Source: Microbacterium pseudoresistens (GTDB lineage: Bacteria; Actinomycetota; Actinomycetes; Actinomycetales; Microbacteriaceae). Taken from it: a stretch of 64,000 nt of DNA. Of this stretch, positions 1 through 64,000 are shown one piece after another. The translations under genes and the position numbers were made by a program. Under the pieces are notes generated by a model that saw only the letters and a list, made by a program, of their open reading frames with translations, did no database searches and was not told where the DNA came from. The stretch covers positions 1,426,001 through 1,490,000 of the forward strand of contig NZ_JACCBH010000001.1 in NCBI RefSeq assembly GCF_013409745.1, in the 5' to 3' direction. Numbering within the stretch: position 1 is the stretch's first letter; each line of letters starts with the position of its first letter.

Positions 1-731
1 GGGGTATGGGCGTCGCAGGGCACGCGGCGATCCGCATCGTCACCGAGCGGTCCCGGCTCGCAATGCCCGAGACGCGGATCGGGTTCACGCCCGACGTCGG
101 CGGCACCTGGCTGCTCGGGCGGGCGCCGGGGCGTCTGGGGGAATACCTCGCCATGACGGGCGACTCGATGACGGGCGCCGACGCGGTCTATGCCGGCTTC
201 GCCGATCACCTCGTTCCCTCCGACCGCCTGGATGCGCTGCGCGAGGCGCTGGCCTATCGGGCCGATCCGACGGGGCCCAGCGAGATCGTGCTGCTGTTCG
301 ACGAGACCCCCGGGCCCTCGGCGCTCGAATCGGCGCGGCGCTGGATCGATGAGGCGTTCTCCGGCGACTCCGTCGTCGAGGTCGTCGCGCGGCTGCGCGC
401 AGCGTCGGAGGAGGGCCGCGTCGAGGGCGCGCCGACGCCCGCGGAGACGGCCGACCTGCTCGAGCAGCTTTCTCCGACGGCGCTCGCCGTGGCGCTGGAT
501 GCCGTGCGCGAGGCGCGGGGCATGAGCGATCTGCGCGAGGCGCTGGCGGGCGAATACCGGCGGGTGCTGTGGTTCGCGCAGCATCATCCCGATCTCGTCG
601 AGGGCATCCGCGCTCAGCTCGTCGACAAGGACCGCGATCCGCAATGGCAGCCGGCTACGATCGTCGAGCTCGCACCGGATGCCGCATCCGGCGCCCGCGA
701 CGCCACCCCGCCCGTCGCGCTCTGGGACTGA
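1..731 (+). CDS. 3-hydroxyisobutyryl-CoA hydrolase, C-terminal part (5'-truncated by window edge)
   Basis: Crotonase-fold (enoyl-CoA hydratase/isomerase) protein of the 3-hydroxyisobutyryl-CoA hydrolase type, which releases 3-hydroxyisobutyrate in valine breakdown. The frame is already open at base 3, before the first Met at base 6, so the true start lies upstream of the window. Visible family features are the segment around MPETRIGFTPDVGGTW, typical of the substrate-binding crotonase core, and the C-terminal HHPDLVEGIRAQLVDKDRDP block, characteristic of the hydrolase subgroup rather than simple hydratases. About 243 residues are present where the family usually has about 350, so roughly the first third is missing. 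An acyl-CoA dehydrogenase and thiolases lie elsewhere in the window but not in the same operon. Confidence 0.85.
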   Translation, partial: GMGVAGHAAIRIVTERSRLAMPETRIGFTPDVGGTWLLGRAPGRLGEYLAMTGDSMTGADAVYAGFADHLVPSDRLDALREALAYRADPTGPSEIVLLFDETPGPSALESARRWIDEAFSGDSVVEVVARLRAASEEGRVEGAPTPAETADLLEQLSPTALAVALDAVREARGMSDLREALAGEYRRVLWFAQHHPDLVEGIRAQLVDKDRDPQWQPATIVELAPDAASGARDATPPVALWD

Positions 732-862
732 CGGGCCGGTCCTCCTCCCCAGTCCGTCCGATCGCAGAGTTGTGCACCGTGTCTGGCGCCGGCGCCGGCG
801 GAGTCCGCCCCGCCGCGTCGTTTCGGTGGCGTCGCCGCACCGATCGGGGGCAGAATGGAGGC

Positions 863-1090
863 GTGATCGTGCCGTTCGAGGTTCTCGGGATGATCGTCAC
901 GGCGGCGGGGATCGTGGTGACGATCGGCATCGCCATGTTCGCCGGGTTCGCCTGGGTCGTCCGCAGGATCGACGCGGTGGATACGAAGCTCACCGATCGG
1001 ATCGACGCCATGGGTGCCGAGCTCACGGAGGTCAAGATCGCCGTGGCGCGGCTCGAGGGGCCGAGGCCGCACCTCATCGTCGGACGCTGA
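863..1090 (+). CDS. Small single-pass membrane protein with coiled coil
   Basis: A 75-residue protein of unknown function. I place the start at GTG 863, about 6 bases after an AATGGAGG ribosome-binding site. The same frame is open further upstream but lacks actinobacterial-protein character there. Residues about 8-33 form one hydrophobic membrane segment (IVTAAGIVVTIGIAMFAGFA). Residues 34-65 are an amphipathic helix with charged heptads (VRRIDAVDTKLTDRIDAMGA) that looks like a short coiled coil, followed by a PRPHLIVGR tail. It may be a small membrane-anchored partner or scaffold. Such proteins are common beside actinobacterial operons and rarely have an assigned role. Confidence 0.6.
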   Translation: MIVPFEVLGMIVTAAGIVVTIGIAMFAGFAWVVRRIDAVDTKLTDRIDAMGAELTEVKIAVARLEGPRPHLIVGR

Positions 1091-1114
1091 GGGCAGGCCG
1101 GCCCGCGGCATCGT

Positions 1115-1129
1115 TTCGCTATCAGCGAA
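1115..1129. promoter_or_regulatory. Short perfect inverted repeat upstream of ABC exporter
   Basis: TTCGCT-ATC-AGCGAA is a perfect 6-bp dyad with a 3-base centre in the 149-base gap between the small membrane gene and the ABC exporter operon. It could be an operator for the exporter or the base of a weak terminator for the upstream gene. There is no T-run after it, which slightly favours an operator. Confidence 0.3.
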
Positions 1130-1238
1130 GCACCCGATCTCGCCGGTGAGAATGTCGGTGGTCCGTGCGAATCTATAACGCGGCATTCGTGCCCGCGTTC
1201 CACCCCAGCAAGTTCTGCTCCCACAAGGAAGTCCGCCT

Positions 1239-2966
1239 GTGCTCGGAAAGCTCCTCGTCCGCTATCTCTCCCGCTACCGATGGCTTCTGCTCGGCGTGCT
1301 GGTCTTCCAGTTCGCCAGTGCGATGGCCATGCTCTACCTGCCCTCGCTCAACGCCGACATCATCAATGAGGGCGTCGCCAAGGCCGACACCGGTTTCATC
1401 TGGTCGCACGGCCTGTTCATGCTGGCGGTCTCGCTCGGGCAGATCGTCGCCTCGGTCATCGCCACGTACTTCGCCGCGCGCGCCGCGATGGGGCTGGGCC
1501 GCGATATCCGCGGCGACGTGTTCTCCCGCGTCAGCGGCTTCTCCGAGCGCGAGGTCTCGCGCTTCGGCGCGGGCTCGCTCATCACACGCAACACGAACGA
1601 CGTGCAGCAGGTGCAGATGCTGGCGATGATGGGCGCGACGATGTTCGTCACCGCACCGCTGCTCGCCATCGGCGGCATCATCATGGCGGTGCGCCAGGAC
1701 GTCGGTCTCAGTTGGCTCATCGCCGTCTCCGTCCCGGTCCTGCTCATCCTCGCCGCACTCGTGATCGGACGCATGGTGCCGCTGTTCCGCAGGTTCCAGG
1801 CCAAGCTCGACACCGTGAACCGCGTGATGCGCGAGCAGCTCACCGGCGTGCGCGTCGTGCGCGCTTTCGTGCGCGAGCGCATCGAGGAGGAGCGCTTCCG
1901 CGACGCGAACACCGACATCATGATCGTCGGCCGCAAGGTCGGATCGCTCTTCGTTCTCCTGTTCCCGCTGTTCATGCTCATCCTCAACGTCACCGTCGTC
2001 GCCGTCATCTGGTTCGGCGGCATCGAGGTCAATGCGGGCAATGTCGAGATCGGCACGCTGTTCGCCTTCATGCAGTACATCGGGCAGATCATGGGCGGCG
2101 TCATCATGTCGAGCTTCATGGCGATGATGATCCCGCGCGCGGCCGTCTCGGCCGAGCGCGTGGGCGAGGTGCTCGACGCGGAGAGCAGCATGACGCGCCC
2201 GGAGAACGGGGCGACCGAGTTCGCGCAGCCCGGCGCCGTCGCCTTCGACGACGTCGAGTTCACCTACCCCGGCGCCGAGGCTCCGGTTCTCACCGGCATC
2301 AGCTTCGCCGCCGACCCAGGAGACACCGTCGCGATCGTCGGATCGACCGGCGCGGGCAAGACCACCCTGGTCTCGCTCATCCCGAGACTGTTCGACGTGA
2401 CCGGCGGCAGCGTCGCGGTCGGCGGCACGGATGTGCGCGAGGCCGACGTCGACGCGCTGTGGCAGAGCATCGGGCTCGTCCCGCAGCGTCCGTTCCTGTT
2501 CACCGGCACCATCGCGTCCAACCTGCGCTTCGGCCGCGAGGACGCTACGGACGAAGAGCTGTGGAAGGCACTCGAGATCGCCCAGGCCAAGGATTTCGTC
2601 GAGGAGATGCCCGACGGGCTCGAGTCGCGGATCGCGCAGGGCGGCACGAACGTCTCCGGAGGGCAGCGCCAGCGTCTCGCGATCGCCCGCGCGATCGTGC
2701 ACCAGCCGCAGGTGCTCGTCTTCGACGATTCGTTCTCGGCGCTCGATCTCACCACCGATGCCCGACTGCGCCAGGCGCTGTGGCGCGAGCTGCCGGGTGT
2801 CACCAAGATCGTGGTCGCCCAGCGCGTGTCGACCATCACCGATGCCGACCGCATCGTCGTGCTCGAGGGCGGGACGATGGTGGGCGTCGGCACTCATGAG
2901 GAGCTGCTGGAGACCAATGACACCTACCGCGAGATCGTCGAGTCGCAGCTGGGGGTGGACGCATGA
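1239..2966 (+). CDS. ABC exporter half-transporter, degenerate-site subunit
   Basis: Type I (ABCB-like) half-transporter of 575 residues: about six membrane helices (residues 10-310) followed by an ATPase domain. Walker A is GSTGAGKTT near residue 368 and the signature VSGGQRQR is near residue 472. Walker B reads VLVFDDSFSALD near residue 490, so the catalytic Glu is Asp. The switch His is Gln (VAQRVSTI). These substitutions mark the degenerate half of a heterodimeric exporter, as in TM287/288 or BmrCD. The start is GTG 1239 after an AAGGAAG ribosome-binding site. The gene overlaps the next half-transporter by 4 bases (ATGA), so the two are co-translated. The substrate is unknown; drugs or lipids are usual for the family. 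Confidence 0.92.
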   Translation: MLGKLLVRYLSRYRWLLLGVLVFQFASAMAMLYLPSLNADIINEGVAKADTGFIWSHGLFMLAVSLGQIVASVIATYFAARAAMGLGRDIRGDVFSRVSGFSEREVSRFGAGSLITRNTNDVQQVQMLAMMGATMFVTAPLLAIGGIIMAVRQDVGLSWLIAVSVPVLLILAALVIGRMVPLFRRFQAKLDTVNRVMREQLTGVRVVRAFVRERIEEERFRDANTDIMIVGRKVGSLFVLLFPLFMLILNVTVVAVIWFGGIEVNAGNVEIGTLFAFMQYIGQIMGGVIMSSFMAMMIPRAAVSAERVGEVLDAESSMTRPENGATEFAQPGAVAFDDVEFTYPGAEAPVLTGISFAADPGDTVAIVGSTGAGKTTLVSLIPRLFDVTGGSVAVGGTDVREADVDALWQSIGLVPQRPFLFTGTIASNLRFGREDATDEELWKALEIAQAKDFVEEMPDGLESRIAQGGTNVSGGQRQRLAIARAIVHQPQVLVFDDSFSALDLTTDARLRQALWRELPGVTKIVVAQRVSTITDADRIVVLEGGTMVGVGTHEELLETNDTYREIVESQLGVDA

Positions 2967-5206
2967 GCGCCGATGAGGCCAAGCTGAGCCGTCGCGAACG
3001 GATGATCGCCGCGCGCGAGGCGCGCACGGGGGCGGCCACCGCCACCGCCGAGCTCTCCGAAGAGGAGAAGTACGAGGAGGAGCTCGCCGAGAAGGCGCGC
3101 CTCGACGGCGGAGGCATGTTCGACGGGCCGGCCCCCGGCAAGGCCGAGACCTTCTGGCCGAGCTTCAAGAGGATGCTGGGGCTGCTCAAGCCCTCCGCCG
3201 TCGCCTTCGTGATCGTGTCGATCCTCGGCGCGATCGGCGTCGTGCTGGCGGTCGCCGCGCCGAAGGTGCTCGGCCAGGCGACCAACCTGGTGTTCGAGGG
3301 CTTCGTCTCCAAGGCGATGGGCGACAACGGCGTTCCGGCCGACCTGTCGCAGGATCAGGTCGTCGAGCGGCTGCGTTCGCAGGGGCAGAACGACTTCGCC
3401 AACATGGTCGCCGCGATGCAGGACTTCCAGGTCGGTGCCGGCGTCGACTTCGAGCAGCTGCGGTGGATCATCACCGCGGTGCTTGCGATCTACGTCGTCT
3501 CGGCTCTTCTCAGCTGGATCCAGGGCTACGTCATCAACGTCATCATGGTGCGCACGATGTGGCGTCTTCGCGAAGACGTCGAGGCGAAGATCAACAGGCT
3601 CCCGCTGTCGTACTTCGACAAGGTGCAGCGCGGCGAGCTGATCTCGCGCGTCACGAACGACATCGACAACATCACCCAGACGATGCAGCAGTCGCTCTCG
3701 GGGGCGCTGACGTCGATCCTCACCGTGGTCGGCGTGCTCGTGATGATGTTCTCCATCTCGTGGCAGCTCGCACTCGTCGCCCTCGTGGCCCTGCCGCTCA
3801 TGGGCGTGATCTTCGGTGTGATCGGACCGCGCTCGCAGAAGGCGTTCAGCTCGCAGTGGAAGAAGGTCGGCCGCCTCAACGCTCGCGTCGAGGAGGCGTT
3901 CTCCGGCCACGCGCTGGTGAAGGTGTACGGCCGCGAGAAGGATGCGCTGGAGAGCTTCCAGGTCGAGAACGAAGAGCTGTTCCAGGCCAGCTTCAAGGCG
4001 CAGTTCCTCTCCGGCATCATCATGCCGGCGATGCAGTTCATCGGCAGCCTCACGTACGTGGGCATCGCCGTGCTCGGCGGCCTCATGGTCGCCAGCGGCC
4101 AGATCCGCCTCGGCGACGTGCAGGCCTTCATCCAGTACTCGCAGCAGTTCACCCAGCCGCTGTCCGAGCTGGGCGGCATGGCGGCGGTCGTGCAGTCCGG
4201 CACGGCGTCGGCCGAGCGGGTGTTCGACCTGCTCGACGCCGATGAGCAGGAGGCCGATGCCGAGGACGCGCCGACCGTCACCGACGGCAAGGGCGTGATC
4301 GAGTTCGAGCACGTCGCGTTCTCGTACACCCCCGAGCGCCCCCTCATCACCGACCTGTCGTTCCGGGTGGAGCCTGGCCAGACGGTCGCGATCGTGGGGC
4401 CGACGGGTGCCGGCAAGACGACGCTGGTGAACCTCATCATGCGGTTCTACGAGCTGAACTCGGGGCGCATCCTGCTCGACGGGCAGGACATCGCGGAGAT
4501 GACCCGCGAGGATCTGCGCGCGCGCACCGGCATGGTGCTGCAGGATCCCTGGCTGTTCGCCGGGAGCATTCAGGAGAACATCCGCTACGGCAAGGCGACA
4601 GCTACCGACGACGAGGTGCTCGAGGCCGCGAAGGCGACCTACGTGGACCGTTTCGTGCACGCCCTTCCTGACGGATACGACACCGTGCTCGACGAAGACG
4701 CCTCGAACGTGTCGGCGGGAGAGCGCCAGCTCATCACGATCGCGCGCGCCTTCGTCGCGCGGCCGTCGATCCTCATCCTCGATGAGGCCACGAGCGCGGT
4801 CGACACTCGCACCGAGCTGCTGCTGCAGCACGCGATGGCGGCGCTGCGCAAGGGACGCACCTCGTTCGTCATCGCGCACCGGCTCTCGACGATCCGCGAC
4901 GCCGACCTCATCCTCGTGATGGAGCACGGCGACATCGTCGAGCAGGGCACGCACGACGAGCTCATCTCGGCGGAGGGCGCCTACTGGCGGCTGTACCAGT
5001 CGCAGTTCGAACAGGCCGCGACGGATGTCGATGCCGAGGCGGCTCTCACCGGAACCTCACCGGTGATCGTGACGGGCGAGGCGGCGGGAGAAGTCACCGC
5101 CGACATCGCGACGGCGGCGGCGGCCACGGTCGCCTCCGACCCCGCGACGGCCGAAGCGGCTGCGCGCGAGGTGTTCCTCGACGGCGGCGAATCGCCGCAG
5201 CAGTGA
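2963..5206 (+). CDS. ABC exporter half-transporter, catalytic-site subunit
   Basis: Partner of the preceding gene, 747 residues: a charged N-terminal extension (about 70 residues), a membrane domain, and an ATPase domain with Walker A GPTGAGKTT, canonical Walker B ILILDEATSAVD and switch motif IAHRLSTI. Its signature motif is altered (VSAGERQL instead of LSGGQ). In a heterodimer, this subunit's Walker motifs would pair with the intact signature of the partner to form the one competent ATP site. Its own poor signature faces the partner's degenerate Walker B. There is an insertion between the first two membrane helices (residues about 110-160) and an Ala/Thr-rich tail of about 60 residues. The ATG at 2963 overlaps the upstream stop. 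Confidence 0.92.
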   Translation: MSADEAKLSRRERMIAAREARTGAATATAELSEEEKYEEELAEKARLDGGGMFDGPAPGKAETFWPSFKRMLGLLKPSAVAFVIVSILGAIGVVLAVAAPKVLGQATNLVFEGFVSKAMGDNGVPADLSQDQVVERLRSQGQNDFANMVAAMQDFQVGAGVDFEQLRWIITAVLAIYVVSALLSWIQGYVINVIMVRTMWRLREDVEAKINRLPLSYFDKVQRGELISRVTNDIDNITQTMQQSLSGALTSILTVVGVLVMMFSISWQLALVALVALPLMGVIFGVIGPRSQKAFSSQWKKVGRLNARVEEAFSGHALVKVYGREKDALESFQVENEELFQASFKAQFLSGIIMPAMQFIGSLTYVGIAVLGGLMVASGQIRLGDVQAFIQYSQQFTQPLSELGGMAAVVQSGTASAERVFDLLDADEQEADAEDAPTVTDGKGVIEFEHVAFSYTPERPLITDLSFRVEPGQTVAIVGPTGAGKTTLVNLIMRFYELNSGRILLDGQDIAEMTREDLRARTGMVLQDPWLFAGSIQENIRYGKATATDDEVLEAAKATYVDRFVHALPDGYDTVLDEDASNVSAGERQLITIARAFVARPSILILDEATSAVDTRTELLLQHAMAALRKGRTSFVIAHRLSTIRDADLILVMEHGDIVEQGTHDELISAEGAYWRLYQSQFEQAATDVDAEAALTGTSPVIVTGEAAGEVTADIATAAAATVASDPATAEAAAREVFLDGGESPQQ

Positions 5207-5226
5207 GCACACCGCAGCAGTGAGCA
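5195..5226 (+). repeat. 15-bp tandem duplication spanning the stop codon
   Basis: CCGCAGCAGTGAGCA occurs at 5195-5209 and again at 5212-5226, separated by 2 bases. The first copy contains the real stop codon (5204-5206) and the second carries an extra TGA. It is probably a replication-slippage duplication at the gene end, directly before the terminator hairpin. Confidence 0.7.
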
Positions 5227-5262
5227 GTGGTGCCGTGCCCCCAGACGGGGCGCGGCGCCACT
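5226..5262. terminator. Bidirectional hairpin terminator between convergent genes
   Basis: A 16-bp stem pairs AGTGGTGCCGTGCCCC with GGGGCGCGGCGCCACT (two G-U type mismatches) around a 5-base loop. It sits between the convergent ABC exporter and carboxypeptidase genes. There is no long T-tract, as usual in high-GC actinobacteria. Confidence 0.75.
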
Positions 5263-5290
5263 GTGCTGGTGACTGCTCCGCTGGGACCGC

Positions 5291-6751
5291 TCAGCCGGTG
5301 ACGGCGCCGAGACCGAACAGCTCGAGCGGATGCGTGAGGCGCCACCAGAAGTCCGGGCCGTGCAGCTCTGAGCCGAGCACGAGTTCGGCGTCGGTCGAAT
5401 CGAGCGGCCCGGTGATCGTCACCGTGCCGGCCTTCGCCCCCTCGGCCCAGTCATCGCCCAGCGAGAACGCCGTGGTCCCGGAGGCCGCGGCGCCGTTCCA
5501 CAGCACGACCCGCGCATCGTCGCCCGCGACGACGTCGACGTGCTCGCCCCAGAGGGTGTCGACGGAGCCGAGCACCGCACCCTTCGCCACCGTCGGCGCC
5601 TGATTCCGCAGCGCCTCCTCGACCTCGTCGTATAGCGCCGCGGTGCCGTCGTAGCGGGAGGCGTCGTCGGGCTGGGCGACGACGGCGGCGAACATCCGCA
5701 CCGTGGTGCCGTCGACGGTGATCTCCTTGGCGGTGAGCAGGTTGAACAGCTCCTGTTCGTCTTCGCCGATCGTTCCCGTCTTGATGCCGATGTAGCCGGG
5801 CTGGCCGAGCAACCGGTTCGTGTTGGTCACGGTGCCTGCCCCGGGCAGGTCGACGGCCTGGGTCGCCACGATCTCTCCGATCACCGGGTTGGCGACGGCG
5901 ATCTTGCCGAGCTCGACGAGGGCGCGGGCGGTGGCGATGTTGTCCCACGCGAAGCCCGAGGGGGTCGCCAGCTCGATCCCGGCGAGGTCGCGCTGCGAGA
6001 GCCACCGCTCGCCGGCGGCGACGAAGTCGCGGTCCGATCCCCAGATCTCGTCCGAGAGCCGATCCGCGTAGTTGTTGGCCGAGCCCATGAGGATGCCCTG
6101 GAGCAGCTGGTACTCGGTGAGCACGCCGTCGACGGGCACATCGAGCGAGGACTGGTTCTCTTCGCGGTACTGCCAGTACTCGGCGCTGTCGACGTCGTCG
6201 AAGGAGAACGTCGGCCCCTGCTCGCCGACGCCCAGCGGCAGCGCATCCAGCGCGGTGAGCACGGTGACGACCTTGGTGAGGCTGGCCATCGGCACCTGGC
6301 TCTCGTTCGCGGCCACCGTGCTCAACCCCTCGATGCCGATCGCGGCGGTGCCCGCGGTGGGCCAGGTGACGGCGGCTGCGGGGGCGGCTGCGGGGGTGAA
6401 GTCGACGGCTGAGACGGCCGGTGCGACGTTGTGCAGCGGCCAGAGCGCTGTGGTCACGGCGTAGGTGCCCAGCGCCGCGGCGAGCACGGTCAGCGGCACG
6501 ATCACCCCGGCGCGGGAGCGGAATCGATGCGGCCCGTCGCTGAGCAGATCACGCCGCGTGTAGGCGGCAGTCGTCGAGGAGCCGGATGCCGAGGAGGCCG
6601 CCAGGCGCTCCTCGTCGACCCAGGCGAGCGCGTCGCCCACGGGGTCGAGGCGGGGTTCGGGGGCGGATTCGAGGCCGGCTTCGGTAGCGGGTGAGGGCGG
6701 GTTGACCGCCGGCGCGGCGGGGGGCGCGGGATCGGCCTCGTCGATGCTCAC
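5291..6751 (-). CDS. D-alanyl-D-alanine carboxypeptidase (penicillin-binding protein, S11-like)
   Basis: Membrane-anchored serine peptidase that trims D-Ala from peptidoglycan stem peptides outside the cell. The start is GTG 6751, giving 486 residues; the frame stays open for 59 more codons but that stretch runs into the riboswitch region. Layout: a Pro/Ala-rich acidic cytoplasmic N-terminus (1-80), one membrane helix (about 83-104), a Pro/Ala linker, then the transpeptidase fold. All three active-site motifs are present: SLTK at 157-160, SAN at 224-226 and KTG at 324-326. The longer variable C-terminus resembles other actinobacterial DacB-type proteins. It is transcribed divergently from the thiamine transporter operon and converges on the ABC exporter. 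Confidence 0.87.
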   Translation of the reverse strand: MSIDEADPAPPAAPAVNPPSPATEAGLESAPEPRLDPVGDALAWVDEERLAASSASGSSTTAAYTRRDLLSDGPHRFRSRAGVIVPLTVLAAALGTYAVTTALWPLHNVAPAVSAVDFTPAAAPAAAVTWPTAGTAAIGIEGLSTVAANESQVPMASLTKVVTVLTALDALPLGVGEQGPTFSFDDVDSAEYWQYREENQSSLDVPVDGVLTEYQLLQGILMGSANNYADRLSDEIWGSDRDFVAAGERWLSQRDLAGIELATPSGFAWDNIATARALVELGKIAVANPVIGEIVATQAVDLPGAGTVTNTNRLLGQPGYIGIKTGTIGEDEQELFNLLTAKEITVDGTTVRMFAAVVAQPDDASRYDGTAALYDEVEEALRNQAPTVAKGAVLGSVDTLWGEHVDVVAGDDARVVLWNGAAASGTTAFSLGDDWAEGAKAGTVTITGPLDSTDAELVLGSELHGPDFWWRLTHPLELFGLGAVTG

Positions 6752-6832
6752 CCGCTCTACCGTACCCGTGCGTCGCGACCGTGTCGCCCTCGACGCCGCA
6801 TCGCACCGCGTTCCGCGATAGTATGGCGCGAA

Positions 6833-6920
6833 ACCACGGGAGTCCGAGCATTCGGGCTGAGAGGAAGCGAACCGCGCTTCGACCGTCGAACCTGATCCGG
6901 ATAATGCCGGCGCAGGGAGG
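6833..6920 (+). promoter_or_regulatory. TPP riboswitch (THI element)
   Basis: The leader carries the conserved thiamine-pyrophosphate aptamer blocks: ACGGGAGTCCG, then GGGCTGAGAGG, then CGAACCTGATCCGGATAATG and GCCGGCGCAGGGAGG. Their spacing matches the THI-box fold. The aptamer ends at the ribosome-binding site (GGGAGGAG, 6915-6922) of the downstream ATG at 6928. TPP binding would therefore most likely hide the ribosome-binding site and switch off translation of the transporter. It predicts that the downstream genes serve thiamine or thiamine-precursor uptake. Confidence 0.95.
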
Positions 6921-6927
6921 AGTATCA

Positions 6928-7590
6928 ATGAACACGTCTGCCTTCACGCCGTCCACCGCGGAGGAATCCGCATCGCGCGCATCCGTCACCGGCCGATCCG
7001 AGCGGCGCGGCTGGCGCGTCGTCGACATCGTCGTCGCCGCCGTCCTCGGTGTGGCGATCGGGCTCGTCTTCTGGGTGTGGAACACCATCGGCTACGCCTG
7101 GTTCACCGCGGCCGACGGCCTCACGCCCGGCTTCGGCGGCATCGCGGCGGGCATCTGGCTGCTCGGCGGTGTCGTGGGCGGCCTCGTCATCCGCAAACCG
7201 GGAGCCGCACTGGTCGTCGAGCTCGTCGCGGCGATCGTCTCCATGCTCATCGGAAACGTATGGGGCGTCTCGACCATCCTGTCGGGCCTCGTGCAGGGCC
7301 TTGGTGCCGAGCTCGTCTTCGCGCTGTTCCTGTACCGCCGTTTCACCCCGACGGTGGCGGTGCTCGCCGGTGTCGGCGCGGCCGCGGGTGCCTGGATCTT
7401 CGAGCTCTTCTACGGCTCGTCGCCCAACATCCTCAAGTCGTTCGAGGTCAACGCGATCTACCTCGGCTCGCTCGTCGTGTCGGGTGCGATCCTGGCGGGG
7501 CTCGTCGGCTGGCTGCTCGTGCGCGCTCTCGCCGCAACAGGGGCGCTGAGCCGTTTCGCGGCTGGTCGCGAAACGCGCATCGAGGTCTGA
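6928..7590 (+). CDS. ykoE: Thiamine/HMP ECF transporter substrate-binding subunit YkoE
   Basis: Membrane S-component of an energy-coupling-factor importer for thiamine or its hydroxymethylpyrimidine precursor. 220 residues: a polar N-terminus of about 30 residues, then about six hydrophobic helices. The segment NTIGYAWFTAADGLTPGFGG and the later RKPGAALVVELVAAIVSMLI follow the YkoE family pattern. The start is ATG 6928, set by the GGGAGGAG ribosome-binding site that ends the TPP riboswitch; the frame is open upstream through the aptamer but that is not coding. It is first in a three-gene operon, with 1 base to the ATPase gene. Confidence 0.9.
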   Translation: MNTSAFTPSTAEESASRASVTGRSERRGWRVVDIVVAAVLGVAIGLVFWVWNTIGYAWFTAADGLTPGFGGIAAGIWLLGGVVGGLVIRKPGAALVVELVAAIVSMLIGNVWGVSTILSGLVQGLGAELVFALFLYRRFTPTVAVLAGVGAAAGAWIFELFYGSSPNILKSFEVNAIYLGSLVVSGAILAGLVGWLLVRALAATGALSRFAAGRETRIEV

Positions 7591-7591
7591 C

Positions 7592-9070
7592 ATGGCGGTG
7601 TCACCCGCTCGCGTCGTCGCCGAGGGGTGGGGCTGGCGATACGCGGGGCGGCGCCTGCCCGCAGTGCGCGACGTCACGGTGACGATCGAGCCGGGCGAGC
7701 GCGTGCTGCTGCTCGGTGCATCCGGAGCCGGCAAATCCACCCTGATGGCGGGGATGGCCGGTCTTCTCGGTGACGCCGAGGAGGGGGAGGAGTCCGGATC
7801 TCTCACGATCGACGGCACACGGCCCGAACAGCAACGCGGGCGCGTGGGGCTCGTGCTGCAGGATCCGGATGCCGGTGTCGTGCTCTCGCGCGTCGGCGAC
7901 GATGTCGCGTTCGGCTGCGAGAACCTCGGCGTGCCTACCGCGGAGATCCCCGTCCGGGTCGCCGAGGCGCTGGAGGCCGTCGGACTCGATGTGCCGCCGC
8001 GCCGCGCGACCAAGGCGCTCTCGGGCGGGCAGAAGCAGCGCCTCTCGCTCGCGGGAGCCCTCGCGATGCGTCCGGGACTCCTCTTGCTCGACGAGCCCAC
8101 CGCCAACCTCGACCCCGAGGGCGTGCAGGAGATCCGCGGCAGCGTGCAGCGCGTCGTGGAGGAGACCGGGGCGACGCTCGTCGTCATCGAGCATCGCACC
8201 GAGGTGTGGACCGACCTGATGACGAGGGTGATCGTGGTGGCCGCCGACGGCGGGCTGCTCGCCGACGGCGCGCCCGCCGAGGTGTTCGCCCGCCACGGCG
8301 ACGCGCTCGCCGATGCGGGGGTGTGGGTGCCCGGGCATCCGATCCGACTGCCGGTGCTGCCGACGGCATCCGCATCGGGAGCGACGGATGTGCTGCGCAC
8401 GCAGGGACTCGCCGTGTCACGCGACCGTCGTCATGCGGTGCGCGCCGGACTCGACGTCGGCATCCCGGATGCGTCGGCGACGGCGATCACGGGGCCCAAT
8501 GGTGCCGGCAAGTCGACCTTCGCGCTGACGCTCGCGGGGCTGCTGCCTCCGTTGGCGGGCGAGGTGGTCGCGGCCGAGCGCCTGCGCGGGCGCCGCGGCC
8601 TGCATCCCGACCACTGGTCGTCGCGCGAGCTGCTCACTCGCATCGGCACGGTGTTCCAGGAGCCGGAGCACCAGTTCCTCGCCCAGACGCTGCGCGAGGA
8701 GCTGGCGGTCGGGCCGCGGGCTCTCGGATACGACGATGCGCGGATCGATGCAGTCGTCGACGGGCTGCTGGAGCGGATCGGGCTCGCCCCGCTCGCCGCC
8801 GCCAACCCGTTCACCCTTTCGGGCGGCCAGAAGCGGCGCCTGTCGGTCGCGACCGTGCTGGCGGCATCGCCGTCGGTGATCGTGCTCGACGAACCCACCT
8901 TCGGGCAGGACCGGCGCGGATGGATCGAGCTCGTCACGATGCTGCAGGAGCAGATCGCCGCGGGAACGGCGATCATCGCCGTCACGCATGACGCCGAGGT
9001 GGTGCGCCATCTCGGCGGGCACCGGATCGCGCTGACTCCCGATGCGGGCGGGACGGAGGCGGCCGCATGA
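7592..9070 (+). CDS. ykoD: ECF transporter double ATPase YkoD
   Basis: Cytoplasmic energising subunit with two ABC ATPase domains fused in one 492-residue chain, the arrangement seen in YkoD rather than separate EcfA1/EcfA2. Domain 1 has Walker A GASGAGKST (42-50), signature LSGGQKQR (about 145) and Walker B LLLLDEPTANLD. Domain 2 has Walker A GPNGAGKST (about 300), signature LSGGQKRR and Walker B VIVLDEPTFGQD. Both sites look competent. The gene begins 1 base after ykoE and overlaps ykoC by 4 bases (ATGA), so the whole operon sits under the upstream TPP riboswitch. Confidence 0.92.
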   Translation: MAVSPARVVAEGWGWRYAGRRLPAVRDVTVTIEPGERVLLLGASGAGKSTLMAGMAGLLGDAEEGEESGSLTIDGTRPEQQRGRVGLVLQDPDAGVVLSRVGDDVAFGCENLGVPTAEIPVRVAEALEAVGLDVPPRRATKALSGGQKQRLSLAGALAMRPGLLLLDEPTANLDPEGVQEIRGSVQRVVEETGATLVVIEHRTEVWTDLMTRVIVVAADGGLLADGAPAEVFARHGDALADAGVWVPGHPIRLPVLPTASASGATDVLRTQGLAVSRDRRHAVRAGLDVGIPDASATAITGPNGAGKSTFALTLAGLLPPLAGEVVAAERLRGRRGLHPDHWSSRELLTRIGTVFQEPEHQFLAQTLREELAVGPRALGYDDARIDAVVDGLLERIGLAPLAAANPFTLSGGQKRRLSVATVLAASPSVIVLDEPTFGQDRRGWIELVTMLQEQIAAGTAIIAVTHDAEVVRHLGGHRIALTPDAGGTEAAA

Positions 9071-9891
9071 GCCGCGCCCGCGAGCTCGTCCCCGCTCTGC
9101 CCGCGACGGCGCCGGGGAAGGACGAGGTCGGCCGCGCGCCCTGGATCGCGGGGGTCAACCCCGTCACCCGCATCGTGCTCGCGCTCGTGCTGTCGATCCC
9201 GCTGTTCGCCTCGATCGACGTCGTGAGCGGTCTGGTCGCCATCGGCTTGCAGCTGCTGTGCGTTCCGTTGACGGGTCTGTCGGTGGGTACGGTGCTGCGC
9301 CGACTCGCCCTGCTGCTCGCGATCGCGCCGGTGGCGGGCATCAGCATGCTGCTCTACGCCGCGCCCGAGGGCCGGGTGCTGTGGAGTTTCGGCTTCGCCA
9401 CGATCAGCGAGGGATCGATCCAGCTCGCCATCGCGGTGAGCGTCCGCGTCATCGCCCTGGGCCTGCCCACCATCCTGCTGTTCGGCCGGACCGATCCCAC
9501 TGAGCTCGCGGATGCGCTCGCGCAGGTCGCGCATCTGCCCAGCCGGTTCGTGCTCGGCGTGCTCGCCGGCACACGGATGCTCGGACTGTTCGTCGACGAC
9601 TGGCGCACCATGATTCTCGCCCGCCGGGCGCGCGGGGTGGGTGACCGTGGCGTGATCCGGCGGTTCCTGTCGATGTCGTTCGTGCTGCTCGTGTTCGCCG
9701 TGCGGCGGGGCACGAAGCTGGCCATGGCGATGGAGGCGCGCGGTTTTGGCTCCGACATCCCGCGCACCTGGTCGCGGCCGTCGCGCCTGTCGTGGCGCGA
9801 TGCCGTGGCGCTCGCGGGCGGCCTGGCGATCATGGCGCTGGCGCTCGCCGCCGCCGTGGCCGCCGGAACCTTCCGCTTCATCTGGAGCTGA
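9067..9891 (+). CDS. ykoC: ECF transporter transmembrane coupling subunit YkoC (EcfT/CbiQ family)
   Basis: Membrane T-component that couples ATP hydrolysis by YkoD to toppling of the YkoE substrate subunit. 274 residues with about five to six hydrophobic helices. The two Ala-Arg-Gly signature helices that contact the ATPases are visible as ARRARGVGDRG near residue 185 and AMEARGFG near residue 225. It starts at ATG 9067, overlapping the ykoD stop. The operon ends at a long inverted repeat (9937-10005). Confidence 0.9.
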   Translation: MSRARELVPALPATAPGKDEVGRAPWIAGVNPVTRIVLALVLSIPLFASIDVVSGLVAIGLQLLCVPLTGLSVGTVLRRLALLLAIAPVAGISMLLYAAPEGRVLWSFGFATISEGSIQLAIAVSVRVIALGLPTILLFGRTDPTELADALAQVAHLPSRFVLGVLAGTRMLGLFVDDWRTMILARRARGVGDRGVIRRFLSMSFVLLVFAVRRGTKLAMAMEARGFGSDIPRTWSRPSRLSWRDAVALAGGLAIMALALAAAVAAGTFRFIWS

Positions 9892-9936
9892 GAGCGCGTG
9901 CGGGTCGAGTACGTGGCGCGTGGGCATCCATCCGAG

Positions 9937-10005
9937 AACAGGCATCCGGCCCGCGTCGGGCGGATGAACGCCATTTCTGCCTGATTCCGGGCGGATGCCT
10001 GTTTT
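9937..10005. terminator. Long inverted repeat between convergent genes, probable terminator
   Basis: AACAGGCATCCG (9937-9948) pairs perfectly with CGGATGCCTGTT (9992-10003), followed by TT on the + strand. The 43-base loop contains a second small hairpin (GCCCG-CGT-CGGGC). It sits between ykoC (+) and the YjbR gene (-), so it may stop transcription from both sides. Confidence 0.6.
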
Positions 10006-10046
10006 GGGGTGCGCGAGACGGGGCGCGGAGAATCCGCTCGCGGATG

Positions 10047-10439
10047 TCAGCGGGCGTCGAGCTCGGCGACGAGGCGGCGCGGCGCCGTCACACGGAAGGA
10101 CGCGTCGATGAGTTCGGCGACCTCCTGCCAGTCCGTCTGGGCGTCGAGGTCGATACCGAGCCAGCCCGCCGGGCCCAGGTAGGCGGGCACCCAGAACCGC
10201 GGATCCTGCCGCAGCGCCGGGTCGTCGCCGGGATCGGGACGCACCAGGATCGCAGCGTCGTGAGCGATCCAGTGCTCATCGACGCGCTGCGAGCCGCCGT
10301 AGTAGCAGAACACCTTCTGCGTGAAGAACGCCGGTCGTCCGTGACTGACCTTCTCCGCGGCCGAGGGCAGGGCACACGCGATCTCCCGCACCCGCGCGAG
10401 CAGCGGATCGTCGGGGGAGAACATCAGCGGATGCGCCAT
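10047..10439 (-). CDS. MmcQ/YjbR-family protein
   Basis: A 130-residue member of the MmcQ/YjbR (DUF419/CyaY-like fold) family, found widely in actinobacteria without a firm biochemical role; a DNA-binding function has been proposed for the fold. Typical family stretches are visible: VSHGRPAFFTQKVFCYYGG and, near the C-terminus, VPAYLGPAGWLGIDLDAQTD. The start is ATG 10439, after GAGGAAG. The next gene upstream on the same strand ends 10 bases away, so they are probably co-transcribed. Confidence 0.8.
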   Translation of the reverse strand: MAHPLMFSPDDPLLARVREIACALPSAAEKVSHGRPAFFTQKVFCYYGGSQRVDEHWIAHDAAILVRPDPGDDPALRQDPRFWVPAYLGPAGWLGIDLDAQTDWQEVAELIDASFRVTAPRRLVAELDAR

Positions 10440-10449
10440 CGCGGCTTCC

Positions 10450-11175
10450 TCACGTCGCGTTCCAGAGGTCCTGGTAATAGGCCATGCGCTCACGGTCGGG
10501 GGTGAGGCCGTAGGCAGTGACGAGTGCGTCCTGCCAGCCCGGGCCGTAGTTCCACTCCGTGCTCATTGCGGTGACGGCGATATCGGCCCAGCGGTCTGCG
10601 ATGCCGAGGGCGGCCAGGTCGACGTGGGCCACGGGGCGGCCGTCGTCATCGAGGAGGGTGTTCGGGGCGCACGCATCGCCATGGCACACGACGAGCAGAT
10701 CCGTCTCCGGCGGCGTACGAAGGTCGGCGGGAATGGCGATGCCCCGCCCGGCGGCGTTCGCGATCCGCGCGGGGACCTCCCAGGACCACGCGCATTCGGC
10801 GACGGGCAGGGCCTCGTGGAGCATCCGGAGCCCCTCGCCGAGGGCGCGCACGGCGGTGGCCGGTTCGTCGACCCAGCGCGGGTCGACGGCGCTGCGTGCA
10901 TCGATGGCGACGGTCACGAGCCACTCCTCGGTGCCGTCCTCACCGTGGTCGATCACCTCGGGCACGCGCGTCCAGCGCCGCGCCCATCGCATCCGCTCGG
11001 CCTCGTCGCGCATGCTCGTCTCGGCGTTGCGCGGCCCGTGCTTGATGTACCGTCCGTCGTCGGTGCGGAAGGTGACGCCTCCGAGGTTGTTGAGCCAGAC
11101 CGCTCTCAGCGCCGCGCCCCGTGCCAGCTCGCGTACCCGGGCGGGTACGGCGACATCGACGGACGGGATGCTCAT
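10450..11175 (-). CDS. Aminoglycoside-phosphotransferase-like kinase
   Basis: 241-residue protein-kinase-fold enzyme of the APH family, which transfers phosphate from ATP to a hydroxyl on a small molecule. The catalytic Brenner motif is HGDACAPN (His165, Asp167, Asn172) and the metal-binding Asp is Asp186 in VDLAALGIADR. A likely ATP Lys is Lys45 in RYIKHGP. The length and the closing YQDLWNAT are close to APH(3')-type enzymes, but chromosomal relatives with unknown substrates are common, so a resistance role should not be assumed. The start is ATG 11175. It lies between the DUF488 and YjbR genes on the same strand. Confidence 0.75.
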   Translation of the reverse strand: MSIPSVDVAVPARVRELARGAALRAVWLNNLGGVTFRTDDGRYIKHGPRNAETSMRDEAERMRWARRWTRVPEVIDHGEDGTEEWLVTVAIDARSAVDPRWVDEPATAVRALGEGLRMLHEALPVAECAWSWEVPARIANAAGRGIAIPADLRTPPETDLLVVCHGDACAPNTLLDDDGRPVAHVDLAALGIADRWADIAVTAMSTEWNYGPGWQDALVTAYGLTPDRERMAYYQDLWNAT

Positions 11176-11204
11176 CTCCCCATGGTGGCACGCGCGTGAC
11201 GGCG

Positions 11205-11567
11205 TCACACCCGGTCGCGCAGCACCTCTTCCAGCACGATGGCATGGGTGTGCTCCTCGTCGTGGAGCGCGTAGACGAGTGTGACGACGTCCTTGCCGCG
11301 GATCGCTGCCACGAGTTCGTCGAGCGCCTCGGCATCGTCGCCGGACAGTTCGCTGCGGTAACGCGCGGCGCACTCGTCGAAGTCGGCATCCGTCTCGGCG
11401 GCGTGCCACGCTTTGCGCAGTTCTGGCGAAGGGGCCACCTCCTTCGCCCATAGGTCGATCGCGGCGCGGTCCTTGGAGACGCCGCGCGGCCACAGCCGGT
11501 CGACGAGCACGCGGAACCCGTCGCCGGGCTCGGCGGTGTCGTAGGCTCGCTTGCGACGCAGGTCCAT
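11205..11567 (-). CDS. DUF488-family protein
   Basis: 120-residue DUF488 protein of unknown function. The family signature VLVDRLWPRGVSKDRA lies at about residues 18-33, and the C-terminal VTLVYALHDEEHTHAIVLEEV matches the usual family ending. I take ATG 11567 (MDLRRKR) as the start because the family normally begins a few residues before the conserved RAYD segment; an ATG 15 bases upstream is possible. First gene of a minus-strand run with the APH-like kinase and the YjbR protein, transcribed divergently from the short-chain dehydrogenases. Confidence 0.8.
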   Translation of the reverse strand: MDLRRKRAYDTAEPGDGFRVLVDRLWPRGVSKDRAAIDLWAKEVAPSPELRKAWHAAETDADFDECAARYRSELSGDDAEALDELVAAIRGKDVVTLVYALHDEEHTHAIVLEEVLRDRV

Positions 11568-11623
11568 GACCCCAGCCAACACCCGTCCCGACGATTTCGC
11601 CAGGGATCGCGTGCATGCTGATA

Positions 11624-11644
11624 CTTAGGATCACGTATCCTGAG
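11624..11644. promoter_or_regulatory. Palindromic operator candidate in divergent intergenic region
   Basis: CTTAGGAT-CACGT-ATCCTGAG: 8-bp arms (one mismatch) around a 5-base centre, in the 131-base gap between the DUF488 gene (-) and the first short-chain dehydrogenase (+). The AT-rich sequence and position, 55 bases before the SDR start, suit a repressor or activator site. No regulator gene lies next to it. Confidence 0.45.
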
Positions 11645-11698
11645 ACTCAGTCGCCTATCTGATCGTGCGACCGAGCCGTGACGTTCGAAGGAGAACAC

Positions 11699-12460
11699 AT
11701 GCAGATCCAGGGAACCGGCGCCCTTATCACGGGCGGCGCCAGCGGACTCGGGCTCGCCACCGCGAAGCGCCTCGCCGCTGCAGGCGCGCACGTGACGATC
11801 GCCGACCTGCCCTCATCGCCCGGTGAACAGGTGGCGGCCGAACTCGGCGGCGTCTTCGCCGCCGCCGACGTCACCGACGCCGAGCAGGTGCGCGCCGCGG
11901 TCGCCGCCGCGCAGCAGGCCGCGCCGCTGCGGATCGTCGTGAACTGCGCAGGGATCGCTCCGCCGGCCAAGGTGCTCGACCGCGACGGAAACCCCGGCTC
12001 GCTCGCTGATTTCGAGAAGATCATCCGTATCAATCTCATCGGCACGTACAACGTAATCGGGCAGGCCTCGGCCGTCATCGCGCAGAACCAGCCGACCGAG
12101 AGCGGCGACCGCGGCGTCATCGTCAACACGGCCAGCGTGGCCGCCTTCGACGGTCAGATCGGCCAGCCCGCGTACTCGGCGTCGAAGGGCGGCGTACATG
12201 CCATGACCCTGCCGATCGCCCGTGAGCTCGCGCGCTACGGCATCCGCGTGTGCACGATCGCGCCGGGGATCATGGAGACGCCGATGCTCGCGGGTCTGCC
12301 CGAAGCGGCGCAGGACTCTCTCGGACAGCAGGTGCCGTATCCCTCGCGCCTCGGCCGGCCCGACGAATACGCCGTGCTCGCGCAGCAGATCGTCGAGAAC
12401 GGCTATCTCAACGGCGAGACCATCCGCCTCGACGGCGCGATCCGCATGGCGCCGAAGTGA
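11699..12460 (+). CDS. Short-chain dehydrogenase, 3-hydroxyacyl-CoA dehydrogenase type
   Basis: 253-residue classical SDR. The nucleotide-binding TGGASGLG lies at residues 11-18, an NCAG-type motif reads [10 protein letters not shown], and the catalytic Tyr-x3-Lys is in [10 protein letters not shown]. The sequence around [24 protein letters not shown] and the C-terminal [10 protein letters not shown] closely follow 17-beta-HSD10-like 3-hydroxyacyl-CoA dehydrogenases, so oxidation of a 3-hydroxyacyl-CoA with NAD is the likely reaction. The start is ATG 11699, with AAGGAG about 6 bases upstream. It is 43 bases before a second SDR in the same direction. Confidence 0.85.
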
Positions 12461-12503
12461 GCGGCGCGATAGACCGTCTCGAGCACACAGACCAGGAGTA
12501 CCC

Positions 12504-13346
12504 ATGACCGAGAAGAAGCCGCTCTCCGGCAAGACCATCCTGATGTCCGGCGGAAGCCGCGGAATCGGGCTCGCGATCGCCCTGCGCGCCGCCGCCGACG
12601 GGGCGAACATCGCCCTGCTCGCCAAGACCGATACACCCAACCCCAAGCTCGAGGGCACGATCCACACGGCGGCCGAGCAGATCCGTGCCGTGGGCGGGCG
12701 GGCGCTGCCGATCGTCGGCGACGTGCGCGACGACTCCGACATCACCGAGGCCGTGATGAAGGCCCAGGGCGAGTTCGGCGGCATCGACATCGTCGTGAAC
12801 AACGCCAGCGTCATCGACCTGTCGCGCTCGCTCGATCTCGCCGCCAAGAAGTACGACCTCATGCAGGACGTCAACGTGCGCGGCACGTTCATGCTCTCCC
12901 GTGCCGCCATCCCGCAGCTGCGCGAGTCGGGCAACCCGCACATCCTCTCCCTCTCGCCGCCGCTGAACCCGAGCCCGAAATGGTTGGGGGCGCACACCGG
13001 CTACACGCTGGCGAAGTTCGGGATGACGATGGTGACGCTGGGCCTGGCCGCGGAGTTCGCCGAGGACGGCATCGCCGCGAACACGCTGTGGCCGCGCACG
13101 ACCATCGCCACCGCCGCCGTGCAGAACCTCCTCGGCGGCGACAAGGTGATGGCCGCCAGCCGTACCGCCGACATCTATGCGGATGCCGCCTACGCTGTGC
13201 TCACCAAGCCGTCGCGGGAGTGCACGGGCCAGTCGCTCATCGTCGAAGACGTGCTCGAAGCCGAGGGCGTGACCGACTTCTCCCACTACGCCGCCGTACC
13301 TGGCACCCCCGACGACCGGCTCTTCCCGGACATCTTCCTCGACTGA
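12504..13346 (+). CDS. Short-chain dehydrogenase, HSDL2-like
   Basis: 280-residue SDR. N-terminal cofactor motif SGGSRGIG (about 14-21), NNAS motif (VVNNASVID) and active-site pair in GYTLAKFGM (Tyr-x3-Lys). Its length, the LSPPLNPSPKW segment before the active site and the C-terminal YADAAYAVLTKPSRECTG match the hydroxysteroid-dehydrogenase-like protein 2 (HSDL2) group, whose substrates are poorly known. The start is ATG 12504, after AGGAG. Probably co-transcribed with the preceding SDR. Confidence 0.85.
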   Translation: MTEKKPLSGKTILMSGGSRGIGLAIALRAAADGANIALLAKTDTPNPKLEGTIHTAAEQIRAVGGRALPIVGDVRDDSDITEAVMKAQGEFGGIDIVVNNASVIDLSRSLDLAAKKYDLMQDVNVRGTFMLSRAAIPQLRESGNPHILSLSPPLNPSPKWLGAHTGYTLAKFGMTMVTLGLAAEFAEDGIAANTLWPRTTIATAAVQNLLGGDKVMAASRTADIYADAAYAVLTKPSRECTGQSLIVEDVLEAEGVTDFSHYAAVPGTPDDRLFPDIFLD

Positions 13347-13370
13347 TCACTCCTGCGCCGGGTACGTCGC

Positions 13371-14108
13371 TCAGACCAGAAGGTAGAGCGATCCGATGAT
13401 CGTCATGATGATGACGAGCCGGTCGAAGAGCGCCTGCGGGATGCGCGACGCGATGCCCAGGCCGATGAGGGCGCCGATGACCACGGCGGGGGCGAGGGCG
13501 AGATCCATCCACAGCACCTCGGGAGTGAACAATCCGATCCCGGCGAGGAACGGGACTTTCACCAGGTTGACGATCGCGAAGAACCAGGCCGCGGTGCCGA
13601 GGAACGTCATCACCGGGGCCCTCGTGGCGAGGAAGTACATCGACATCGCGGGTCCGCCGGCGTTCGCGACCATGGTGGTGAACCCGCCGAGGGCGCCGTA
13701 CGAGCTCGCCGCGAGCACGCCTCCGGACGACGTGCCGGATGCCGGGCGACGACGGCGCCACAGGGTGATCCCGATCATCGTGAGCAGGATCACGGCGATC
13801 GCCCGCCGGGTGAGGGCGTCGTCGCTCCAGGCGAGGAACGCGAATCCGAGCAGCAGACCGATCACGACCGCGGGGGCCAGCCGCAGGAGGGTGCGCCAGT
13901 CGGCATGTCGCCGGTAGGCGGTGAGGGCGAACACGTCGCCGACGATGAGGAGCAGGAGCATCGCCGCCGTCGACGTGCGCGCCGGCAGGATCGCCGCGAA
14001 GGCGGCGATGGCGAGCGTGTTGCCGCCGGGCACCGCCGTCTTCGAGATGCCGATGGTCATGGCGGCCAGTGCGAGCACGACCCACGCCCAGGGCGCGAAG
14101 TCAGGCAT
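13371..14108 (-). CDS. TSUP-family (TauE/SafE) membrane permease
   Basis: 245-residue integral membrane protein with about seven to eight hydrophobic segments, two-repeat TSUP architecture (sulfite/organosulfonate exporter TauE/SafE family). The N-terminal [14 protein letters not shown] and the second-half [20 protein letters not shown] are the paired family motifs (the latter being the G-x3-hydrophobic-N-A-G-G-P signature). Members move sulfur-containing or other small anions; the substrate here cannot be told. It converges with the HSDL2-like gene and is divergent from rlmN. Confidence 0.88.
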
Positions 14109-14214
14109 CCGCTCGGATCGCTGTCAGGGCGGTATCGGTGATCGGTCTGCGCGGGGACATCTCCGCAAGGCTAGCCCCAGCCGCCTCCCACCCGGCCTCC
14201 CTTACTCTGGAGGG

Positions 14215-15513
14215 ATGACCGAGAAGCCCGCATCCGTCCGCGCGACGCGCATCACTGCGCTCCGCGACACGCAGGTGCGCCCGGCCACAGCGCCCGCGGC
14301 CTCCGCCGCACCTCAGGTGCGGCCGACGACAGAGGGGTGGACGCAGCAGAAGGACGACGAGGGGCGTCCGCTGCTGCAGTTCGCCAGTCCCAAGCGCGGC
14401 AAGCCGCCGGTGCACCTGGCCGACCTCACGCCCGATGAGCGGGTGGAGAAGGTCAAGGAGCTGGGGCTGCCCGGTTTCCGCGCGAAGCAGCTCGCGACGC
14501 ACTACTTCACGCACTACACGTCCGATCCCGCGGAGATGACAGACCTCCCCGCCGCGCAGCGCGAGGAGTTCGTGGCCGGGATGCTCCCGCCGCTGCTCAC
14601 CGAGGTGCGGCGCCTGGAGACCGACCGCGGCGACACGATCAAGTTCCTCTGGCGCCTGCACGACGGTGCGCTCGTCGAGTCGGTGCTCATGCGCTACCCG
14701 GGTCGGATCACGCTGTGCGTGTCTTCGCAGGCCGGATGCGGCATGAACTGCCCGTTCTGCGCCACCGGTCAGGCGGGGCTCACCCGCAACATGTCGACGG
14801 CCGAGATCATCGAGCAGATCGTGCGCGCCAACCGGCTCATCGCCGATGGAGGCCTGGGAGGCAAGAAGGCCGACGATCACAGCATGGAGCGTGTGTCCAA
14901 CATCGTCTTCATGGGGATGGGCGAGCCGCTGGCCAACTACAAGCGGGTCATGGATGCCGTGCGCGTCATGGTCGCCCCGCAGCCGCAGGGGCTCGGCATG
15001 AGCGCGCGCGGCATCACGGTGTCGACGGTGGGTCTTGTGCCCGCCATCCGCAAGCTCGCCGACGAGGACATCCCGGTCACCTTCGCCCTGTCACTGCACG
15101 CGCCCGACGACGAGCTGCGCGACGAGCTCATCCCCGTCAACTCGCGCTGGAAGGTCGATGAGGCCCTCGACGCCGCTCGCGGCTACTTCGAGAAGACGGG
15201 GCGGCGCGTGTCGATCGAATACGCGCTCATCAAGGACATGAACGATCACGCCTGGCGCGCCGACCTGCTGGCCGACAAGCTCAACGCCCGCGGCCGCGGT
15301 TGGGTGCATGTGAACCCCATCCCGCTGAACCCCACGCCCGGGTCGATCTGGACGGCGTCGGAGAAGCCCGTGCAGGACGAGTTCGTGCGCCGGCTCAACG
15401 ACGCGGGCATCCCCACGACCCTCCGCGACACCCGCGGCAAGGAGATCGACGGGGCCTGCGGCCAGCTCGTCGCGACGACGGAGGATGAGGCCGCCGCCGC
15501 GGCGATGGCCTGA
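14215..15513 (+). CDS. rlmN: 23S rRNA (adenine2503-C2)-methyltransferase RlmN
   Basis: Radical-SAM methyltransferase that methylates C2 of A2503 in 23S rRNA (and A37 in some tRNAs). 432 residues with an actinobacterial N-terminal extension of about 50 residues. The iron-sulfur motif is CGMNCPFC (Cys175, Cys179, Cys182). The resolving Cys is Cys415 in DGACGQL. The SAM-binding [10 protein letters not shown] and the later [15 protein letters not shown] match the family. The start is ATG 14215, after GGAGG. Its last 17 codons plus stop are repeated at 26185-26244, at the far end of the catabolic island that follows. Confidence 0.96.
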
Positions 15514-15519
15514 CCCGCC
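15460..15519 (+). repeat. Left direct repeat (native end of rlmN)
   Basis: Codes for the last 17 residues of RlmN ([17 protein letters not shown]), then TGA and CCCGCC. Matches 26185-26244 at 57 of 60 positions. Left boundary of the island. Confidence 0.85.
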
Positions 15520-15598
15520 AGCGACTGCTCGAGCGCGCGCATCGAGACGGCGAGCAGGGCCTCGGCGATGTCGACGTAGCACCTCTATCAGCATTCGG

Positions 15599-15606
15599 TG
15601 TATACA
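15599..15606. promoter_or_regulatory. TGTATACA palindrome upstream of tctA
   Basis: Perfect 8-bp palindrome in an AT-rich patch, 69 bases before tctA. The same octamer occurs just upstream of the second GntR gene (32666) and before etfB (61044). GTATAC-core palindromes suit GntR/FCD regulators, and such a regulator closes this island. The binding itself is inference. Confidence 0.4.
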
Positions 15607-15619
15607 TACGTTGATATAT

Positions 15620-15634
15620 GAGATACCGTATCTC
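15620..15634. promoter_or_regulatory. Perfect inverted repeat upstream of tctA, operator candidate
   Basis: GAGATAC-C-GTATCTC, a perfect 7-bp dyad with a 1-base centre, 41 bases before the tctA start in an AT-rich patch (15581-15660). Position and symmetry suit an operator for the GntR/FCD regulator encoded at 25470. It would lie inside the coding region if the upstream in-frame ATG at 15618 were used, another reason to prefer the start at 15675. Confidence 0.5.
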
Positions 15635-15674
15635 GTATCTACTCAACGACGACGGTTGGGATAACAACGACGTT

Positions 15675-17174
15675 ATGGATATCTTCGGCAATCTGCTTTC
15701 GGGCTTCGAGACGCTTCTCACCCCGTTCACTCTGCTCATGTGCGTGGTCGGCGGTCTCCTCGGCACACTGATCGGCGTGCTTCCCGGCCTGGGAGCGACG
15801 GCCGCCTTGGCCATTCTCTTGCCGCTCACAACCCAGATGAGCGTGATCGACTCGATCGTCTTACTGTGCGGTGTCTTCATGGGCTCGTTCTACGGGTCCT
15901 CGACGACCTCCATTCTTCTGAACACACCAGGACAGCCGGCTTCCGTCCCCGTAACCAGGGACGGCTACGCACTGGCGAAGATCGGCAAGGCTGGCACTGC
16001 GCTCGTGGTCTGCGGCGTCGCCTCTTTCGTCGGTGGGACCTTCTCGATAATCGTCCTGACCTTCTTCGCTCCCGCGCTGGCCCAGGTAGCGATTCATGTG
16101 GGTCCGCCTGAATACTTCGCCGTCCTCGTTGCCGCGCTGATGCTCGTGTTGAGCCTCGCCGGAAAGAGTCTGATCAAGGGGCTGATCACGGCGCTGCTGG
16201 GCTTCGTGATCTACCTCGTTGGGCTGGATCCGGTTTCGGGCCTCCCGCGGCTGACCTTCGGGGTCGACTCGCTTCTCGGCGGCATCGACTTCATCCCCGT
16301 TTTGATCGGTCTTTACGCGATCTCAGAGATCCTGATCAACTTCACGGACAACCGCGGAGGAGTGCTGTATCAAAAGGTGGGGAAGCTCTACCCGACATGG
16401 AAAGAAATTCGACGGATCTTCCTGCCCGCCAGCCGGGGCGCTGTGATCGGCACGGGCATCGGCGTGGTCCCCGGGGGTAGCGCCGCGGCCGCCGCCTTCG
16501 TCGGCTACGAGGTCGAGCAGCGGATGGCCAAAGACAAGAGCATGTTCGGGAAGGGCGAACTCCGGGGGATCGCCTCGTCGGAATCGGCGAACAACGCCGC
16601 GACCGGCGGCGCCATGGTCCCGCTCTTCACACTGGGAATCCCCGCGGATCCTGCGATCGCCGTGCTACTCGGCGCACTCATCATCCAGGGCGCGACTCCA
16701 GGGCCGACCTTCTTCACAGAGCACAGCGTGCTCGCTTGGACGATCATCGCCAGCCTCTTCGTGACCAACGTCATCCTGTTGATCCTCAACGTCCCTCTGG
16801 TCGGGATGTGGGCATCCATCATCAAGGTGCCCTATCCGATCCTCGCCGGCATCGTCCTCACTGTCTGCACGATCGGCTCCTACGCCGTCCGCAACTCGAT
16901 GGTCGACGTGATCGCGATGCTCATCTTCGGCGTCCTCGGCTATGCGATGCGGAAGATGGACTTTCCTTTGGAGCCGCTCGTACTGACGCTGATCCTGGCG
17001 CCGATCATCAACCCCGCGTTCATCCAGAGCCTGGCGATGTCGAACGGGAACCCGGCCATATTCGTGACCCGGCCGTTCGCACTCCTCTTCTTCGTCATCG
17101 CGGCCGCGCTGTTGTTCTTCAGCCTGCGTAGCCGTAAGCGCAAAGAACTCGTCTCCGTGCTCGAAGAATACTGA
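15675..17174 (+). CDS. tctA: Tripartite tricarboxylate transporter large membrane subunit TctA
   Basis: Large permease of a TTT importer, 499 residues with about 12 membrane segments, normal for TctA. The family glycine-rich signature is at the N-terminus (GTLIGVLPGLGATAALAILL) and repeated in the second half (GTGIGVVPGGSAAAAAFVGY). Works with TctB and the binding protein TctC to import a carboxylate using an ion gradient. I choose ATG 15675 (MDIFGNLL) because family members start there; ATG 15618 in frame would add 19 unlikely residues across the palindrome. No clear ribosome-binding site precedes 15675. First gene of the island; tctC follows after 43 bases. Confidence 0.93.
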   Translation: MDIFGNLLSGFETLLTPFTLLMCVVGGLLGTLIGVLPGLGATAALAILLPLTTQMSVIDSIVLLCGVFMGSFYGSSTTSILLNTPGQPASVPVTRDGYALAKIGKAGTALVVCGVASFVGGTFSIIVLTFFAPALAQVAIHVGPPEYFAVLVAALMLVLSLAGKSLIKGLITALLGFVIYLVGLDPVSGLPRLTFGVDSLLGGIDFIPVLIGLYAISEILINFTDNRGGVLYQKVGKLYPTWKEIRRIFLPASRGAVIGTGIGVVPGGSAAAAAFVGYEVEQRMAKDKSMFGKGELRGIASSESANNAATGGAMVPLFTLGIPADPAIAVLLGALIIQGATPGPTFFTEHSVLAWTIIASLFVTNVILLILNVPLVGMWASIIKVPYPILAGIVLTVCTIGSYAVRNSMVDVIAMLIFGVLGYAMRKMDFPLEPLVLTLILAPIINPAFIQSLAMSNGNPAIFVTRPFALLFFVIAAALLFFSLRSRKRKELVSVLEEY

Positions 17175-17217
17175 CTCGTCCCACGCAACATCTCATCATC
17201 TGCAAAGGAGCAAGAAA

Positions 17218-18216
17218 ATGAAGAAGAAGCGCATCATCACCGCACTGGCGGTCGCGACCGTCGCGGCGATCGGTCTCGCCGGCTGCAGCGGGAACGGCGG
17301 CTCTGCCGCCGAGGAGGACTATCCCACCTCGTCGATCGACATCACTGTCCCCTTCGCGCCCGGAGGTGCGACAGACACCTTCGCTCGCATGATCGCCGAG
17401 TACGCCGAGAGCGAGGGACACCAGGCGACCGTTCTCAACAAGGAGGGCGCGGGCGGCATCGTCGGGACTCAGGCCGTGCTCAACTCCAAGCCAGACGGCT
17501 ACTCGATCGCGGCGACGGCAGCGTCGAGCTCTCTTCTGAACTTCACCATCGGGACCGACGTCCCCTACGACCCGGAGGACTTCACGTACATCTCCCGGGT
17601 TCTTCTGACCCCTCTGGCTCTCGTGGTGCCCGGGGACTCCCCCTATCAGAACGTGCGCGAACTGCTGGATGCGGTGAAGAAGAACCCGGGGAACTTCAGT
17701 TTCGGGACTTCTGCGGCGGGGGGACCCTCTACCTTCGGACTCGGCGAACTCCTTATCTCGGAGGGGATCGATCCGTCCGAGCTCAAGATGGTCATCTTCA
17801 ACGGTGGTGCGCCGACTGTGACCGCGGTTGCCGGCGCCCAGGTGGACTTCGCCGCTCAGCTCGCCCCAGAGGTCATGCAGCTGACCAAAGATGGCACAAT
17901 CCGCGCCCTCGCGATCAGCTCCGACCGGCCGATCGCGGGGCTTGACGCGCCGACGAACGAAGAAGCAGGAGTGCCCGCCTTCTCGCACCAGTCGGTGTCC
18001 GGACTCGCGGGACCCGCTGATCTCCCGCCCAACGTCGTGGAGTTCTGGCAGGACCTCATCCAGAAGGCGCTCGACGACCCCGAGTTCCAGAAGAAGGTCG
18101 AGGAGCAGCTAGGAGCTCAGCCCGCGTACCTGTCAGGTGCTGACTATCTCGAATGGAACCTCGACCAGATCAAGACATACACGGAACTGGCCGCTCAACT
18201 CAACATCACCGAGTAA
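17218..18216 (+). CDS. tctC: TTT solute-binding lipoprotein TctC (Bug family)
   Basis: Extracellular substrate receptor for the TctAB permease, 332 residues. Lipoprotein signal peptide with lipobox LAGC (Cys23), then a mature domain typical of Bug proteins: ITVPFAPGGATDTFARM near the start and NKEGAGGIVGTQAVLNSKPDGY. Bug receptors bind carboxylates such as citrate, and also amides such as nicotinamide or amino-acid amides. The amidases downstream make an amidated acid a plausible ligand; that is inference. AAGGAG lies upstream of ATG 17218. Followed after 17 bases by the metallolyase gene. Confidence 0.92.
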   Translation: MKKKRIITALAVATVAAIGLAGCSGNGGSAAEEDYPTSSIDITVPFAPGGATDTFARMIAEYAESEGHQATVLNKEGAGGIVGTQAVLNSKPDGYSIAATAASSSLLNFTIGTDVPYDPEDFTYISRVLLTPLALVVPGDSPYQNVRELLDAVKKNPGNFSFGTSAAGGPSTFGLGELLISEGIDPSELKMVIFNGGAPTVTAVAGAQVDFAAQLAPEVMQLTKDGTIRALAISSDRPIAGLDAPTNEEAGVPAFSHQSVSGLAGPADLPPNVVEFWQDLIQKALDDPEFQKKVEEQLGAQPAYLSGADYLEWNLDQIKTYTELAAQLNITE

Positions 18217-18233
18217 ACAAGGAGAACAAGACG

Positions 18234-19526
18234 ATGCAGGTCTACGAACGCCCCGACCACCCCTGGATCAAGGACAAGAGTTACTACGTCGCACCTCTGA
18301 ACTATGACGAGAAGGTCTCGGCGCAGAGGACGGCGGCGGAGGGCGCGGACATCTCGCCCCAGCTGTACGACTCGACCATTCGGAAGATCCTGCTCACGCC
18401 GGGACTCCGCCCGACCATCCACGGCATGGTGCGCATCGCCGAACTGCTGGAGGGTATTGGGGTGAAGCATTTCACCTCGAACATCCACTGGTGGAAGGAC
18501 CCGCAACCGGAAGCGCTTGAATGGGCTGTCGCCGAGGCGATCCTCAAGGCGAACTTCTCGTTCGACACGTCGATCACTCTTGACACCGCCTGGTCGGACG
18601 ACTGGCGACGGGGTGCGGAGGATCTGGCTGAGCTTGGTATGGTGCGCCCGGTATTCCTGTTCCAGCCGATGCGCGAAGATCGTGGGAAGCGCTCGCCGGA
18701 GAAGACCTATGATCGCGTGCGCGAGATCATGGGCGGGATCAAGGACATGGGTCTGCGTCCTGGCTTGATGATCACTGATGTGGGGCGCGCCTCCTGGGAG
18801 GACCTGGTGGGCCTCAGTCGTGCCGGAATCGAGGCGGGAGCGGATCTGCTCAACGTGACAGATTCGGGAAGCAGCCTCAGCCATCACGGGATGCGAGTGC
18901 TCCTGAACTCCCTAAGGAAAGAGCTGGACACCGACGTCGAGTTCCTCGTGCACACGCACGATGACTTCGGTCTCGGAACACCGGTCGCCATCGAGACCGT
19001 GCTGCAGGGCGACTCCATCGAACTGAGCTTCAACGGCATCTCCGACCGAGCGGGCTTCCCCTCGTTCGAAGAGACGATCGTGTGCCTCGAGTCGATGTAC
19101 GGACTGCCTAGCGGCTACGACATGAAACTCGTCTCGCAGATCTGTGAACTCGTTAAGCAGGAGTCGATCGCTCCCCATCCGTGGAAGGCGCTGAGCGGGG
19201 ATCACGCGTTCATGCTGGACCTCCCGTACTCGGCCGCTCCGGCGTTGGAGAAGGGGCGTGGATCCTTCCCGCCGGTCTGGAACTGCGTCGACCCCAGTTG
19301 GCTCGGCTACGCGCCGCAGATGAACTGGCTGCGACAGTTCATGTACGGACCGGTTGTCGAGTCGAAGCTCCGCTCCCTCGGGCTCCCGACCGACAAGGCG
19401 TCCGCCGACGAGTTCCGCGCCGTGCTGTCGCGGGAGTTCGCCTCCATGAAGGAATATCCGATCTGGGTGGAAGAAGAAGCGTTCGACGAGCTTGCGCAGC
19501 TCACCCTCGGAGAACGCGGAAAATAG
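18234..19526 (+). CDS. DRE-TIM metallolyase-family enzyme (HMG-CoA lyase / isopropylmalate synthase-like)
   Basis: 430-residue TIM-barrel enzyme of the HMG-CoA-lyase-like family, which makes or breaks C-C bonds next to a carboxylate using a divalent metal. The metal and catalytic residues appear as Asp46 and Arg50 (LYDSTIRK, replacing the usual D-x-x-x-R near the N-terminus) and the HxH pair His240/His242 in VHTHDDFGLGTP. It has an unusual N-terminal 40 residues and no recognisable acyl-CoA or regulatory domain. It lies between tctC and tctB, so it acts on the imported compound. The exact reaction (retro-aldol, retro-Claisen or condensation) cannot be told. ATG 18234 follows AAGGAG. Confidence 0.75.
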   Translation: MQVYERPDHPWIKDKSYYVAPLNYDEKVSAQRTAAEGADISPQLYDSTIRKILLTPGLRPTIHGMVRIAELLEGIGVKHFTSNIHWWKDPQPEALEWAVAEAILKANFSFDTSITLDTAWSDDWRRGAEDLAELGMVRPVFLFQPMREDRGKRSPEKTYDRVREIMGGIKDMGLRPGLMITDVGRASWEDLVGLSRAGIEAGADLLNVTDSGSSLSHHGMRVLLNSLRKELDTDVEFLVHTHDDFGLGTPVAIETVLQGDSIELSFNGISDRAGFPSFEETIVCLESMYGLPSGYDMKLVSQICELVKQESIAPHPWKALSGDHAFMLDLPYSAAPALEKGRGSFPPVWNCVDPSWLGYAPQMNWLRQFMYGPVVESKLRSLGLPTDKASADEFRAVLSREFASMKEYPIWVEEEAFDELAQLTLGERGK

Positions 19527-19577
19527 ACCGTTCTCGCAGGGGGTGTCTGCCCCCTGCGAGAAGGACGGAGTTGACCA

Positions 19578-20033
19578 ATGACATCTCTTCACTCGATTCG
19601 CTCGGCCACCATTGCGGCTGCGATCACCGCGGCCGTCGGCGTCCTCTGCATCGTTGGTGGCCTTCAGTTGCCGTTCCACTACGCGGGTTCGATCGGGCCA
19701 GCCTGGCTCCCGCTCGTTATCGGCATCCTGCTGATCGTCTGCGCGATCGCGTACTGGATCGGCGCGGTCCGCGCCGACGAGGCCATCACCTGGACGGACC
19801 GCTCTGGCTGGCTGACCATCGGCGGAATATACGTCGCGTTCATCGCCTTCCTTGTCGTGGCGAACTTGACCTTCTTCGCTCTCGGCGCCTTCGTATTCAT
19901 CGTCCTCTTCCTCACGGCCGTCAACTCCTATTCCATCGTCAAGCGCTTCGTCATCGCCCTGCTGTCGGCGGGCGCGATCCACGTCGTGTTCGTGATGTTG
20001 CTCGAGCTTCCCCTTCCAGGAGCACGGTGGTGA
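19578..20033 (+). CDS. tctB: TTT small membrane subunit TctB
   Basis: 151-residue membrane protein with four hydrophobic segments, the normal size and topology of TctB. Conserved features include the early membrane helix followed by SIGPAWLPLVIGILLI and the second-half segment FLVVANLTFFALGAFVFIVL. It pairs with TctA. Unusually it is separated from tctA by tctC and the metallolyase gene. It ends in a 4-base overlap (GTGA) with the amidase gene, showing that transport and hydrolysis are translationally coupled. Confidence 0.88.
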   Translation: MTSLHSIRSATIAAAITAAVGVLCIVGGLQLPFHYAGSIGPAWLPLVIGILLIVCAIAYWIGAVRADEAITWTDRSGWLTIGGIYVAFIAFLVVANLTFFALGAFVFIVLFLTAVNSYSIVKRFVIALLSAGAIHVVFVMLLELPLPGARW

Positions 20034-21364
20034 AGAACGTTTCCGCCTCCGTCCGCGGACTGCGCGACGAGCTCTCACGAGGAAGGACCACTGCTCGACA
20101 ACTCGTCGAACGGTATGCGGCACGCATCGTCGACGAGAACTCCCGATGGCACTGCTATCGGGAGACGAACTTCGACGAGGCGCGGCGTGTGGCGGCGACG
20201 TTCGATCGGGATGCTTCGTCGTTCCCGCACGTACTGAGCGGCATCCCGGTGGGGATCAAGGACGTCTTTCCTCTTTCCACTGTTCCCGCACGGTCCGGTA
20301 GCGCGGTCGTCCCCCGACGGGACGCGGCGGAATCAGGCCTCTCGCGGCATCTGCGGTCGATGTCGACGCCGGTTCTCGGCCTGCAGACCTGCCACGAGTT
20401 CGCCTACGGCCCGCTCGGCGATGTCAGCCACCCCATGCCGGCGGTGAACCCTCGCGACCCCGGGCTCGTACCGGGCGGATCCAGCAGTGGATCAGCGGTG
20501 GCGGTCGCCACGGGGCTCGCGCCCCTGTCCTTCGGGACGGACACCGGAGGATCTATCCGGACGCCCGCGGCCGTCAACGCCCTGGTGGGATTCATGCCCG
20601 CGGAGAACAGCGTGGACATGAGCATGATGAGTCACCTCTCTCCTTCTTTGGACCGTGTGGGTCCGATCGCGGCCGATGTGGAGAGCGCCTATCTCGGCTG
20701 GCTTTCGCTCACCGGGGGATCGGCCTCGTTGGAGGACCTTCCAGAAATTGAACCCGTCGGGCAGCGCATCGGCGTGCTCTCCGGACCGTCTTTCGACGAC
20801 CTCGATGCGACCGTCTCCGCCGGATATGAGGCGTTCCTCTCCCGCCTGGGCAGGAGACGGGCTCCTGGCACCGCGAGGCTCGACGCCACGCCGGGAATCG
20901 ACGCGCAGGGGACGATCGTCGGTGCGGAGGCCTGGCGTCTCTATGCCGATCTCGCGACGGACGAGAACTCCCGCATGGGCAAGGAGGTCGCGGGCAGGAT
21001 CCGTCGGGGGGGAGAGATCAGCGCGGAGGAGTATGCGCACGCGCAGCAGCGCGGGCGAGAATTCGACGCGGCCCTGAAGCAGCTCCTCGATGAGTTCGAT
21101 CTGCTGATCTGCCCGACGACGCCGATCGCCATCCCTCGCGTCGGACAGCGCGAGTTTCTGCGCGCTGATGGGACCGCGGAGTCGATCTATCGCGCGGTGA
21201 CGCGCCACACCTCTCCGTTCAATGTCTCCTCGGCCTCGGCGCTCACCGTGCCCTATGACACCACCTCCGCGAATCCTTTCAGCGTCCAGATCGTCACGAA
21301 GATCGGCGCGGAAACACTCGCGTTCGGCCTGGCGGCCACCATCGAAAGGAAGTATCAGAAATGA
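20030..21364 (+). CDS. Amidase-signature-family amidohydrolase
   Basis: 444-residue cytoplasmic amidase that cleaves a carboxamide to acid plus ammonia (or amine). The Ser-cisSer-Lys triad is visible: Lys77 (GIPVGIKDVF), cis-Ser151 (PGGSSSGSA) and nucleophile Ser175 (DTGGSIRTPA). The start is GTG 20030, 7 bases after AGGAG and overlapping the tctB stop. GatA is excluded as a role because there is no gatB/gatC context and the sequence is diverged. It overlaps the following aldolase by 4 bases (ATGA). It presumably attacks the imported compound or an intermediate. Confidence 0.88.
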   Translation: MKNVSASVRGLRDELSRGRTTARQLVERYAARIVDENSRWHCYRETNFDEARRVAATFDRDASSFPHVLSGIPVGIKDVFPLSTVPARSGSAVVPRRDAAESGLSRHLRSMSTPVLGLQTCHEFAYGPLGDVSHPMPAVNPRDPGLVPGGSSSGSAVAVATGLAPLSFGTDTGGSIRTPAAVNALVGFMPAENSVDMSMMSHLSPSLDRVGPIAADVESAYLGWLSLTGGSASLEDLPEIEPVGQRIGVLSGPSFDDLDATVSAGYEAFLSRLGRRRAPGTARLDATPGIDAQGTIVGAEAWRLYADLATDENSRMGKEVAGRIRRGGEISAEEYAHAQQRGREFDAALKQLLDEFDLLICPTTPIAIPRVGQREFLRADGTAESIYRAVTRHTSPFNVSSASALTVPYDTTSANPFSVQIVTKIGAETLAFGLAATIERKYQK

Positions 21365-22107
21365 CTTCGGAGTCCTCCGTGCTCGCCGGGGTATGGAACA
21401 ACTTCCCTCTCGCCGGCCTCGGCTCCGTGGCCCATGCCGCGGGTTATCGACTCGCAGTCCTCGACTACGAGCACGGCGTCTTCACCACCGAGTCCGCGTT
21501 CGCACAAGTCCAGCAATTGAAGGCGGAGGGCGTCACGGTGTTCGTCAAGCCGGGCACGAACACCCGCTGGTTCGTTCAGCAGGCGCTCGATCACGGTGCC
21601 GACGGTGTGATCATCCCCCACGTCGAGGGCGCTGTGCACGCAGCTGAGATCGCGGGATACACCAAGTTCGCCCCGGATGGCACTCGGAGCGCCGCCTCCG
21701 GCACGCAGACGCGCTTCCGTGCCGTCGGACACCGATGGATGGAGGAAGAGAACGCCCGTGTCCTCTGTATCCCCATGATCGAGCGGGCAACCGCGCTGGA
21801 GCAGATCGAAGACATCGTCGCCGAAGAGAATGTCGATGGCATCTTTATCGGATCGGCGGACCTCTCGCTGTCTCGTGGCCGAGGTGCGTACGCCCGCACC
21901 GCAGAAGACTTCGCAGACTTCGCCCGTATCGCGGCGGTCTGCGTCGCTGCGGGCAAGCCCTGGGGTATCGGCGGCTGGGTGTCGGAGGAGCGAGAGTTCG
22001 CCCGGGCCCACGGCGCCACGTGGATCGTGACGTGCATGGACTTCACTGCTCTCGAACAGGGCATGCGGCTCGCAATCGCGGACGTCCCAGAGGCGGTGGT
22101 GTCGTGA
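21361..22107 (+). CDS. HpcH/HpaI aldolase (class II pyruvate-type aldolase family)
   Basis: 248-residue TIM-barrel metal aldolase. The catalytic His is in LDYEHG (about residue 39). Metal ligands are the Glu in PMIE (about 141) and the Asp in GSADLS (about 167). An Arg/Lys-rich loop follows PHVEGA. Family members reversibly cleave 4-hydroxy-2-oxo acids to pyruvate and an aldehyde, or act on malyl-type substrates. It shares ATGA overlap with the amidase and GTGA overlap with the next hydrolase. A product such as pyruvate or an aldehyde could feed the decarboxylase or the dehydrogenase of the same operon; that link is inference. Confidence 0.87.
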   Translation: MTSESSVLAGVWNNFPLAGLGSVAHAAGYRLAVLDYEHGVFTTESAFAQVQQLKAEGVTVFVKPGTNTRWFVQQALDHGADGVIIPHVEGAVHAAEIAGYTKFAPDGTRSAASGTQTRFRAVGHRWMEEENARVLCIPMIERATALEQIEDIVAEENVDGIFIGSADLSLSRGRGAYARTAEDFADFARIAAVCVAAGKPWGIGGWVSEEREFARAHGATWIVTCMDFTALEQGMRLAIADVPEAVVS

Positions 22108-22916
22108 TCAGGCTCGGAACCGCCCAGATCGCCGCGGGGTCCTCGAAGAAGGAGAACCTCGAGCGGATCAGCCGGATCGTCGCTGAAGCCCGGGCTGCGG
22201 GAGTCGAGCTTCTCGTCCTCCCGGAGTACAGCTCCTACTGGGATGGCGAGGAGTTCGGGCGAGGATTCACGGAGAACGCGGAGCCCGTGTCTGACGGCGA
22301 GTTCGTGACCACTCTTCGCGGGCTGGCGAGCGATGCCGGCATGTGGATCGTCGCTGGCATGCTCGAGACTGCACCGGACGAGAAGAAGCGGGTTTTCAAC
22401 ACCGTTGTCGGCGTCTCTCCCTCCGGAGTCGTAGAGGTTACCTACCGCAAGATCCACCTCTACGACGCCTACGGGGGGACGGAGTCAGTCTTCCTCCTCC
22501 ACGGCGACCCGGATCAGCGCCCCAGATTCCGCGCCGGCGGGCTCACCTTCGCGGTGTCGACCTGTTACGACGTCAGGTTTCCTGAGATCATGCGCCGGGG
22601 CGGAGAGGACCCGGCGGATGCGATCCTGCTGCCGGCCGTGTGGACACCCGGTCCCCTCAAGAGCATGCACTGGGAGACGCTCACCCGCGCACGGGCGATC
22701 GAGAACATCGCCTATCTCGCTGCGGTGACGGCTCCATTCCCGGAGTCGATCGGGCAGAGTCGCGTCCTTGGCCCCGACGGCACCGTGCTCTGCGAAGCGG
22801 GCGCCCGGGAGCAGCTGCTGACGGTCGATCTCAACCACGCGGCGGTCAGCGCGGAGCGCGATCGCAACACGAGCCTGACCAACAGGCGTTATCGAGTGAT
22901 CGGAGACAAGAAATGA
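22104..22916 (+). CDS. Nitrilase-superfamily amidohydrolase (omega-amidase-like)
   Basis: 270-residue carbon-nitrogen hydrolase with the Glu-Lys-Cys triad: Glu41 (LVLPEYSSY), Lys116 (YRKIHLYD) and Cys154 (STCYDVRFPE). Length and the YRKIHLYD/TCYDVRFPE motifs resemble Nit2/omega-amidase and related carboxamide hydrolases rather than true nitrilases. Omega-amidases deamidate 2-oxoglutaramate or 2-oxosuccinamate, which would give this pathway a second, distinct deamidation step. The start is GTG 22104, overlapping the aldolase stop. It overlaps the TPP-enzyme alpha gene by 4 bases. Confidence 0.87.
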   Translation: MIRLGTAQIAAGSSKKENLERISRIVAEARAAGVELLVLPEYSSYWDGEEFGRGFTENAEPVSDGEFVTTLRGLASDAGMWIVAGMLETAPDEKKRVFNTVVGVSPSGVVEVTYRKIHLYDAYGGTESVFLLHGDPDQRPRFRAGGLTFAVSTCYDVRFPEIMRRGGEDPADAILLPAVWTPGPLKSMHWETLTRARAIENIAYLAAVTAPFPESIGQSRVLGPDGTVLCEAGAREQLLTVDLNHAAVSAERDRNTSLTNRRYRVIGDKK

Positions 22917-23443
22917 CCTATGCCTCGGCAGTGGCGGATGCTATTCGGGAATCGGACATCGACGTTGTCGGCTATGTGCCGTCGGTGACCATCGCACCAG
23001 TGATCAAGCACCTCATCAAGGCGAGGGAGCAATCCCTCTCTGCGCCGAACGTCATCCAACTGTCTCGTGAGGAAGAAGCCATGGGCGTGCTCGGGGCTCT
23101 TCCCTTCGCGGGCAAGCTTGGCGCGGTGATCATGCAGGACAACGGCTTCGGCAACGCGCTGACCGCGATGACGACATTCTTGCAGTCCTACCACCTCCCT
23201 CTGCTGATCTTCGCGAACACACGTGGCGGCCTCGGCGAGTACAACTCGATGATTCATAGCATCAGTCAGCCGATGCCCGGTGTGCTCCGCGCCTTCGGGT
23301 TCGCGGTGTTCGAGATCGACTTCTCGCTGGATGAGAAAAAATGGGGCCAGGTCGTCCGTGAGGCAGTCGTGCACGCGGTGATGACTTACCGGCCCGTGGT
23401 GGTGCTCGCCTCGTTCTGGGGCACGGACGGAAAGGTCGCATGA
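22913..23443 (+). CDS. TPP-dependent 2-oxoacid decarboxylase alpha subunit (ComD-like)
   Basis: 176-residue PYR-domain subunit resembling sulfopyruvate/phosphonopyruvate decarboxylase alpha (ComD). The cofactor-activating Glu lies in the QLSREEEAMGVLGAL segment (Glu53-55). The region VIMQDNGFGNALTAMTTF, followed by LPLLIFANTRGGLGEYN, is the ComD core. It needs the beta subunit, encoded next with a 4-base overlap, to bind TPP. Decarboxylation of a 2-oxo acid with an acidic or polar side group to an aldehyde is the expected reaction. Sulfopyruvate is not implied, since no sulfonate genes are nearby. Confidence 0.85.
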   Translation: MTYASAVADAIRESDIDVVGYVPSVTIAPVIKHLIKAREQSLSAPNVIQLSREEEAMGVLGALPFAGKLGAVIMQDNGFGNALTAMTTFLQSYHLPLLIFANTRGGLGEYNSMIHSISQPMPGVLRAFGFAVFEIDFSLDEKKWGQVVREAVVHAVMTYRPVVVLASFWGTDGKVA

Positions 23444-24033
23444 TGAGAAGGATCGATGCACTCGAGGTTCTCGCCCCCCGTCTGAGAAATAACCCAGTCG
23501 TGGTGACCTGTGCGGCAACGAGCCGAGAATTGGCCCACGTTCAGGACTCGGACAACCATCTGTACCTGCTCGATTCGATGGGACTGGTCGGCTCGGTGGC
23601 CGCAGGACTCGCACTCGCACTGGGCGACGGTGGTGAGAAGGTCATCGCCATTGAAGGGGACGGCTCACTGCTCATGAATCCCAACGTTCTCTTCACAGAC
23701 GCTGCGCTGAAGCCCGAGAATCTTGTGATCGTGCTGCTGGACAACGGCGTCTTTGGCTCGACCGGAAACCTCCCGACGTACGCCGGGAACATCGACCTCG
23801 GCGCCGCCGCGGAAGCGCTTGGCCATGAGGTGCGCCGCGCGCAGGATGCCGATACTCTTCTCGCCGGGCTCGAGGAGTTACTCTCCGTCGATGGCCCGAG
23901 CCTGCTCCACGTTCGCACGGAGGTCGGCAACGCTGAAGTGGACAAGCTCCTCGTAGACCCCGTCGACATCAAGACACGCTTCACCTCGTGGCTCACCGGA
24001 GCACGCATCGAGGGGGCAGATGATGTTCGTTGA
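23440..24033 (+). CDS. TPP-dependent 2-oxoacid decarboxylase beta subunit (ComE-like)
   Basis: 197-residue PP-domain subunit that binds the diphosphate of TPP. The TPP signature starts with GDGS (73-76) and ends with Asp101-Asn102, about 26 residues later, the canonical spacing. The sizes of alpha and beta match the split ComD/ComE enzyme. It starts at ATG 23440 on the alpha-subunit stop; a second in-frame ATG at 23443 is equally possible. It overlaps the aldehyde dehydrogenase gene by 14 bases. The product aldehyde is presumably taken by that dehydrogenase. Confidence 0.86.
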   Translation: MMRRIDALEVLAPRLRNNPVVVTCAATSRELAHVQDSDNHLYLLDSMGLVGSVAAGLALALGDGGEKVIAIEGDGSLLMNPNVLFTDAALKPENLVIVLLDNGVFGSTGNLPTYAGNIDLGAAAEALGHEVRRAQDADTLLAGLEELLSVDGPSLLHVRTEVGNAEVDKLLVDPVDIKTRFTSWLTGARIEGADDVR

Positions 24034-25432
24034 CGGAGTATGGCGCGCAGCATCCGAGCGTCAGTCGCACCCCGTGGTCAACCCTGCGAACGGAGATGTC
24101 ATCGACACCATCCCGTTATCGACACTTGACGACTGCTCAGCGGCGGTGGACGCTGCAGTCTCCGCGTTCGATGCGTGGTCGCAGACCGCGCCGCGTGACA
24201 GGTCGGATCTGCTCTATGAGGCGTGGCGGAGTCTGACCGCGCGCACTGAGGAACTGGCGGAACTGATCGTGGCAGAGAACGGGAAGACCATGGACGACGC
24301 GAGCGCAGAGGTCGTCTACGCCCTCGACTTCCTGCGCTGGTTCGCCGAAGAGGCGGTACGGATTCGGGGGGATTACAGGAGAGCACCACGTGGCGATAAG
24401 CGCATCATCGTCGATCGAGTACCGGTCGGACCGGCACTGCTGATTACTCCCTGGAACTACCCAGCGGCGATGATCACACGGAAGCTGGGACCCGCCCTCG
24501 CCGCGGGGTGCACGACGATTATCAAGCCTGCGTTGGAGACACCGCTGACTGCGCGTGAGATCGTGCGGACCTTTGATGAACTCGGGGCGCCGAAGGGCGT
24601 AATCAATCTGGTGACCCCGAGCAATGCGGGCCCTGCGGTGGACCGCATGCTCGAGACGGGTGAGATCCGCAAACTGTCCTTCACTGGATCCACAGTCGTG
24701 GGACGCATCCTGCTGCGCGCATCCGCCGAGCACGTCGTTAAGACGTCGATGGAACTCGGCGGAAATGCACCTTTCCTCGTCTTGGAGAGCGCGTCCATCG
24801 ACGAGGCCGTAGAGGGCGCGATCCAGGCGAAACTCCGCAATGGAGGCGCGGCCTGCACGGCGGCCAACCGACTCTACGTTCACCGTTCCCTTGTGAGTGA
24901 GTTCGCCGATCGCCTCTCCGCAAGGGTCTCCTCTTTTCGGGTAGGATCTGGTGACGACCGCACCAGCACGGTTGGAGCGCTCGTCTCGGCCGCTGAAGTC
25001 CACAAGATCCGGGACCTCATCGCTCGGGGCAAGGGGCAAGGAGCGCGCGTAGTGTTCGAGTCCGAGATTCCCGAGCAGGGGGCCTTCATGAACATCACCG
25101 TTCTGAAGGGAATCGAGTCGGACAATGTGCTTACGCAACAGGAGATCTTTGGACCCGTCTTCCCCATCGTCGAGTTCGACGATGAGGAAGAGGCTGTGCG
25201 GCTCGCCAACATGACCGAGTACGGGCTGGTGGCCTACGTCTTCGGCAGCGAGGTGGACGCCATGCGGGTCGGCCATCGGCTGAAGGTGGGGATGGTCGGA
25301 GTTAACCGCGGTGTCGTCAGCGATGCTGCAGCGCCCTTCGGCGGTGTGAAGGAGAGCGGCATCGGGAGAGAAGGATCGTTCGAAGGACTGGACGAGTATC
25401 TTCAGGTGAAGTATCTGGCTGTCAGCGGTTGA
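24020..25432 (+). CDS. NAD(P)-dependent aldehyde dehydrogenase (semialdehyde type)
   Basis: 470-residue ALDH-superfamily enzyme oxidising an aldehyde to the acid. Catalytic residues are visible: Asn146 (TPWNYP), Lys169 (IIKPA), general base Glu246 (ELGGNAPF) and nucleophile Cys279 (GGAACTAANR). The sequence is closest in style to succinate-semialdehyde dehydrogenases, fitting an acid-bearing aldehyde such as the ComDE product. The start is ATG 24020 or 24023, inside the end of the beta-subunit gene. Last enzyme of the coupled operon; 37 bases separate it from the regulator. Confidence 0.92.
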   Translation: MMFVDGVWRAASERQSHPVVNPANGDVIDTIPLSTLDDCSAAVDAAVSAFDAWSQTAPRDRSDLLYEAWRSLTARTEELAELIVAENGKTMDDASAEVVYALDFLRWFAEEAVRIRGDYRRAPRGDKRIIVDRVPVGPALLITPWNYPAAMITRKLGPALAAGCTTIIKPALETPLTAREIVRTFDELGAPKGVINLVTPSNAGPAVDRMLETGEIRKLSFTGSTVVGRILLRASAEHVVKTSMELGGNAPFLVLESASIDEAVEGAIQAKLRNGGAACTAANRLYVHRSLVSEFADRLSARVSSFRVGSGDDRTSTVGALVSAAEVHKIRDLIARGKGQGARVVFESEIPEQGAFMNITVLKGIESDNVLTQQEIFGPVFPIVEFDDEEEAVRLANMTEYGLVAYVFGSEVDAMRVGHRLKVGMVGVNRGVVSDAAAPFGGVKESGIGREGSFEGLDEYLQVKYLAVSG

Positions 25433-25469
25433 TGCCTTGTTAGTTTCAAGCTGAAAGTCAGGACCGGAG

Positions 25470-26138
25470 TTGCTCGAACCAATCGCTCATGACGCCCCTT
25501 CCCTCTCGGATACCGTCTTCGAGCGTATCCGTGAAGCGATCCTCACACGAAAGCTCTTGCCGGGTTCTCGGGTCGTCGAGTCGACGATCGCAAAGCAATT
25601 CAGCGTCAGCAAAACCCCTGTGAGAGAGGCGTTCCTCAAACTCGCACAGATCGGCCTCATCGAACAGGACGCCCGTGAGAGTAGGGTCGTCTCCGCATCC
25701 CGGAAGTCGATAGAGGACTCGTTCCGAGTGCGCATCGCGCTGGAGGAAGAGGTGATGAGCTCGCTCGCGCATCTGGAGGATGTCGAACTCGATTCGCTTC
25801 TGGACCTTTCGCAACTGTCGGACGAAGCACATCTGCGAGATGATTCGATCGGGCGTTACCATGACGCGCGGCTCTTCCACCTGAATCTTGCGCAGCTAAC
25901 GGGAAATCCCTTCCTTTCCACCGCGGTGGCCAACTTCTACGATCTGACTTGGATACTCCGCCATCGCGACAGCAGGCATTCCGAGCAGTCTGTGGGGAAT
26001 GCGGTGCAGCATAAGCAGATTGCGCATTCTCTTGCGACGGGTGATATCCATTTGGCGCGTACTCAGATGGTTGACCATCTGAATCAAGTTCTGCAGGCGG
26101 CGCTGGACGACATGATCGAGGACATTCCGCGCGGGTAA
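25470..26138 (+). CDS. GntR-family regulator, FCD subfamily
   Basis: 222-residue transcription factor: N-terminal winged helix-turn-helix (about 10-75, with AKQFSVSKTPVREAFLKLAQIGLIEQ) and a helical FCD ligand domain whose metal/ligand His-Asp pattern shows as RYHDARLFH. FCD regulators usually respond to a carboxylate from the pathway they control. I take TTG 25470 as the start, 6 bases after AGGA, because the first HTH helix begins about 12 residues later and no in-frame ATG or GTG lies near. It is the last gene of the island; candidate operators lie before tctA at 15599 and 15620. Confidence 0.85.
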   Translation: MLEPIAHDAPSLSDTVFERIREAILTRKLLPGSRVVESTIAKQFSVSKTPVREAFLKLAQIGLIEQDARESRVVSASRKSIEDSFRVRIALEEEVMSSLAHLEDVELDSLLDLSQLSDEAHLRDDSIGRYHDARLFHLNLAQLTGNPFLSTAVANFYDLTWILRHRDSRHSEQSVGNAVQHKQIAHSLATGDIHLARTQMVDHLNQVLQAALDDMIEDIPRG

Positions 26139-26184
26139 TGACGACCCATTGTTGGGCCGTCCGCTTATGGCGCACCGGCATCCC

Positions 26185-26244
26185 GGCCAGCTCGTCGCGA
26201 CGACGGAGGATGAGGCGGCCGCTGCCGCGATGGCCTGACCCGCC
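26185..26244 (+). repeat. Right direct repeat (rlmN 3'-end copy)
   Basis: Second copy of the rlmN end, 57/60 identical to 15460-15519. Read in the rlmN frame it still encodes the same 17 residues and TGA, all three changes being at third positions. It has no start or upstream rlmN sequence. It lies in the 191-base gap between the GntR gene and the DUF4407 gene; I see nothing else there besides the latter's likely promoter region. Confidence 0.85.
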
Positions 26245-26329
26245 GCCTCCGTCGCGGGCGCGGGCAACCTGGGAGCGGTCACAGCGTTCCTTCAACACGC
26301 CCACAGGCGGCGTTTCATAGTCTCTAGGG

Positions 26330-27877
26330 ATGTCCTACTCCGCTCATCGCCCCGGGAGACTCGATTCCCAGGGGCAGATCTCCGTGGACGCCGCCGACCC
26401 CGACAGCGGCCTCGGCTTCGACGACTCCGAGCTCGACTTCCTCCGCGACTACACGCCGACCGGGTCCGAGCAGCCCGCCGGAGCGGATGACGCGACGCCC
26501 GAGACGACGCCGATCGCCCGTGCGGCGCAGCCCGTCGTGGCCGAACCGGCGGTGACCGAGCCGGCTGCGGAGGCCGAGCCGGCACCGCGCGCACCTCGGG
26601 AGCCGCGCGCCCGTGCATCTCGCGCCCCCCGCGAGCGCACGCCGGGGTCGATGCTGCGCCGACTCGCGATCCTCGGCGGCGCCGATGGGCACATCCTCGA
26701 CCGTGTCCCCACCGAGCAGCCGCGCTTCGTGCAGATGTTCTTCGTGCTCGCCGGCACCGCGCTCGTCTCGGCGCTGTCGATGCTGTTCGCCCTCACCACC
26801 GGCGTGCAGGTGCTCGTGTGGCTGGCCATCCCGATCTCGCTCGTCTGGGCGGCCCTCATCTTCAACCTCGACCGATTCCTCACCTCGACCATGTCGTCGA
26901 CGCGAAGCATCTGGCGACTCATCGGCCTCGCCATCCCGCGCGTGATCATGGCCGCGCTCATCGGCTTCGTCGTCGCCGAGCCCGTCGTGCTGCAGGTGTT
27001 CCACAACGACATCTCCCGCGAAGTGGCGGCGACCAACATCGTGCAGGCGCAGGACGACCAGGCCGCTCTCGACGAGGGTCCCGAGAAGCAGGCACTGGAT
27101 GCCGCATCCGCGCGCCTGCAGGAGCTGCAGACGCAGGCCACGACCGGCATCGTCGCCGGCGCGGAGGGCGACACCGCCTCGCAGACCGTCGCGCAGAGCA
27201 CCGTCGACAAGATCACCGCGCAGCTTGCCGAGCAACAGGCGGTGATAGACCAGGCGCGCCAGCTGTACCAGTGCGAGCTGACCGGCGAGGGCATCGGCAC
27301 CGTTCCCGGCTGCACCGGTGTGGAGGGCGAGGGTGCGAGCTCGGACGCCGCCCACGCTCAGCTCACCGCGGCCCAGGCCACCTACGACGACCTCGCTGGC
27401 CAGCTGCGCGACGCGAACGAGAAGCTCGCGGGGGCCGAGGCGTCGGCGCAGAGTGCGACTTCCGCATCCGAGGGGCAGAACAGGCAGCAGGCGAAGGATC
27501 AGCTGCCCGCGGCGCGCGACTCGTACGATGCGGCACTTGCGGCGTACAACGCGCGGGCCGCATCCGTCGCCGACGGCAACGCCGGGGCGATCGGGCTGCT
27601 CAGCCAGATCCAGGGACTCAACCGGCTGGCCGAGAAGGACGCGACGATCTTCTGGGCGCACTGGCTCATCGCCGCACTGTTCTTCATGATCGAGCTGCTG
27701 CCGGTGCTCGTGAAGGTGCTCACCAGCTACGGCGATCCGTCGCTGTACGAGAAGGCCGCGGCCGTGCGCAAGCAGGTCGACCTCGACCGGGTGAACGCCG
27801 ACGGCTTCCGCGATCGAGCGACGATCGTGACCGCCGAGTCCCGTGCGCGGGAGGGATCCGAGGCCGTTCCGGTCTGA
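26330..27877 (+). CDS. DUF4407 membrane protein
   Basis: 515-residue DUF4407 protein of unknown function. Layout: an acidic, Pro/Ala-rich disordered N-terminus (1-105), three hydrophobic segments (about 128-225, with FFVLAGTALVSALSMLFAL and a FNLDRFLTS motif between them), a long charged/Ala-Gln-rich region with coiled-coil character (about 235-420), a fourth membrane segment (about 440-465) and a cytoplasmic tail. This hairpin-like arrangement is typical of the family. ATG 26330 gives the usual family length. It is the first native gene after the island; an intergenic dyad repeat follows its stop. Confidence 0.85.
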   Translation: MSYSAHRPGRLDSQGQISVDAADPDSGLGFDDSELDFLRDYTPTGSEQPAGADDATPETTPIARAAQPVVAEPAVTEPAAEAEPAPRAPREPRARASRAPRERTPGSMLRRLAILGGADGHILDRVPTEQPRFVQMFFVLAGTALVSALSMLFALTTGVQVLVWLAIPISLVWAALIFNLDRFLTSTMSSTRSIWRLIGLAIPRVIMAALIGFVVAEPVVLQVFHNDISREVAATNIVQAQDDQAALDEGPEKQALDAASARLQELQTQATTGIVAGAEGDTASQTVAQSTVDKITAQLAEQQAVIDQARQLYQCELTGEGIGTVPGCTGVEGEGASSDAAHAQLTAAQATYDDLAGQLRDANEKLAGAEASAQSATSASEGQNRQQAKDQLPAARDSYDAALAAYNARAASVADGNAGAIGLLSQIQGLNRLAEKDATIFWAHWLIAALFFMIELLPVLVKVLTSYGDPSLYEKAAAVRKQVDLDRVNADGFRDRATIVTAESRAREGSEAVPV

Positions 27878-27980
27878 GGTCGGTCGCCTACCCCATCCCG
27901 AGTGCGCGGCTTATCGCCGAGTGCGCGGCTTGTTCCCGCAAATACCCCGTGCGCTCGGCAAGTTCCCGTGCGTTCGCGGG
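27878..27980. repeat. Dyad-rich intergenic repeat, copy A
   Basis: Begins right after the DUF4407 stop and matches, imperfectly, the segment after the next gene's stop (28498-28596). It contains two direct GAGTGCGCGGCTT units and oppositely oriented CCGTGCGCTCGG and CCGTGCGTTCGCGGG units that can pair with them, so it can fold as hairpins. It may serve as a terminator or be a member of a dispersed REP-like family. Confidence 0.7.
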
Positions 27981-28002
27981 CCCGGTGCGAGAGTGTGGGG
28001 AC

Positions 28003-28497
28003 ATGGAGCGGATGCGGGCGACCTGGTGGATCGCGATCGCCGGGGTGCTGGCGGTGGCCGCCTACGCGGCTTTCGCGGCGCTGCAGATCCTCGTGCTCAA
28101 TCCCCTCGCCGCCACCCCGGGCAAGAGCCTCGAGCAGATCCGCTCCGAGGCGTCGGCGGTCGGCGAGCCGCTGGGAGGCGCCGGCGTGCTCGTCTTCCTC
28201 GGCGTCGGGGTGCTGCTGGCGGTGATCCTCGCCGTGGTCGTGATCCGCTCCCGTATCCGCCCTGTCGTCACCGCGCTGCTCTTCCTCGGCCTGCTCGCGT
28301 TCGGAACGCCGGCGTACTTCGCCGCATCCTTCGGCCCGGGCATGTCGCTCGCGGATGCGTTCGGCATCTCCGGGGCCGACTACTCGCCGTGGTCGCTCCT
28401 GCTCTACGGCATCAGTGCACTGGCCGTGGTCATGGCAGTCGTGCTCGCCGTCGTGCTCGTGCTCGCCCCGCGCGATCGCGTGACCTGTTCCCGCTGA
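28003..28497 (+). CDS. Small membrane protein, unknown function
   Basis: 164-residue protein with four predicted membrane segments (about 8-30, 62-85, 90-110 and 130-155). No recognised family. Starts at ATG 28003 (MERMRATWW) with a GGGG-type ribosome-binding site; ATG 28012 is an alternative. The first extracytoplasmic loop (NPLAATPGKSLEQIRSEASA) is the only sizeable polar region. It is flanked on both sides by copies of the same dyad-rich intergenic repeat, so it looks like a self-contained unit. Confidence 0.7.
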   Translation: MERMRATWWIAIAGVLAVAAYAAFAALQILVLNPLAATPGKSLEQIRSEASAVGEPLGGAGVLVFLGVGVLLAVILAVVVIRSRIRPVVTALLFLGLLAFGTPAYFAASFGPGMSLADAFGISGADYSPWSLLLYGISALAVVMAVVLAVVLVLAPRDRVTCSR

Positions 28498-28596
28498 GGT
28501 CGCCCGCCCATCCCGAGTGCGCGGCTTATCGCCGAGCGCACGGCTTGTTCCCGCGAATACCCCGTGCACTCGGAAGGATCCCGTGCACTCGCGGGG
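28498..28596. repeat. Dyad-rich intergenic repeat, copy B
   Basis: Second copy of the repeat seen at 27878-27980, again starting directly after a stop codon and ending at the stop of the convergent ACT-domain gene. It shares the CCCATCCCGAGTGCGCGGC block and the GCGCTC/GCACTC inverted units. Both copies fill nearly the whole intergenic space. Confidence 0.7.
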
Positions 28597-29106
28597 TTAG
28601 TCGAGGGTGATGTCGACCTGGAGGTCGGCGGCGATGCGCTCCAGATCGGCGCGCAGCGCATCCGGATCGGAATCCGCGGGGATCGTCGCGACCACGGATG
28701 CCTCGAACAGCCGCCCGCCGGCCATCGCCGCATCGCGCGTGGTGCTGATCAGCTCGCCGATGCTCGTCGCGTGGGCGCTGAGGGCGGCGGAGATCTCGCG
28801 CACGATGCCGGGGCGGTCGTTGCCGAGCACGGCGATCGTGAGGCGCTGATCGTCGCCTGCCCGTTGCTCGTCGGCGCCGGGATGCACGGCGACGGTGAGC
28901 AGTCCGTCGAGCGCGCGCAGCGCATCCGTGAGGTCGTCGGCCTGGTCGGGCGATACCGAGACCTGTACGACGCCGGCGAAGGTGCCCGCGAGTTCAGCGA
29001 GCCGGCTCTGCTCCCAGTTGCCGCCGTGTGCGCCGACGACATCGGCGACCGCGGCGACGAGGCCGGGGCGATCGGTGCCGACGACGGTGAGGATGAGCGT
29101 GGTCAT
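28597..29106 (-). CDS. Tandem ACT-domain protein (GcvR-like)
   Basis: 169-residue protein made of two ACT domains: residues about 3-75 (LILTVVGTDRPGLVAAVADVV) and 88-165 (LTIAVLGNDRPGIVREISAAL), each with the DRPG turn that binds amino-acid ligands. This arrangement resembles GcvR, a glycine-cleavage regulator in gammaproteobacteria, but in actinobacteria its role is unknown; amino-acid sensing is the safe statement. The start is ATG 29106. Confidence 0.82.
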   Translation of the reverse strand: MTTLILTVVGTDRPGLVAAVADVVGAHGGNWEQSRLAELAGTFAGVVQVSVSPDQADDLTDALRALDGLLTVAVHPGADEQRAGDDQRLTIAVLGNDRPGIVREISAALSAHATSIGELISTTRDAAMAGGRLFEASVVATIPADSDPDALRADLERIAADLQVDITLD

Positions 29107-29144
29107 GCCGCCAGCGTACCGACCGGCGGGGCCCACGGTGAGGG

Positions 29145-29561
29145 TCAGTGATCAGGGGTGAGGCGGAAGATCGGGAACACGCGGCCCTCCGCAGTCTCCA
29201 GATACTTCTCAAAGGCGGGGGACTGCGCGGTGAAGCGCGACCAGAGTCGGTCTCGCTCTGCGCCGGTCAGTTCGGTAACGGCGACCTCGATGCTTTCGAC
29301 GGGGCTTCCCGGCACTTCGATGGTCACGTGGTCCGCGCGACGCAACCCGTGCACCCAGGCGGGATTCCGCGGCGACCCGCCGGCCGAGCCGACCACATGC
29401 CAGGCACCGTCATCGCGGATCGCGGCGAGCGGGCGCACGCGTACTCCGCCGTCTTTGAGGGGCACATGCACGAGTACGAGGCCACGACCGAAGGGAACGG
29501 GCGAGTTCACTTCGCCGCCGTTCTCGCGGAAGGTGTCGATTATCTGCTGATTGAAGTCCAT
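29145..29561 (-). CDS. Deazaflavin-dependent (DDN-family) nitroreductase-like protein
   Basis: 138-residue member of the split-barrel DUF385/DDN family, whose characterised members use F420 to reduce quinones or nitro compounds. Family motifs: NGGEVNSPVPFGRGLVLVHV near the N-terminus, then RPLAAIRDDGAWHVVGSAGG and NPAWVHGLR (the usual NP.W..NL segment), and the C-terminal YLETAEGRVFPIFRLTP. The F420 enzymes and uptake genes at 38-46 kb support cofactor availability. It starts at ATG 29561. Confidence 0.85.
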   Translation of the reverse strand: MDFNQQIIDTFRENGGEVNSPVPFGRGLVLVHVPLKDGGVRVRPLAAIRDDGAWHVVGSAGGSPRNPAWVHGLRRADHVTIEVPGSPVESIEVAVTELTGAERDRLWSRFTAQSPAFEKYLETAEGRVFPIFRLTPDH

Positions 29562-29620
29562 AGACAGCGATCAACCCTGATCGGCGGCGAGCTATTCCGC
29601 GCCGGTCGCTGACGGCTTCC

Positions 29621-30676
29621 TCACCACTCGCCGGTGGTGAGGAAGCGGTCCATCCGGGCACGGTGCGGGGCGAGATCCCAGCTCTGCTCGGCGACCCAGG
29701 CATCCGAGTAATAGGTGCCGGCGTAGCGAACGCCGCTGTCGCAGATGAGGGTCACGATGCTGCCGGTCTCGCCCGCGGCGCGCATCCGGGCGATGAGCTC
29801 GAACGCGCCGACGAGGTTCGTGCCGGTCGAGCCGCCCGCCCAGTGCAGGGTGCGCTCGCGGAGCAGCCGGATCGCCGCGATGGAGGCGGCGTCGGGAACC
29901 TGGATCATCTCGTCGATGACGGAAGGGATGAACGAGGGCTCGACGCGCGGGCGCCCGATGCCCTCGATCCGGCTCGGTGTGCCGGTGGTGTAATCGGATG
30001 CGCCCGTGCTCCAGCCACCGTAGAACGCCGAGCCCTCGGGGTCGACGACGGCGACCTTCGTGTCGTGTCGGCGGTAGCGCACGTACCGGCCGAAGGTGGC
30101 GCTCGTGCCTCCGGTGCCGGCGCCCACGACGATCCATGCCGGGATCGGATGCCGCTCCTCGGCCATCTGGCTGAACACGCTCTCGGCGATGTTGTTGTTG
30201 CCGCGCCAGTCGGTGGCCCGCTCGGCGTAGGTGAACTGGTCGAGGTAGTGCCCGCCGCATTCGGCGGCCAGTCGCTCGGCCTCGGGGTACATGTCGGGCG
30301 CACGGTCGACGTAGTGGCAGCGTCCGCCGTAGTACTCGATGAGGTCGATCTTCTCCTGGCTCGTCGAGCGCGGCACGACGGTGACGAACGGCAGCCCCAG
30401 CATCCGGGCGAAGTACGCCTCCGACACCGCGGTCGACCCGCTCGACGCCTCCACGAGCGTCGTGCCCTCGTGGATGCGTCCGTTGACGAGCCCGTACAGC
30501 AGCAGCGAGCGGGCCAGGCGGTGCTTGAGCGAGCCCGTCGGATGCACCGACTCGTCCTTGAGGTAGAGATCGATGCCCCACGTGTCCGGGAGGGGGAAGA
30601 GATGCAGGTGGGTGTCGGCGCTGCGGTTCGCGTCGGCATCGAGTTTGCGGATGGCGGCGCTGACCCAATCGCTCAT
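29621..30676 (-). CDS. PLP-dependent L-cysteine desulfhydrase, Cds1-like
   Basis: 351-residue fold-type II PLP enzyme of the cysteine-synthase superfamily. The PLP Lys is in the [11 protein letters not shown] motif (about residue 49), the phosphate-binding loop reads [12 protein letters not shown] and the substrate loop is [12 protein letters not shown]. Length and sequence match mycobacterial Cds1, which degrades L-cysteine to pyruvate, ammonia and hydrogen sulfide, rather than biosynthetic CysK/CysM. The start is ATG 30676 (MSDWV); upstream in-frame Met residues are less likely. It is likely separate from the neighbours. Confidence 0.82.
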
Positions 30677-30723
30677 GGTTAGAGGGTAGTCGGCCGGTGT
30701 CCGGCCGCGGATGCGGCGGGTCA

Positions 30724-31482
30724 TCACCGGTCCGTGTAGCCGCCCTCGCCGGTGGTGCCGTCGTAGGTGAACTCGCGGTCGTCCAGCACGATGTGCACGT
30801 CGCTGCCCAGCGGTTCCTGGGCCAGCAGCCGGCGTTCCAGCTCCGCGGCCTCGTCGAGGTATTCGGCGGCGGTGGCGTCATCGACGCCCCACACGGTGGC
30901 GACCCGCATATCGGTGATCAGGTACAGAAAGGCGCTCACCGCCGTGCGGTTGAACTCGTTGTCGGGGATCTGCTGCCACAGCGCGCCCGAGTCCCGCGCC
31001 CGGCGGTACTCCTCGGCGAGCTCCTCCAACTGGGACCCGACGGTGGCGCCGAGCCCGGAGCCCTCCTCGTCGGTCCCGGGGAGGGCCGGGATGGACGGAA
31101 TCGGCGGGACTGTGACGGAGGGGAACGACGGCACTGTCGGCTGGCGGATCGCCCCCGGACGCGAGGAGCCGCCGCCCCAGAGCACCGCGGTGACGACGAC
31201 GCCGCCCAGGATCACGACCACCGCGGCCAGGGCGATGCCTCCCGCGAGCCAGCGGCGCGAGGGAGGCGGTGCATCCGTCGTGGGCGACGACGCAGCCGCC
31301 GGATCGGGCCGGTACGCCGGGTGCGCATAGGGAGGCAGCGACGGCGGGGCCGGCGGAAGGACTGGAGCGGCCAGCGGGGGCGCCAGCTCCGGGACCGTCA
31401 GGCCCGAGCCGCCGGACGCGGACGGGTCATCGGATGCGCCTGTGCTCCGCACATCCTCCGGCGTCTTCGGCTCGTTCGTCAT
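30724..31482 (-). CDS. Proline-rich single-pass membrane protein
   Basis: 252 residues, no recognised family. Residues 1-75 are Pro/Ala/Ser-rich and disordered (cytoplasmic), 78-100 form one membrane helix ([20 protein letters not shown]), 105-140 form a Pro-rich linker with repeated PSFPSV/PSIPAL turns, and 145-252 form an acidic helical extracytoplasmic domain. Start at ATG 31482 after GGGGGA; ATG 31494 is an alternative. The architecture is common for actinobacterial envelope proteins of unknown role. Confidence 0.72.
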
Positions 31483-31594
31483 GCCATCCCCCATGCCCTG
31501 CTCCACCCTATCGACGGGGCGGGCTGCGTGGCATCGGCGAGGGCGTCGTGCTCCGCGAGCAGCAGGGTGCAGCAAGGGCGTAGCGTCATTGTCC

Positions 31595-32590
31595 ATGGAT
31601 GCAGGGGCACAGGACGCGGCCGCGGTGCGTGCCGTGCGTCGTCGGGGTGCCGGCGTTCCGCTCGCGCTCGCCGCGGCGATCTCGTTCGGGATGTCGGGGG
31701 CGTGGGCGCGCGGTCTCATCGACGGCGGATGGACGCCCGGGGCTGCGGTCACCGCGCGTGTGAGCATCGCCGCGCTCGTGCTCCTCGTGCCGACGATCCT
31801 CGCCCTGCGCGGGCGCTGGGCTCTGCTGCGTCGCAACGCGGGGATGGTCGTCGCCTACGGGCTGTTCGCCGTGGCCGCCACCCAGCTGTTCTACTTCCAG
31901 GCCGTCGCCGTGATGGATGTCGGTCTCGCGCTGCTCGTCGAGTACACCGCACCGGTGGCCGTCGTGCTGTGGTTGTGGGTGCGTCGCGGCGAGCGGCCGG
32001 CGCGGCTGAGCGTGCTCGGCGCGCTGCTCGCCTTCGCCGGGCTCGTGCTCATGCTCGACGTGCTGGGCGGGATGCGCGTGGATCCGATCGGCGTGCTCTG
32101 GGCGTTCGGCGCCATGATCGGCGCGGCGGCGTACTTCCTGCTATCGGGCAGGGCTGACACGGGGTTGCCGCCTATCGCGCTCGCCGGAAGCGGCCTCGTG
32201 CTGGGTGCGCTCGGACTCGCCGGCGCGAGTCTGGTGGGCATCTTGCCCTTCGCGGCGAACACCGACGACGTCGTGTACCGCTTCGGGGTCGTGCCCTGGT
32301 TCGTGCCGGTGCTGGCGATCGCCATGATCGCCTGCGCGCTCGCCTACGTCCTGGGCATCGTCTCGACACGGATGCTCGGGTCGCGCCTGGCATCGTTCCT
32401 CGCGCTGTCGGAGGTGATCGCCTCGTTGCTGTTCGGGTGGCTGCTGCTCGGCCAGCTCCCGGATGCGTTGCAGCTGCTGGGTGCCGCGCTCGTGCTCGCG
32501 GGCGTCGTGGTCGTGAAGCTCGGCGAGCCCGCCGTCGCCGCCGAGCACGTCGAGGCGATACCCGCCGATACTGCCGATCCGAGCGTCTGA
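31595..32590 (+). CDS. EamA-family (drug/metabolite superfamily) exporter
   Basis: 331-residue membrane protein with ten hydrophobic segments forming two EamA repeats (about 20-150 and 165-305), the standard DMT exporter layout (RhtA-like). The first repeat has SFGMSGAWARGLIDGGW and VEYTAPVAVVLWLW, the second MLGSRLASFLALSEVIASLL. Members export amino acids or other metabolites; the substrate is unknown. ATG 31595 chosen. It is divergent from the proline-rich protein and lies 92 bases upstream of the GntR-prp operon. Confidence 0.88.
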   Translation: MDAGAQDAAAVRAVRRRGAGVPLALAAAISFGMSGAWARGLIDGGWTPGAAVTARVSIAALVLLVPTILALRGRWALLRRNAGMVVAYGLFAVAATQLFYFQAVAVMDVGLALLVEYTAPVAVVLWLWVRRGERPARLSVLGALLAFAGLVLMLDVLGGMRVDPIGVLWAFGAMIGAAAYFLLSGRADTGLPPIALAGSGLVLGALGLAGASLVGILPFAANTDDVVYRFGVVPWFVPVLAIAMIACALAYVLGIVSTRMLGSRLASFLALSEVIASLLFGWLLLGQLPDALQLLGAALVLAGVVVVKLGEPAVAAEHVEAIPADTADPSV

Positions 32591-32612
32591 CACCGCCGAC
32601 CGAGGCAGCGGA

Positions 32613-32673
32613 TGTATACGTTCCGGTGGTGACCGTTCCGATCGGGTCGCCTTCTGGCCGATTAATGTATACA
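32613..32673. promoter_or_regulatory. Two TGTATAC sites before the GntR-prp operon
   Basis: TGTATACG at 32613-32620 and the perfect palindrome TGTATACA at 32666-32673 lie 53 bases apart in the 92-base gap. The second sits 9 bases before the GntR start codon. Likely operators for autoregulation and control of the methylcitrate operon. The same octamer is found upstream of tctA and etfB. Confidence 0.5.
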
Positions 32674-32682
32674 CTAGCGGTC

Positions 32683-33387
32683 ATGGTGATGGCGCTGGAG
32701 GGTCTTCGTGCGAGTGATCGCGCCTATGCGATCCTGCTTGACGAGATCCAGTCCGCCGAGCTCGCCGCCGGCACCGTGCTCGCCGAGGTCGAGCAGGCCG
32801 CCCGCCTCGGCGTCAGCCGCACGCCGCTGCGCGAGGCTCTGCGACGACTGGCCGCCGACGGGCTCGTCGTGCAGCAGTCGCCGCGCGTCACCGTGGTCGC
32901 CCCCATCGACGCGTCCGACATCCGTGCACTCTTCGAACTGCGCCGCTCACTGGAAGAAGGGGCTGCGCGCATCGCCGCCGACCGCGGCGACCCCGCCGTG
33001 TTCACCGCCCTCGCCGCGGAGTTCGCCGCCGCCGAGGGCGGGGTGGAGGATGCCGCGGGCCGCCGCGCCTACGAATCCCTCATCGCCCGGTTCGACGCCG
33101 CCGTCGATGACGCGGTCTCCAACGACTACATCACGGCTGCGCTGCGGATGGTGCGCACGCACCTCGTGCGCGTGCGCCGCATGGCCCGCGACAAGCCCCG
33201 GCGCCTGGCCGATTCCGTCGCCGAGCACCGCCTCATCGCCGAAGCGCTCGCCGCCCGCGATCCCGACCTGGCCGCGCACGCGACGCACGTGCACCTGCAT
33301 AACGCGCTGGCCGGCATCCTCGAATCCCTCGTGCCGTCCGGGGCCGAGCGCCCCGCATCCGAATCCCCCTCCGAAAGGCGATCATGA
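32683..33387 (+). CDS. GntR-family regulator of the methylcitrate operon (FCD subfamily)
   Basis: 234-residue GntR protein: winged HTH (about 10-75, [27 protein letters not shown]) and FCD ligand domain (about 80-215) with [10 protein letters not shown] and later [13 protein letters not shown] segments. It overlaps prpD by 4 bases (ATGA), so it is the first gene of the operon it most likely controls; 2-methylcitrate or a related acid would be the expected ligand. ATG 32683, with further in-frame GTG 32686 and ATG 32689 as alternatives. Confidence 0.85.
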
Positions 33388-34910
33388 CCGTCACGCATCA
33401 CGTCCGCGTCCACAAGAGCGAAGAGAACCTCGCCCGCGAGGACCAGCTGGCCTGGAAGATCGCCGAGGTCGCCGTCGACCCGGTGGAGGTGACCGGCGAG
33501 GTCGCCGACATGGTGATCAACCGGATCATCGACAACGCGGCCGTGGCTGCCGCCTCGATCACGCGCGCGCCGGCCAGCGCCGCCCGCCAGCAAGCGCTGG
33601 ATCACCCCGTCTCGGTGGGGGGCGCCGGCGCGACCGTCTTCGGCACGCCGCTGGATCGTCGTACGAGCCCGGAGTGGGCGGCGTGGGCCAACGGCGTGGC
33701 CGTTCGCGAGCTCGACTACCACGACACGTTCCTCGCCGCGGAGTACTCGCATCCCGGCGACAACATCCCGCCGATCCTCGCCGTCGCCCAGCACGTGGGC
33801 GCCGACGGGAAGGCGCTCCTGCGCGGCATCGCGACCGGATACGAGATCCAGGTCGACCTCGTCAAGGCCATCTGCCTGCACAAGAACAAGATCGACCACG
33901 TCGCCCACCTCGGGCCCTCCGCCGCCGCCGGTATCGGCACGCTCCTGGGCTTGGATGCCGAGACGATCTACCAGGCCGTCGGCCAGGCGCTGCACACCAC
34001 CACCGCCACCCGGCAGAGCCGCAAGGGCGAGATCTCCACCTGGAAGGCACACGCCCCGGCCTTCGCGGGAAAGATGGCCGTCGAGGCCGTGGACCGGTCG
34101 ATGCGCGGAGAGACCAGCCCCTCGCCCATCTACGAGGGCGAAGACGGCGTGATCGCCTGGATGCTCGACGGCCCCGAGGCCTCCTACGAGGTGCCGCTGC
34201 CCGCATCCGGCGAAGCGAAGCGCGCCATCCTCGACACCTACACGAAGGAGCACTCGGCCGAGTACCAGGCGCAGGCATGGATCGACCTGGCGCGTAAGCT
34301 GCACAACGAGCGTCCTGAGCTGGCGGATCCTGCGAACATCGAGTCCGTCGTGCTGCACACCAGCCACCACACGCACTATGTGATCGGCTCCGGCGCGAAC
34401 GACCCGCAGAAGTACGACCCCACCGCGTCGCGGGAGACGCTGGACCACTCGATTCCATACATCTTCGCCGTGGCGCTGCAGGACGGCGCCTGGCACCACG
34501 TCGACTCCTACGCTCCCGAGCGCGCGGGCCGTGAGGACACCGTGGCGCTGTGGCACAAGATCACCACGCTCGAGGATGCGGAGTGGACGCGCCGCTACCA
34601 CTCGAACGACATCAGCGAGAAGGCGTTCGGCGGGCGCGTGGAGATCACGCTGACCGACGGAACCACGCTCGTCGACGAGATCGCCGTCGCCGATGCGCAT
34701 CCGCTCGGCGCCCGCCCGTTCGCCCGCGAGAACTACATCGCGAAGTTCCGCCTGCTCGCCGAGCCCGTGCTCGAGTCCGAGGAGATCGAGCGGTTCCTGG
34801 AGCTCGTCCAGCGCCTGCCCGAGCTGGCGGCCGACGAGGTCGCGCAGCTGTCGATCGTCGCCAAGCCCGGTGTGCTCGCCGCGGCCCCCGCCCCGAAGGG
34901 CCTGTTCTGA
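33384..34910 (+). CDS. prpD: 2-methylcitrate dehydratase (MmgE/PrpD family)
   Basis: 508-residue MmgE/PrpD-family enzyme that dehydrates 2-methylcitrate in the methylcitrate cycle for propionyl-CoA. Family stretches: [20 protein letters not shown] near residues 110-130, then [40 protein letters not shown] and, in the lid domain, [19 protein letters not shown]. The length is normal for PrpD. It is coupled to the GntR gene (ATGA) and shares 1 base with prpB (TGATG). Confidence 0.93.
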
Positions 34911-35812
34911 TGCTCTACGCCAGCACGGCGCCCGCCGAGAAGCGGCGGCTGTTCCGCGAGCGGCTCGCCACCGGTGAACTGCTGCGATTCCCGGGGGCGT
35001 TCAATCCGCTGTCGGCACGACTCATCGAGCGCAAGGGCTTCGAGGGCGTCTACATCTCCGGCGCCGTGCTCTCCGCCGACCTGGGGCTTCCCGACATCGG
35101 CCTGACGACGCTCACCGAGGTCGCCGGCCGTGGGCAGCAGATCGCGCGGATGACCGAGCTTCCGGCCATCATCGACGCCGACACCGGCTTCGGCGAGCCG
35201 ATGAACGTCGCCCGCACGATCCAGACGCTCGAAGACGCAGGTCTCTCCGGCGCCCACATCGAGGATCAGATCAACCCCAAGCGCTGCGGGCACCTCGACG
35301 GCAAAGCGGTCGTCGACGAGGATGTCGCGGTCAAGCGCATCCGGGCCGCCGTCGACGCGCGCAGGGACGAGAACTTCCTCATCATGGCGCGCACCGACAT
35401 CGCCGCCGTCGACGGGCTTGAGGCGGCCAAGGATCGTGCCAAGGCGCTCGTGGATGCGGGGGCGGACGCGATCTTCCCCGAGGCGATGCGCTCGCTGGAG
35501 GAGTTCGCCGCCGTCCGTGCGGCCGTGGACGTGCCGATCCTGGCCAACATGACCGAGTTCGGCAAGAGCGACCTCTTCTCCGTCGACCAGCTGCGCGACG
35601 TCGGCGTGAACATCGTCATCTGGCCGGTGTCGATGCTGCGCATCGCGATGGGTGCCACCGGTCGTGCGCTGGATACGCTTCTGGGGGAGGGGCACCTCAC
35701 CTCGAAGCTCGGCGAGATGCAGCACCGTGCCGACCTCTACGACCTCATCGACTACGAGGACTACAACCACTTCGACACGAACGTCTTCAACTTCACCATC
35801 ACGAAGGAGTGA
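34910..35812 (+). CDS. prpB: 2-methylisocitrate lyase
   Basis: 300-residue isocitrate-lyase-superfamily enzyme that splits 2-methylisocitrate into pyruvate and succinate. The active-site loop KRCGH (catalytic Cys126) and the metal-binding DADTGFGEP (about 89-97) are intact, as are the HIEDQ and MARTD motifs. The start is ATG 34910, overlapping the prpD stop by 1 base. The short CKLGH/KRCGH loop and the length distinguish it from true isocitrate lyase. Confidence 0.94.
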   Translation: MLYASTAPAEKRRLFRERLATGELLRFPGAFNPLSARLIERKGFEGVYISGAVLSADLGLPDIGLTTLTEVAGRGQQIARMTELPAIIDADTGFGEPMNVARTIQTLEDAGLSGAHIEDQINPKRCGHLDGKAVVDEDVAVKRIRAAVDARRDENFLIMARTDIAAVDGLEAAKDRAKALVDAGADAIFPEAMRSLEEFAAVRAAVDVPILANMTEFGKSDLFSVDQLRDVGVNIVIWPVSMLRIAMGATGRALDTLLGEGHLTSKLGEMQHRADLYDLIDYEDYNHFDTNVFNFTITKE

Positions 35813-35815
35813 CCC

Positions 35816-37006
35816 ATGGCGGACACCGACATCAAGAAGGGTCTGGCCGGCGTCGTCGCCGACGAGACGGCGATCAGCAAGGTCAACCCCGAGACGAACA
35901 GCCTCCTCTACCGCGGCTACCCCGTGCAGGAGCTGGCCGCGACCCAGCCGTTCGAGGCCGTGGCGTACCTGCTCTGGCACGGCGAGCTGCCCACCGAGGA
36001 GCAGTTGGCCGGGTTCCGTGCCGAGGAGCGGAAGCACCGTGCGCTGAGCCCCGTCGTGAAGGACGCGATCGACCGCCTGCCGCTGGATACGCATCCGATG
36101 GACGAGGTGCGCACCGCGGTCAGCGTCATCGGCGCGATCGAGACGGCCGGCACCGGCAACGTGCTCGATGCCGTCGGCACCCCGGAGGAGAACCTGCAGC
36201 GCAGCCTGCAGCTGTTCGCGGTGCTGCCCGCGATCGTGTCGTACGGTCAGCGCCGTCGCCGCGGCGAGGCGCTCGTGGAGTCGCGCGACGACCTCGACTA
36301 CGCCGCCAACTTCCTCTGGCTCACCTTCGGCGAGGAGGCCGATCCGGTCGTCGTCGACGCCTTCAACCGTTCGATGATCCTGTACGCGGAGCACTCGTTC
36401 AACGCGTCCACGTTCACCGCGCGCGTCATCACCTCGACCCTCAGCGACCTGTACTCGGCCGTGGTCGGCGCGATCGGGGCGCTCAAGGGACCGCTGCACG
36501 GCGGGGCGAACGAGGCCGTCATGCACATCTTCGACGAGATCGGATCGGCCGACAACGTCGTCGAGTGGCTGGATGCGGCGCTCGCCGAAAAGCGCAAGAT
36601 CATGGGCTTCGGCCACCGCGTGTACAAGCGCGGCGACTCGCGCGTGCCCACCATGAAGGCAGCCCTGGACACCCTCGTGGCGCACTACGATCGCCCCGAG
36701 GTCGCCGAGCTGTACACGAAGCTGGAGGACGAGTTCGTCTCCCGCAAGGGCATCTATCCGAACCTCGACTACCCCTCGGGGCCGGCGTACAACCTCATCG
36801 GCTACGACACGCTCACCTTCACCCCGCTGTTCATCGCGGCCCGCATCACCGGCTGGACCGCGCACATCCTGGAGCAGCAGGCGTCCAACGCCCTCATCCG
36901 TCCGCTGTCGGCCTACAACGGCGCCGACGAGCGGCACATCGAGGGATATGTTCCCGACACCGCCGCACTGGACGTGCAGGAGAGGCCGGAGGAGGCGGCG
37001 GGCTGA
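35816..37006 (+). CDS. prpC: 2-methylcitrate synthase
   Basis: 396-residue type II-like small citrate synthase, condensing propionyl-CoA with oxaloacetate. Conserved blocks: LLYRGYPVQELA, LKGPLHGGANEAVM (oxaloacetate His), GFGHRVYKRGDSR (catalytic His) and YPSGPAYNLIGYD (catalytic Asp region). Position directly after prpD-prpB makes methylcitrate synthase, rather than housekeeping citrate synthase, the best call. AAGGAG precedes ATG 35816. It overlaps the thiolase gene by 1 base. Confidence 0.93.
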   Translation: MADTDIKKGLAGVVADETAISKVNPETNSLLYRGYPVQELAATQPFEAVAYLLWHGELPTEEQLAGFRAEERKHRALSPVVKDAIDRLPLDTHPMDEVRTAVSVIGAIETAGTGNVLDAVGTPEENLQRSLQLFAVLPAIVSYGQRRRRGEALVESRDDLDYAANFLWLTFGEEADPVVVDAFNRSMILYAEHSFNASTFTARVITSTLSDLYSAVVGAIGALKGPLHGGANEAVMHIFDEIGSADNVVEWLDAALAEKRKIMGFGHRVYKRGDSRVPTMKAALDTLVAHYDRPEVAELYTKLEDEFVSRKGIYPNLDYPSGPAYNLIGYDTLTFTPLFIAARITGWTAHILEQQASNALIRPLSAYNGADERHIEGYVPDTAALDVQERPEEAAG

Positions 37007-38187
37007 TGGTCGAGCAGCAGAAGGTCGCGATCGTCGCCGGCGCGCGCACCCCGGTCGGGCGCTTCGGCGGGGCCTTCAAAGACACCCCCGCGCACGAGCT
37101 TGGTGCGGCCGTCGTCGTCGAGGCGCTTCGCCGGTCCGGCATCGACTCGTCTCGGGTGGGCGAGGTCGTCATCGGCACGATCGGCCAGGTAGCCGGCGAC
37201 GCCTATATCTCGCGCCGCATCGCGCTCGCCGCGGGACTGGACAACAACACGCCGGCCTTCACTGTGAACCGTCTATGCGGCTCGGGGCTGCAGGCGATCT
37301 GGTCGGGCGCGCAGGAGCTGCTCTGGGGCAGCACCGATGTCGTGGTCGCCGGTGGCGCCGAGAACATGACACGGATGCCGTTCTACGACTTCAACGCGCG
37401 GTTCAACGACCGGCTGGGGCACCGGCAGCTGCTGGACGGCACGATCGCCATGCTCACCGATCCGTTCACCGAGAAGCACATGGGCACGACGGCCGAGAAC
37501 GTGGCGTCGCGTTTTGACGTGTCGCGTGAGGATCAGGATTCCTTCGCCCTGGAGTCCCAGCGGCGCGCCGCGACCGATGAGGCGCAGGCCGCGTTCGCAG
37601 AGGAGATCGTGGAGGTGACCACCTCGGGGCGCAAGCCCGTGCAGGTGTCGAAGGACGAGCATCCTCGGCCCGAGACGACGCTGGAGGCGCTGGCCGAGCT
37701 GCCCTCGGCCTTCGCGAAGGACGGCACGGTCACAGCGGGCAACGCCTCCGGCATCAACGACGGGGGAGCGGCGACCGTGCTCATGCGCGAGGCGGATGCC
37801 CGTGCCGAGGGCGCACCGGTGCTCGCGACGATCGAGGCGGTGACGACGGCTGCGCTGGAGCCCGAGATCATGGGCTACGCGCCCACCCTCGCGCTGCGCA
37901 AGCTCTTCGCGCAGACCGGGCTTACGCCGTCGGAGATCTCGACCGTCGAGCTCAACGAGGCCTTCGCCTCACAGGCGCTCGCCGTCATCCGCGACACGGA
38001 GCTCGACCCGGCGCAGGTGAACCCGTACGGCGGTGCGATCGCCCTCGGGCATCCGGTCGGCGCGACCGGCGCGATCCTCACCGTCCGCGCAGCGCTCACA
38101 CTGCAGCGCACCGGCGGCGAGTACGGCATCGTCACCATGTGCATCGGTGGCGGGCAGGCGCTCGCGGCGTTGATCAAGCGGGGCTGA
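37006..38187 (+). CDS. Thiolase (acetyl-CoA acetyltransferase family)
   Basis: 393-residue thiolase with an intact active site: nucleophilic Cys91 (NRLCGSGLQ), His in GGAIALGHPVGATGA and second Cys in TMCIGGGQ. Biosynthetic-type thiolases reversibly make acetoacetyl-CoA; degradative members cleave 3-oxoacyl-CoA. Its translational coupling (TGATG) to prpC suggests it releases propionyl- or acetyl-CoA for the same cycle, for example from branched 3-oxoacyl-CoA; that is inference. Confidence 0.9.
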   Translation: MVEQQKVAIVAGARTPVGRFGGAFKDTPAHELGAAVVVEALRRSGIDSSRVGEVVIGTIGQVAGDAYISRRIALAAGLDNNTPAFTVNRLCGSGLQAIWSGAQELLWGSTDVVVAGGAENMTRMPFYDFNARFNDRLGHRQLLDGTIAMLTDPFTEKHMGTTAENVASRFDVSREDQDSFALESQRRAATDEAQAAFAEEIVEVTTSGRKPVQVSKDEHPRPETTLEALAELPSAFAKDGTVTAGNASGINDGGAATVLMREADARAEGAPVLATIEAVTTAALEPEIMGYAPTLALRKLFAQTGLTPSEISTVELNEAFASQALAVIRDTELDPAQVNPYGGAIALGHPVGATGAILTVRAALTLQRTGGEYGIVTMCIGGGQALAALIKRG

Positions 38188-38200
38188 GGAAAGGCCGACC

Positions 38201-39187
38201 GTGTCCATCGACATCCATCACGTCGTCGCGCTCGAGCAGTTCAAGCCTATGCATACGGTGTCCGTAGCTGCAGCGGCCGATGCCGCCGGCTTCGCCGGCT
38301 CGGTCGTCGCGGACCGCTTCCAGCCGTGGCTTCCGAGTCAGGGCGAGGCGCCGTTCGTGTGGACGCTCGCCGGGGCCATCGCGCAGGCCACATCGGGCAA
38401 GGTCACTGTGTCGGCGATACCCGGATATCGGATGCATGTCGCTGCTGTCGCGCAGGCCAGTGCGACGCTGGCGGCAATGGTCCCCGGACGGCACACACTG
38501 ACGCTGGCCGCGGGCGACGCGATCGACGAGCACGTCGTCGCCGGATACTGGCCCGAGGCCGCCGATCGCATCTCGAACCTGTTCGACGCCGCCGATGCCA
38601 TTCGCAAGCTGTTCGCTGCGTCGCTCAAGGGGAAGGACATCCGCCACAGCGGCCCCGGAATCCGCTTGGAGAGCGCCCGGCTGTGGACGATGCCCGACGA
38701 GGCGCCGCCGGTCGCGGTCTGGGCGGCGGGCCCCGCGACCGCGCGACGGGCGGGCCGCACGGTCGACGGGATCGTCGTGCAGGCCGGACGCCCGGAGCGG
38801 ATGGCGGCCCTGCTCGCGGCCTATCGCGAAGGATGCGCGGAGTCTGGCAGGACGGGCTCGGCCACTGCGCACGTGCAGCTGTCGTGGGCCGACACCGACG
38901 AGCAGGCGACGCAGAACGCCCTCCGCGAATGGCCCATGGCGGGGCTGCGGTTCCCCAGGGGCGACATCCGATCGCCATTCGATGTCGCCCAGCTCGTCCG
39001 TTCGGTCACCGCTGAGGACCTTCGAGAGCGGATGTGCATCTCCTCCGACCCCGACATTCACCGTGCGCACGTGCAGTCGTTCCTGGACCTGGGCTTCGAC
39101 ACGATCCACGTGCACAATATCGGGCGCAATCAGCAGGAGTGGATCGACGTCGTCGGCCGCGAGATCCTGCCCAGGCTGGTGAGGTGA
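38201..39187 (+). CDS. FGD-like luciferase-family oxidoreductase with altered active site
   Basis: 328-residue luciferase-like (LLM) TIM-barrel protein related to F420-dependent glucose-6-phosphate dehydrogenase. The N-terminal core aligns with the Fgd encoded at 39983: DRFQPW here against DHFQPW there. The catalytic His is thus Arg39, while Trp43 is kept, and the GTGE segment that carries the catalytic Glu reads AAGDAIDEH. It is therefore unlikely to oxidise glucose-6-phosphate; a different alcohol or reductase reaction with F420 (or flavin) is more likely. GTG 38201 starts 13 bases after the thiolase stop. cofE follows 1 base after it. Confidence 0.8.
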
Positions 39188-39188
39188 G

Positions 39189-39986
39189 ATGAACGATCGG
39201 ATGAGCGTCTGGGCACTGCCGGGGATGCCCGAGGTGAGGCCGGGCGATGACCTGGCCGTGTTGATCCGTGAGGCGGTCGCGGCGGACGGGTATCCGCTCG
39301 TGGACGGTGACATCCTCGTCGTCACCTCGAAGATCGTCTCCAAGGCCGAGGGCCGCGTCGTGCGCGCGGACGACCGCGAGGCGGCGATCACGGCGGAGAC
39401 GGTCCGCATCGTCGCCACACGCGAGCGCGCCGGTGGCGGGATCACGCGCATCGTGCAGAACCGCCTCGGCATCGTCGGGGCCGCCGCCGGCGTGGACGCT
39501 TCGAACACGGCGGAGGGAACGGTGCTCCTTCTTCCCCTCGATCCCGACGCCTCGGCGCGTACGCTCGCCGCGGAGCTGCGCCGGGACGCGAAGGTCGGCG
39601 TGATCGTGAGCGACACGCTGGGCCGCCCGTGGCGCGATGGCCAGACCGATGTCGCGATCGGTGCGGCCGGCGTGCGCGTCTTCGACGAGCTGCATGGCGA
39701 GGTCGATTCCGCGGGCCGTCCGCTCATCGTCACGCGTCCGTGCGTGGCCGATGAACTCGCCGCGGCGGGGGATCTCGTCAAGGGCAAGCTCAGCGGCTGC
39801 CCGGTCGCGATCGTGCGCGGGATGGGGCGGCTCGTGGGTCCGCTGGACCTGCCGGGAGCGGCGACGATCGTGCGCGCTCCGGAGAAAGATATGTTCCGCC
39901 TCGGGGCGGACGAGGCGCACCGCGCCGGGTACGACGAAGGCTTCGCTGCGGGGCGCGCCGCGGCACGAGGAGAGGATCGACGATGA
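39189..39986 (+). CDS. cofE: Coenzyme F420-0:L-glutamate ligase
   Basis: 265-residue CofE/FbiB-N-type enzyme that adds gamma-linked glutamates to F420-0 with GTP. Family blocks: [41 protein letters not shown] and [20 protein letters not shown]. It is a stand-alone ligase without the FbiB C-terminal nitroreductase domain. It lies between two F420-dependent-dehydrogenase-type genes and upstream of a putative F420-0 importer, so it may complete cofactor taken up from outside. The ATG follows the previous stop by 1 base; overlap with fgd is 4 bases. Confidence 0.92.
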
Positions 39987-40999
39987 CATTGACCCTGGGA
40001 TACAAGGCGTCGGCCGAGCAGTTCGGTCCGCGGGAACTGGTGGAGATCGCGGTCGCGGCGGAGGGGCACGGCTTCGAGTCCGTCGCGGTGAGCGATCACT
40101 TCCAGCCGTGGCGGTACACGGGCGGCCACGCGCCGTTCTCGATCGCATGGGCGGCGGCGGTGGGCGAGCGCACGGAGCGCATCCGGATCGGGACGAGCGT
40201 GATGACGCCGACGTTCCGGTACAACCCGGCGGTCATCGCCCAGGCCTTCGCGACACTCGGATGCCTGAATCCCGACCGTGTCTTCCTGGGTGTGGGCACC
40301 GGGGAGGCGCTGAACGAGATCGCGACCGGATTCCGGGGTGCGGGTGAGCAGGACTGGCCCGAGTTCCGGGAGAGGTACGCGCGGCTGCGGGAGTCGGTGC
40401 GGCTGATGCGGGCGCTGTGGTCAGGCAAGCGCACGAGCTTCGAGGGCGAGTACTACTCGACGCACGACGCGTCGATCTACGACGTGCCGGAGGGCGGCAT
40501 CCCGGTGTACATCGCCGCCGGTGGCCCGCAGGTGGCGAAGTACGCCGGGCGTGCGGGCGACGGGTTCATCTGCACCTCCGGAAAGGGACGCGAGCTGTAC
40601 GTCGACAAGCTCATCCCGGCCGTCAAGGAGGGCGCCGAGGCGGCCGGCCGCGAGTTCGACCAGATCGACCGGATGATCGAGATCAAGATCTCCTACGAGG
40701 AAACCGAGCAGGCGGCCCTGGAGAACACCCGGTTCTGGGCGCCGCTGTCGCTGAGCAAGGAACAGAAGCACGACATCACCGATCCGGTGGAGATGGAGAA
40801 GGCGGCCGACGCGCTCCCGATCGAGCAGGTCGCCAAGCGCTGGATCGTGGGCACCGATCCGGATGCCGTGGTCGCGCAGATCAAGGACTACGTCGACTGG
40901 GGCTTCAACCACCTGGTCTTCCACGCGCCCGGCCACGACCAGGAACGGTTCATGACGCTGTTCGAGCGCGATCTCGCCCCGCGCCTGCGGGCCCTGTAA
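39983..40999 (+). CDS. fgd: F420-dependent glucose-6-phosphate dehydrogenase
   Basis: 338-residue LLM enzyme oxidising glucose-6-phosphate to 6-phosphogluconolactone while reducing F420 to F420H2. Catalytic residues match the mycobacterial enzyme one position earlier: His39 and Trp43 (DHFQPW) and Glu108 (GVGTGEAL). The opening [14 protein letters not shown] is also diagnostic. It supplies F420H2 for the reductases around it. ATG 39983 overlaps the cofE stop (ATGA). Confidence 0.95.
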
Positions 41000-41017
41000 C
41001 CGGGACCCATCCCTGGG

Positions 41018-41080
41018 TTGGGGCGCCCTTTCGTGTTCGGGGCGGAGAAACCGCGCCCCAGGCGCAAGACTGCGCCCCAA
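41018..41080. terminator. GC-rich nested hairpins between convergent genes
   Basis: TTGGGGCGC (41018-41026) pairs with GCGCCCCAA (41072-41080). GGGGCGG and CCGCGCCCC form an alternative inner hairpin. Located between fgd (+) and the convergent LLM gene (-). Confidence 0.55.
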
Positions 41081-41101
41081 ACCGGAGAGGGAACCCGCCG
41101 C

Positions 41102-41953
41102 TCAGCCCTCCGTCAGTGCTTCGACCAGCACCTCGAGCGGGCGGGTCGGATCCTCCCGAGGGGAGAGGAACTGCACGCAGACGTGATCGGCCCCGGCCTC
41201 GTGCTGCGCCCGCACGGCGGCCGCGAGCGTTGACGGCGCACCATGCGGCGCCAGGGCGTCGACGGCCGCATCCGTGGCGCCATCGTCGAGGTCGGATGCC
41301 GTGAACCCGTGCGCCTCCAGTGTGCGGCGGTAGTTCGCGAGACCGAGATAACGGGCGAGGAAGCGCCGGGCGGTCGCCCGGGCGGCGTCGGCGTCCTCGT
41401 CCATCACCAGCCGCTGCTCGACCGCGATCACCGGGCCTGCCCCGATCGTCTCCCGCGCGAAGCGCGTGTGCGCAGGCGTCGTCATATAGGGATGCGTTCC
41501 CAGGGAGCGCTCGGCGGCGAGGTGCAGCGTGCGCGGGCCGAGCGCCGAGATGATCCGCCGCTCGGCGGGCACGCCTTCGGCATCCAGCACATCGAGATAC
41601 TCCACGAGCGCGGAGTACGGGCGTCGGTACGTCTCGCCCTGGTTCTCGCGGTGCCCGATCCCGATGCCGAGGACGAACCGTCCCGGATGCGCCTTCTCGA
41701 TCCGGTGGAACGATGCGGCGATCTCCGCGGCCGGTGCCGTCCAGATGTTCACGATGCCCGTGGCCACCGTGAGCGTCTGCGTGGCGTCCAGGATCTCCTC
41801 CACCTGGGCGAGGTCGGCCGCGGGCGAGCCGCCGACCCACACCGTCCCGTAGCCGAGGCGCTCGGCGGACTGCGCGATCTCGGGTGTGAGCAGCGGCCCG
41901 CCGCGCCAGAGCCCGATTCGTCCGAGGTCCGGTGTGGTGGAGGGGATGGACAT
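41102..41953 (-). CDS. LLM-class F420-dependent oxidoreductase (MSMEG_4141-like)
   Basis: 283-residue luciferase-like protein. Opening LGRIGLWRGG, then YGTVWVGGSPAADLAQVEEILDAT, VATGIVNIWTAPA and GRFVLGIGIGHREN follow the short F420-associated subgroup typified by MSMEG_4141. The substrate is unknown. It lies on the opposite strand from fgd and is divergent from another LLM gene. The F420-rich neighbourhood supports F420 rather than FMN as cofactor. Confidence 0.85.
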   Translation of the reverse strand: MSIPSTTPDLGRIGLWRGGPLLTPEIAQSAERLGYGTVWVGGSPAADLAQVEEILDATQTLTVATGIVNIWTAPAAEIAASFHRIEKAHPGRFVLGIGIGHRENQGETYRRPYSALVEYLDVLDAEGVPAERRIISALGPRTLHLAAERSLGTHPYMTTPAHTRFARETIGAGPVIAVEQRLVMDEDADAARATARRFLARYLGLANYRRTLEAHGFTASDLDDGATDAAVDALAPHGAPSTLAAAVRAQHEAGADHVCVQFLSPREDPTRPLEVLVEALTEG

Positions 41954-42082
41954 GGGACTCCTGTCGCCTGGAAGGAGAATGCGGATGCTGTGCCCAGCCT
42001 ACGGTCAGGGGTCGACGCGAGGGCCGGTGTCCGCGAAACCGATCGAGGCGCCGACGTCCGACGCCGTCGCTAGACTGCCCGC

Positions 42083-43075
42083 ATGCGCTTCGGACTCTTC
42101 ATCCCGCAAGGCTGGCGATTCGATCTCGTCGGCATCGATCCCGCCGAGCAGTGGCGCACGATGCGCGACCTCGCCCGGGCGGCGGATGCCGGCCCCTGGG
42201 AGTCGCTGTGGGTGTTCGACCACTTCCACACCACGCCGGAGCCCAGCGACCAGGCGACGCACGAGGCGTGGACGCTGATGTCGGCGTTCGCCGCGTCGAC
42301 CGACCGCATCCGGCTCGGCCAGATGTGCACCTGCATGGCGTATCGCAACCCGGCGTACCTTGCGAAGGTCGCCGCGACCGTCGACATCGTCTCGGGCGGA
42401 CGCACCGAGATGGGCATCGGCGGCGGCTGGTACGAGCATGAGTGGCGGGCTTACGGCTACGGCTTCCCCTCGGCGGGCGAGCGCCTGCGGATGCTCGACG
42501 AGGGCGTGCAGATCATGCGCCAGGCGTGGACGACGGGAACCGCGACGCTCGACGGTCGGCATTATCAGGTCGACGGGGCGATCGTGCGGCCCTTGCCGCT
42601 GCAGGGCGGGGGCATCCCGCTGTGGATCGCCGGCGGCGGAGAGAAGGTGACGCTGAAGATCGCGGCGAAGTACGCCGCGTACACGAACTTCGCGGGCGGC
42701 GACCCCGAGACCTTCGACGCCAAGAGCGCGATCCTGCGCGCGCACACCGAGACGGTCGGCACAGACTTCGACGCCATCGTGCGATCGACCAACTACAACA
42801 CCGTGGTGGGGGCTACCGAGGCCGAGGTGGAGGATCGCCTGGCGGCGATCGAGGCGCGGATCACCCCGTTCCTCGGCGAGCGCACCGACGTCTTCATGCG
42901 CAACTACCGCGGCGAGAACGCCCTCGGCGTGGGCACGCCGGAGCAGATCGTCGAGCGGCTGCAGGACATGAAGGCGCGCGGCCTCGGATATGCGATCCAC
43001 TACTTCCCGGAGGCGGCATACGACCGCTCGGGCATCGAGCTGTTCGAGCGCGAGGTCATCTCTGCGCTGAGCTGA
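42083..43075 (+). CDS. LLM-class F420-dependent oxidoreductase
   Basis: 330-residue luciferase-like TIM-barrel protein. Motifs include FGLFIPQGWRFDL at the N-terminus, WVFDHFHTTPEPSDQATHEAW, RLGQMCTCMAYRNPAYLAKV and GIGGGWYEHEWRAYGYGFP, consistent with the F420-dependent subgroup common in actinobacteria. The substrate is unknown. ATG 42083. It converges with the PPOX-fold gene at a strong palindrome. Confidence 0.86.
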   Translation: MRFGLFIPQGWRFDLVGIDPAEQWRTMRDLARAADAGPWESLWVFDHFHTTPEPSDQATHEAWTLMSAFAASTDRIRLGQMCTCMAYRNPAYLAKVAATVDIVSGGRTEMGIGGGWYEHEWRAYGYGFPSAGERLRMLDEGVQIMRQAWTTGTATLDGRHYQVDGAIVRPLPLQGGGIPLWIAGGGEKVTLKIAAKYAAYTNFAGGDPETFDAKSAILRAHTETVGTDFDAIVRSTNYNTVVGATEAEVEDRLAAIEARITPFLGERTDVFMRNYRGENALGVGTPEQIVERLQDMKARGLGYAIHYFPEAAYDRSGIELFEREVISALS

Positions 43076-43087
43076 GCTGAGCGAGCT

Positions 43088-43101
43088 GCGCGGCGCCGCG
43101 C
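43088..43101. terminator. Perfect 14-bp GC palindrome between convergent genes
   Basis: GCGCGGCGCCGCGC is a perfect palindrome between the stops of the LLM gene (+) and the PPOX-fold gene (-). It may act as a weak bidirectional terminator. Confidence 0.4.
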
Positions 43102-43108
43102 CCGGCGG

Positions 43109-43504
43109 TCAGTGCCCGATGACCTTCTCGATCGACATGACCAGGATCACCCGGTCGGCGGCATCTGCGGGGGCATCCGGGTTCGCATTGCCGTATCGCT
43201 TCGCGAGCTGCTGGTAGAACGCCCCTGTCGGGTCGGGTGTCGCCTCGGTCAGGCGACCGCGCACCTCGATGTACCGGTACGGGTTCTCCGGGTCGTAGAC
43301 GGTGAAGCTCATCGACGGGTTGCGCTGCAGGTTGCGGTACTTGGCGCGTCCGGTGGTGTGGGTGAAGCGGATCGTGCCGTCGACCAGCTCGAACCACATC
43401 GGGCTGGATTGGGCCGTGTCGTCGCGGCCGACGGTCGCCAGCACGCCGTACACCGGGCGCTCCAGAAGGTCGATCAGGGTGTCGGGGATCTCGGATGCGC
43501 TCAT
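43109..43504 (-). CDS. PPOX-class F420-dependent oxidoreductase
   Basis: 131-residue split-barrel protein of the pyridoxamine-phosphate-oxidase-like family. Family pattern: RPVYGVLATVGRDDTAQSSPMWFEL, IRFTHTTGRAKYRNLQRNPSMSF and YRYIEVRGRL, as in the actinobacterial F420-binding subgroup. It overlaps the end of the ABC ATPase gene by 4 bases on the same strand (start 43504, ATPase stop from 43501), so it is the last gene of the putative F420-0 transporter operon. Confidence 0.85.
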   Translation of the reverse strand: MSASEIPDTLIDLLERPVYGVLATVGRDDTAQSSPMWFELVDGTIRFTHTTGRAKYRNLQRNPSMSFTVYDPENPYRYIEVRGRLTEATPDPTGAFYQQLAKRYGNANPDAPADAADRVILVMSIEKVIGH

Positions 43505-44355
43505 GCGTCCGAGTGTATCGACGCCTCTTCGGGGGTGGGCGCGGAATCGAGCGGCGAGAACGCGATGAGCGGGGTGCCGTCCGCGGGATGGGCGACGACA
43601 TCGGCGCGCACGCCGTAGACGAGCTCGATCAGCGACGGTGTGAGCACCTCGGCAGGGGAGCTCGCGGCGACGACGCGTCCGGCGTCGAGCACGATCACGC
43701 GGTCGGCGTACCGTGCGGCGAGGCCGAGATCGTGCAGGGCGGCGAGCACGCCCATCCCGTTGTCGGCGAGCGCGCGCAGCAGCCCCAGAGCCTGCAGCTG
43801 CGCCCGGATGTCGAGATGGTTGGTCGGCTCGTCCACGAGCAGCAGGGCCGGATCCTGGGCGAGAGCCCGGGCGAGAAGGATGCGCTGGCGCTCGCCGCCC
43901 GAGAGCTGGGCGAAGCGGCGCCCGGCGAACTCCGCGGCACCGACGCGGGCGAGGGCGGATACGGCGATCTCCTCGTCCGCCTGCCCCGGACCCGCCAGTG
44001 CCGAGACGTGCGGTGTGCGACCGAGGAGGACCACCTCGCGCACCGTGAGATCCAGATCGGTGTCGGCCTGCTGCTCGACGAGCGCGGTGAAGCGCGCCCT
44101 GGCCTTGCGCCGCAGCCCGCGCGCGTCGCGGCCGTCGAGGAGCACGGCGCCGTCCGAGGGGGCGTCGATCGCGGCGATGACGTGCAGCAGAGACGACTTG
44201 CCCGCGCCGTTCGGGCCCACCAGGGCTGTGAGCGAGCCATCGGGCACGGTGCAGTCGATGCCGTCGATGAGCAGGCGCCCGCCCTTGCGGAGGGAGAGCG
44301 CGCGGGTGCGCAGTGGCGTCCTCACCTCGTCGCTTGCCGACCCGGCGTCCGTCAT
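43501..44355 (-). CDS. ABC importer ATPase, putative F420-0 transporter
   Basis: 284-residue FecE-type ATPase. Walker A GPNGAGKSS (about 47-55), signature LSGGERQR, Walker B LLLVDEPTNHLD and switch His in ALHDLGLAARYADR are all intact. It forms an operon with the FecCD-type permease (4-base overlap) and the binding protein. In a cassette described for F420-using actinobacteria (TIGR03868/03869/03873), the three are proposed to import F420-0. The position next to cofE, fgd and a PPOX F420 protein fits. A siderophore or cobalamin role is the alternative. Confidence 0.85.
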   Translation of the reverse strand: MTDAGSASDEVRTPLRTRALSLRKGGRLLIDGIDCTVPDGSLTALVGPNGAGKSSLLHVIAAIDAPSDGAVLLDGRDARGLRRKARARFTALVEQQADTDLDLTVREVVLLGRTPHVSALAGPGQADEEIAVSALARVGAAEFAGRRFAQLSGGERQRILLARALAQDPALLLVDEPTNHLDIRAQLQALGLLRALADNGMGVLAALHDLGLAARYADRVIVLDAGRVVAASSPAEVLTPSLIELVYGVRADVVAHPADGTPLIAFSPLDSAPTPEEASIHSDA

Positions 44356-45458
44356 CGGTTCCTCCGCGCACGGAGGACGAGCAGCGCCATGAACACCGGA
44401 CCGCCCAGCAGCGCCGTGACGATGCCGACGGGCAGCTCCCTCGGATCGAACAGCGTGCGCGCCAGCGTGTCGGCCCAGATCAGCACCACCGCGCCGGCGA
44501 GCGTCGACAGCGGAAGCAGCGCGCGGTGCCCGGGCCCGGCGATGAGCCGGACGGCGTGCGGGACGACGAGCCCGACGAAGCCGATCGACCCGCTCATCGC
44601 GACCAGGCATCCGGTGAGCAGCGCGGTCGCGCCCAGCAGCATCCAGCGGGCGCGCTCCACGGGGATGCCGAAGGATGCCGCCGAGCGGTCCCCGAAGGCG
44701 AACGCCTCGAGCGTCCCGGCACTCAGCAGCAGCGGAAGGCCGATCAGCGCGATCGCGCCGAGCGCGAGGAGCGCCGTGGGCCAGGTGACCCCCGCCAGCG
44801 AGCCGAGCAGCCAGCCGAGGATCTCGCGGTAGGTGTCGCCCGTGGCGCTCCAGAACACGACGAGGCTCGTCAGGGCGCTGAGCACGGCCGAGACGGCGAC
44901 CCCGGCGAGGATCGTGCGCGAGGTCGTCATCCGTCCGGCGACCCCGGCCACGAGCAGGGTGAGCAGCAGCGCGCCGACGGCACCGCCGAACGCGGCGACG
45001 GGCAGCGCCAGCGCGGCCCCGAGCACGATCACGATCACGGCACCGAACGACGCGCCCGACGAGAGGCCGAGCAGGTAGGGGTCGGCGAGCGGGTTGCGCA
45101 GCACCGCCTGCATGATCGCCCCGCAGATCGCCAGGCCCGCGCCGACCGCGGCCGCGCCGAGTACGCGCGGCATCCGCAGCTCCCACACGATGCCCTCGCG
45201 AAGAGGTGAGAGCGAGGATTCGCCGAGACCGAACCGAGCGAGGATGCTCCGCCACACGTCTGCGGGGGAGATGTCGGCGGGCCCCAGTGCCACGGCGACG
45301 ATGACGGAGAGGAGGAGCAGGCCGAGCAGCACGAGCGCCCAGCCGCCCGCCCGCGGCCGGCGTCGCGGGGCGCGCTCCGAGGCGCCTGCGTCGGCCGTTG
45401 CGAGGATGCCCTGCTCGCCACCAGGATTCACCGCAGACCGCCCCGCAACCGTCGTCAT
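44352..45458 (-). CDS. ABC importer permease (FecCD family), putative F420-0 transporter
   Basis: 368-residue permease with about nine to ten membrane helices, FecCD/BtuC type. A polar N-terminus of 38 residues precedes the first helix. Family motifs: PRVLGAAAVGAGLAICGAIMQAVLRNPLADPYLLGLSSGA and, near the C-terminus, GFVGLVVPHAVRLIAGPGHR and LPVGIVTALLGGPVF. It shares 4-base overlaps with both the ATPase gene and the binding-protein gene. Assignment to F420-0 rests on gene context and family resemblance. Confidence 0.87.
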   Translation of the reverse strand: MTTVAGRSAVNPGGEQGILATADAGASERAPRRRPRAGGWALVLLGLLLLSVIVAVALGPADISPADVWRSILARFGLGESSLSPLREGIVWELRMPRVLGAAAVGAGLAICGAIMQAVLRNPLADPYLLGLSSGASFGAVIVIVLGAALALPVAAFGGAVGALLLTLLVAGVAGRMTTSRTILAGVAVSAVLSALTSLVVFWSATGDTYREILGWLLGSLAGVTWPTALLALGAIALIGLPLLLSAGTLEAFAFGDRSAASFGIPVERARWMLLGATALLTGCLVAMSGSIGFVGLVVPHAVRLIAGPGHRALLPLSTLAGAVVLIWADTLARTLFDPRELPVGIVTALLGGPVFMALLVLRARRNR

Positions 45459-46456
45459 GGCGACGGCACCTCCGCCAACTGCGCGAGCAGGGTCTCGACG
45501 GCCTCGACGTTGCGCACGCCGGCCTCCGTCGTCGCGAAGGGGACGATGAGATAGCGACGGTTCACGACCGCCGGCAGCTGCGCGGTGGCGGGGTTGGCCT
45601 CCAGCACGCCGATCTTCTTCTCCGTCGATCCCCACGCGGAGTCCACGAGCACGATCACGTCGGGGTTCGTGTCGACCACGGTTTCCCAGCTCATGCTCGA
45701 CCACGTCTCGTCGATGTCCGCGGCGATGTTCGTCAGCCCCGCGGCATCCATGATCATCTGCGGAGCGCCGATCCCGCCGCCGACGAAGGGGGTGTCGCTG
45801 CCCGAGCTGAACCACAGGGCGCTTAGACCTCGGTTGTCGGGGGTGAGCGCATCTAGGCGTGCGCGCAGGTCGTCGATGAGCTCTGTTGCGGCGTCGGAGG
45901 CGTCGAAGATCGTACCCGCCTGGTCGATCTCGGCGAGCACGTCGTCGAAAGTCAGCGACTCGGGCTGGTAGCCGGGCTCCTGGCAGGCGGCGGGGGATAC
46001 ATAGGTGTTCACGCCCAGCGAGGCGAGCGTGCCGCGATCGCCCGCACCCTCGGCCGTGACGTTCGACTCCCACCCCGCGTAGACGAGGTCGGGCTCCAGA
46101 TCGAGCACGGCCTCTTGTCCCGGCACCTTCTCGTCGATCACCGGGATGCCGTCCGCGCGGTCCGCCCATTCCTCCGAGACGGGGCCGTCGGAGAACGCCG
46201 TGCCGATGAGTCGGTCCTGCAGACCGAGTGCGAGCATCATCTCGGTCGAGGTCGACTTGATCGCGAGCACGCGTTCGGGAGCGCGATCGAAGGTCACGGC
46301 GGTTCCGCAGTTGTCGACGGTGAGCGGGTACCCGGCCGTCGCGGGGGGCTCGGAAGCGGGTTCCGATGCGGTCGCGTCCGCCGTGCAGGCGGTGACGGCG
46401 AACGCGGCGCCGACGAGGGCGACGATGCCGAAGGAGCGGAGAAGGCGGTGGCGCAT
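45455..46456 (-). CDS. ABC importer substrate-binding lipoprotein, putative F420-0 binding
   Basis: 333-residue class III periplasmic-type binding protein (TroA/BtuF fold). The lipobox VTAC puts the acylated Cys at 24. The mature chain begins with an acidic linker, then YPLTVDNCGTAVTFDRAPERV. The blocks LEPDLVYAGWESN, PAACQEPGYQPESLTFDD and SSGSDTPFVGGGIGAPQMIMDAAGLTN are those I associate with the actinobacterial proposed F420-0-binding group rather than siderophore receptors. The start is ATG 46456, after AGGAG. An IdeR-like sequence lies about 80 bases upstream, which keeps an iron-related role open. Confidence 0.82.
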   Translation of the reverse strand: MRHRLLRSFGIVALVGAAFAVTACTADATASEPASEPPATAGYPLTVDNCGTAVTFDRAPERVLAIKSTSTEMMLALGLQDRLIGTAFSDGPVSEEWADRADGIPVIDEKVPGQEAVLDLEPDLVYAGWESNVTAEGAGDRGTLASLGVNTYVSPAACQEPGYQPESLTFDDVLAEIDQAGTIFDASDAATELIDDLRARLDALTPDNRGLSALWFSSGSDTPFVGGGIGAPQMIMDAAGLTNIAADIDETWSSMSWETVVDTNPDVIVLVDSAWGSTEKKIGVLEANPATAQLPAVVNRRYLIVPFATTEAGVRNVEAVETLLAQLAEVPSP

Positions 46457-46533
46457 GGCACTCCTGAACGCGAGTCGATGAAGGACAAGCGGCCAAGCTC
46501 CGGCCGGAATCACTCCGTCAATGAGGACGGGGC

Positions 46534-46550
46534 AAGGTCAGACTAACGGA
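46534..46550. promoter_or_regulatory. Weak DtxR/IdeR-like box upstream of ABC importer operon
   Basis: AAGGTCAGACTAACGGA resembles the core of the actinobacterial iron-regulator box (TTAGGTTAGGCTAACCTAA), matching 12 of 19 positions when aligned over the whole box. It lies about 80 bases before the binding-protein start on the minus strand. The match is partial, so it may be chance. Confidence 0.25.
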
Positions 46551-46574
46551 TGCTGGCAGCGGATGGCCGCTGGA

Positions 46575-47189
46575 TCAGCTCCGCTTCACCGGTTGACGAA
46601 GGATCGTGCGGAGCTTCTCGGGCGCCGAGCGACGGGGATCGCCGAGGTAGATCTCATGGTGCTTCCCTGTGGGGTGCAGCCCCTGAGCGGGGAGGAACTC
46701 GTCGTGCAGCCGCGCGAGCACGGGGCCCTCGTCGTCGTAGGGGCCGACGTGCAGCGTCTGCACGCACAGGCCCTCGTCGAGAGCCTCCAGGCGGATGCGG
46801 TCTATCGCCGGGGCGGTCCCCTTCGCGGCGGCGGTCGCCCGGGTCGTGTCGACATGGGCTGCGGTGATCCAGTCCGGCGTGAGGATCATCATCGTCCAGC
46901 TCCACTGCGACTTGTCGCGGTTCGCGGTGAAGACGCTCAGATCATCCGCCCACCACAGCCCCTCCAGCGGCATGACGGCGTAGTCGCGATCGAGTTCCTT
47001 CTTGCTGAAGAACTTCAGGCCGTACGCGAGGGGATACAGGCTCGCGAGCGCGTTGCCGTAGGCGGATGACGTGTTCGGATCTCCCGCCCCGTCGATCATC
47101 AGATACTGCAGCGGAGGGACGCTGATGACGTCGAAGCGTCCCTTCCGCGCGGAGTAGGCGGGAATCTCCTTCTTCAGATCCGTCTTCAC
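46575..47189 (-). CDS. GyrI-like small-molecule-binding domain protein
   Basis: 204-residue stand-alone GyrI-like (SOUL/effector-binding superfamily) protein. Typical segments: VISVPPLQYLMIDGAGDPN near the N-terminus, PLAYGLKFFSKKEL, YAVMPLEGLWWADD and the C-terminal GKHHEIYLGDPRRSAPEKLRTILRQPV. Such proteins bind hydrophobic compounds or hydrolyse cyclopropanoids in some cases; no role can be fixed here. The start is GTG 47189. A small hairpin (CAGCGG/CCGCTG, 46557-46572) lies just after its stop. Confidence 0.85.
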   Translation of the reverse strand: MKTDLKKEIPAYSARKGRFDVISVPPLQYLMIDGAGDPNTSSAYGNALASLYPLAYGLKFFSKKELDRDYAVMPLEGLWWADDLSVFTANRDKSQWSWTMMILTPDWITAAHVDTTRATAAAKGTAPAIDRIRLEALDEGLCVQTLHVGPYDDEGPVLARLHDEFLPAQGLHPTGKHHEIYLGDPRRSAPEKLRTILRQPVKRS

Positions 47190-47218
47190 GGTGCTGTCCC
47201 GTCTCTTGCTCCGCCCGG

Positions 47219-48412
47219 TCAGAGCCGTTCGATGATGGTGGCGTTGGCCATGCCGCCGCCTTCGCACATGGTCTGCAGTCCGTAGCGGCCGCCGGTGGCC
47301 TCCAGGTAGGAGAGCATCGTGCCGAGCAGGCGCGTGCCGGATGCGCCGAGGGGATGGCCGAGCGCGATGGCTCCGCCCCATGGGTTGAGCTTTGCGGGGT
47401 CGGCGTCGAACTCCGCGGCCCACGCGAGCGGCACGGGGGCGAACGCCTCGTTGACCTCGTAGGCGTCGAGGTCGCCGATGCCGAGGCCGGAGCGTTCGAG
47501 GATGCGCTGCGTGGCGGGGATCGGGCCGGTGAGCATGAGGAGGGGGTCGTCGCCGACGACGGCGAAGGAGTGGAATCGCGCCCGGGGGGTGAGCCCGAGG
47601 GCGAGCGCCTTCTCCTCGCTCATGATGAGCACGGCCGAGGCGCCGTCGGTGAGCGGCGAGGAATTGCCGGGCGTGATGCTCCACCCGATCTGCGGAAACC
47701 GCTCCGCGGCCGCATCCGTGTGGAAGGACGAGGGGAGCCCGGCGAGCTTCTCCGCCGTGGTGCCCGCCCGCACGGTCTCGTCGCGGGTGGCCGTACTCTC
47801 GGCACCATCGTCGGCGACCACCGGCACCGGGATCAGTTCGCGGGCGAACCGGCCCGCGTCGATCGCCTCGGCGGCGCGTTGGTGGGAACGGGCGGCGTAC
47901 TCGTCGAGGCGCTCGCGGTCCAGGCCCCACTTCGCGGCGATGAGCTCGGCCGAGACGCCTTGGTTCACGAGCCCTTCCGGGTAGCGCTCGCGCATCCTCG
48001 GCGACAGGGGCGAGCCGCCCTGGGCGGAGGATCCGAGCGGTACCCGGCTCATCGACTCGACGCCGCCGGCGATGACGACGTCATACGCGCCCGCGATCAC
48101 GCCCTGCGCGGCGAAGTGCGCGGCCTGCTGGCTCGAACCGCACTGCCGGTCGATCGTCGTGGCCGGCACGCGGTCGTCGAACCCGGCGGCGAGCACCGCC
48201 TGGCGGGCGATGTTGCTGCTCTGATCGCCGACCTGGCTCACGCATCCCAGCAGTACGTCGTCGATCTGTGTCGATTCCAGGCCGTTGCGCTCGAGCAGCG
48301 AGGTGAGCATGAGGGCGGCGAGGTCGACGGGGTGCACGTCCGAGAGTGCGCCGCCGGGCTTGCCGCGGCCGGAGGGAGTGCGTACGGCGTCGACGATGAC
48401 TGCGGTCTGCAT
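47219..48412 (-). CDS. Thiolase family protein (acetyl-CoA C-acyltransferase)
   Basis: 397-residue thiolase with catalytic Cys91 (DRQCGSSQQ), His in GGAIALGHPLGASG and second Cys in TMCEGGGMAN. The CGSSQQA motif and the overall sequence match the degradative (steroid/lipid FadA5-like) actinobacterial group, which cleaves 3-oxoacyl-CoA. ATG 48412 follows AAAGGA. Divergent from an acyl-CoA dehydrogenase across a 183-base region with a palindrome, so both are probably controlled together. Confidence 0.88.
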   Translation of the reverse strand: MQTAVIVDAVRTPSGRGKPGGALSDVHPVDLAALMLTSLLERNGLESTQIDDVLLGCVSQVGDQSSNIARQAVLAAGFDDRVPATTIDRQCGSSQQAAHFAAQGVIAGAYDVVIAGGVESMSRVPLGSSAQGGSPLSPRMRERYPEGLVNQGVSAELIAAKWGLDRERLDEYAARSHQRAAEAIDAGRFARELIPVPVVADDGAESTATRDETVRAGTTAEKLAGLPSSFHTDAAAERFPQIGWSITPGNSSPLTDGASAVLIMSEEKALALGLTPRARFHSFAVVGDDPLLMLTGPIPATQRILERSGLGIGDLDAYEVNEAFAPVPLAWAAEFDADPAKLNPWGGAIALGHPLGASGTRLLGTMLSYLEATGGRYGLQTMCEGGGMANATIIERL

Positions 48413-48545
48413 GGTGATCCTTTCGGCGTCTGCGACCAGTCTGCCCTTTCGGGGGAGGGCCGGCACGCGGATCCGCAGATACAAGGGCGCCCTAGTAAAT
48501 AACCGGAGGACCGTCTAATAATGTCATGATGTTCAGATACATCGG

Positions 48546-48570
48546 AGCGGATCACGCACAATGATCCGCT
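48546..48570. promoter_or_regulatory. Inverted repeat upstream of acyl-CoA dehydrogenase
   Basis: AGCGGATCA (48546-48554) and TGATCCGCT (48562-48570), a perfect 9-bp dyad with a 7-base spacer, 26 bases before the ATG at 48596. It lies in the divergent region shared with the thiolase gene. The rest of this 183-base gap holds an AT-rich stretch (48490-48540) that probably includes the promoters. Confidence 0.5.
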
Positions 48571-48595
48571 AGATCGCTATCAAAGAGGAGAACCG

Positions 48596-49741
48596 ATGAC
48601 CATCGTCACCACCTCCGACGAGCGCGCCGCCATCCTGGGCGCCGTGCGCGAGTTCGCCGAGACGGAACTCGCCCCGTACGCGATCGAGCGCGACGAGCAG
48701 CACCTCTTCCCGCGCGACACGCTGCATCGCGCCGGTGAGCTCGGGCTCGGCGGCATCTACGTGCGCGAGGAGTCCGGCGGCACCGGCCTTTCGCGCGTCG
48801 ACACGGTCGCGATCTTCGAGGAGCTCGCGAAGGGCGATCCGACGATCGCCGCCTTCCTCTCGATCCACAACATGGTCGCATGGATGATCGACACGTACGG
48901 CGACGACGCCCAGCGTGCGCGGTGGCTGCCGGCGCTCACCGCCATGGATCGGTTCGGCTCGTACTGCCTCACCGAGCCCGGCGCCGGATCCGACGCTGCC
49001 GCGATCGCGACCAGTGCGATCCGCGACGGCGACGAGTACGTGCTCACGGGAGTCAAGCAGTTCATCTCCGGGGCGGGCGAGGCCGCGGTCTACGTCGTCA
49101 TGGCGCGCACCTCGAACGACGGCGCGCGCGGTGTGACCGCGTTCCTCGTGCCGGCGGATGCGGCGGGCCTGAGCTTCGGCGCCCCGGAGAAGAAGATGGG
49201 CTGGCGTGCGCAGCCGACCCGGCAGGTGATCCTCGACGAGGTGCGCGTGCCGGCGGCGAACGTGCTGGGCGAGGCCGGGCGCGGATTCGGGATCGCCATG
49301 TCGGCGCTCAACGGCGGCCGTCTCAACATCGCCGCCTGTTCGCTGGGCGGTGCGCAGTGGGCGCTGGAGCGGTCCGCGGCCTACGTGCACGAGCGATTCA
49401 CCTTCGGCGAACCGCTGGCCGAGAAGCAGTCGATCGTGTTCGCCCTCGCCGACATGCGCACCGAGCTGCACGCCGCCCGCCTCATGGTGCGCGACGGTGC
49501 GGAGGCTGTTGACGAAGGCGCGGCTGATGCGGCGGCGCGCTGCGCCATGGCCAAGAGGTTCGCCACCGATGCCGGATTCGAGGTCGCCAACCGCGCCCTG
49601 CAGCTGCACGGCGGCTACGGATACCTGCAGGACTACGGCATCGAGAAGGTCGTGCGCGACCTGCGGGTGCACCAGATCCTCGAGGGCACGAACGAGATCA
49701 TGCGCCTGATCGTCGGGCGCGACACTCTCCGGGCCGCCTGA
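48596..49741 (+). CDS. Acyl-CoA dehydrogenase (isobutyryl/short-branched-chain type)
   Basis: 381-residue FAD-dependent acyl-CoA dehydrogenase. Diagnostic segments: YCLTEPGAGSDAAAI (FAD/substrate loop), GVKQFISGAGEA, QLHGGYGYLQDYGIEK and the C-terminal HQILEGTNEIMRLIVGR, which carries the catalytic Glu region. The similarity pattern is closest to isobutyryl-CoA or short-branched acyl-CoA dehydrogenases, which would fit valine/isobutyrate breakdown with the hydrolase at the window start; that link is inference. ATG 48596 after AGAGGAG. Confidence 0.9.
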   Translation: MTIVTTSDERAAILGAVREFAETELAPYAIERDEQHLFPRDTLHRAGELGLGGIYVREESGGTGLSRVDTVAIFEELAKGDPTIAAFLSIHNMVAWMIDTYGDDAQRARWLPALTAMDRFGSYCLTEPGAGSDAAAIATSAIRDGDEYVLTGVKQFISGAGEAAVYVVMARTSNDGARGVTAFLVPADAAGLSFGAPEKKMGWRAQPTRQVILDEVRVPAANVLGEAGRGFGIAMSALNGGRLNIAACSLGGAQWALERSAAYVHERFTFGEPLAEKQSIVFALADMRTELHAARLMVRDGAEAVDEGAADAAARCAMAKRFATDAGFEVANRALQLHGGYGYLQDYGIEKVVRDLRVHQILEGTNEIMRLIVGRDTLRAA

Positions 49742-49861
49742 CCCTCGACCGGCCTCCCGCAGCGCGGTTGTTCACGGGCCGTTCATCCGTCATGGACACG
49801 ATGTCGGCGTGACGGGGGATACTGGAGGGGTCGCGACGATGCGACGGAGAGAACGGCCACG

Positions 49862-50362
49862 ATGAACAGCACTGCGCACCGCGCCGGGCGCAGGTATGGC
49901 GACGGCATCCCTGACCTGCGGGTCGTCGAGAACCTCCCGGATGACGACGACCTGACGCTGTCCGAAGCCGACCGCCGCGAACTCGTGGCCTGGACGGTGG
50001 CGTGCGCGCAGCGTCTGCTGCCCTTGTTCGTCGCCCAGCGCCCCGATGATCGCCGGCCGCAGGAGGCGCTGGATGCGGCCTGGTCGTTCCTGCGCGGCGA
50101 GATGGGAATCGACGCCGTGCGCGAGCGCGCCTTCGCCTGCCATGCGGCCGCCCGCGAGGTCGATGATCCTGCTGCCGAAGCCGCCGCGCGCGTCTGCGGT
50201 CAGGCCGTCGCGGTGGCCCACATGGCCGGGCACAGCCGCCAGGTTCCGCGGCACACCGCCCGCGCGTTCCCCGGCAATCACGCGCGCCGCGACGAGGAGC
50301 TCGCCTGGCAGCGCAAGAGCATCCCGGCGCGCTTCGAGCAGTACGTGTACGACGGCGACTGA
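49862..50362 (+). CDS. Imm-5-like putative immunity protein
   Basis: 166-residue helical protein. The middle and C-terminal parts (RRPQEALDAAWSFLRGE, CHAAAREVDDPAAEAAARV and CGQAVAVAHMAGHSRQVPRH) match the actinobacterial Imm-5-like domain, annotated as a putative immunity protein from its occurrence in toxin loci. No toxin gene is next to it here, so it is an orphan or has another role. ATG 49862. The 120 bases before it hold no visible feature. Confidence 0.65.
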   Translation: MNSTAHRAGRRYGDGIPDLRVVENLPDDDDLTLSEADRRELVAWTVACAQRLLPLFVAQRPDDRRPQEALDAAWSFLRGEMGIDAVRERAFACHAAAREVDDPAAEAAARVCGQAVAVAHMAGHSRQVPRHTARAFPGNHARRDEELAWQRKSIPARFEQYVYDGD

Positions 50363-50393
50363 TATGTGACTGGTTTTGTCGAGGGGACAGGAA

Positions 50394-50428
50394 GAAGTGC
50401 CGCCGAGCTGGCTGGTTGGCGGCGCTTC
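50394..50428. terminator. Hairpin terminator between convergent genes
   Basis: GAAGTGCCGCC pairs with GGCGGCGCTTC (one G-T pair) around a 13-base loop, between the Imm-5-like gene (+) and the mutarotase-like gene (-). The rest of the 159-base gap shows nothing else. Confidence 0.65.
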
Positions 50429-50521
50429 TCCGTTCGGCCCGTCGGTCTTCGGTGTGCGGCGTGTCTGGTCTACTGAAGGCCCGTGCCAGATGAACCGGAT
50501 CGAGCAGGGGCTGTGTGCAGC

Positions 50522-51316
50522 TCACCGTCGGTACGACGTGATGGACAGCGTCCAGTCCCGAGGCACTCCCCGTCCTGCGGGGATCGTGGGCTGCGGACTG
50601 ATGACGGGTTCTCGCGCGTAGAGACCGTTGTCGTACCAGATGTGAAACTCTGGAATGACCCGACCGTCCCATTCCAGCGTGATCGCCTCGTCAACTCGGG
50701 AGAGGGTCAGCACTATCTGGGAGGGGCAGCTCTCGACTGCGATCTTCTTTCCCTCGCCTTTCGGGACGAGTGCAGAGAGCGAGGGAAGGACGACGCCGGT
50801 TCCATGTTTGCGGCAGTACGGCGCATCGCCGCAGCGCAAGGTGATATTGATAAGCGACTTGGCGACGAACTGAGGGTGTGCTGCCCAGAGTACGCGCGTG
50901 CTGGTTGCGCTGTCCGGGAACCGCGCGTGATAGGTGAGCCGCGATCGGTGCGGCAGCTCGCGGGTGACCTCACGGTGTAGCTCGCATCCCCGCAGGATCC
51001 AGGACCCTTGCGAGCGCTCTGGGCACTTCGTGGAGGACCTGTACTCGGCGTTCCAGGCCTGACCGTGGTCAGGGAATGCCTCGTTCTCGGGGTCCGCGGT
51101 CAGGCAGGGAAAGCACTCGTCCCATCCACCGAAGTCGGATGCATCGAGGAAACGTGAGCGTGAGGTCGTTCCGTCTCGGGAGTCCGCTTGGGGTGTCAGT
51201 AGCCAGTTCCCCGAACCAGAAGTGCGTACGGACGTGATCTTGCCGGACAGCGTCGGGTCGACGCTCACTGTCGATGGGGCGAAAGCAAGTGGCGGCCGGC
51301 TCTCACGACTCGTCAT
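50522..51316 (-). CDS. Aldose-1-epimerase-like (galactose mutarotase fold) protein
   Basis: 264 residues from ATG 51316; the frame is open to an ATG at 51379, which would overlap the upstream gene by 53 bases. It resembles galactose-mutarotase-like beta-sandwich proteins: FGGWDECFPC, then DHGQAWNAEY, and near the C-terminus PEFHIWYDNGLYAREPVISPQP. It presumably acts on the free sugar or sugar acid of this locus. Classical mutarotase catalytic His-His-Glu residues cannot be assigned with certainty. Last gene of the minus-strand arm of the LacI locus. Confidence 0.6.
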   Translation of the reverse strand: MTSRESRPPLAFAPSTVSVDPTLSGKITSVRTSGSGNWLLTPQADSRDGTTSRSRFLDASDFGGWDECFPCLTADPENEAFPDHGQAWNAEYRSSTKCPERSQGSWILRGCELHREVTRELPHRSRLTYHARFPDSATSTRVLWAAHPQFVAKSLINITLRCGDAPYCRKHGTGVVLPSLSALVPKGEGKKIAVESCPSQIVLTLSRVDEAITLEWDGRVIPEFHIWYDNGLYAREPVISPQPTIPAGRGVPRDWTLSITSYRR

Positions 51317-51326
51317 GAGAGAGGGC

Positions 51327-52529
51327 TCACCAATCAGCGACGGATCCGTCCGCACGCGTGAGCTGAGGCATCTCCACAACGATCTCAGGCTTGCTGCGAC
51401 ACAGATTCATGTCGAGTTCGATGCCCCACCCGGGCCCTGACGGAACGTCGATATAGCCATCGGAGACCTCGAGCGGCGGGAGGATGACCCGGTCGCGCCA
51501 GTCGTCCAGCAACAGTCGTTCTTGTATCAGGAAGTTCGGCAGCGTCGCATCGAGGTGCAGGGACGCGACAGCGACGAGCGGGCTCATCGGCGCGTGCGGT
51601 GCAGCCCAGCTGCCGAAAGCATCGGCAAGTGCGGCGATGTCTCGTGCTTCTGCAAAGCCATGGCAGTGTGCGAGATCGGGCTGCACGACTGCCAACGCTG
51701 ACGCGGTCAGATAGGGAAGCACCTCCTCCTTCGTGGTGAGACGTTCTCCCGCCGCAATAGGCATGGGCGCCTGACCGGCGACCGCGGCCATGTCATCGAC
51801 GCGATGCGGCTGAACCGGCTCCTCGAAGAACAGGAGATCGACGTCCGCAAGGCCGCGTGCGATCTGAACTGCCAGGTGGCGGTCGTACCGGCCGTGACCG
51901 TCGAGCATGATCGCGCTGTCGGGGCCGACGGCTTCGCGAATGGTCTCGGCCATGGTCACGATGAGTCTGGTGATCTCCGCGTCGCGCACCGGCTCGGAGG
52001 CCACCGCGGTGCTGAACTTGAAGGCGCGATAGCCACGTTCGTATGCCCGCTGGGCGCCGTCTTTGATCTGCTCCTTGTCCAGCGCGCCGCCAGTCCACCC
52101 GTTGGCGTACACGCGGATTCGATCGCGTATCGCTCCACCGATCAGCGCGTGGACGGGAAGCTGCGCCCGGCGCCCGGCAATGTCCCACAGCGCGAGTTCG
52201 ATGCCCGCAATGGCTGATCCCTTGATCACACCACCGCCCCAGAACTTCTGACGGCGCAGCTTCTGCGTGATGTAGGAAATACGCGCAGGATCTTCTCCTA
52301 TCACGAGCGAGCGGAGATCCTCGATAGCGCCCAGGACGGATCGATCGTGTCCCTCGAGTGTCGCTTCTCCAAGCCCCGTGATGCCGTCATCGGTGTGAAC
52401 GAGCACGAAGATGTAGTTGCGGTTGGAGAGCCGACCGTTGCCCGGTGTCGGAGCGCCGACCACGATCGTCTCGATGTCCTTGATGCGCACGTCTGGCTTC
52501 TCCTCTTGATTGATTGCGGGTGGCGTCAT
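51327..52529 (-). CDS. Enolase-superfamily sugar-acid dehydratase (galactonate dehydratase-like)
   Basis: 400-residue mandelate-racemase/muconate-lactonizing-family enzyme. Metal ligands and catalytic residues appear as Asp in MLDGHGRYDRH, Glu in FFEEPVQP, Glu in AAGERLTT and His in WAAPHAPMSP. This set and the QPDLAHCHGFAEARDIA segment are those of D-galactonate dehydratase-like enzymes, which convert an aldonate to its 2-keto-3-deoxy acid. ATG 52529 overlaps the SDR stop (ATGA); a GTG at 52490 is a weaker alternative. It supplies the substrate for the kinase and aldolase in the other arm. Confidence 0.88.
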   Translation of the reverse strand: MTPPAINQEEKPDVRIKDIETIVVGAPTPGNGRLSNRNYIFVLVHTDDGITGLGEATLEGHDRSVLGAIEDLRSLVIGEDPARISYITQKLRRQKFWGGGVIKGSAIAGIELALWDIAGRRAQLPVHALIGGAIRDRIRVYANGWTGGALDKEQIKDGAQRAYERGYRAFKFSTAVASEPVRDAEITRLIVTMAETIREAVGPDSAIMLDGHGRYDRHLAVQIARGLADVDLLFFEEPVQPHRVDDMAAVAGQAPMPIAAGERLTTKEEVLPYLTASALAVVQPDLAHCHGFAEARDIAALADAFGSWAAPHAPMSPLVAVASLHLDATLPNFLIQERLLLDDWRDRVILPPLEVSDGYIDVPSGPGWGIELDMNLCRSKPEIVVEMPQLTRADGSVADW

Positions 52530-53275
52530 TCGCCGGAATCGATGGAACGACCGCCGTCAACAGTGATCGTCTGCCCGGTGATGTAACTCGAATCGGATGA
52601 GAGCAGGAACGCGACGACGCTCGCGATCTCTTCAGGGTCGGCGATCCGCCCGAGCGGCACGCGACCGGCGACTGCTCGTTGGAATGCCTCGTCGCGCCGA
52701 TCCCAGATCGCCGTGCGTACTGCTCCAGGCGCCAGCGCATTGACTCTGACCTGGGGGGCGTAGTCGACAGCCAGCTGCCTCGCGAGAGCGGTGAGGGCAC
52801 CCTTTCCCGCGGCGTATGCGGGGAAGGTGCGGAAGGCGAGAGCAGCATGGATCGAGGTAGTGAAGACGACCGAGGTCGGGGCTCCGAACAGCGGATGGAG
52901 CGCCTGGAAGCCCAGGACGTTCGAGTCCAGCGTGAGGCGAAGCGCGTCGCGCCAGGCCTTGGCGCTGAGTTCGGTCAGCGAACCGGGCATGTTTCGACCC
53001 ACGTTCAGCACGCATCCGTCGATGGTGGGCGCGGAGTTCCGGATGAAGTCGACGCAGTCATGCCACTGGCTTTGGCTCGTCGTGTCGATCGTGTGCGTGC
53101 GGAGATGCGCGCTGGGAGTATCGACCACCAGAGTGTCGAGCCCCTTCTCATCGATGTCCAGCGCAAACACGATCGCGCCGTCGTCGAGCAGTCGGCGCAC
53201 GGTGGCGCGTCCGATTCCTGATGCTCCGCCGGTGACGACGTAGGTTCGTCCTTCGTGAGCACGTGCGCGCTTCAT
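52526..53275 (-). CDS. Short-chain dehydrogenase, probable sugar 1-dehydrogenase
   Basis: 249-residue classical SDR: TGGASGIG (about 15-22), NVG-type motif (CVLNVGRN in place of NNAG), Tyr-x3-Lys in PAYAAGKGALTAL and the C-terminal YITGQTITVDGGRSI. By position between the dehydratase and LacI genes it likely oxidises the sugar to its lactone, with the SMP-30 protein as lactonase. The NVGRN replacement is unusual. It overlaps both neighbours by 4 bases. Confidence 0.85.
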   Translation of the reverse strand: MKRARAHEGRTYVVTGGASGIGRATVRRLLDDGAIVFALDIDEKGLDTLVVDTPSAHLRTHTIDTTSQSQWHDCVDFIRNSAPTIDGCVLNVGRNMPGSLTELSAKAWRDALRLTLDSNVLGFQALHPLFGAPTSVVFTTSIHAALAFRTFPAYAAGKGALTALARQLAVDYAPQVRVNALAPGAVRTAIWDRRDEAFQRAVAGRVPLGRIADPEEIASVVAFLLSSDSSYITGQTITVDGGRSIDSGE

Positions 53276-54276
53276 CGGTGCACCGCCGTCGACTGACGGA
53301 GGATGACGACCGGGTCATCCGAGACGACGTGATCACGATGTTCGCCGCTGAGGATCTGATCCACGAGAGCATGAGCGCCGACGCGGCCCATCTCGAACAG
53401 CGGCGTTTGAATGGTCGTGAGCGGAGGGGACGTGTAGGCGGCGACGGGGAAGTCGTCATTGGCGATGATCGACAGGTCGTCAGGAACCGCGATCCCTCGT
53501 CTGGAGGCCTCTGCGAGAGCTCCGATGCCCTGAGCGAGCGAGCTTGTGTAGATCGCTGTCACGTCGTGCGCATCGTAAAGGTAGGCGAAGCCCTCCTTCC
53601 CGCCCTCCTCGCTGAAGTTCGTCGAAACGACCGTGCCCTCGCACCCGTTCGCGCGATCGATGACGGCGGCGAAGGTGTCCTGGCGCTCTTTGCTCGGCCA
53701 GATGTCTGCGGGGCCTGCGATGTGGCCGATGCGACGGTGCCCCAGAGACACTAAGTGATCGACGGCGAGCTCACTGGAGCGGCCGAACTGCATGACGACG
53801 TTTCGTCCGGATCGTTCGACTGCTCGGTTGACGTAGACGTGAGGAAACTTCAGTGCGGCGAGCTTGGACGAGAGAGGATGCTCGATGGTGGCGGAGCCGA
53901 TCATGACGCCGTCGATGCGGGCACCATCGATGAGGGCCTCCAGGCTCGACGTGAGTGTTGCCGCACCGAAATCCTCGACCATGAATGCGACGTGATCGCG
54001 TTCGAGAGCTCCCGCTTGAGCGCCGCGGACGATCACGGAGTGGGTGGGGTTGTCGAGAGAGGGCGACAGGAGCAGCAACGCACGTGTGGGCATGCCTGCA
54101 AGAGCACGCGCACTGCTGTGCGGGACGTATCCGAGTCGGGTCGCGGCCTTGTGCACGGCTTGTCGCGTGCTCTCCTTCGTCGAGAACTGAGGGTCGCCGT
54201 TCAGGATGCGTGACGCGGTCGCCTTGGATACTCCGGATTCGCGTGCGACATCCTCGAGCCGAGCGCGTCGTGCCAC
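53272..54276 (-). CDS. LacI-family transcriptional regulator
   Basis: 334 residues: N-terminal LacI helix-turn-helix (LEDVARESGVSKATASRILN) and a periplasmic-binding-type ligand domain (about 65-330). It is divergent from the sugar ABC importer; a near-perfect 25-bp palindrome with CCGG-like arms lies in between (54344-54368). It most likely represses both arms until the sugar or an intermediate binds. It is also the first gene of the minus-strand arm and so probably autoregulated. Confidence 0.93.
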   Translation of the reverse strand: MARRARLEDVARESGVSKATASRILNGDPQFSTKESTRQAVHKAATRLGYVPHSSARALAGMPTRALLLLSPSLDNPTHSVIVRGAQAGALERDHVAFMVEDFGAATLTSSLEALIDGARIDGVMIGSATIEHPLSSKLAALKFPHVYVNRAVERSGRNVVMQFGRSSELAVDHLVSLGHRRIGHIAGPADIWPSKERQDTFAAVIDRANGCEGTVVSTNFSEEGGKEGFAYLYDAHDVTAIYTSSLAQGIGALAEASRRGIAVPDDLSIIANDDFPVAAYTSPPLTTIQTPLFEMGRVGAHALVDQILSGEHRDHVVSDDPVVILRQSTAVHR

Positions 54277-54298
54277 CGTGAGACCACCCCCTCGCCTG

Positions 54299-54327
54299 TT
54301 GACATTGCTTGTGACTCGACAGTAACG
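54299..54327 (+). promoter_or_regulatory. Candidate promoter of the sugar importer operon
   Basis: TTGACA at 54299-54304 is a perfect -35 hexamer. About 17 bases on, GTAACG is a weak -10. The LacI palindrome starts 16 bases further downstream, a position suited to repression. Confidence 0.4.
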
Positions 54328-54343
54328 TGTCCACGAACAGCGC

Positions 54344-54368
54344 GCAACCGGTTTACTAAAGCGGTTGC
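54344..54368. promoter_or_regulatory. LacI-type operator
   Basis: Palindrome with arms GCAACCGGTTTA and TAAAGCGGTTGC around a single C; only one arm position differs. It lies 19 bases upstream of the binding-protein ATG at 54387 and 67 bases from the divergent LacI gene. The AACCG/CGGTT arms fit LacI-family recognition. Confidence 0.8.
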
Positions 54369-54386
54369 CTTACGAAGGGGTTTGCA

Positions 54387-55658
54387 ATGAGGCACTGGAT
54401 ACTTGGTACTTCTGTGCTCGCCGCAACGGTTGCCGTTCTGGCCGGATGCAGCGGTACGACGTCGACGTCGGGCGGATCGTCCTCGGATGGCGACAAAACT
54501 GTTCTCAGAGTTTCGTCTTGGAAGGGGGGAGAATCCGAGCCGGCGAACATGGCCGAGATCAACGCGCTCTTCGAGAAGGAGCACCCGGAGATCAAGCTCG
54601 AGTTCGAAGTGGTTCCCCCCAACGATGCCTATGTGCAGGCATTGTCGCCGCAGTTCCTCGCGGGGGACGCGCCCGATGTGGTCATGACCGATGCTCCAAA
54701 GATGACGGCATGGGCGGAATCGGGATACTTGGAACCGCTGGCGGATTCCACCTGGGCCGATGATGTGGATCCGAATCTGAAGCCGTTCACGACCGTGGAC
54801 GGTGAACTGTACGGCTTCCCGATGGAGCAGATCGGGATCGGCATCTTCGCGAACATGGACATGCTGGCTGCGGCCGCCGTCGACGCAGTCCCGACGAACT
54901 GGAGCGACTTCACTGCTTCGCTCGAGGCGCTCCAGGCCGCGGGCCAGCCTGGACTCAACCTGCCCAACAAGGCGGGCTGGACCGGGCGCATGCTTCTCAC
55001 CGCCAGTGCCGCGAGCCTCGTGTACCCGGGTACATCTGATCTGGACGAGAAGATACTCCTTGGAGAGGAGACACTGGATCCGACATGGGTTGGGGCGCTC
55101 GACCAGGTGATGGAACTGCAGGATCTGGGTTTCGTGGACTGGCCCACGCAGCTGGGCGTCGATGAGTTCACCCAGGGCAAGTCCGACTTCATCGCGGGCA
55201 ACTCCGCGTACTGGTTCCAGGGCGCCTGGAACCTCCAGTCGATGATTGACGAGGGTGTCAACGTGGCGTTCGCGCCCTGGCCGGGCGCTGACTCCGGGAC
55301 CAGTCACGGCCTGCTCTTCCCGGGAACGATGTGGTCGGTCAACGCCAGTTCGGACGTCAAGGATGCCGCCGCGGCGTACCTGGAGTTCTGGAACGATCCC
55401 GAGGTGCTCGGTCTGTATCTCGACGCAGAGAACGCATTCACGACGTTCACCGGCGGGACCAGCCCTGACAAGGAGCAGCTCTCGGTCTTCAGCGATGCAT
55501 TCGACGCGGGAGACGTCGCGTACACGCCGGTGAGCACGTGGATGGTGGGCGATGCGCTCACCGCGGTGAACTCCAACGTCCAGTCACGCATGCTCGGTGA
55601 CGTCGAATCGGCGGCCGCCCTCGAGGCGATCGACGACGCCGTCTCACGACTTCGGTGA
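54387..55658 (+). CDS. Sugar ABC transporter substrate-binding lipoprotein
   Basis: 423-residue family 1 extracellular solute-binding protein. Signal peptide with lipobox LAGC (Cys21) and a Ser/Gly/Thr linker, then VLRVSSWKGGESEPANM and the HPEIKLEFEVVPPNDAYVQA / GDAPDVVMTD segments of the MalE-like fold. It delivers a sugar or aldonate to the two permeases encoded downstream. First gene of the plus-strand arm, directly under the LacI operator. Confidence 0.92.
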   Translation: MRHWILGTSVLAATVAVLAGCSGTTSTSGGSSSDGDKTVLRVSSWKGGESEPANMAEINALFEKEHPEIKLEFEVVPPNDAYVQALSPQFLAGDAPDVVMTDAPKMTAWAESGYLEPLADSTWADDVDPNLKPFTTVDGELYGFPMEQIGIGIFANMDMLAAAAVDAVPTNWSDFTASLEALQAAGQPGLNLPNKAGWTGRMLLTASAASLVYPGTSDLDEKILLGEETLDPTWVGALDQVMELQDLGFVDWPTQLGVDEFTQGKSDFIAGNSAYWFQGAWNLQSMIDEGVNVAFAPWPGADSGTSHGLLFPGTMWSVNASSDVKDAAAAYLEFWNDPEVLGLYLDAENAFTTFTGGTSPDKEQLSVFSDAFDAGDVAYTPVSTWMVGDALTAVNSNVQSRMLGDVESAAALEAIDDAVSRLR

Positions 55659-55719
55659 CGATCCGATCGGTGGGCGGGGCATCATCGTCCCGCCCACCGC
55701 GTAGCAGGCAAGGTCACAG

Positions 55720-56595
55720 ATGAACTCCACCCGCCGATTCTCACCGGTCGCGACCGCTCTCCTCCCGGCGCTCGCCATCTACGGCGTCTTCACGATCTAT
55801 CCGATCGTGCAGGGCCTCTTCCTCAGCTTCACCGATACGAAAGGGGGGCCCAAAGCCGACTTCGCGGGAACGGCGAACTACGAGTACGCCTTCTCGCAGC
55901 CCCTGACCGGGCAAGCGGTCGTCAACACCCTGTTCTACGCAGTGATCGTGGTCATCGTGCAGAACGGGCTCGGGCTCGTCTTCGCACGAATCCTGTCGAA
56001 GAAGTCGGATCGTGTCCGCACGACGATCAGCATGATCCTGCTCTGCCCCGCGTTGATCTCGCCGGTCATGGCGTCCTTCATCTGGTCTTACCTGTATCGG
56101 CCGGACACCGGATTCAACGCCGTGCTGGAGATGCTGGGACTGGAAGCTTTGCAGCGCGTGTGGCTCGGTGATCCGTCGACAGCGCTCGGAGCTGTGGCCG
56201 CCGTCAACATCTGGATGTTCGCCGGCTACTCCACCGCGATCTTCCTCGCAGGGTTCCTCTCGCTCCCCCAAGATCTCCTCGAGGCCGCAGAGATCGACGG
56301 TGCGGGGCCGTGGCGACGGTTCTTCCGGGTGGAGTGGCCACTGCTCGCGCCGTCGCTCACGGTGAACGTGAGCCTGTCGCTGATCGGATGTCTGAAGGTC
56401 TTCGAGTTCCCTCTCGTCCTCACCGGAGGCGGGCCTGTCGGATCGACCCAGACCCTGTCGCTCCTGATCTACAACAACATCTTCGGCGGTGACTTCGCCT
56501 ACGGTCTTGCGCTCGCCATGATCCTGCTCGTGCTGATCGCCGTCGTTGCCGGCGGAGTCAACACTCTGTTGCGACGCCGCGAACTGTACATCTAG
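55720..56595 (+). CDS. Sugar ABC transporter permease (MalF-like)
   Basis: 291-residue membrane protein with six predicted helices. The EAA loop reads LLEAAEIDGAGPWRRFFRVEWP, which docks the ATPase. The N-terminal YPIVQGLFLSFTD is typical of MalF-type carbohydrate permeases. It is followed after 11 bases by the MalG-type partner. No ATPase gene is in the operon, so a shared MsiK-type ATPase encoded elsewhere is expected. Confidence 0.92.
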   Translation: MNSTRRFSPVATALLPALAIYGVFTIYPIVQGLFLSFTDTKGGPKADFAGTANYEYAFSQPLTGQAVVNTLFYAVIVVIVQNGLGLVFARILSKKSDRVRTTISMILLCPALISPVMASFIWSYLYRPDTGFNAVLEMLGLEALQRVWLGDPSTALGAVAAVNIWMFAGYSTAIFLAGFLSLPQDLLEAAEIDGAGPWRRFFRVEWPLLAPSLTVNVSLSLIGCLKVFEFPLVLTGGGPVGSTQTLSLLIYNNIFGGDFAYGLALAMILLVLIAVVAGGVNTLLRRRELYI

Positions 56596-56606
56596 GAGAC
56601 TCCCGA

Positions 56607-57452
56607 ATGACTATCACTACTGCACGGACCGCTCGTCGAGTTCGATCGGGCGTCTCGACGGTGCTCCTCTTCTGCGTTGCGATCGGGTTCATTTGGCCGT
56701 TCCTGTTCGCCGTCCTGACGTCCTTCCGTCCGACGTCAGACGTGTACGCTGATCCGTTGGGATTGCCGACGCGGCTGACATTCGACAATTTCGCGAACAC
56801 GATCGAACAGCTCCACTATGGCCGCAGCGTGTTGAACACCGTTCTCATCCTGGTCGGGACGTCGGTTCTCGTGGTGGTGTTCGGATCGCTGGCGAGCTAT
56901 CCGCTGGCGCGCATCAGCAGGCGCTGGACGGGGTGGGCGTATCGCCTGTTCATCCTCGGAATGAGCCTCCCCGTTTTCGTGACGCTCGCCCCGCTGTATC
57001 TTCTGATGCGGGATCTCGGACTCCTGAACTCTCTATTCGGCGTTGTCCTGATTTACACGGCGACGTATCTTCCGATCACGATCTTCTTCTATACGAGCTT
57101 CCTGCGTCAGGTTCCGGCGGAGCTCGAAGAGGCTGCCGCAATTGATGGCGCGGGCTTCTTCCGCATGTTTTGGCAGATCGTTCTTCCTCTTCTCAGGCCG
57201 GTGACGGGGACACTCCTGGTCTACATCGCCCTGCACGTGTGGAACGACCTCGTCATTCCTCTCGTCTTCCTCAACGAACCGGAGACGCGCACAGTGATGG
57301 TCAACGCCTATGCGTTGGTGAATCCGAACACCGTGGAGCCGACCATGCTCTTCCCGGCAGCGGTGCTCGGTGTGCTTCCTCTGCTCATCGTGTTCCTTGT
57401 GCTCCAGAAGCAGGTCGTGGCGGGGATGACAGCAGGGGCGGTCAAGGGATGA
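56607..57452 (+). CDS. Sugar ABC transporter permease (MalG-like)
   Basis: 281-residue membrane protein with six helices. EAA loop ELEEAAAIDGAGFFRMFWQI; N-terminal FIWPFLFAVLTSFRPTSDVY and SYPLARISRRWTG segments are typical of MalG-type permeases. Forms the membrane channel with the preceding permease. Overlaps the aldolase gene by 4 bases, coupling uptake with breakdown. Confidence 0.92.
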   Translation: MTITTARTARRVRSGVSTVLLFCVAIGFIWPFLFAVLTSFRPTSDVYADPLGLPTRLTFDNFANTIEQLHYGRSVLNTVLILVGTSVLVVVFGSLASYPLARISRRWTGWAYRLFILGMSLPVFVTLAPLYLLMRDLGLLNSLFGVVLIYTATYLPITIFFYTSFLRQVPAELEEAAAIDGAGFFRMFWQIVLPLLRPVTGTLLVYIALHVWNDLVIPLVFLNEPETRTVMVNAYALVNPNTVEPTMLFPAAVLGVLPLLIVFLVLQKQVVAGMTAGAVKG

Positions 57453-58096
57453 ACGACGTGCTGGAAGCGCTCCGACGTGCTCGGGTCTTTGGAATCGTGA
57501 GAGAAGCGACACGCGAGCGCGGGCGAGCCGTGGCGGAAGCCGCGATCGAAGGTGGTGTTCGCGCGCTCGAAGTCTCGCTCGTCAGTGCAGAGGCTGAACT
57601 CTTGATCAAGGACCTGGTCGGTGCATATGGGAGCGCCGTTCTGATCGGTGCGGGAACAGTTCTCACACCGGACGAACTTGACCGTGCCGTCGACGCGGAG
57701 GCACGGTACTGCGTGTCTCCCTCGCTCTCGGCCGAGGTTCAGCGACGCAGTGCGGAGATCGGTCTGCCCTGTTTTCCTGGCGTTCTGACTCCGACGGAGG
57801 TGGCTGCCGCGGCGGCACTTGGAGCACAAGCTGTCAAGATCTTCCCCGTAGGAGCTCTAGGCCCGAGCTACCTGCGTGACCTGCGTGGCCCGTTTCCCTC
57901 AGTGCCTCTTTTAGCAGTCGGTGGAATGGACCTGGATAAGGCTCGACTCGCGATCGCTGACGGCGCGCATGCAGTAGGCGTAGGCAGTCCGCTGTTCCGC
58001 TGCCCGGCGGGGCTTCGAGCAGGATCGGCTGAGCACCTCGCGCACATCAGGACGATTGCTGCACGATTCACGGAGGCGGTCTCGGATGCGAAGTAG
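57449..58096 (+). CDS. 2-dehydro-3-deoxy-6-phospho(galacto/gluco)nate aldolase, KDPG family
   Basis: 215-residue class I aldolase cleaving a 2-keto-3-deoxy-6-phospho acid to pyruvate and glyceraldehyde-3-phosphate. Schiff-base Lys130 (AVKIFPVG) and the general acid/base Glu41 (ALEVSLVSAE) are present, together with IGAGTVLTPDE and CVSPSLS. Context with a PfkB kinase and a galactonate-dehydratase-like enzyme suggests the phospho-galactonate isomer (DgoA-like), not certain. The ATG overlaps the permease stop. Confidence 0.88.
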   Translation: MNDVLEALRRARVFGIVREATRERGRAVAEAAIEGGVRALEVSLVSAEAELLIKDLVGAYGSAVLIGAGTVLTPDELDRAVDAEARYCVSPSLSAEVQRRSAEIGLPCFPGVLTPTEVAAAAALGAQAVKIFPVGALGPSYLRDLRGPFPSVPLLAVGGMDLDKARLAIADGAHAVGVGSPLFRCPAGLRAGSAEHLAHIRTIAARFTEAVSDAK

Positions 58097-59048
58097 TGGA
58101 GAACTCGACATCGTCGCCTTTGGCGAGGCACTCGGTGTGTTCGAGACGACCGGTACAGGGCGCCTGCGTTCGGGGGACGACATGAGGTTCACGTTCGCCG
58201 GCGCCGAGTCCAATGTTGCGATCGGTGCCGCAAGACAAGGCAAGCGGGTTGCGTGGGTGAGCGCGCTGGGTGGCGATCCGATGGCCGCCGCGATTGAGCG
58301 CGAGTTGCGCGCTGAGGGTGTTGATGTCTGCGCATGGCGCGATGCGCGCCATGCCACTGGGGCAATCGTGAAGGTGCGCCGGACGGGGCATCGCACCCAG
58401 ATGATCTACATGCGCGCTATGTCTGCCTTCGCCATGGCCCCCGCGCGAGCATTCGACTTCTCGCCTATCGAACGGTCGCGCTTCCTCCACGTCAGCGGAG
58501 TCACTTTGGGGGTGGGCGCCGACGCCCGAGAAGCGATGCGTGAGGCCCTGGAGGTCGCACATCGCAATGGCGTGATGGTGTCCTTCGATGTCAATTTCCG
58601 GCGAACCATGTGGAGCGCCGAAGAGGCATCACCATTCATGCAGGAAGTCGCTCGACGTGCTGATGTGGTCTTCGCGAGTCCGGATGAGGCCGAGCTCTTG
58701 GTCGGAAGCGGGTCTGTGGCCGAACTCGCCAGGGCGGTCAAGGCGATGGGTCCATCCTCGGTCGTCATGAAGTTGGGCGCTCGAGGAGCGCTTGCGCTGG
58801 ACGCTGAGGGAATCGATCACTATGGGCCGGCCGCGGAGGCGCAGGCATTGGATGTCGTCGGCGCCGGTGACGCGTTCGCGGCGGGGTATCTGTGTGCACT
58901 GCTCGACGGATGCGATGCGACGAGTGCGCTCGACACCGCAAACAGAACTGCTGCCGCTGCGATCTCGTCGAGGGGGGACTGGGAAGGGCTGCCGTCGGCG
59001 GAAGAGCTGGCTGAGGGCGGCATCTTCGAAACTGAGGTATGGCGATGA
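58086..59048 (+). CDS. PfkB-family sugar-acid kinase (2-keto-3-deoxygluconate kinase-like)
   Basis: 320-residue ribokinase-fold kinase. Anion hole and catalytic base are in DVVGAGDAFAAGY (Gly259-Ala-Gly-Asp262). The N-terminal FGEALGVFETTG and FAGAESNVAIGAARQG are typical of KDG kinases. It phosphorylates the 2-keto-3-deoxy acid made by the dehydratase, giving the aldolase its substrate. ATG 58086 lies within the last codons of the aldolase gene (11-base overlap). Confidence 0.88.
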   Translation: MRSSGELDIVAFGEALGVFETTGTGRLRSGDDMRFTFAGAESNVAIGAARQGKRVAWVSALGGDPMAAAIERELRAEGVDVCAWRDARHATGAIVKVRRTGHRTQMIYMRAMSAFAMAPARAFDFSPIERSRFLHVSGVTLGVGADAREAMREALEVAHRNGVMVSFDVNFRRTMWSAEEASPFMQEVARRADVVFASPDEAELLVGSGSVAELARAVKAMGPSSVVMKLGARGALALDAEGIDHYGPAAEAQALDVVGAGDAFAAGYLCALLDGCDATSALDTANRTAAAAISSRGDWEGLPSAEELAEGGIFETEVWR

Positions 59049-59926
59049 GAACCACGGGTGCGAGGATGCTCACTTCGCCGGTGGCGGAGCACGGTGAGGG
59101 TGTCTTCTGGGATCCCGCCTGGCCGGGGCCACGTTGGGTCGACATGCTCCGGGGTGATGTCTTGGAGTTTGACGAAGGGACCGGGATCATTTCCCGGATG
59201 CATCTCGATGCTTCTCATGTCGTCCTGGTCCGTCCGAGACAGAGCGGTGGGATGGTTGTCGTCACGGCGACAGACGTGCATCTCTTCGATCCGAGCTCGG
59301 ACGGAGACATCGCGTCGCTTTCGGTCGGTCCCGTCCTCCGCGGGCCCGCGCTGGTCCCGGGAGAAAGATTCAACGAAGGAACGGTCGACCCCGACGGGCG
59401 CCTGCTCCTCGGTACTCTGCGCAAGCCGCGCGTTCCAGGTGGCGCATCGCTGTACCGCCTGGAGATCGAGCGTTGCCCTCGCCTCGTAGAGGGGTTGACA
59501 CTGTGCAATGGGGCGGCATTCGATCACATCGGCGATCTCTTCCACGTGGATTCCGCTCAAGGCGTCATCCGGCGGTTTGCGTATGCCTCAGGGGATTTAT
59601 CTCTTGAGGGCAGTGTGTTCGTCGACGTCGGTGAACTCGACGGCGAGCCTGACGGCATGTGCATCGATGCCGATGGAGGTCTTTGGGTTGCGATGTACGG
59701 CGGAGGCGTCGTGCATCGTTATTCGGCCGAAGGTGAGATCACACATATCGTCCGAGTGCCGGTTTCGCAACCGACTGCGTGTTGCATTGCGCCCGACGGC
59801 TCCGGTCGACTTCTTATTTCGACCTCGTCGTTGGGGGTGCCGGAGGAACGCGTAGGGGGCGCGGGGGCGCTGTTCTGGGCCGACGTGAACGTAGCACCTG
59901 CACCCACGCACTTAGTCGCGCTCTAG
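59045..59926 (+). CDS. SMP-30/gluconolactonase-family lactonase
   Basis: 293-residue six-bladed beta-propeller metalloenzyme that opens sugar lactones. Metal ligands match the family: Glu18 (EHGEGVFWD), Asn in LTLCNGAAF and Asp in GEPDGMCID. It would hydrolyse the lactone formed by the SDR in the divergent arm. ATG 59045 overlaps the kinase stop (ATGA); ATG 59039 is possible. Last gene of the plus-strand arm; it converges with the YdeI-like gene after 7 bases. Confidence 0.88.
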   Translation: MRTTGARMLTSPVAEHGEGVFWDPAWPGPRWVDMLRGDVLEFDEGTGIISRMHLDASHVVLVRPRQSGGMVVVTATDVHLFDPSSDGDIASLSVGPVLRGPALVPGERFNEGTVDPDGRLLLGTLRKPRVPGGASLYRLEIERCPRLVEGLTLCNGAAFDHIGDLFHVDSAQGVIRRFAYASGDLSLEGSVFVDVGELDGEPDGMCIDADGGLWVAMYGGGVVHRYSAEGEITHIVRVPVSQPTACCIAPDGSGRLLISTSSLGVPEERVGGAGALFWADVNVAPAPTHLVAL

Positions 59927-59933
59927 CGAGGCG

Positions 59934-60374
59934 TCAGCCGCCGAGTTCGTCGATCACCTTCGCGATGCGGCGAGCGCGCGTGGCCTCCTGCTTCGCGTCG
60001 GCGACCGTGCGCGCCATCTCCTTGCGGCGCGAATAGGCGAGGGCGTCGAAGCCCTCGCGCAACCCCGACTCGTCGAGTGCGGTGGCGAGCGGTGCGGGCA
60101 CCTCGACCGTGCGTTCCGCGGTGTCCAGCGCCACGACGGCGTCGAGCGTCTCTCCCAGCTCGACACCGAGTTCGGCCCGGGCGGCCTTGCTGAATCCGAT
60201 GAGGTTCTCGCCCCGCATCCGGCTCAGTCGCAGCCGGATGGATCGATCGCCGACGGTCACGACGACCGGGGCGGTCTTCGCATCCGTGAGCTCGGCGACC
60301 TGGGCGTCGGTCAGCACGAAGGCGCCGGCGGGGCCCATGGCGCGCAGTTCGGTGTGCAGGTGCAGTTCGGGCAT
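59934..60374 (-). CDS. YdeI/OmpD-associated-family protein with DUF1905 domain
   Basis: 146 residues. N-terminal DUF1905 beta-barrel (about 3-85; LTDAQVAELTDAKTAPVVVTV, MRGENLIGFSKAARAELGV) and C-terminal YdeI-like helical segment (GLREGFDALAYSRRKEMARTVADAKQEATRARRIAKV). The family has been linked to bacteriocin or polymyxin protection in other bacteria, but its function is unresolved. GC-rich like the native genes and unlike the sugar locus it abuts. Confidence 0.82.
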   Translation of the reverse strand: MPELHLHTELRAMGPAGAFVLTDAQVAELTDAKTAPVVVTVGDRSIRLRLSRMRGENLIGFSKAARAELGVELGETLDAVVALDTAERTVEVPAPLATALDESGLREGFDALAYSRRKEMARTVADAKQEATRARRIAKVIDELGG

Positions 60375-60447
60375 GCCCTCAGGCTACGGATGCGCGGGCG
60401 TCAGCAGAAGAGGGGATTCTGTCGGAGTGCGCTCCGCCAGGGGTGCG

Positions 60448-60984
60448 TCAGAGCGGATCGGGCTGCGGACGCGGATCGGCGAAGTCGCCCGCGCGGCGTC
60501 GCATCCGTGCCACGATCGCGATGAGCTCGGCCGCGTCGTCGGGATCGACGCCCGGGTCGGTGAAGACCTCGGCGTTCAGTGCGGCGGTGGCCCGCTCGAC
60601 GAGTTCCCGGCCGGCCTCGGTGAGCTCCAGCATCGCCGCGCGCCCATCGTACGGGTGCCTGCTGCGCCGGACGAGGGTGTCTTTGACGAGGCGCTCCGCC
60701 GTGCTCGACACGCTCGTGGGATGCACCTGCAGGCGGGAGACCACGCTCGACAGCGGCAGCACGCCCTCACGGCTGAACGCCAGCAGCCGCAGCAGCTCGT
60801 AGCGCGCGAACGACAGCTCGAAGGGGCGCAGGGCCGCATCGACCTTGGCCTGCAGCAGCTGCTGCGCGCGCATCACCGAGGTCACGACGGTCATGCCGTC
60901 GGCGGTCGTCGTCCACCCGTGCGCGATCCACTGCCGCTTCGCCTCGGCGAGCGGGTCGACGGGGAGGGGGCCGGGGCGACTCAC
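60448..60984 (-). CDS. MarR-family transcriptional regulator
   Basis: 178-residue winged-helix regulator. The DNA-binding region is about 55-125 (FARYELLRLLAFSREGVLPLSSVVSRLQVHPTSVSSTAERLVKDTLVRR) with the wing RHPYDGRAAMLELTEAG. Divergent from etfBA across 167 bases containing TGTATACA. The N-terminal LAEAKRQWIAHGW is shared with a subgroup of actinobacterial MarR proteins near fatty-acid genes, so control of electron-transfer/lipid genes is plausible. Confidence 0.88.
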   Translation of the reverse strand: MSRPGPLPVDPLAEAKRQWIAHGWTTTADGMTVVTSVMRAQQLLQAKVDAALRPFELSFARYELLRLLAFSREGVLPLSSVVSRLQVHPTSVSSTAERLVKDTLVRRSRHPYDGRAAMLELTEAGRELVERATAALNAEVFTDPGVDPDDAAELIAIVARMRRRAGDFADPRPQPDPL

Positions 60985-61043
60985 GTTCCTACGCTATCGG
61001 CCCGTCGTCGCGGTCGTCACCAGGCCGACCGTTTCCCCGTGAA

Positions 61044-61051
61044 TGTATACA
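61044..61051. promoter_or_regulatory. TGTATACA palindrome before etfB
   Basis: Perfect octamer palindrome in the divergent MarR-etfB region, 101 bases before etfB. It is identical to the sites at 15599 and 32666. It could be a MarR/GntR operator or simply part of a promoter -10 (TATACA). Confidence 0.35.
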
Positions 61052-61151
61052 TAAGCGGGGATGGGCGCGGGGATCGACGCCGAGGTTGCGGCCCGATTGG
61101 GTACATAGAGATGCATCCCGATAGACTCGCGAAAGTCGTGAGGAGTGGTCG

Positions 61152-61925
61152 ATGAAGATCTTCGTTCTGGTCAAGGAGGTCCCCGACACGTACGGGGATC
61201 GCAAGCTCGATCTGGATACCGGACTGGCCGATCGCGCCGTCGGCGACGTCGTGCTCGATGAGATCACCGAGCGCGCGCTGGAGGTCGCACTCACCTCGGC
61301 CGATGCACTCGGCGCCGAGGTCGTGGCCTTGTCGATGGCGCCGGAATCGGCAACGGCATCCATCCGCCGTGCTCTCGCGATGGGGGCGGCATCGGCGGTG
61401 CAGATCGTCGATGAGGAGCTGCGCGGCGCCGACCTCGGGGTGACGGCCAAGGCGCTCGCCGCCGCCATCCGCCGCGGCGAGCCGGATCTCGTGATCACCG
61501 GGAATCTCTCCACCGACGGCTCTGCAGGCGTGCTGCCCTCGATGCTCGCCGAGCACCTCGGCTGGGCCCAGCTCACGGCGCTGAGTGCGGTGCAGATCGC
61601 CGCCGACTCCGTTTCGGGCACCCGCGCCACCGACTTCGGCGCGCAGGAGGTCTCCGCAGCACTGCCGGCCGTGATCTCGATCACCGAGGCGCTGCCGGAT
61701 GCGCGCTTTCCCAACTTCAAGGGCATCATGGCGGCCAAGAAGAAGCCGCTCGAGGTGCTCTCGCTCGCCGATCTCGGTGTGACCGCCGACCCGACCGAGG
61801 CGCCGCAGACGATCATGACCTCGGTCGCCGAGAAGCCGCCGCGCGCCGCGGGCGTCAAGGTCGAAGACGACGGCACGGCCGCCGAGCAGCTGGTGGACTA
61901 CCTCGTGCAGAACAGGCTGGTGTGA
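61152..61925 (+). CDS. etfB: Electron transfer flavoprotein beta subunit
   Basis: 257-residue ETF beta, which binds AMP and passes electrons from acyl-CoA dehydrogenases. Opening [20 protein letters not shown], the conserved [12 protein letters not shown] and the recognition-loop region [30 protein letters not shown] are diagnostic. GAGGAG ribosome-binding site upstream of ATG 61152. One base separates it from etfA. It would serve the acyl-CoA dehydrogenase at 48.6 kb among others. Confidence 0.95.
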
Positions 61926-61926
61926 C

Positions 61927-62904
61927 ATGAGCTTTCCCGAAGACGCGATCCTCGTACTCGTCGACGTGACTCCCGCAGGGGCCGCGGCACCGAGCACGGC
62001 GGCCCTCCTCGGCGCCGCCTCCGAGATCGGCACACCGGTGGCCCTCGTCGCCGCCCCGGCCGACACGGCGCAGGCCGCCGTCGACACCGCGGCCGCATCC
62101 GGCGCCGCCGTCGTGCTGACCGCCGCCGTCGATGCCGAAGCCCTCACCGTGCCGGTCGCGGATGCGTTGCAGGCCGCCTATGGCGCCGTCAAGCCCGACG
62201 CTGTGCTCGTGTCGAACTCGATCATCGGGCGCGACGTCGCAGGACGCCTGGCGGTGCGCGAACAGCTCGCCCTCTCGGTCGACGCGATCGGCGTCGCCCG
62301 CGACGGGGAAGGCATCGTCGCCCACCATTCGGTGTACGGCGGCGCGTACCTCGTCGACTCGGCGCCGACCTTCGGCGCCCCGATCATCACGCTCCGTCAG
62401 GGCGCCGTCGACACCCGCGCCGAGGCGAAGGATGCCCGGATCGAAGCCCTCGACGTCCCCGCATCGGGCGCTCCGGCCGGCACGGGCGGCGAGATCCAGG
62501 CCGTCGAGCAGGCGTCGTCGCGCCCTGAGCTCCGCGGCGCGAAGGTCGTCGTCTCGGGCGGGCGCGGACTCGGCTCGCAGGAGAAGTTCTCGCTCGTCGA
62601 AGACCTCGCCGATGCACTCGGCGGTGCGGTCGGCGCATCGCGCGCGGCGGTCGATGCCGGATACGTCCCCTACGCGCACCAGGTCGGCCAGACCGGCGTC
62701 TCGGTGTCGCCGCAGCTGTATGTCGCGCTGGGCATCTCGGGTGCGATCCAGCACCGTGCGGGCATGCAGACCTCGAAGGCGATCGTCGCGATCAACAAAG
62801 ACGGGGATGCCCCGATCTTCGAGGTCGCCGACTTCGGCATCGTGGGCGACCTGTTCACGGTCGTGCCGCAGGTGATCGACGCGCTCCAGGCGCGGAAGAA
62901 GTAG
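61927..62904 (+). CDS. etfA: Electron transfer flavoprotein alpha subunit
   Basis: 325-residue ETF alpha carrying the FAD. The C-terminal FAD domain is complete: [50 protein letters not shown] and [22 protein letters not shown]. Forms the heterodimer with EtfB. ATG 61927. Followed after 7 bases by the gene for the repeat-bearing membrane protein, so they may be co-transcribed. Confidence 0.95.
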
Positions 62905-62911
62905 CAGGCCG

Positions 62912-64000
62912 ATGGCAGAGCGCACTCTCCGACGCGGCCTGCCGCGGGTGTCCGGCGGCGACCCCTGGCCTCCTGAGCTGAGCGTCGACGTCGCGGATGC
63001 CGGGGCCGGCGCGAGCGCATCCGTCGAAGCCGCGGCACCGGATGCCGCCACCGCGCTGAGCGATGCGCTCGCCGCGCCGGAGACTGCCACGACGGCGTCT
63101 GCCACAACGCCGGCTGCCACGATTCCACCCGTTCCGACGATCTCCGCGGCCGAGGCGGCGGCCCTCCCGGCCATGCCTGCCGCGCCCGCACCCGAGCCGG
63201 GATCGACCTCAGCCTCGACCGCATCCTCGCCGTTGCGCCGTGGTCTGCCGCGTGTCGCCGGCGGAGACCCCTGGCCGCCGGCCGGCGCCGCGTCGACAGC
63301 CGCGGACCCGGGATCCGTGGCGTCCTCCGTTCCCGCGGTGGCCGCGGCCGCCGCTGCCGACGAGACTCCCGCCGCGCCTGCGCCGACGACCGCGGTGGCG
63401 GCCGAGCCCGCACCCGCGTCCACGCAGCGCAGCGCAGGGGTTCGCGTGCGCTTCCCCGGGTCGTCCGCCGCGAACGGTGCACCGTTGCGTCGCGGGCTGC
63501 CGCGCGTGGCCGGTGGCGACCCGTGGCCGCCGGAGGGTCTGGCGCACGTGCGCTCGGTTCCCGCCGGATCCCGCCCCGCCGAGGGACCCGGCCCGGTGGA
63601 CGGTCTGCCGGTCGTGCAGGCCCAGGGTGGTGCCGCCGCAGCGGCCGTCGCCGAGCCCGACTCCCAGACGGTCGCCGTGCAGCAGGATGCCGCGCCCGCT
63701 GCCGTCGCGGCGTTCGACGTCTCCACACCGCTGACGGTGCCGCGCACGGTGTGGAACGGCACCGCTCCGCGCCGAGTCGCCGGCGCCGTCGAGGAGGGCG
63801 CCCGGCGGCGCCCGACGTGGCCCCAGGCGATCGCGGGCCTGCTCGCCGCCGCCGGACTCGGCATCCTCGCCGCGGCCGCCGTCGCCTTCGTCCGCGCGTT
63901 CCTCAGCCTCCCGTTCATGCAGGACTTCCTCGCCGCGTTCCCGGGCGAGTACCACCCGGCCTTCGAGGTCGAGGCGGGCTTTGCACCCTGGATCGGCTGG
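62912..64000 (+). CDS. Membrane protein with triple N-terminal motif (3'-truncated by window edge)
   Basis: Open frame from ATG 62912 to the window end (363 codons), no stop. The N-terminal region, about 300 residues, is Pro/Ala/Ser-rich and disordered. It contains three copies of a 16-residue motif, LRRGLPRV(S/A)GGDPWPP, at residues 6-21, 108-123 and 192-207. Then [20 protein letters not shown] begins the first membrane helix (about 308-328), followed by [25 protein letters not shown]. The closing part resembles the start of cytochrome b/b6-type or ferric-reductase-like membrane domains found after etfBA in Microbacteriaceae; that call rests on limited sequence. Confidence 0.7.

Follow-up and report, generated by a model that had tools for sequence, protein, structure and literature searches.

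What is degraded by an operon that joins an importer to two amidohydrolases, two C-C lyases, a split ThDP enzyme and an aldehyde dehydrogenase (ALDH), and how did such an operon come to its present site? Both questions are raised by a set of genes in a 64,000-nucleotide stretch of the Microbacterium pseudoresistens genome (the window; positions refer to it, and all features are on the plus strand except a palindrome, to which no strand is assigned). The initial annotation knew of no described pathway with this gene set, and neither a counterpart nor any work on it was found in the available portions of the open-access full-text literature, although this is weak evidence. Judged from the sequence, the operon probably encodes a catabolic pathway for a putative carboxamide-bearing hydroxy or oxo acid.

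Gene content and genomic setting

The operon consists of 11 co-directional genes in the order tctA, tctC, DRE-TIM-like lyase, tctB, amidase, HpcH, nitrilase, ComD-like, ComE-like, ALDH and GntR/FCD. From tctB to the ALDH gene every junction overlaps, as originally described, by 4, 4, 4, 4, 4 and 14 nt (ORF coordinates); gaps separate tctA from tctC (43 nt), tctC from the lyase gene (17 nt) and the lyase gene from tctB (51 nt). The large membrane subunit TctA (15675..17174; Pfam TctA, 482 bits), the substrate-binding subunit TctC (17218..18216; Pfam TctC, 128 bits) and the small membrane subunit TctB (19578..20033; Pfam TctB, 51 bits) all score over the Pfam cut-offs and therefore form a tripartite tricarboxylate transporter (TTT). 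An alternative in-frame upstream ATG for tctA is possible at 15618.

The lyase gene (18234..19526) matches Pfam HMGL-like at 56 bits. Downstream of tctB are genes for an amidase-signature amidohydrolase (20030..21364; Pfam Amidase, 194 bits for the protein scanned from 20054; best NCBIfam score 229 of the 447 bits required), an HpcH-type class II aldolase (21361..22107; Pfam, 74 bits) and a Nit1/Nit2-like nitrilase-superfamily amidase (22104..22916; Pfam, 135 bits; top PDB match 'nitrilase homolog 2'). These are followed by the N-terminal, ComD-like half of a ThDP enzyme (22913..23443; Pfam TPP_enzyme_N 25.6 bits, slightly below the 26.8 cut-off), its C-terminal, ComE-like half (23440..24033; TPP_enzyme_C, 57 bits), an SSADH-like ALDH (24020..25432; Pfam, 481 bits) and a regulator (25470..26138; Pfam GntR and FCD), which would probably repress the operon. 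A palindrome upstream of tctA (15620..15634), with 7-nt arms around 1 nt, is a candidate operator. A sigma-70 promoter scan gave a single weak match, not above shuffled sequence. An intercistronic RNA hairpin lies in the gap between the lyase gene and tctB (19531..19562; z -4.55; equally stable shuffles 0/200).

The initial annotation had the gene set right but overlooked that the operon is an insertion of about 10.7 kb at the 3' end of rlmN. It is bounded by a 61-nt direct repeat, whose left copy (15459..15519) takes in the final rlmN codons and a further 6 nt and is 95% identical to the right copy (26184..26244), a displaced rlmN 3' end encoding the same last 17 residues with synonymous differences. 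The two copies were the sole genome matches at E < 1e-6, and rlmN itself is intact beside the insertion. Among the 8 of 246 plasmid-collection records listed for its RlmN product, the best three are all from Actinomycetota (62-67% identity), which, like the GC content, points to an actinobacterium. The site was empty in seven of the eight sister loci fetched, the eighth stretch being without rlmN, and both GC and GC3 of the island are low. No integrase was found among the 11 genes scanned between the repeats; five tyrosine recombinase matches lie elsewhere in the genome. The island resembles integrase-less att-flanked islands (cis-mobilisable elements): each border carries the repeated end of a host gene that is itself intact, and relatives have an unoccupied site. 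The term 'rlmN' was absent among the best matches listed from the available open-access full texts (weak evidence again). Taken jointly with the pathway proposed below, the best explanation is that the operon is a horizontally acquired catabolic island, which we consider probable.

Two lyases with altered active sites

The initial annotation named the product of the third gene a DRE-TIM metallolyase. The fold, the arginine and the HxH motif agree with this, but the DRE motif has lost its D and E, and the protein is not an ordinary metallolyase. A structure model of moderate confidence (pLDDT < 50 for residues 1-40 and 316-373) has the TIM-barrel fold of the superfamily. The lyase keeps R50, the metal-binding H240 and H242, and N267, and these four, with many barrel residues, were invariant in an alignment of 13 sequences. 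Where an acidic metal ligand should follow this Arg (Asp90 in MAMS), however, a Lys is found both here (K51) and in the one close relative, at locus L004; the other 79 motifs tallied at that site read RDGEQ, and L052, one of 80 loci, gave no motif. The Gln93 position is occupied by L54, and the HESGIH segment, within which we place the catalytic His, is replaced by LDLPYS. According to PMC11532901, the invariant Arg is catalytic in DRE-TIM metallolyases, and the CoA-side Gln and the catalytic His act in Claisen-type CoA-dependent synthases. Compared with Claisen-type enzymes (homocitrate, isopropylmalate and methylthioalkylmalate synthases), the lyase thus has Lys for the metal Asp (which is Glu in 6ktq) and Leu for the CoA-side Gln, and lacks the His-bearing segment; these residues rule out an ordinary isopropylmalate synthase. 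The genome holds five other HMGL-like places.

The lyase was absent from all 97 relatives and all 395 phylum genomes searched, and the plasmid collection gave no match; four viral contig stretches fitted a lyase pattern, none of which was confirmed. About 85,000 species genomes were scanned by pattern, a hit requiring an exact match to any of six peptides, so that more distant relatives may exist; among the best 80 of 229 matches, L004 (69% identity) was the one close relative. The lyase appears to be rare, with two loci, the window and L004, holding it among the matches listed.

The HpcH aldolase, too, has an altered active site. Its IER and ADLS motifs, whose acidic residues we take to be the metal ligands, align with those of YfaU. 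It shares with the class II pyruvate aldolases HpaI, GarL and YfaU the family, the EH motif and these metal Glu and Asp motifs, but the catalytic Arg is replaced by Lys, an Arg-rich (RGRG-like) loop follows the metal Asp motif, and the score of 92 bits falls short of the 369-bit cut-off. The Arg in question is Arg70 of E. coli HpaI, catalytic according to PMC8560999; the Lys position presumably corresponds to it by way of YfaU. Lys occupied this site in 16 of 35 aligned sequences, including those of the window and L004, and Arg in the other 19; in a smaller alignment the count of Lys was 9/23.

Related gene orders in other bacteria

A search for the same gene order elsewhere, and for the genes that travel with it, had been proposed at the outset. 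In L004, tctA-tctC-lyase-tctB-amidase is followed by genes for a short-chain dehydrogenase (SDR), nitrilase and HpcH. Because the order tctA-tctC-lyase-tctB-amidase recurs with nitrilase and HpcH after it, it is more than chance. The split position of tctB is common to both loci, and a hairpin again lies in the lyase-tctB gap (z -2.77); the order of nitrilase and HpcH is reversed, and the SDR gene preceding them is found in L004. Both the two amidohydrolases and the two C-C lyases of the initial annotation belong to this common core, with the reservation made above about the DRE-TIM protein. Identity to L004 is high for the lyase and TctA (64%), intermediate for TctC (51%) and 36-42% for amidase, nitrilase and HpcH; the HpcH of L004 is 53-55% identical to those of L098-L101 and 40% to that of the window. 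From these differences, the last three enzymes may have been recruited separately. Neither ComDE nor ALDH was seen on the L004 contig, which ends inside tctA so that genes further upstream lie outside it, and the two therefore look accessory.

The HpcH aldolase also led to 16 alphaproteobacterial plasmid loci (hand-picked from 30 listed of 158 records, and partly near-duplicates). A nitrilase gene was present in 10, an RraA-type aldolase gene near HpcH in nine (11/16 when neighbouring divergent operons at L100 and L105 are counted as well) and a full-length ThDP decarboxylase gene in three; their importers are others, and no amidase-signature match was found at E ≤ 1e-15. Nitrilase accompanied Lys-type HpcH in 10/14 cases, HpcH with Arg and the Arg-rich loop in 0/2 and canonical Arg-type controls (fetched with 5 kb flanks) in 0/4, that is, 0/6 for all Arg-type loci; RraA was found in 0/4 of the canonical controls. 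In Microvirga sp. VF16 (L138) the order is ABC importer-HpcH-nitrilase-RraA-LysR, and the RraA, at 118 bits (cut-off 179), is similar to 4-carboxy-4-hydroxy-2-oxoadipate aldolase. Such operons and the window alike place a Lys-type HpcH next to a nitrilase, together with an importer and another C-C lyase; they have RraA and an ABC importer, whereas the window has the DRE-TIM-like lyase, a TTT system and an amidase-signature gene. By this analogy, the best reading is that the variant lyase stands where other bacteria have an RraA aldolase. In a set of 396 Actinomycetota genomes, 13 besides this one gave an HpcH match at E ≤ 1e-20; neither the Lys nor the Arg-rich loop was seen in the 12 relatives aligned (L088 gave no row and was left out), nor a nitrilase in the 13 loci, each only 2.3-3.7 kb long. 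Orthologues acting in unrelated pathways had been named as grounds for abandoning the original proposal. HpcH relatives do occur in varied operons, but the frequent presence of nitrilase near the Lys-type enzyme favours the original proposal.

A putative pathway and its alternatives

From the genes and their overlaps, the order common to L004, the insertion with its repeat and the active-site substitutions, all seen in the sequence, we infer the catalytic steps, their order and the substrate. Through the TTT importer the cell would take up a small hydroxy or oxo (poly)carboxylic acid that bears carboxamide, and the amidase-signature enzyme and the Nit2-like nitrilase would hydrolyse its amide bonds, releasing ammonia. 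Two C-C cleavages would follow, through the variant lyase and the Lys-type HpcH. In this strain, a 2-oxo acid so formed would be decarboxylated by ComDE, and the semialdehyde oxidised into central metabolism by the SSADH-like dehydrogenase; L004 encodes a short-chain dehydrogenase, with neither ComDE nor ALDH seen. The ALDH scored 498.8 of the 646.35 bits required for SSADH (TIGR01780), and seven of its eight PDB matches at E ≤ 1e-90 are named SSADH, the eighth aldehyde dehydrogenase. The two Arg and one Ser of the ITRK, ANR and VVS positions, which we take to bind the carboxylate, are kept relative to 3jz4. Oxidation of a semialdehyde, as originally claimed, is thus supported for a dicarboxylic semialdehyde by residues alone. 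Of the earlier working model, import and catabolism by one operon stand, but an ordinary metallolyase, and ComDE and ALDH as core enzymes, do not; its amidated polycarboxylate is a conjectural substrate. The preferred pathway is backed by the tctB-ALDH overlaps, L004, the plasmid HpcH-nitrilase loci, L138, the rlmN insertion and an ALDH nearest to SSADH; against it count the low identity of three enzymes to L004, whose HpcH is nearer to those of L098-L101, the choice of the plasmid loci by hand with near-duplicates, other importers and no amidase-signature match among them, the failure to see ComDE and ALDH in L004 and the small number of loci, two, that hold the lyase.

Tentatively, the Lys-for-Asp lyase could represent a new DRE-TIM subgroup in a new pathway, performing the CoA-free C-C cleavage done elsewhere by an RraA-type aldolase and paired with an equally altered HpcH. 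It would either dispense with that metal, the Lys forming a Schiff base or serving in acid-base catalysis, or use the Lys as a ligand after carbamylation. Loss of the metal-site Asp and the CoA-handling residues would also be expected of a barrel that no longer cleaves C-C bonds, being inactive or turned to another use such as hydrolysis or dehydration; this is unlikely, however, as the invariant residues and the 69% identity of the two copies point to selection for a function. There is a similarly small chance that tctA-tctC-lyase alone is a specific unit, with the amidohydrolases, HpcH, ComDE and ALDH as a loose assembly of general enzymes rather than one linear pathway. The drop in identity beyond tctA and the lyase, and the hairpin dividing the two halves in both loci, fit such a unit, but both loci continue with the same classes of enzyme, the tctB split is kept, junctions overlap and the Lys-type HpcH-nitrilase pairing recurs in other bacteria.

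Catabolism of a sulfonate or phosphonate is less probable still. On this view the importer would carry a sulfonate or phosphonate, and ComDE would genuinely decarboxylate sulfopyruvate or phosphonopyruvate. Sulfopyruvate decarboxylase is the top NCBIfam model for both halves, and 20 plasmid records match the ComE-like half, most annotated comE or phosphonopyruvate decarboxylase. However, the pair, split like ComDE in its ThDP architecture, scored under both equivalog cut-offs (TIGR03845, 81 of 147.95 bits; TIGR03846, 150.5 of 221.5 bits), no Xsc or phosphonatase match in the genome passed its cut-off (nor did one in any of the 14 control genomes, which limits the weight of this negative), L004 shows no ComDE, and the amidases and both lyases would be left unexplained. 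This fate is not supported by the family cut-offs or the own-genome searches. Nicotinate/pyridine, barbiturate, cyanurate, pantothenate and citrate-siderophore amides were also considered and set aside; none of the 11 genes encodes an oxygenase or other hallmark enzyme of these.

The lyase is a testable case of a well-studied superfamily giving up a defining metal ligand. The comparison also brings to light a Lys-type HpcH-nitrilase(-RraA) module, carried by alphaproteobacterial plasmids, to which no substrate was found assigned in the available parts of the open-access literature. The whole putative pathway is a compact unit at the end of a housekeeping gene, with no visible integrase, and once its substrate is identified, at least two enzyme subfamilies would gain a function together.

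Organization of the operon and its probable insertion at rlmN

Eleven plus-strand genes span 15675 (start of tctA) to 26138 (end of the GntR/FCD regulator gene), encoding, in order, TctA, TctC, a DRE-TIM-like lyase, TctB, an amidase, HpcH, a nitrilase, ComD- and ComE-like proteins, an ALDH and GntR/FCD. All the genes listed in the initial annotation are present as described, as are the overlapping junctions it reported from tctB to the ALDH gene, where every start codon falls within the gene before it, by 4, 4, 4, 4, 4 and 14 nt. Matches above Pfam cut-offs were obtained for TctA, TctC, TctB, HMGL-like, Amidase, HpcH_HpaI, CN_hydrolase, TPP_enzyme_C and Aldedh; TPP_enzyme_N in the ComD-like half was slightly below (25.6 bits, cut-off 26.8). 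As none of the NCBIfam models listed for the ten operon proteins scanned reached its cut-off (among the best 25 of 26 families for the amidase and the best 25 of 43 for the ALDH), protein functions are known at the family level only.

The nearest PDB structure to the nitrilase, which retains CYDVRFPE, is 'nitrilase homolog 2'. At E ≤ 1e-90 the ALDH matched eight PDB sequences, of which seven are named SSADH and one is named aldehyde dehydrogenase. It retains the ITRK, ANR and VVS positions, which we take to be carboxylate-binding. Neither ComD nor ComE reached the sulfopyruvate decarboxylase cut-offs, and the genome itself gave no match over cut-off to Xsc or phosphonatase. It has a second TctC match outside the window (C1:1206419-1207198). 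The three best matches to its RlmN in the plasmid collection are from Actinomycetota, at 62 to 67% identity, and the source is accordingly taken to be an actinobacterium.

GC content in 2-kb windows is 0.61 to 0.66 over 16 to 26 kb, compared with 0.67 to 0.72 over 2 to 16 kb and 0.68 to 0.72 over 26 to 50 kb. GC3 is 0.68 to 0.84 in the operon genes and 0.92 and 0.90 in the flanking rlmN and DUF4407 genes. Eight sister-genome stretches were taken around the DUF4407 gene; seven of these contain rlmN, 0.1 to 1.4 kb from that gene, and match none of the operon genes, while the eighth (L122) does not include rlmN. A direct repeat of the rlmN 3' end (15459-15519) is present at 26184-26244 (61 nt, 95%). 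Both copies encode the last 17 RlmN residues identically, their differences being synonymous, and the next-best whole-genome match to the rlmN end has an E value of 1e-5. Downstream of the right copy is sequence matching that upstream of the DUF4407 gene in the sisters. This layout suggests that an element inserted itself at the end of rlmN and gave the gene a new 3' end. There is no integrase among the eleven operon genes; five tyrosine-recombinase matches all lie elsewhere in the genome.

Also in the window are a direct repeat of about 115 nt (84%) at and past the DUF4407 gene end (27866-27980/28487-28595) and another low-GC stretch (50001-60000, 0.62 to 0.66). Genome G001 has three rlmN 3' end matches and several DUF4407 matches on contigs C1 and C5, perhaps a duplication or an assembly effect.

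The variant lyase and a second locus

The operon's lyase, with Lys at the metal-binding Asp position, had no match in 97 relatives (E ≤ 1e-40), in 395 other genomes of the phylum (E ≤ 1e-30; the two sets overlap partly) or on plasmids. A pattern scan of 84,980 species, one genome per species, gave among the best 80 of 229 matches one protein of 69% identity, from the Actinomycetes MAG contig L004, and 79 of 23 to 33%. At least one RDGEQ motif was found in 78 of these 79, L052 giving none; the motif tally was 79 RDGEQ and 1 RKILL.

L004 has the order tctA (cut at the contig end)-tctC-lyase-tctB-amidase-SDR-nitrilase-HpcH. Besides the lyase, identities to the window proteins are 64% (TctA), 51% (TctC), 30% (TctB), 36% (amidase), 42% (nitrilase) and 42% (HpcH); the SDR has no counterpart. 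Of the operon's gene set, the importer, lyase, amidase, nitrilase and HpcH recur, whereas ComD, ComE, ALDH and GntR had no match in L004 at E ≤ 1e-3 on a contig that ends inside tctA. The L004 gene content therefore defines the former five as a common core, on the thin base of two loci. Farther downstream on the MAG contig (10050-13220) is a second TctA homologue, 39% identical to that of the window, near 2-hydroxyacid dehydrogenase-like and GntR-like genes named by eye from translation.

In both loci the lyase-tctB gap is occupied by a strong RNA hairpin, of differing sequence (window 19531-19562, z -4.55, 0 of 200 shuffles as stable; L004 3455-3510, z -2.77, 2 of 200). These hairpins may set unequal mRNA levels for the two operon halves.

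Neighbours of Lys-type HpcH proteins

PMC8560999 describes Arg70 and His45 of HpaI as important. With the catalytic Arg position mapped by match to YfaU, Lys occupied it in 9 of 23 aligned HpcH proteins and, after additions, in 16 of 35 (window, L004, L098-L103, L105, L132 and L134-L139). The 19 Arg-type proteins are 12 Actinomycetota matches, both L104 copies, L133 and L140-L143. An Arg-containing loop (RGRG or a variant) follows the metal Asp motif in all Lys-type proteins and in Arg-type L104 and L133, and is absent from the remaining 16 of the 35.

A tblastn search with HpcH gave 158 plasmid records, from 30 of which 16 loci were hand-picked (eight with 12 kb flanks, eight with 5 kb). Nitrilase was present in 10 (L098-L101, L105, L132, L136-L139), RraA, another aldolase family, was close to HpcH in nine (L098, L101-L103, L135-L139) and a full-length ThDP decarboxylase was present in three (L102, L103, L135); L104, L133 and L134 had none of these. 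In L100 and L105, RraA is in a divergent operon next door. Nitrilase accompanied HpcH in 10 of 14 Lys-type loci but in neither of the two Arg-type loci with the loop. The genes of Microvirga L138 are compactly arranged as ABC importer-HpcH-nitrilase-RraA-LysR. Pairing of a Lys-type HpcH and a nitrilase with a second C-C lyase therefore recurs in other bacteria, and the variant DRE-TIM lyase probably occupies RraA's place in the operon.

A divergent operon beside the HpcH-nitrilase genes recurs in L098, L100 and L105, with an ABC importer, creatininase family, RraA and N-formylglutamate amidohydrolase genes and, in L098 and L105, a serine hydrolase or beta-lactamase family gene. In Agrobacterium 1D1460 the nitrilase beside HpcH (L100 12767-13417) is unannotated, its reading frame apparently interrupted.

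A candidate catabolic pathway

Several points weigh against a catabolic reading. Since the L004 HpcH is closer to those of L098-L101 (53 to 55%) than to that of the window (40%), the two loci may have recruited their amidase, nitrilase and HpcH separately, and only two loci carry the core. Sampling of the plasmid loci was biased and in part redundant. Some queries for neighbours were derived from those very loci. Unlike the window operon, the plasmid operons have no amidase-signature match at E ≤ 1e-15. As a control, four lower-identity loci (H27-H30, 5 kb flanks; two, from Bosea, are almost identical in layout) were all Arg-type without the loop, and none had nitrilase or RraA at E ≤ 1e-5; this agrees with catabolism, although four loci are too few to raise its odds.

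Among the open-access papers listed by searches for this gene set, none seemed, from its title and abstract opening, to describe it. Judged from gene content and residues, a pathway that would combine import, amide hydrolysis and C-C cleavage, in whatever order, is most likely. TctABC would import the substrate, both amidohydrolases would hydrolyse amide bonds, and the variant lyase and HpcH would make two C-C cleavages. In this strain, ComDE would decarboxylate a 2-oxo acid, and the semialdehyde would then be oxidised.
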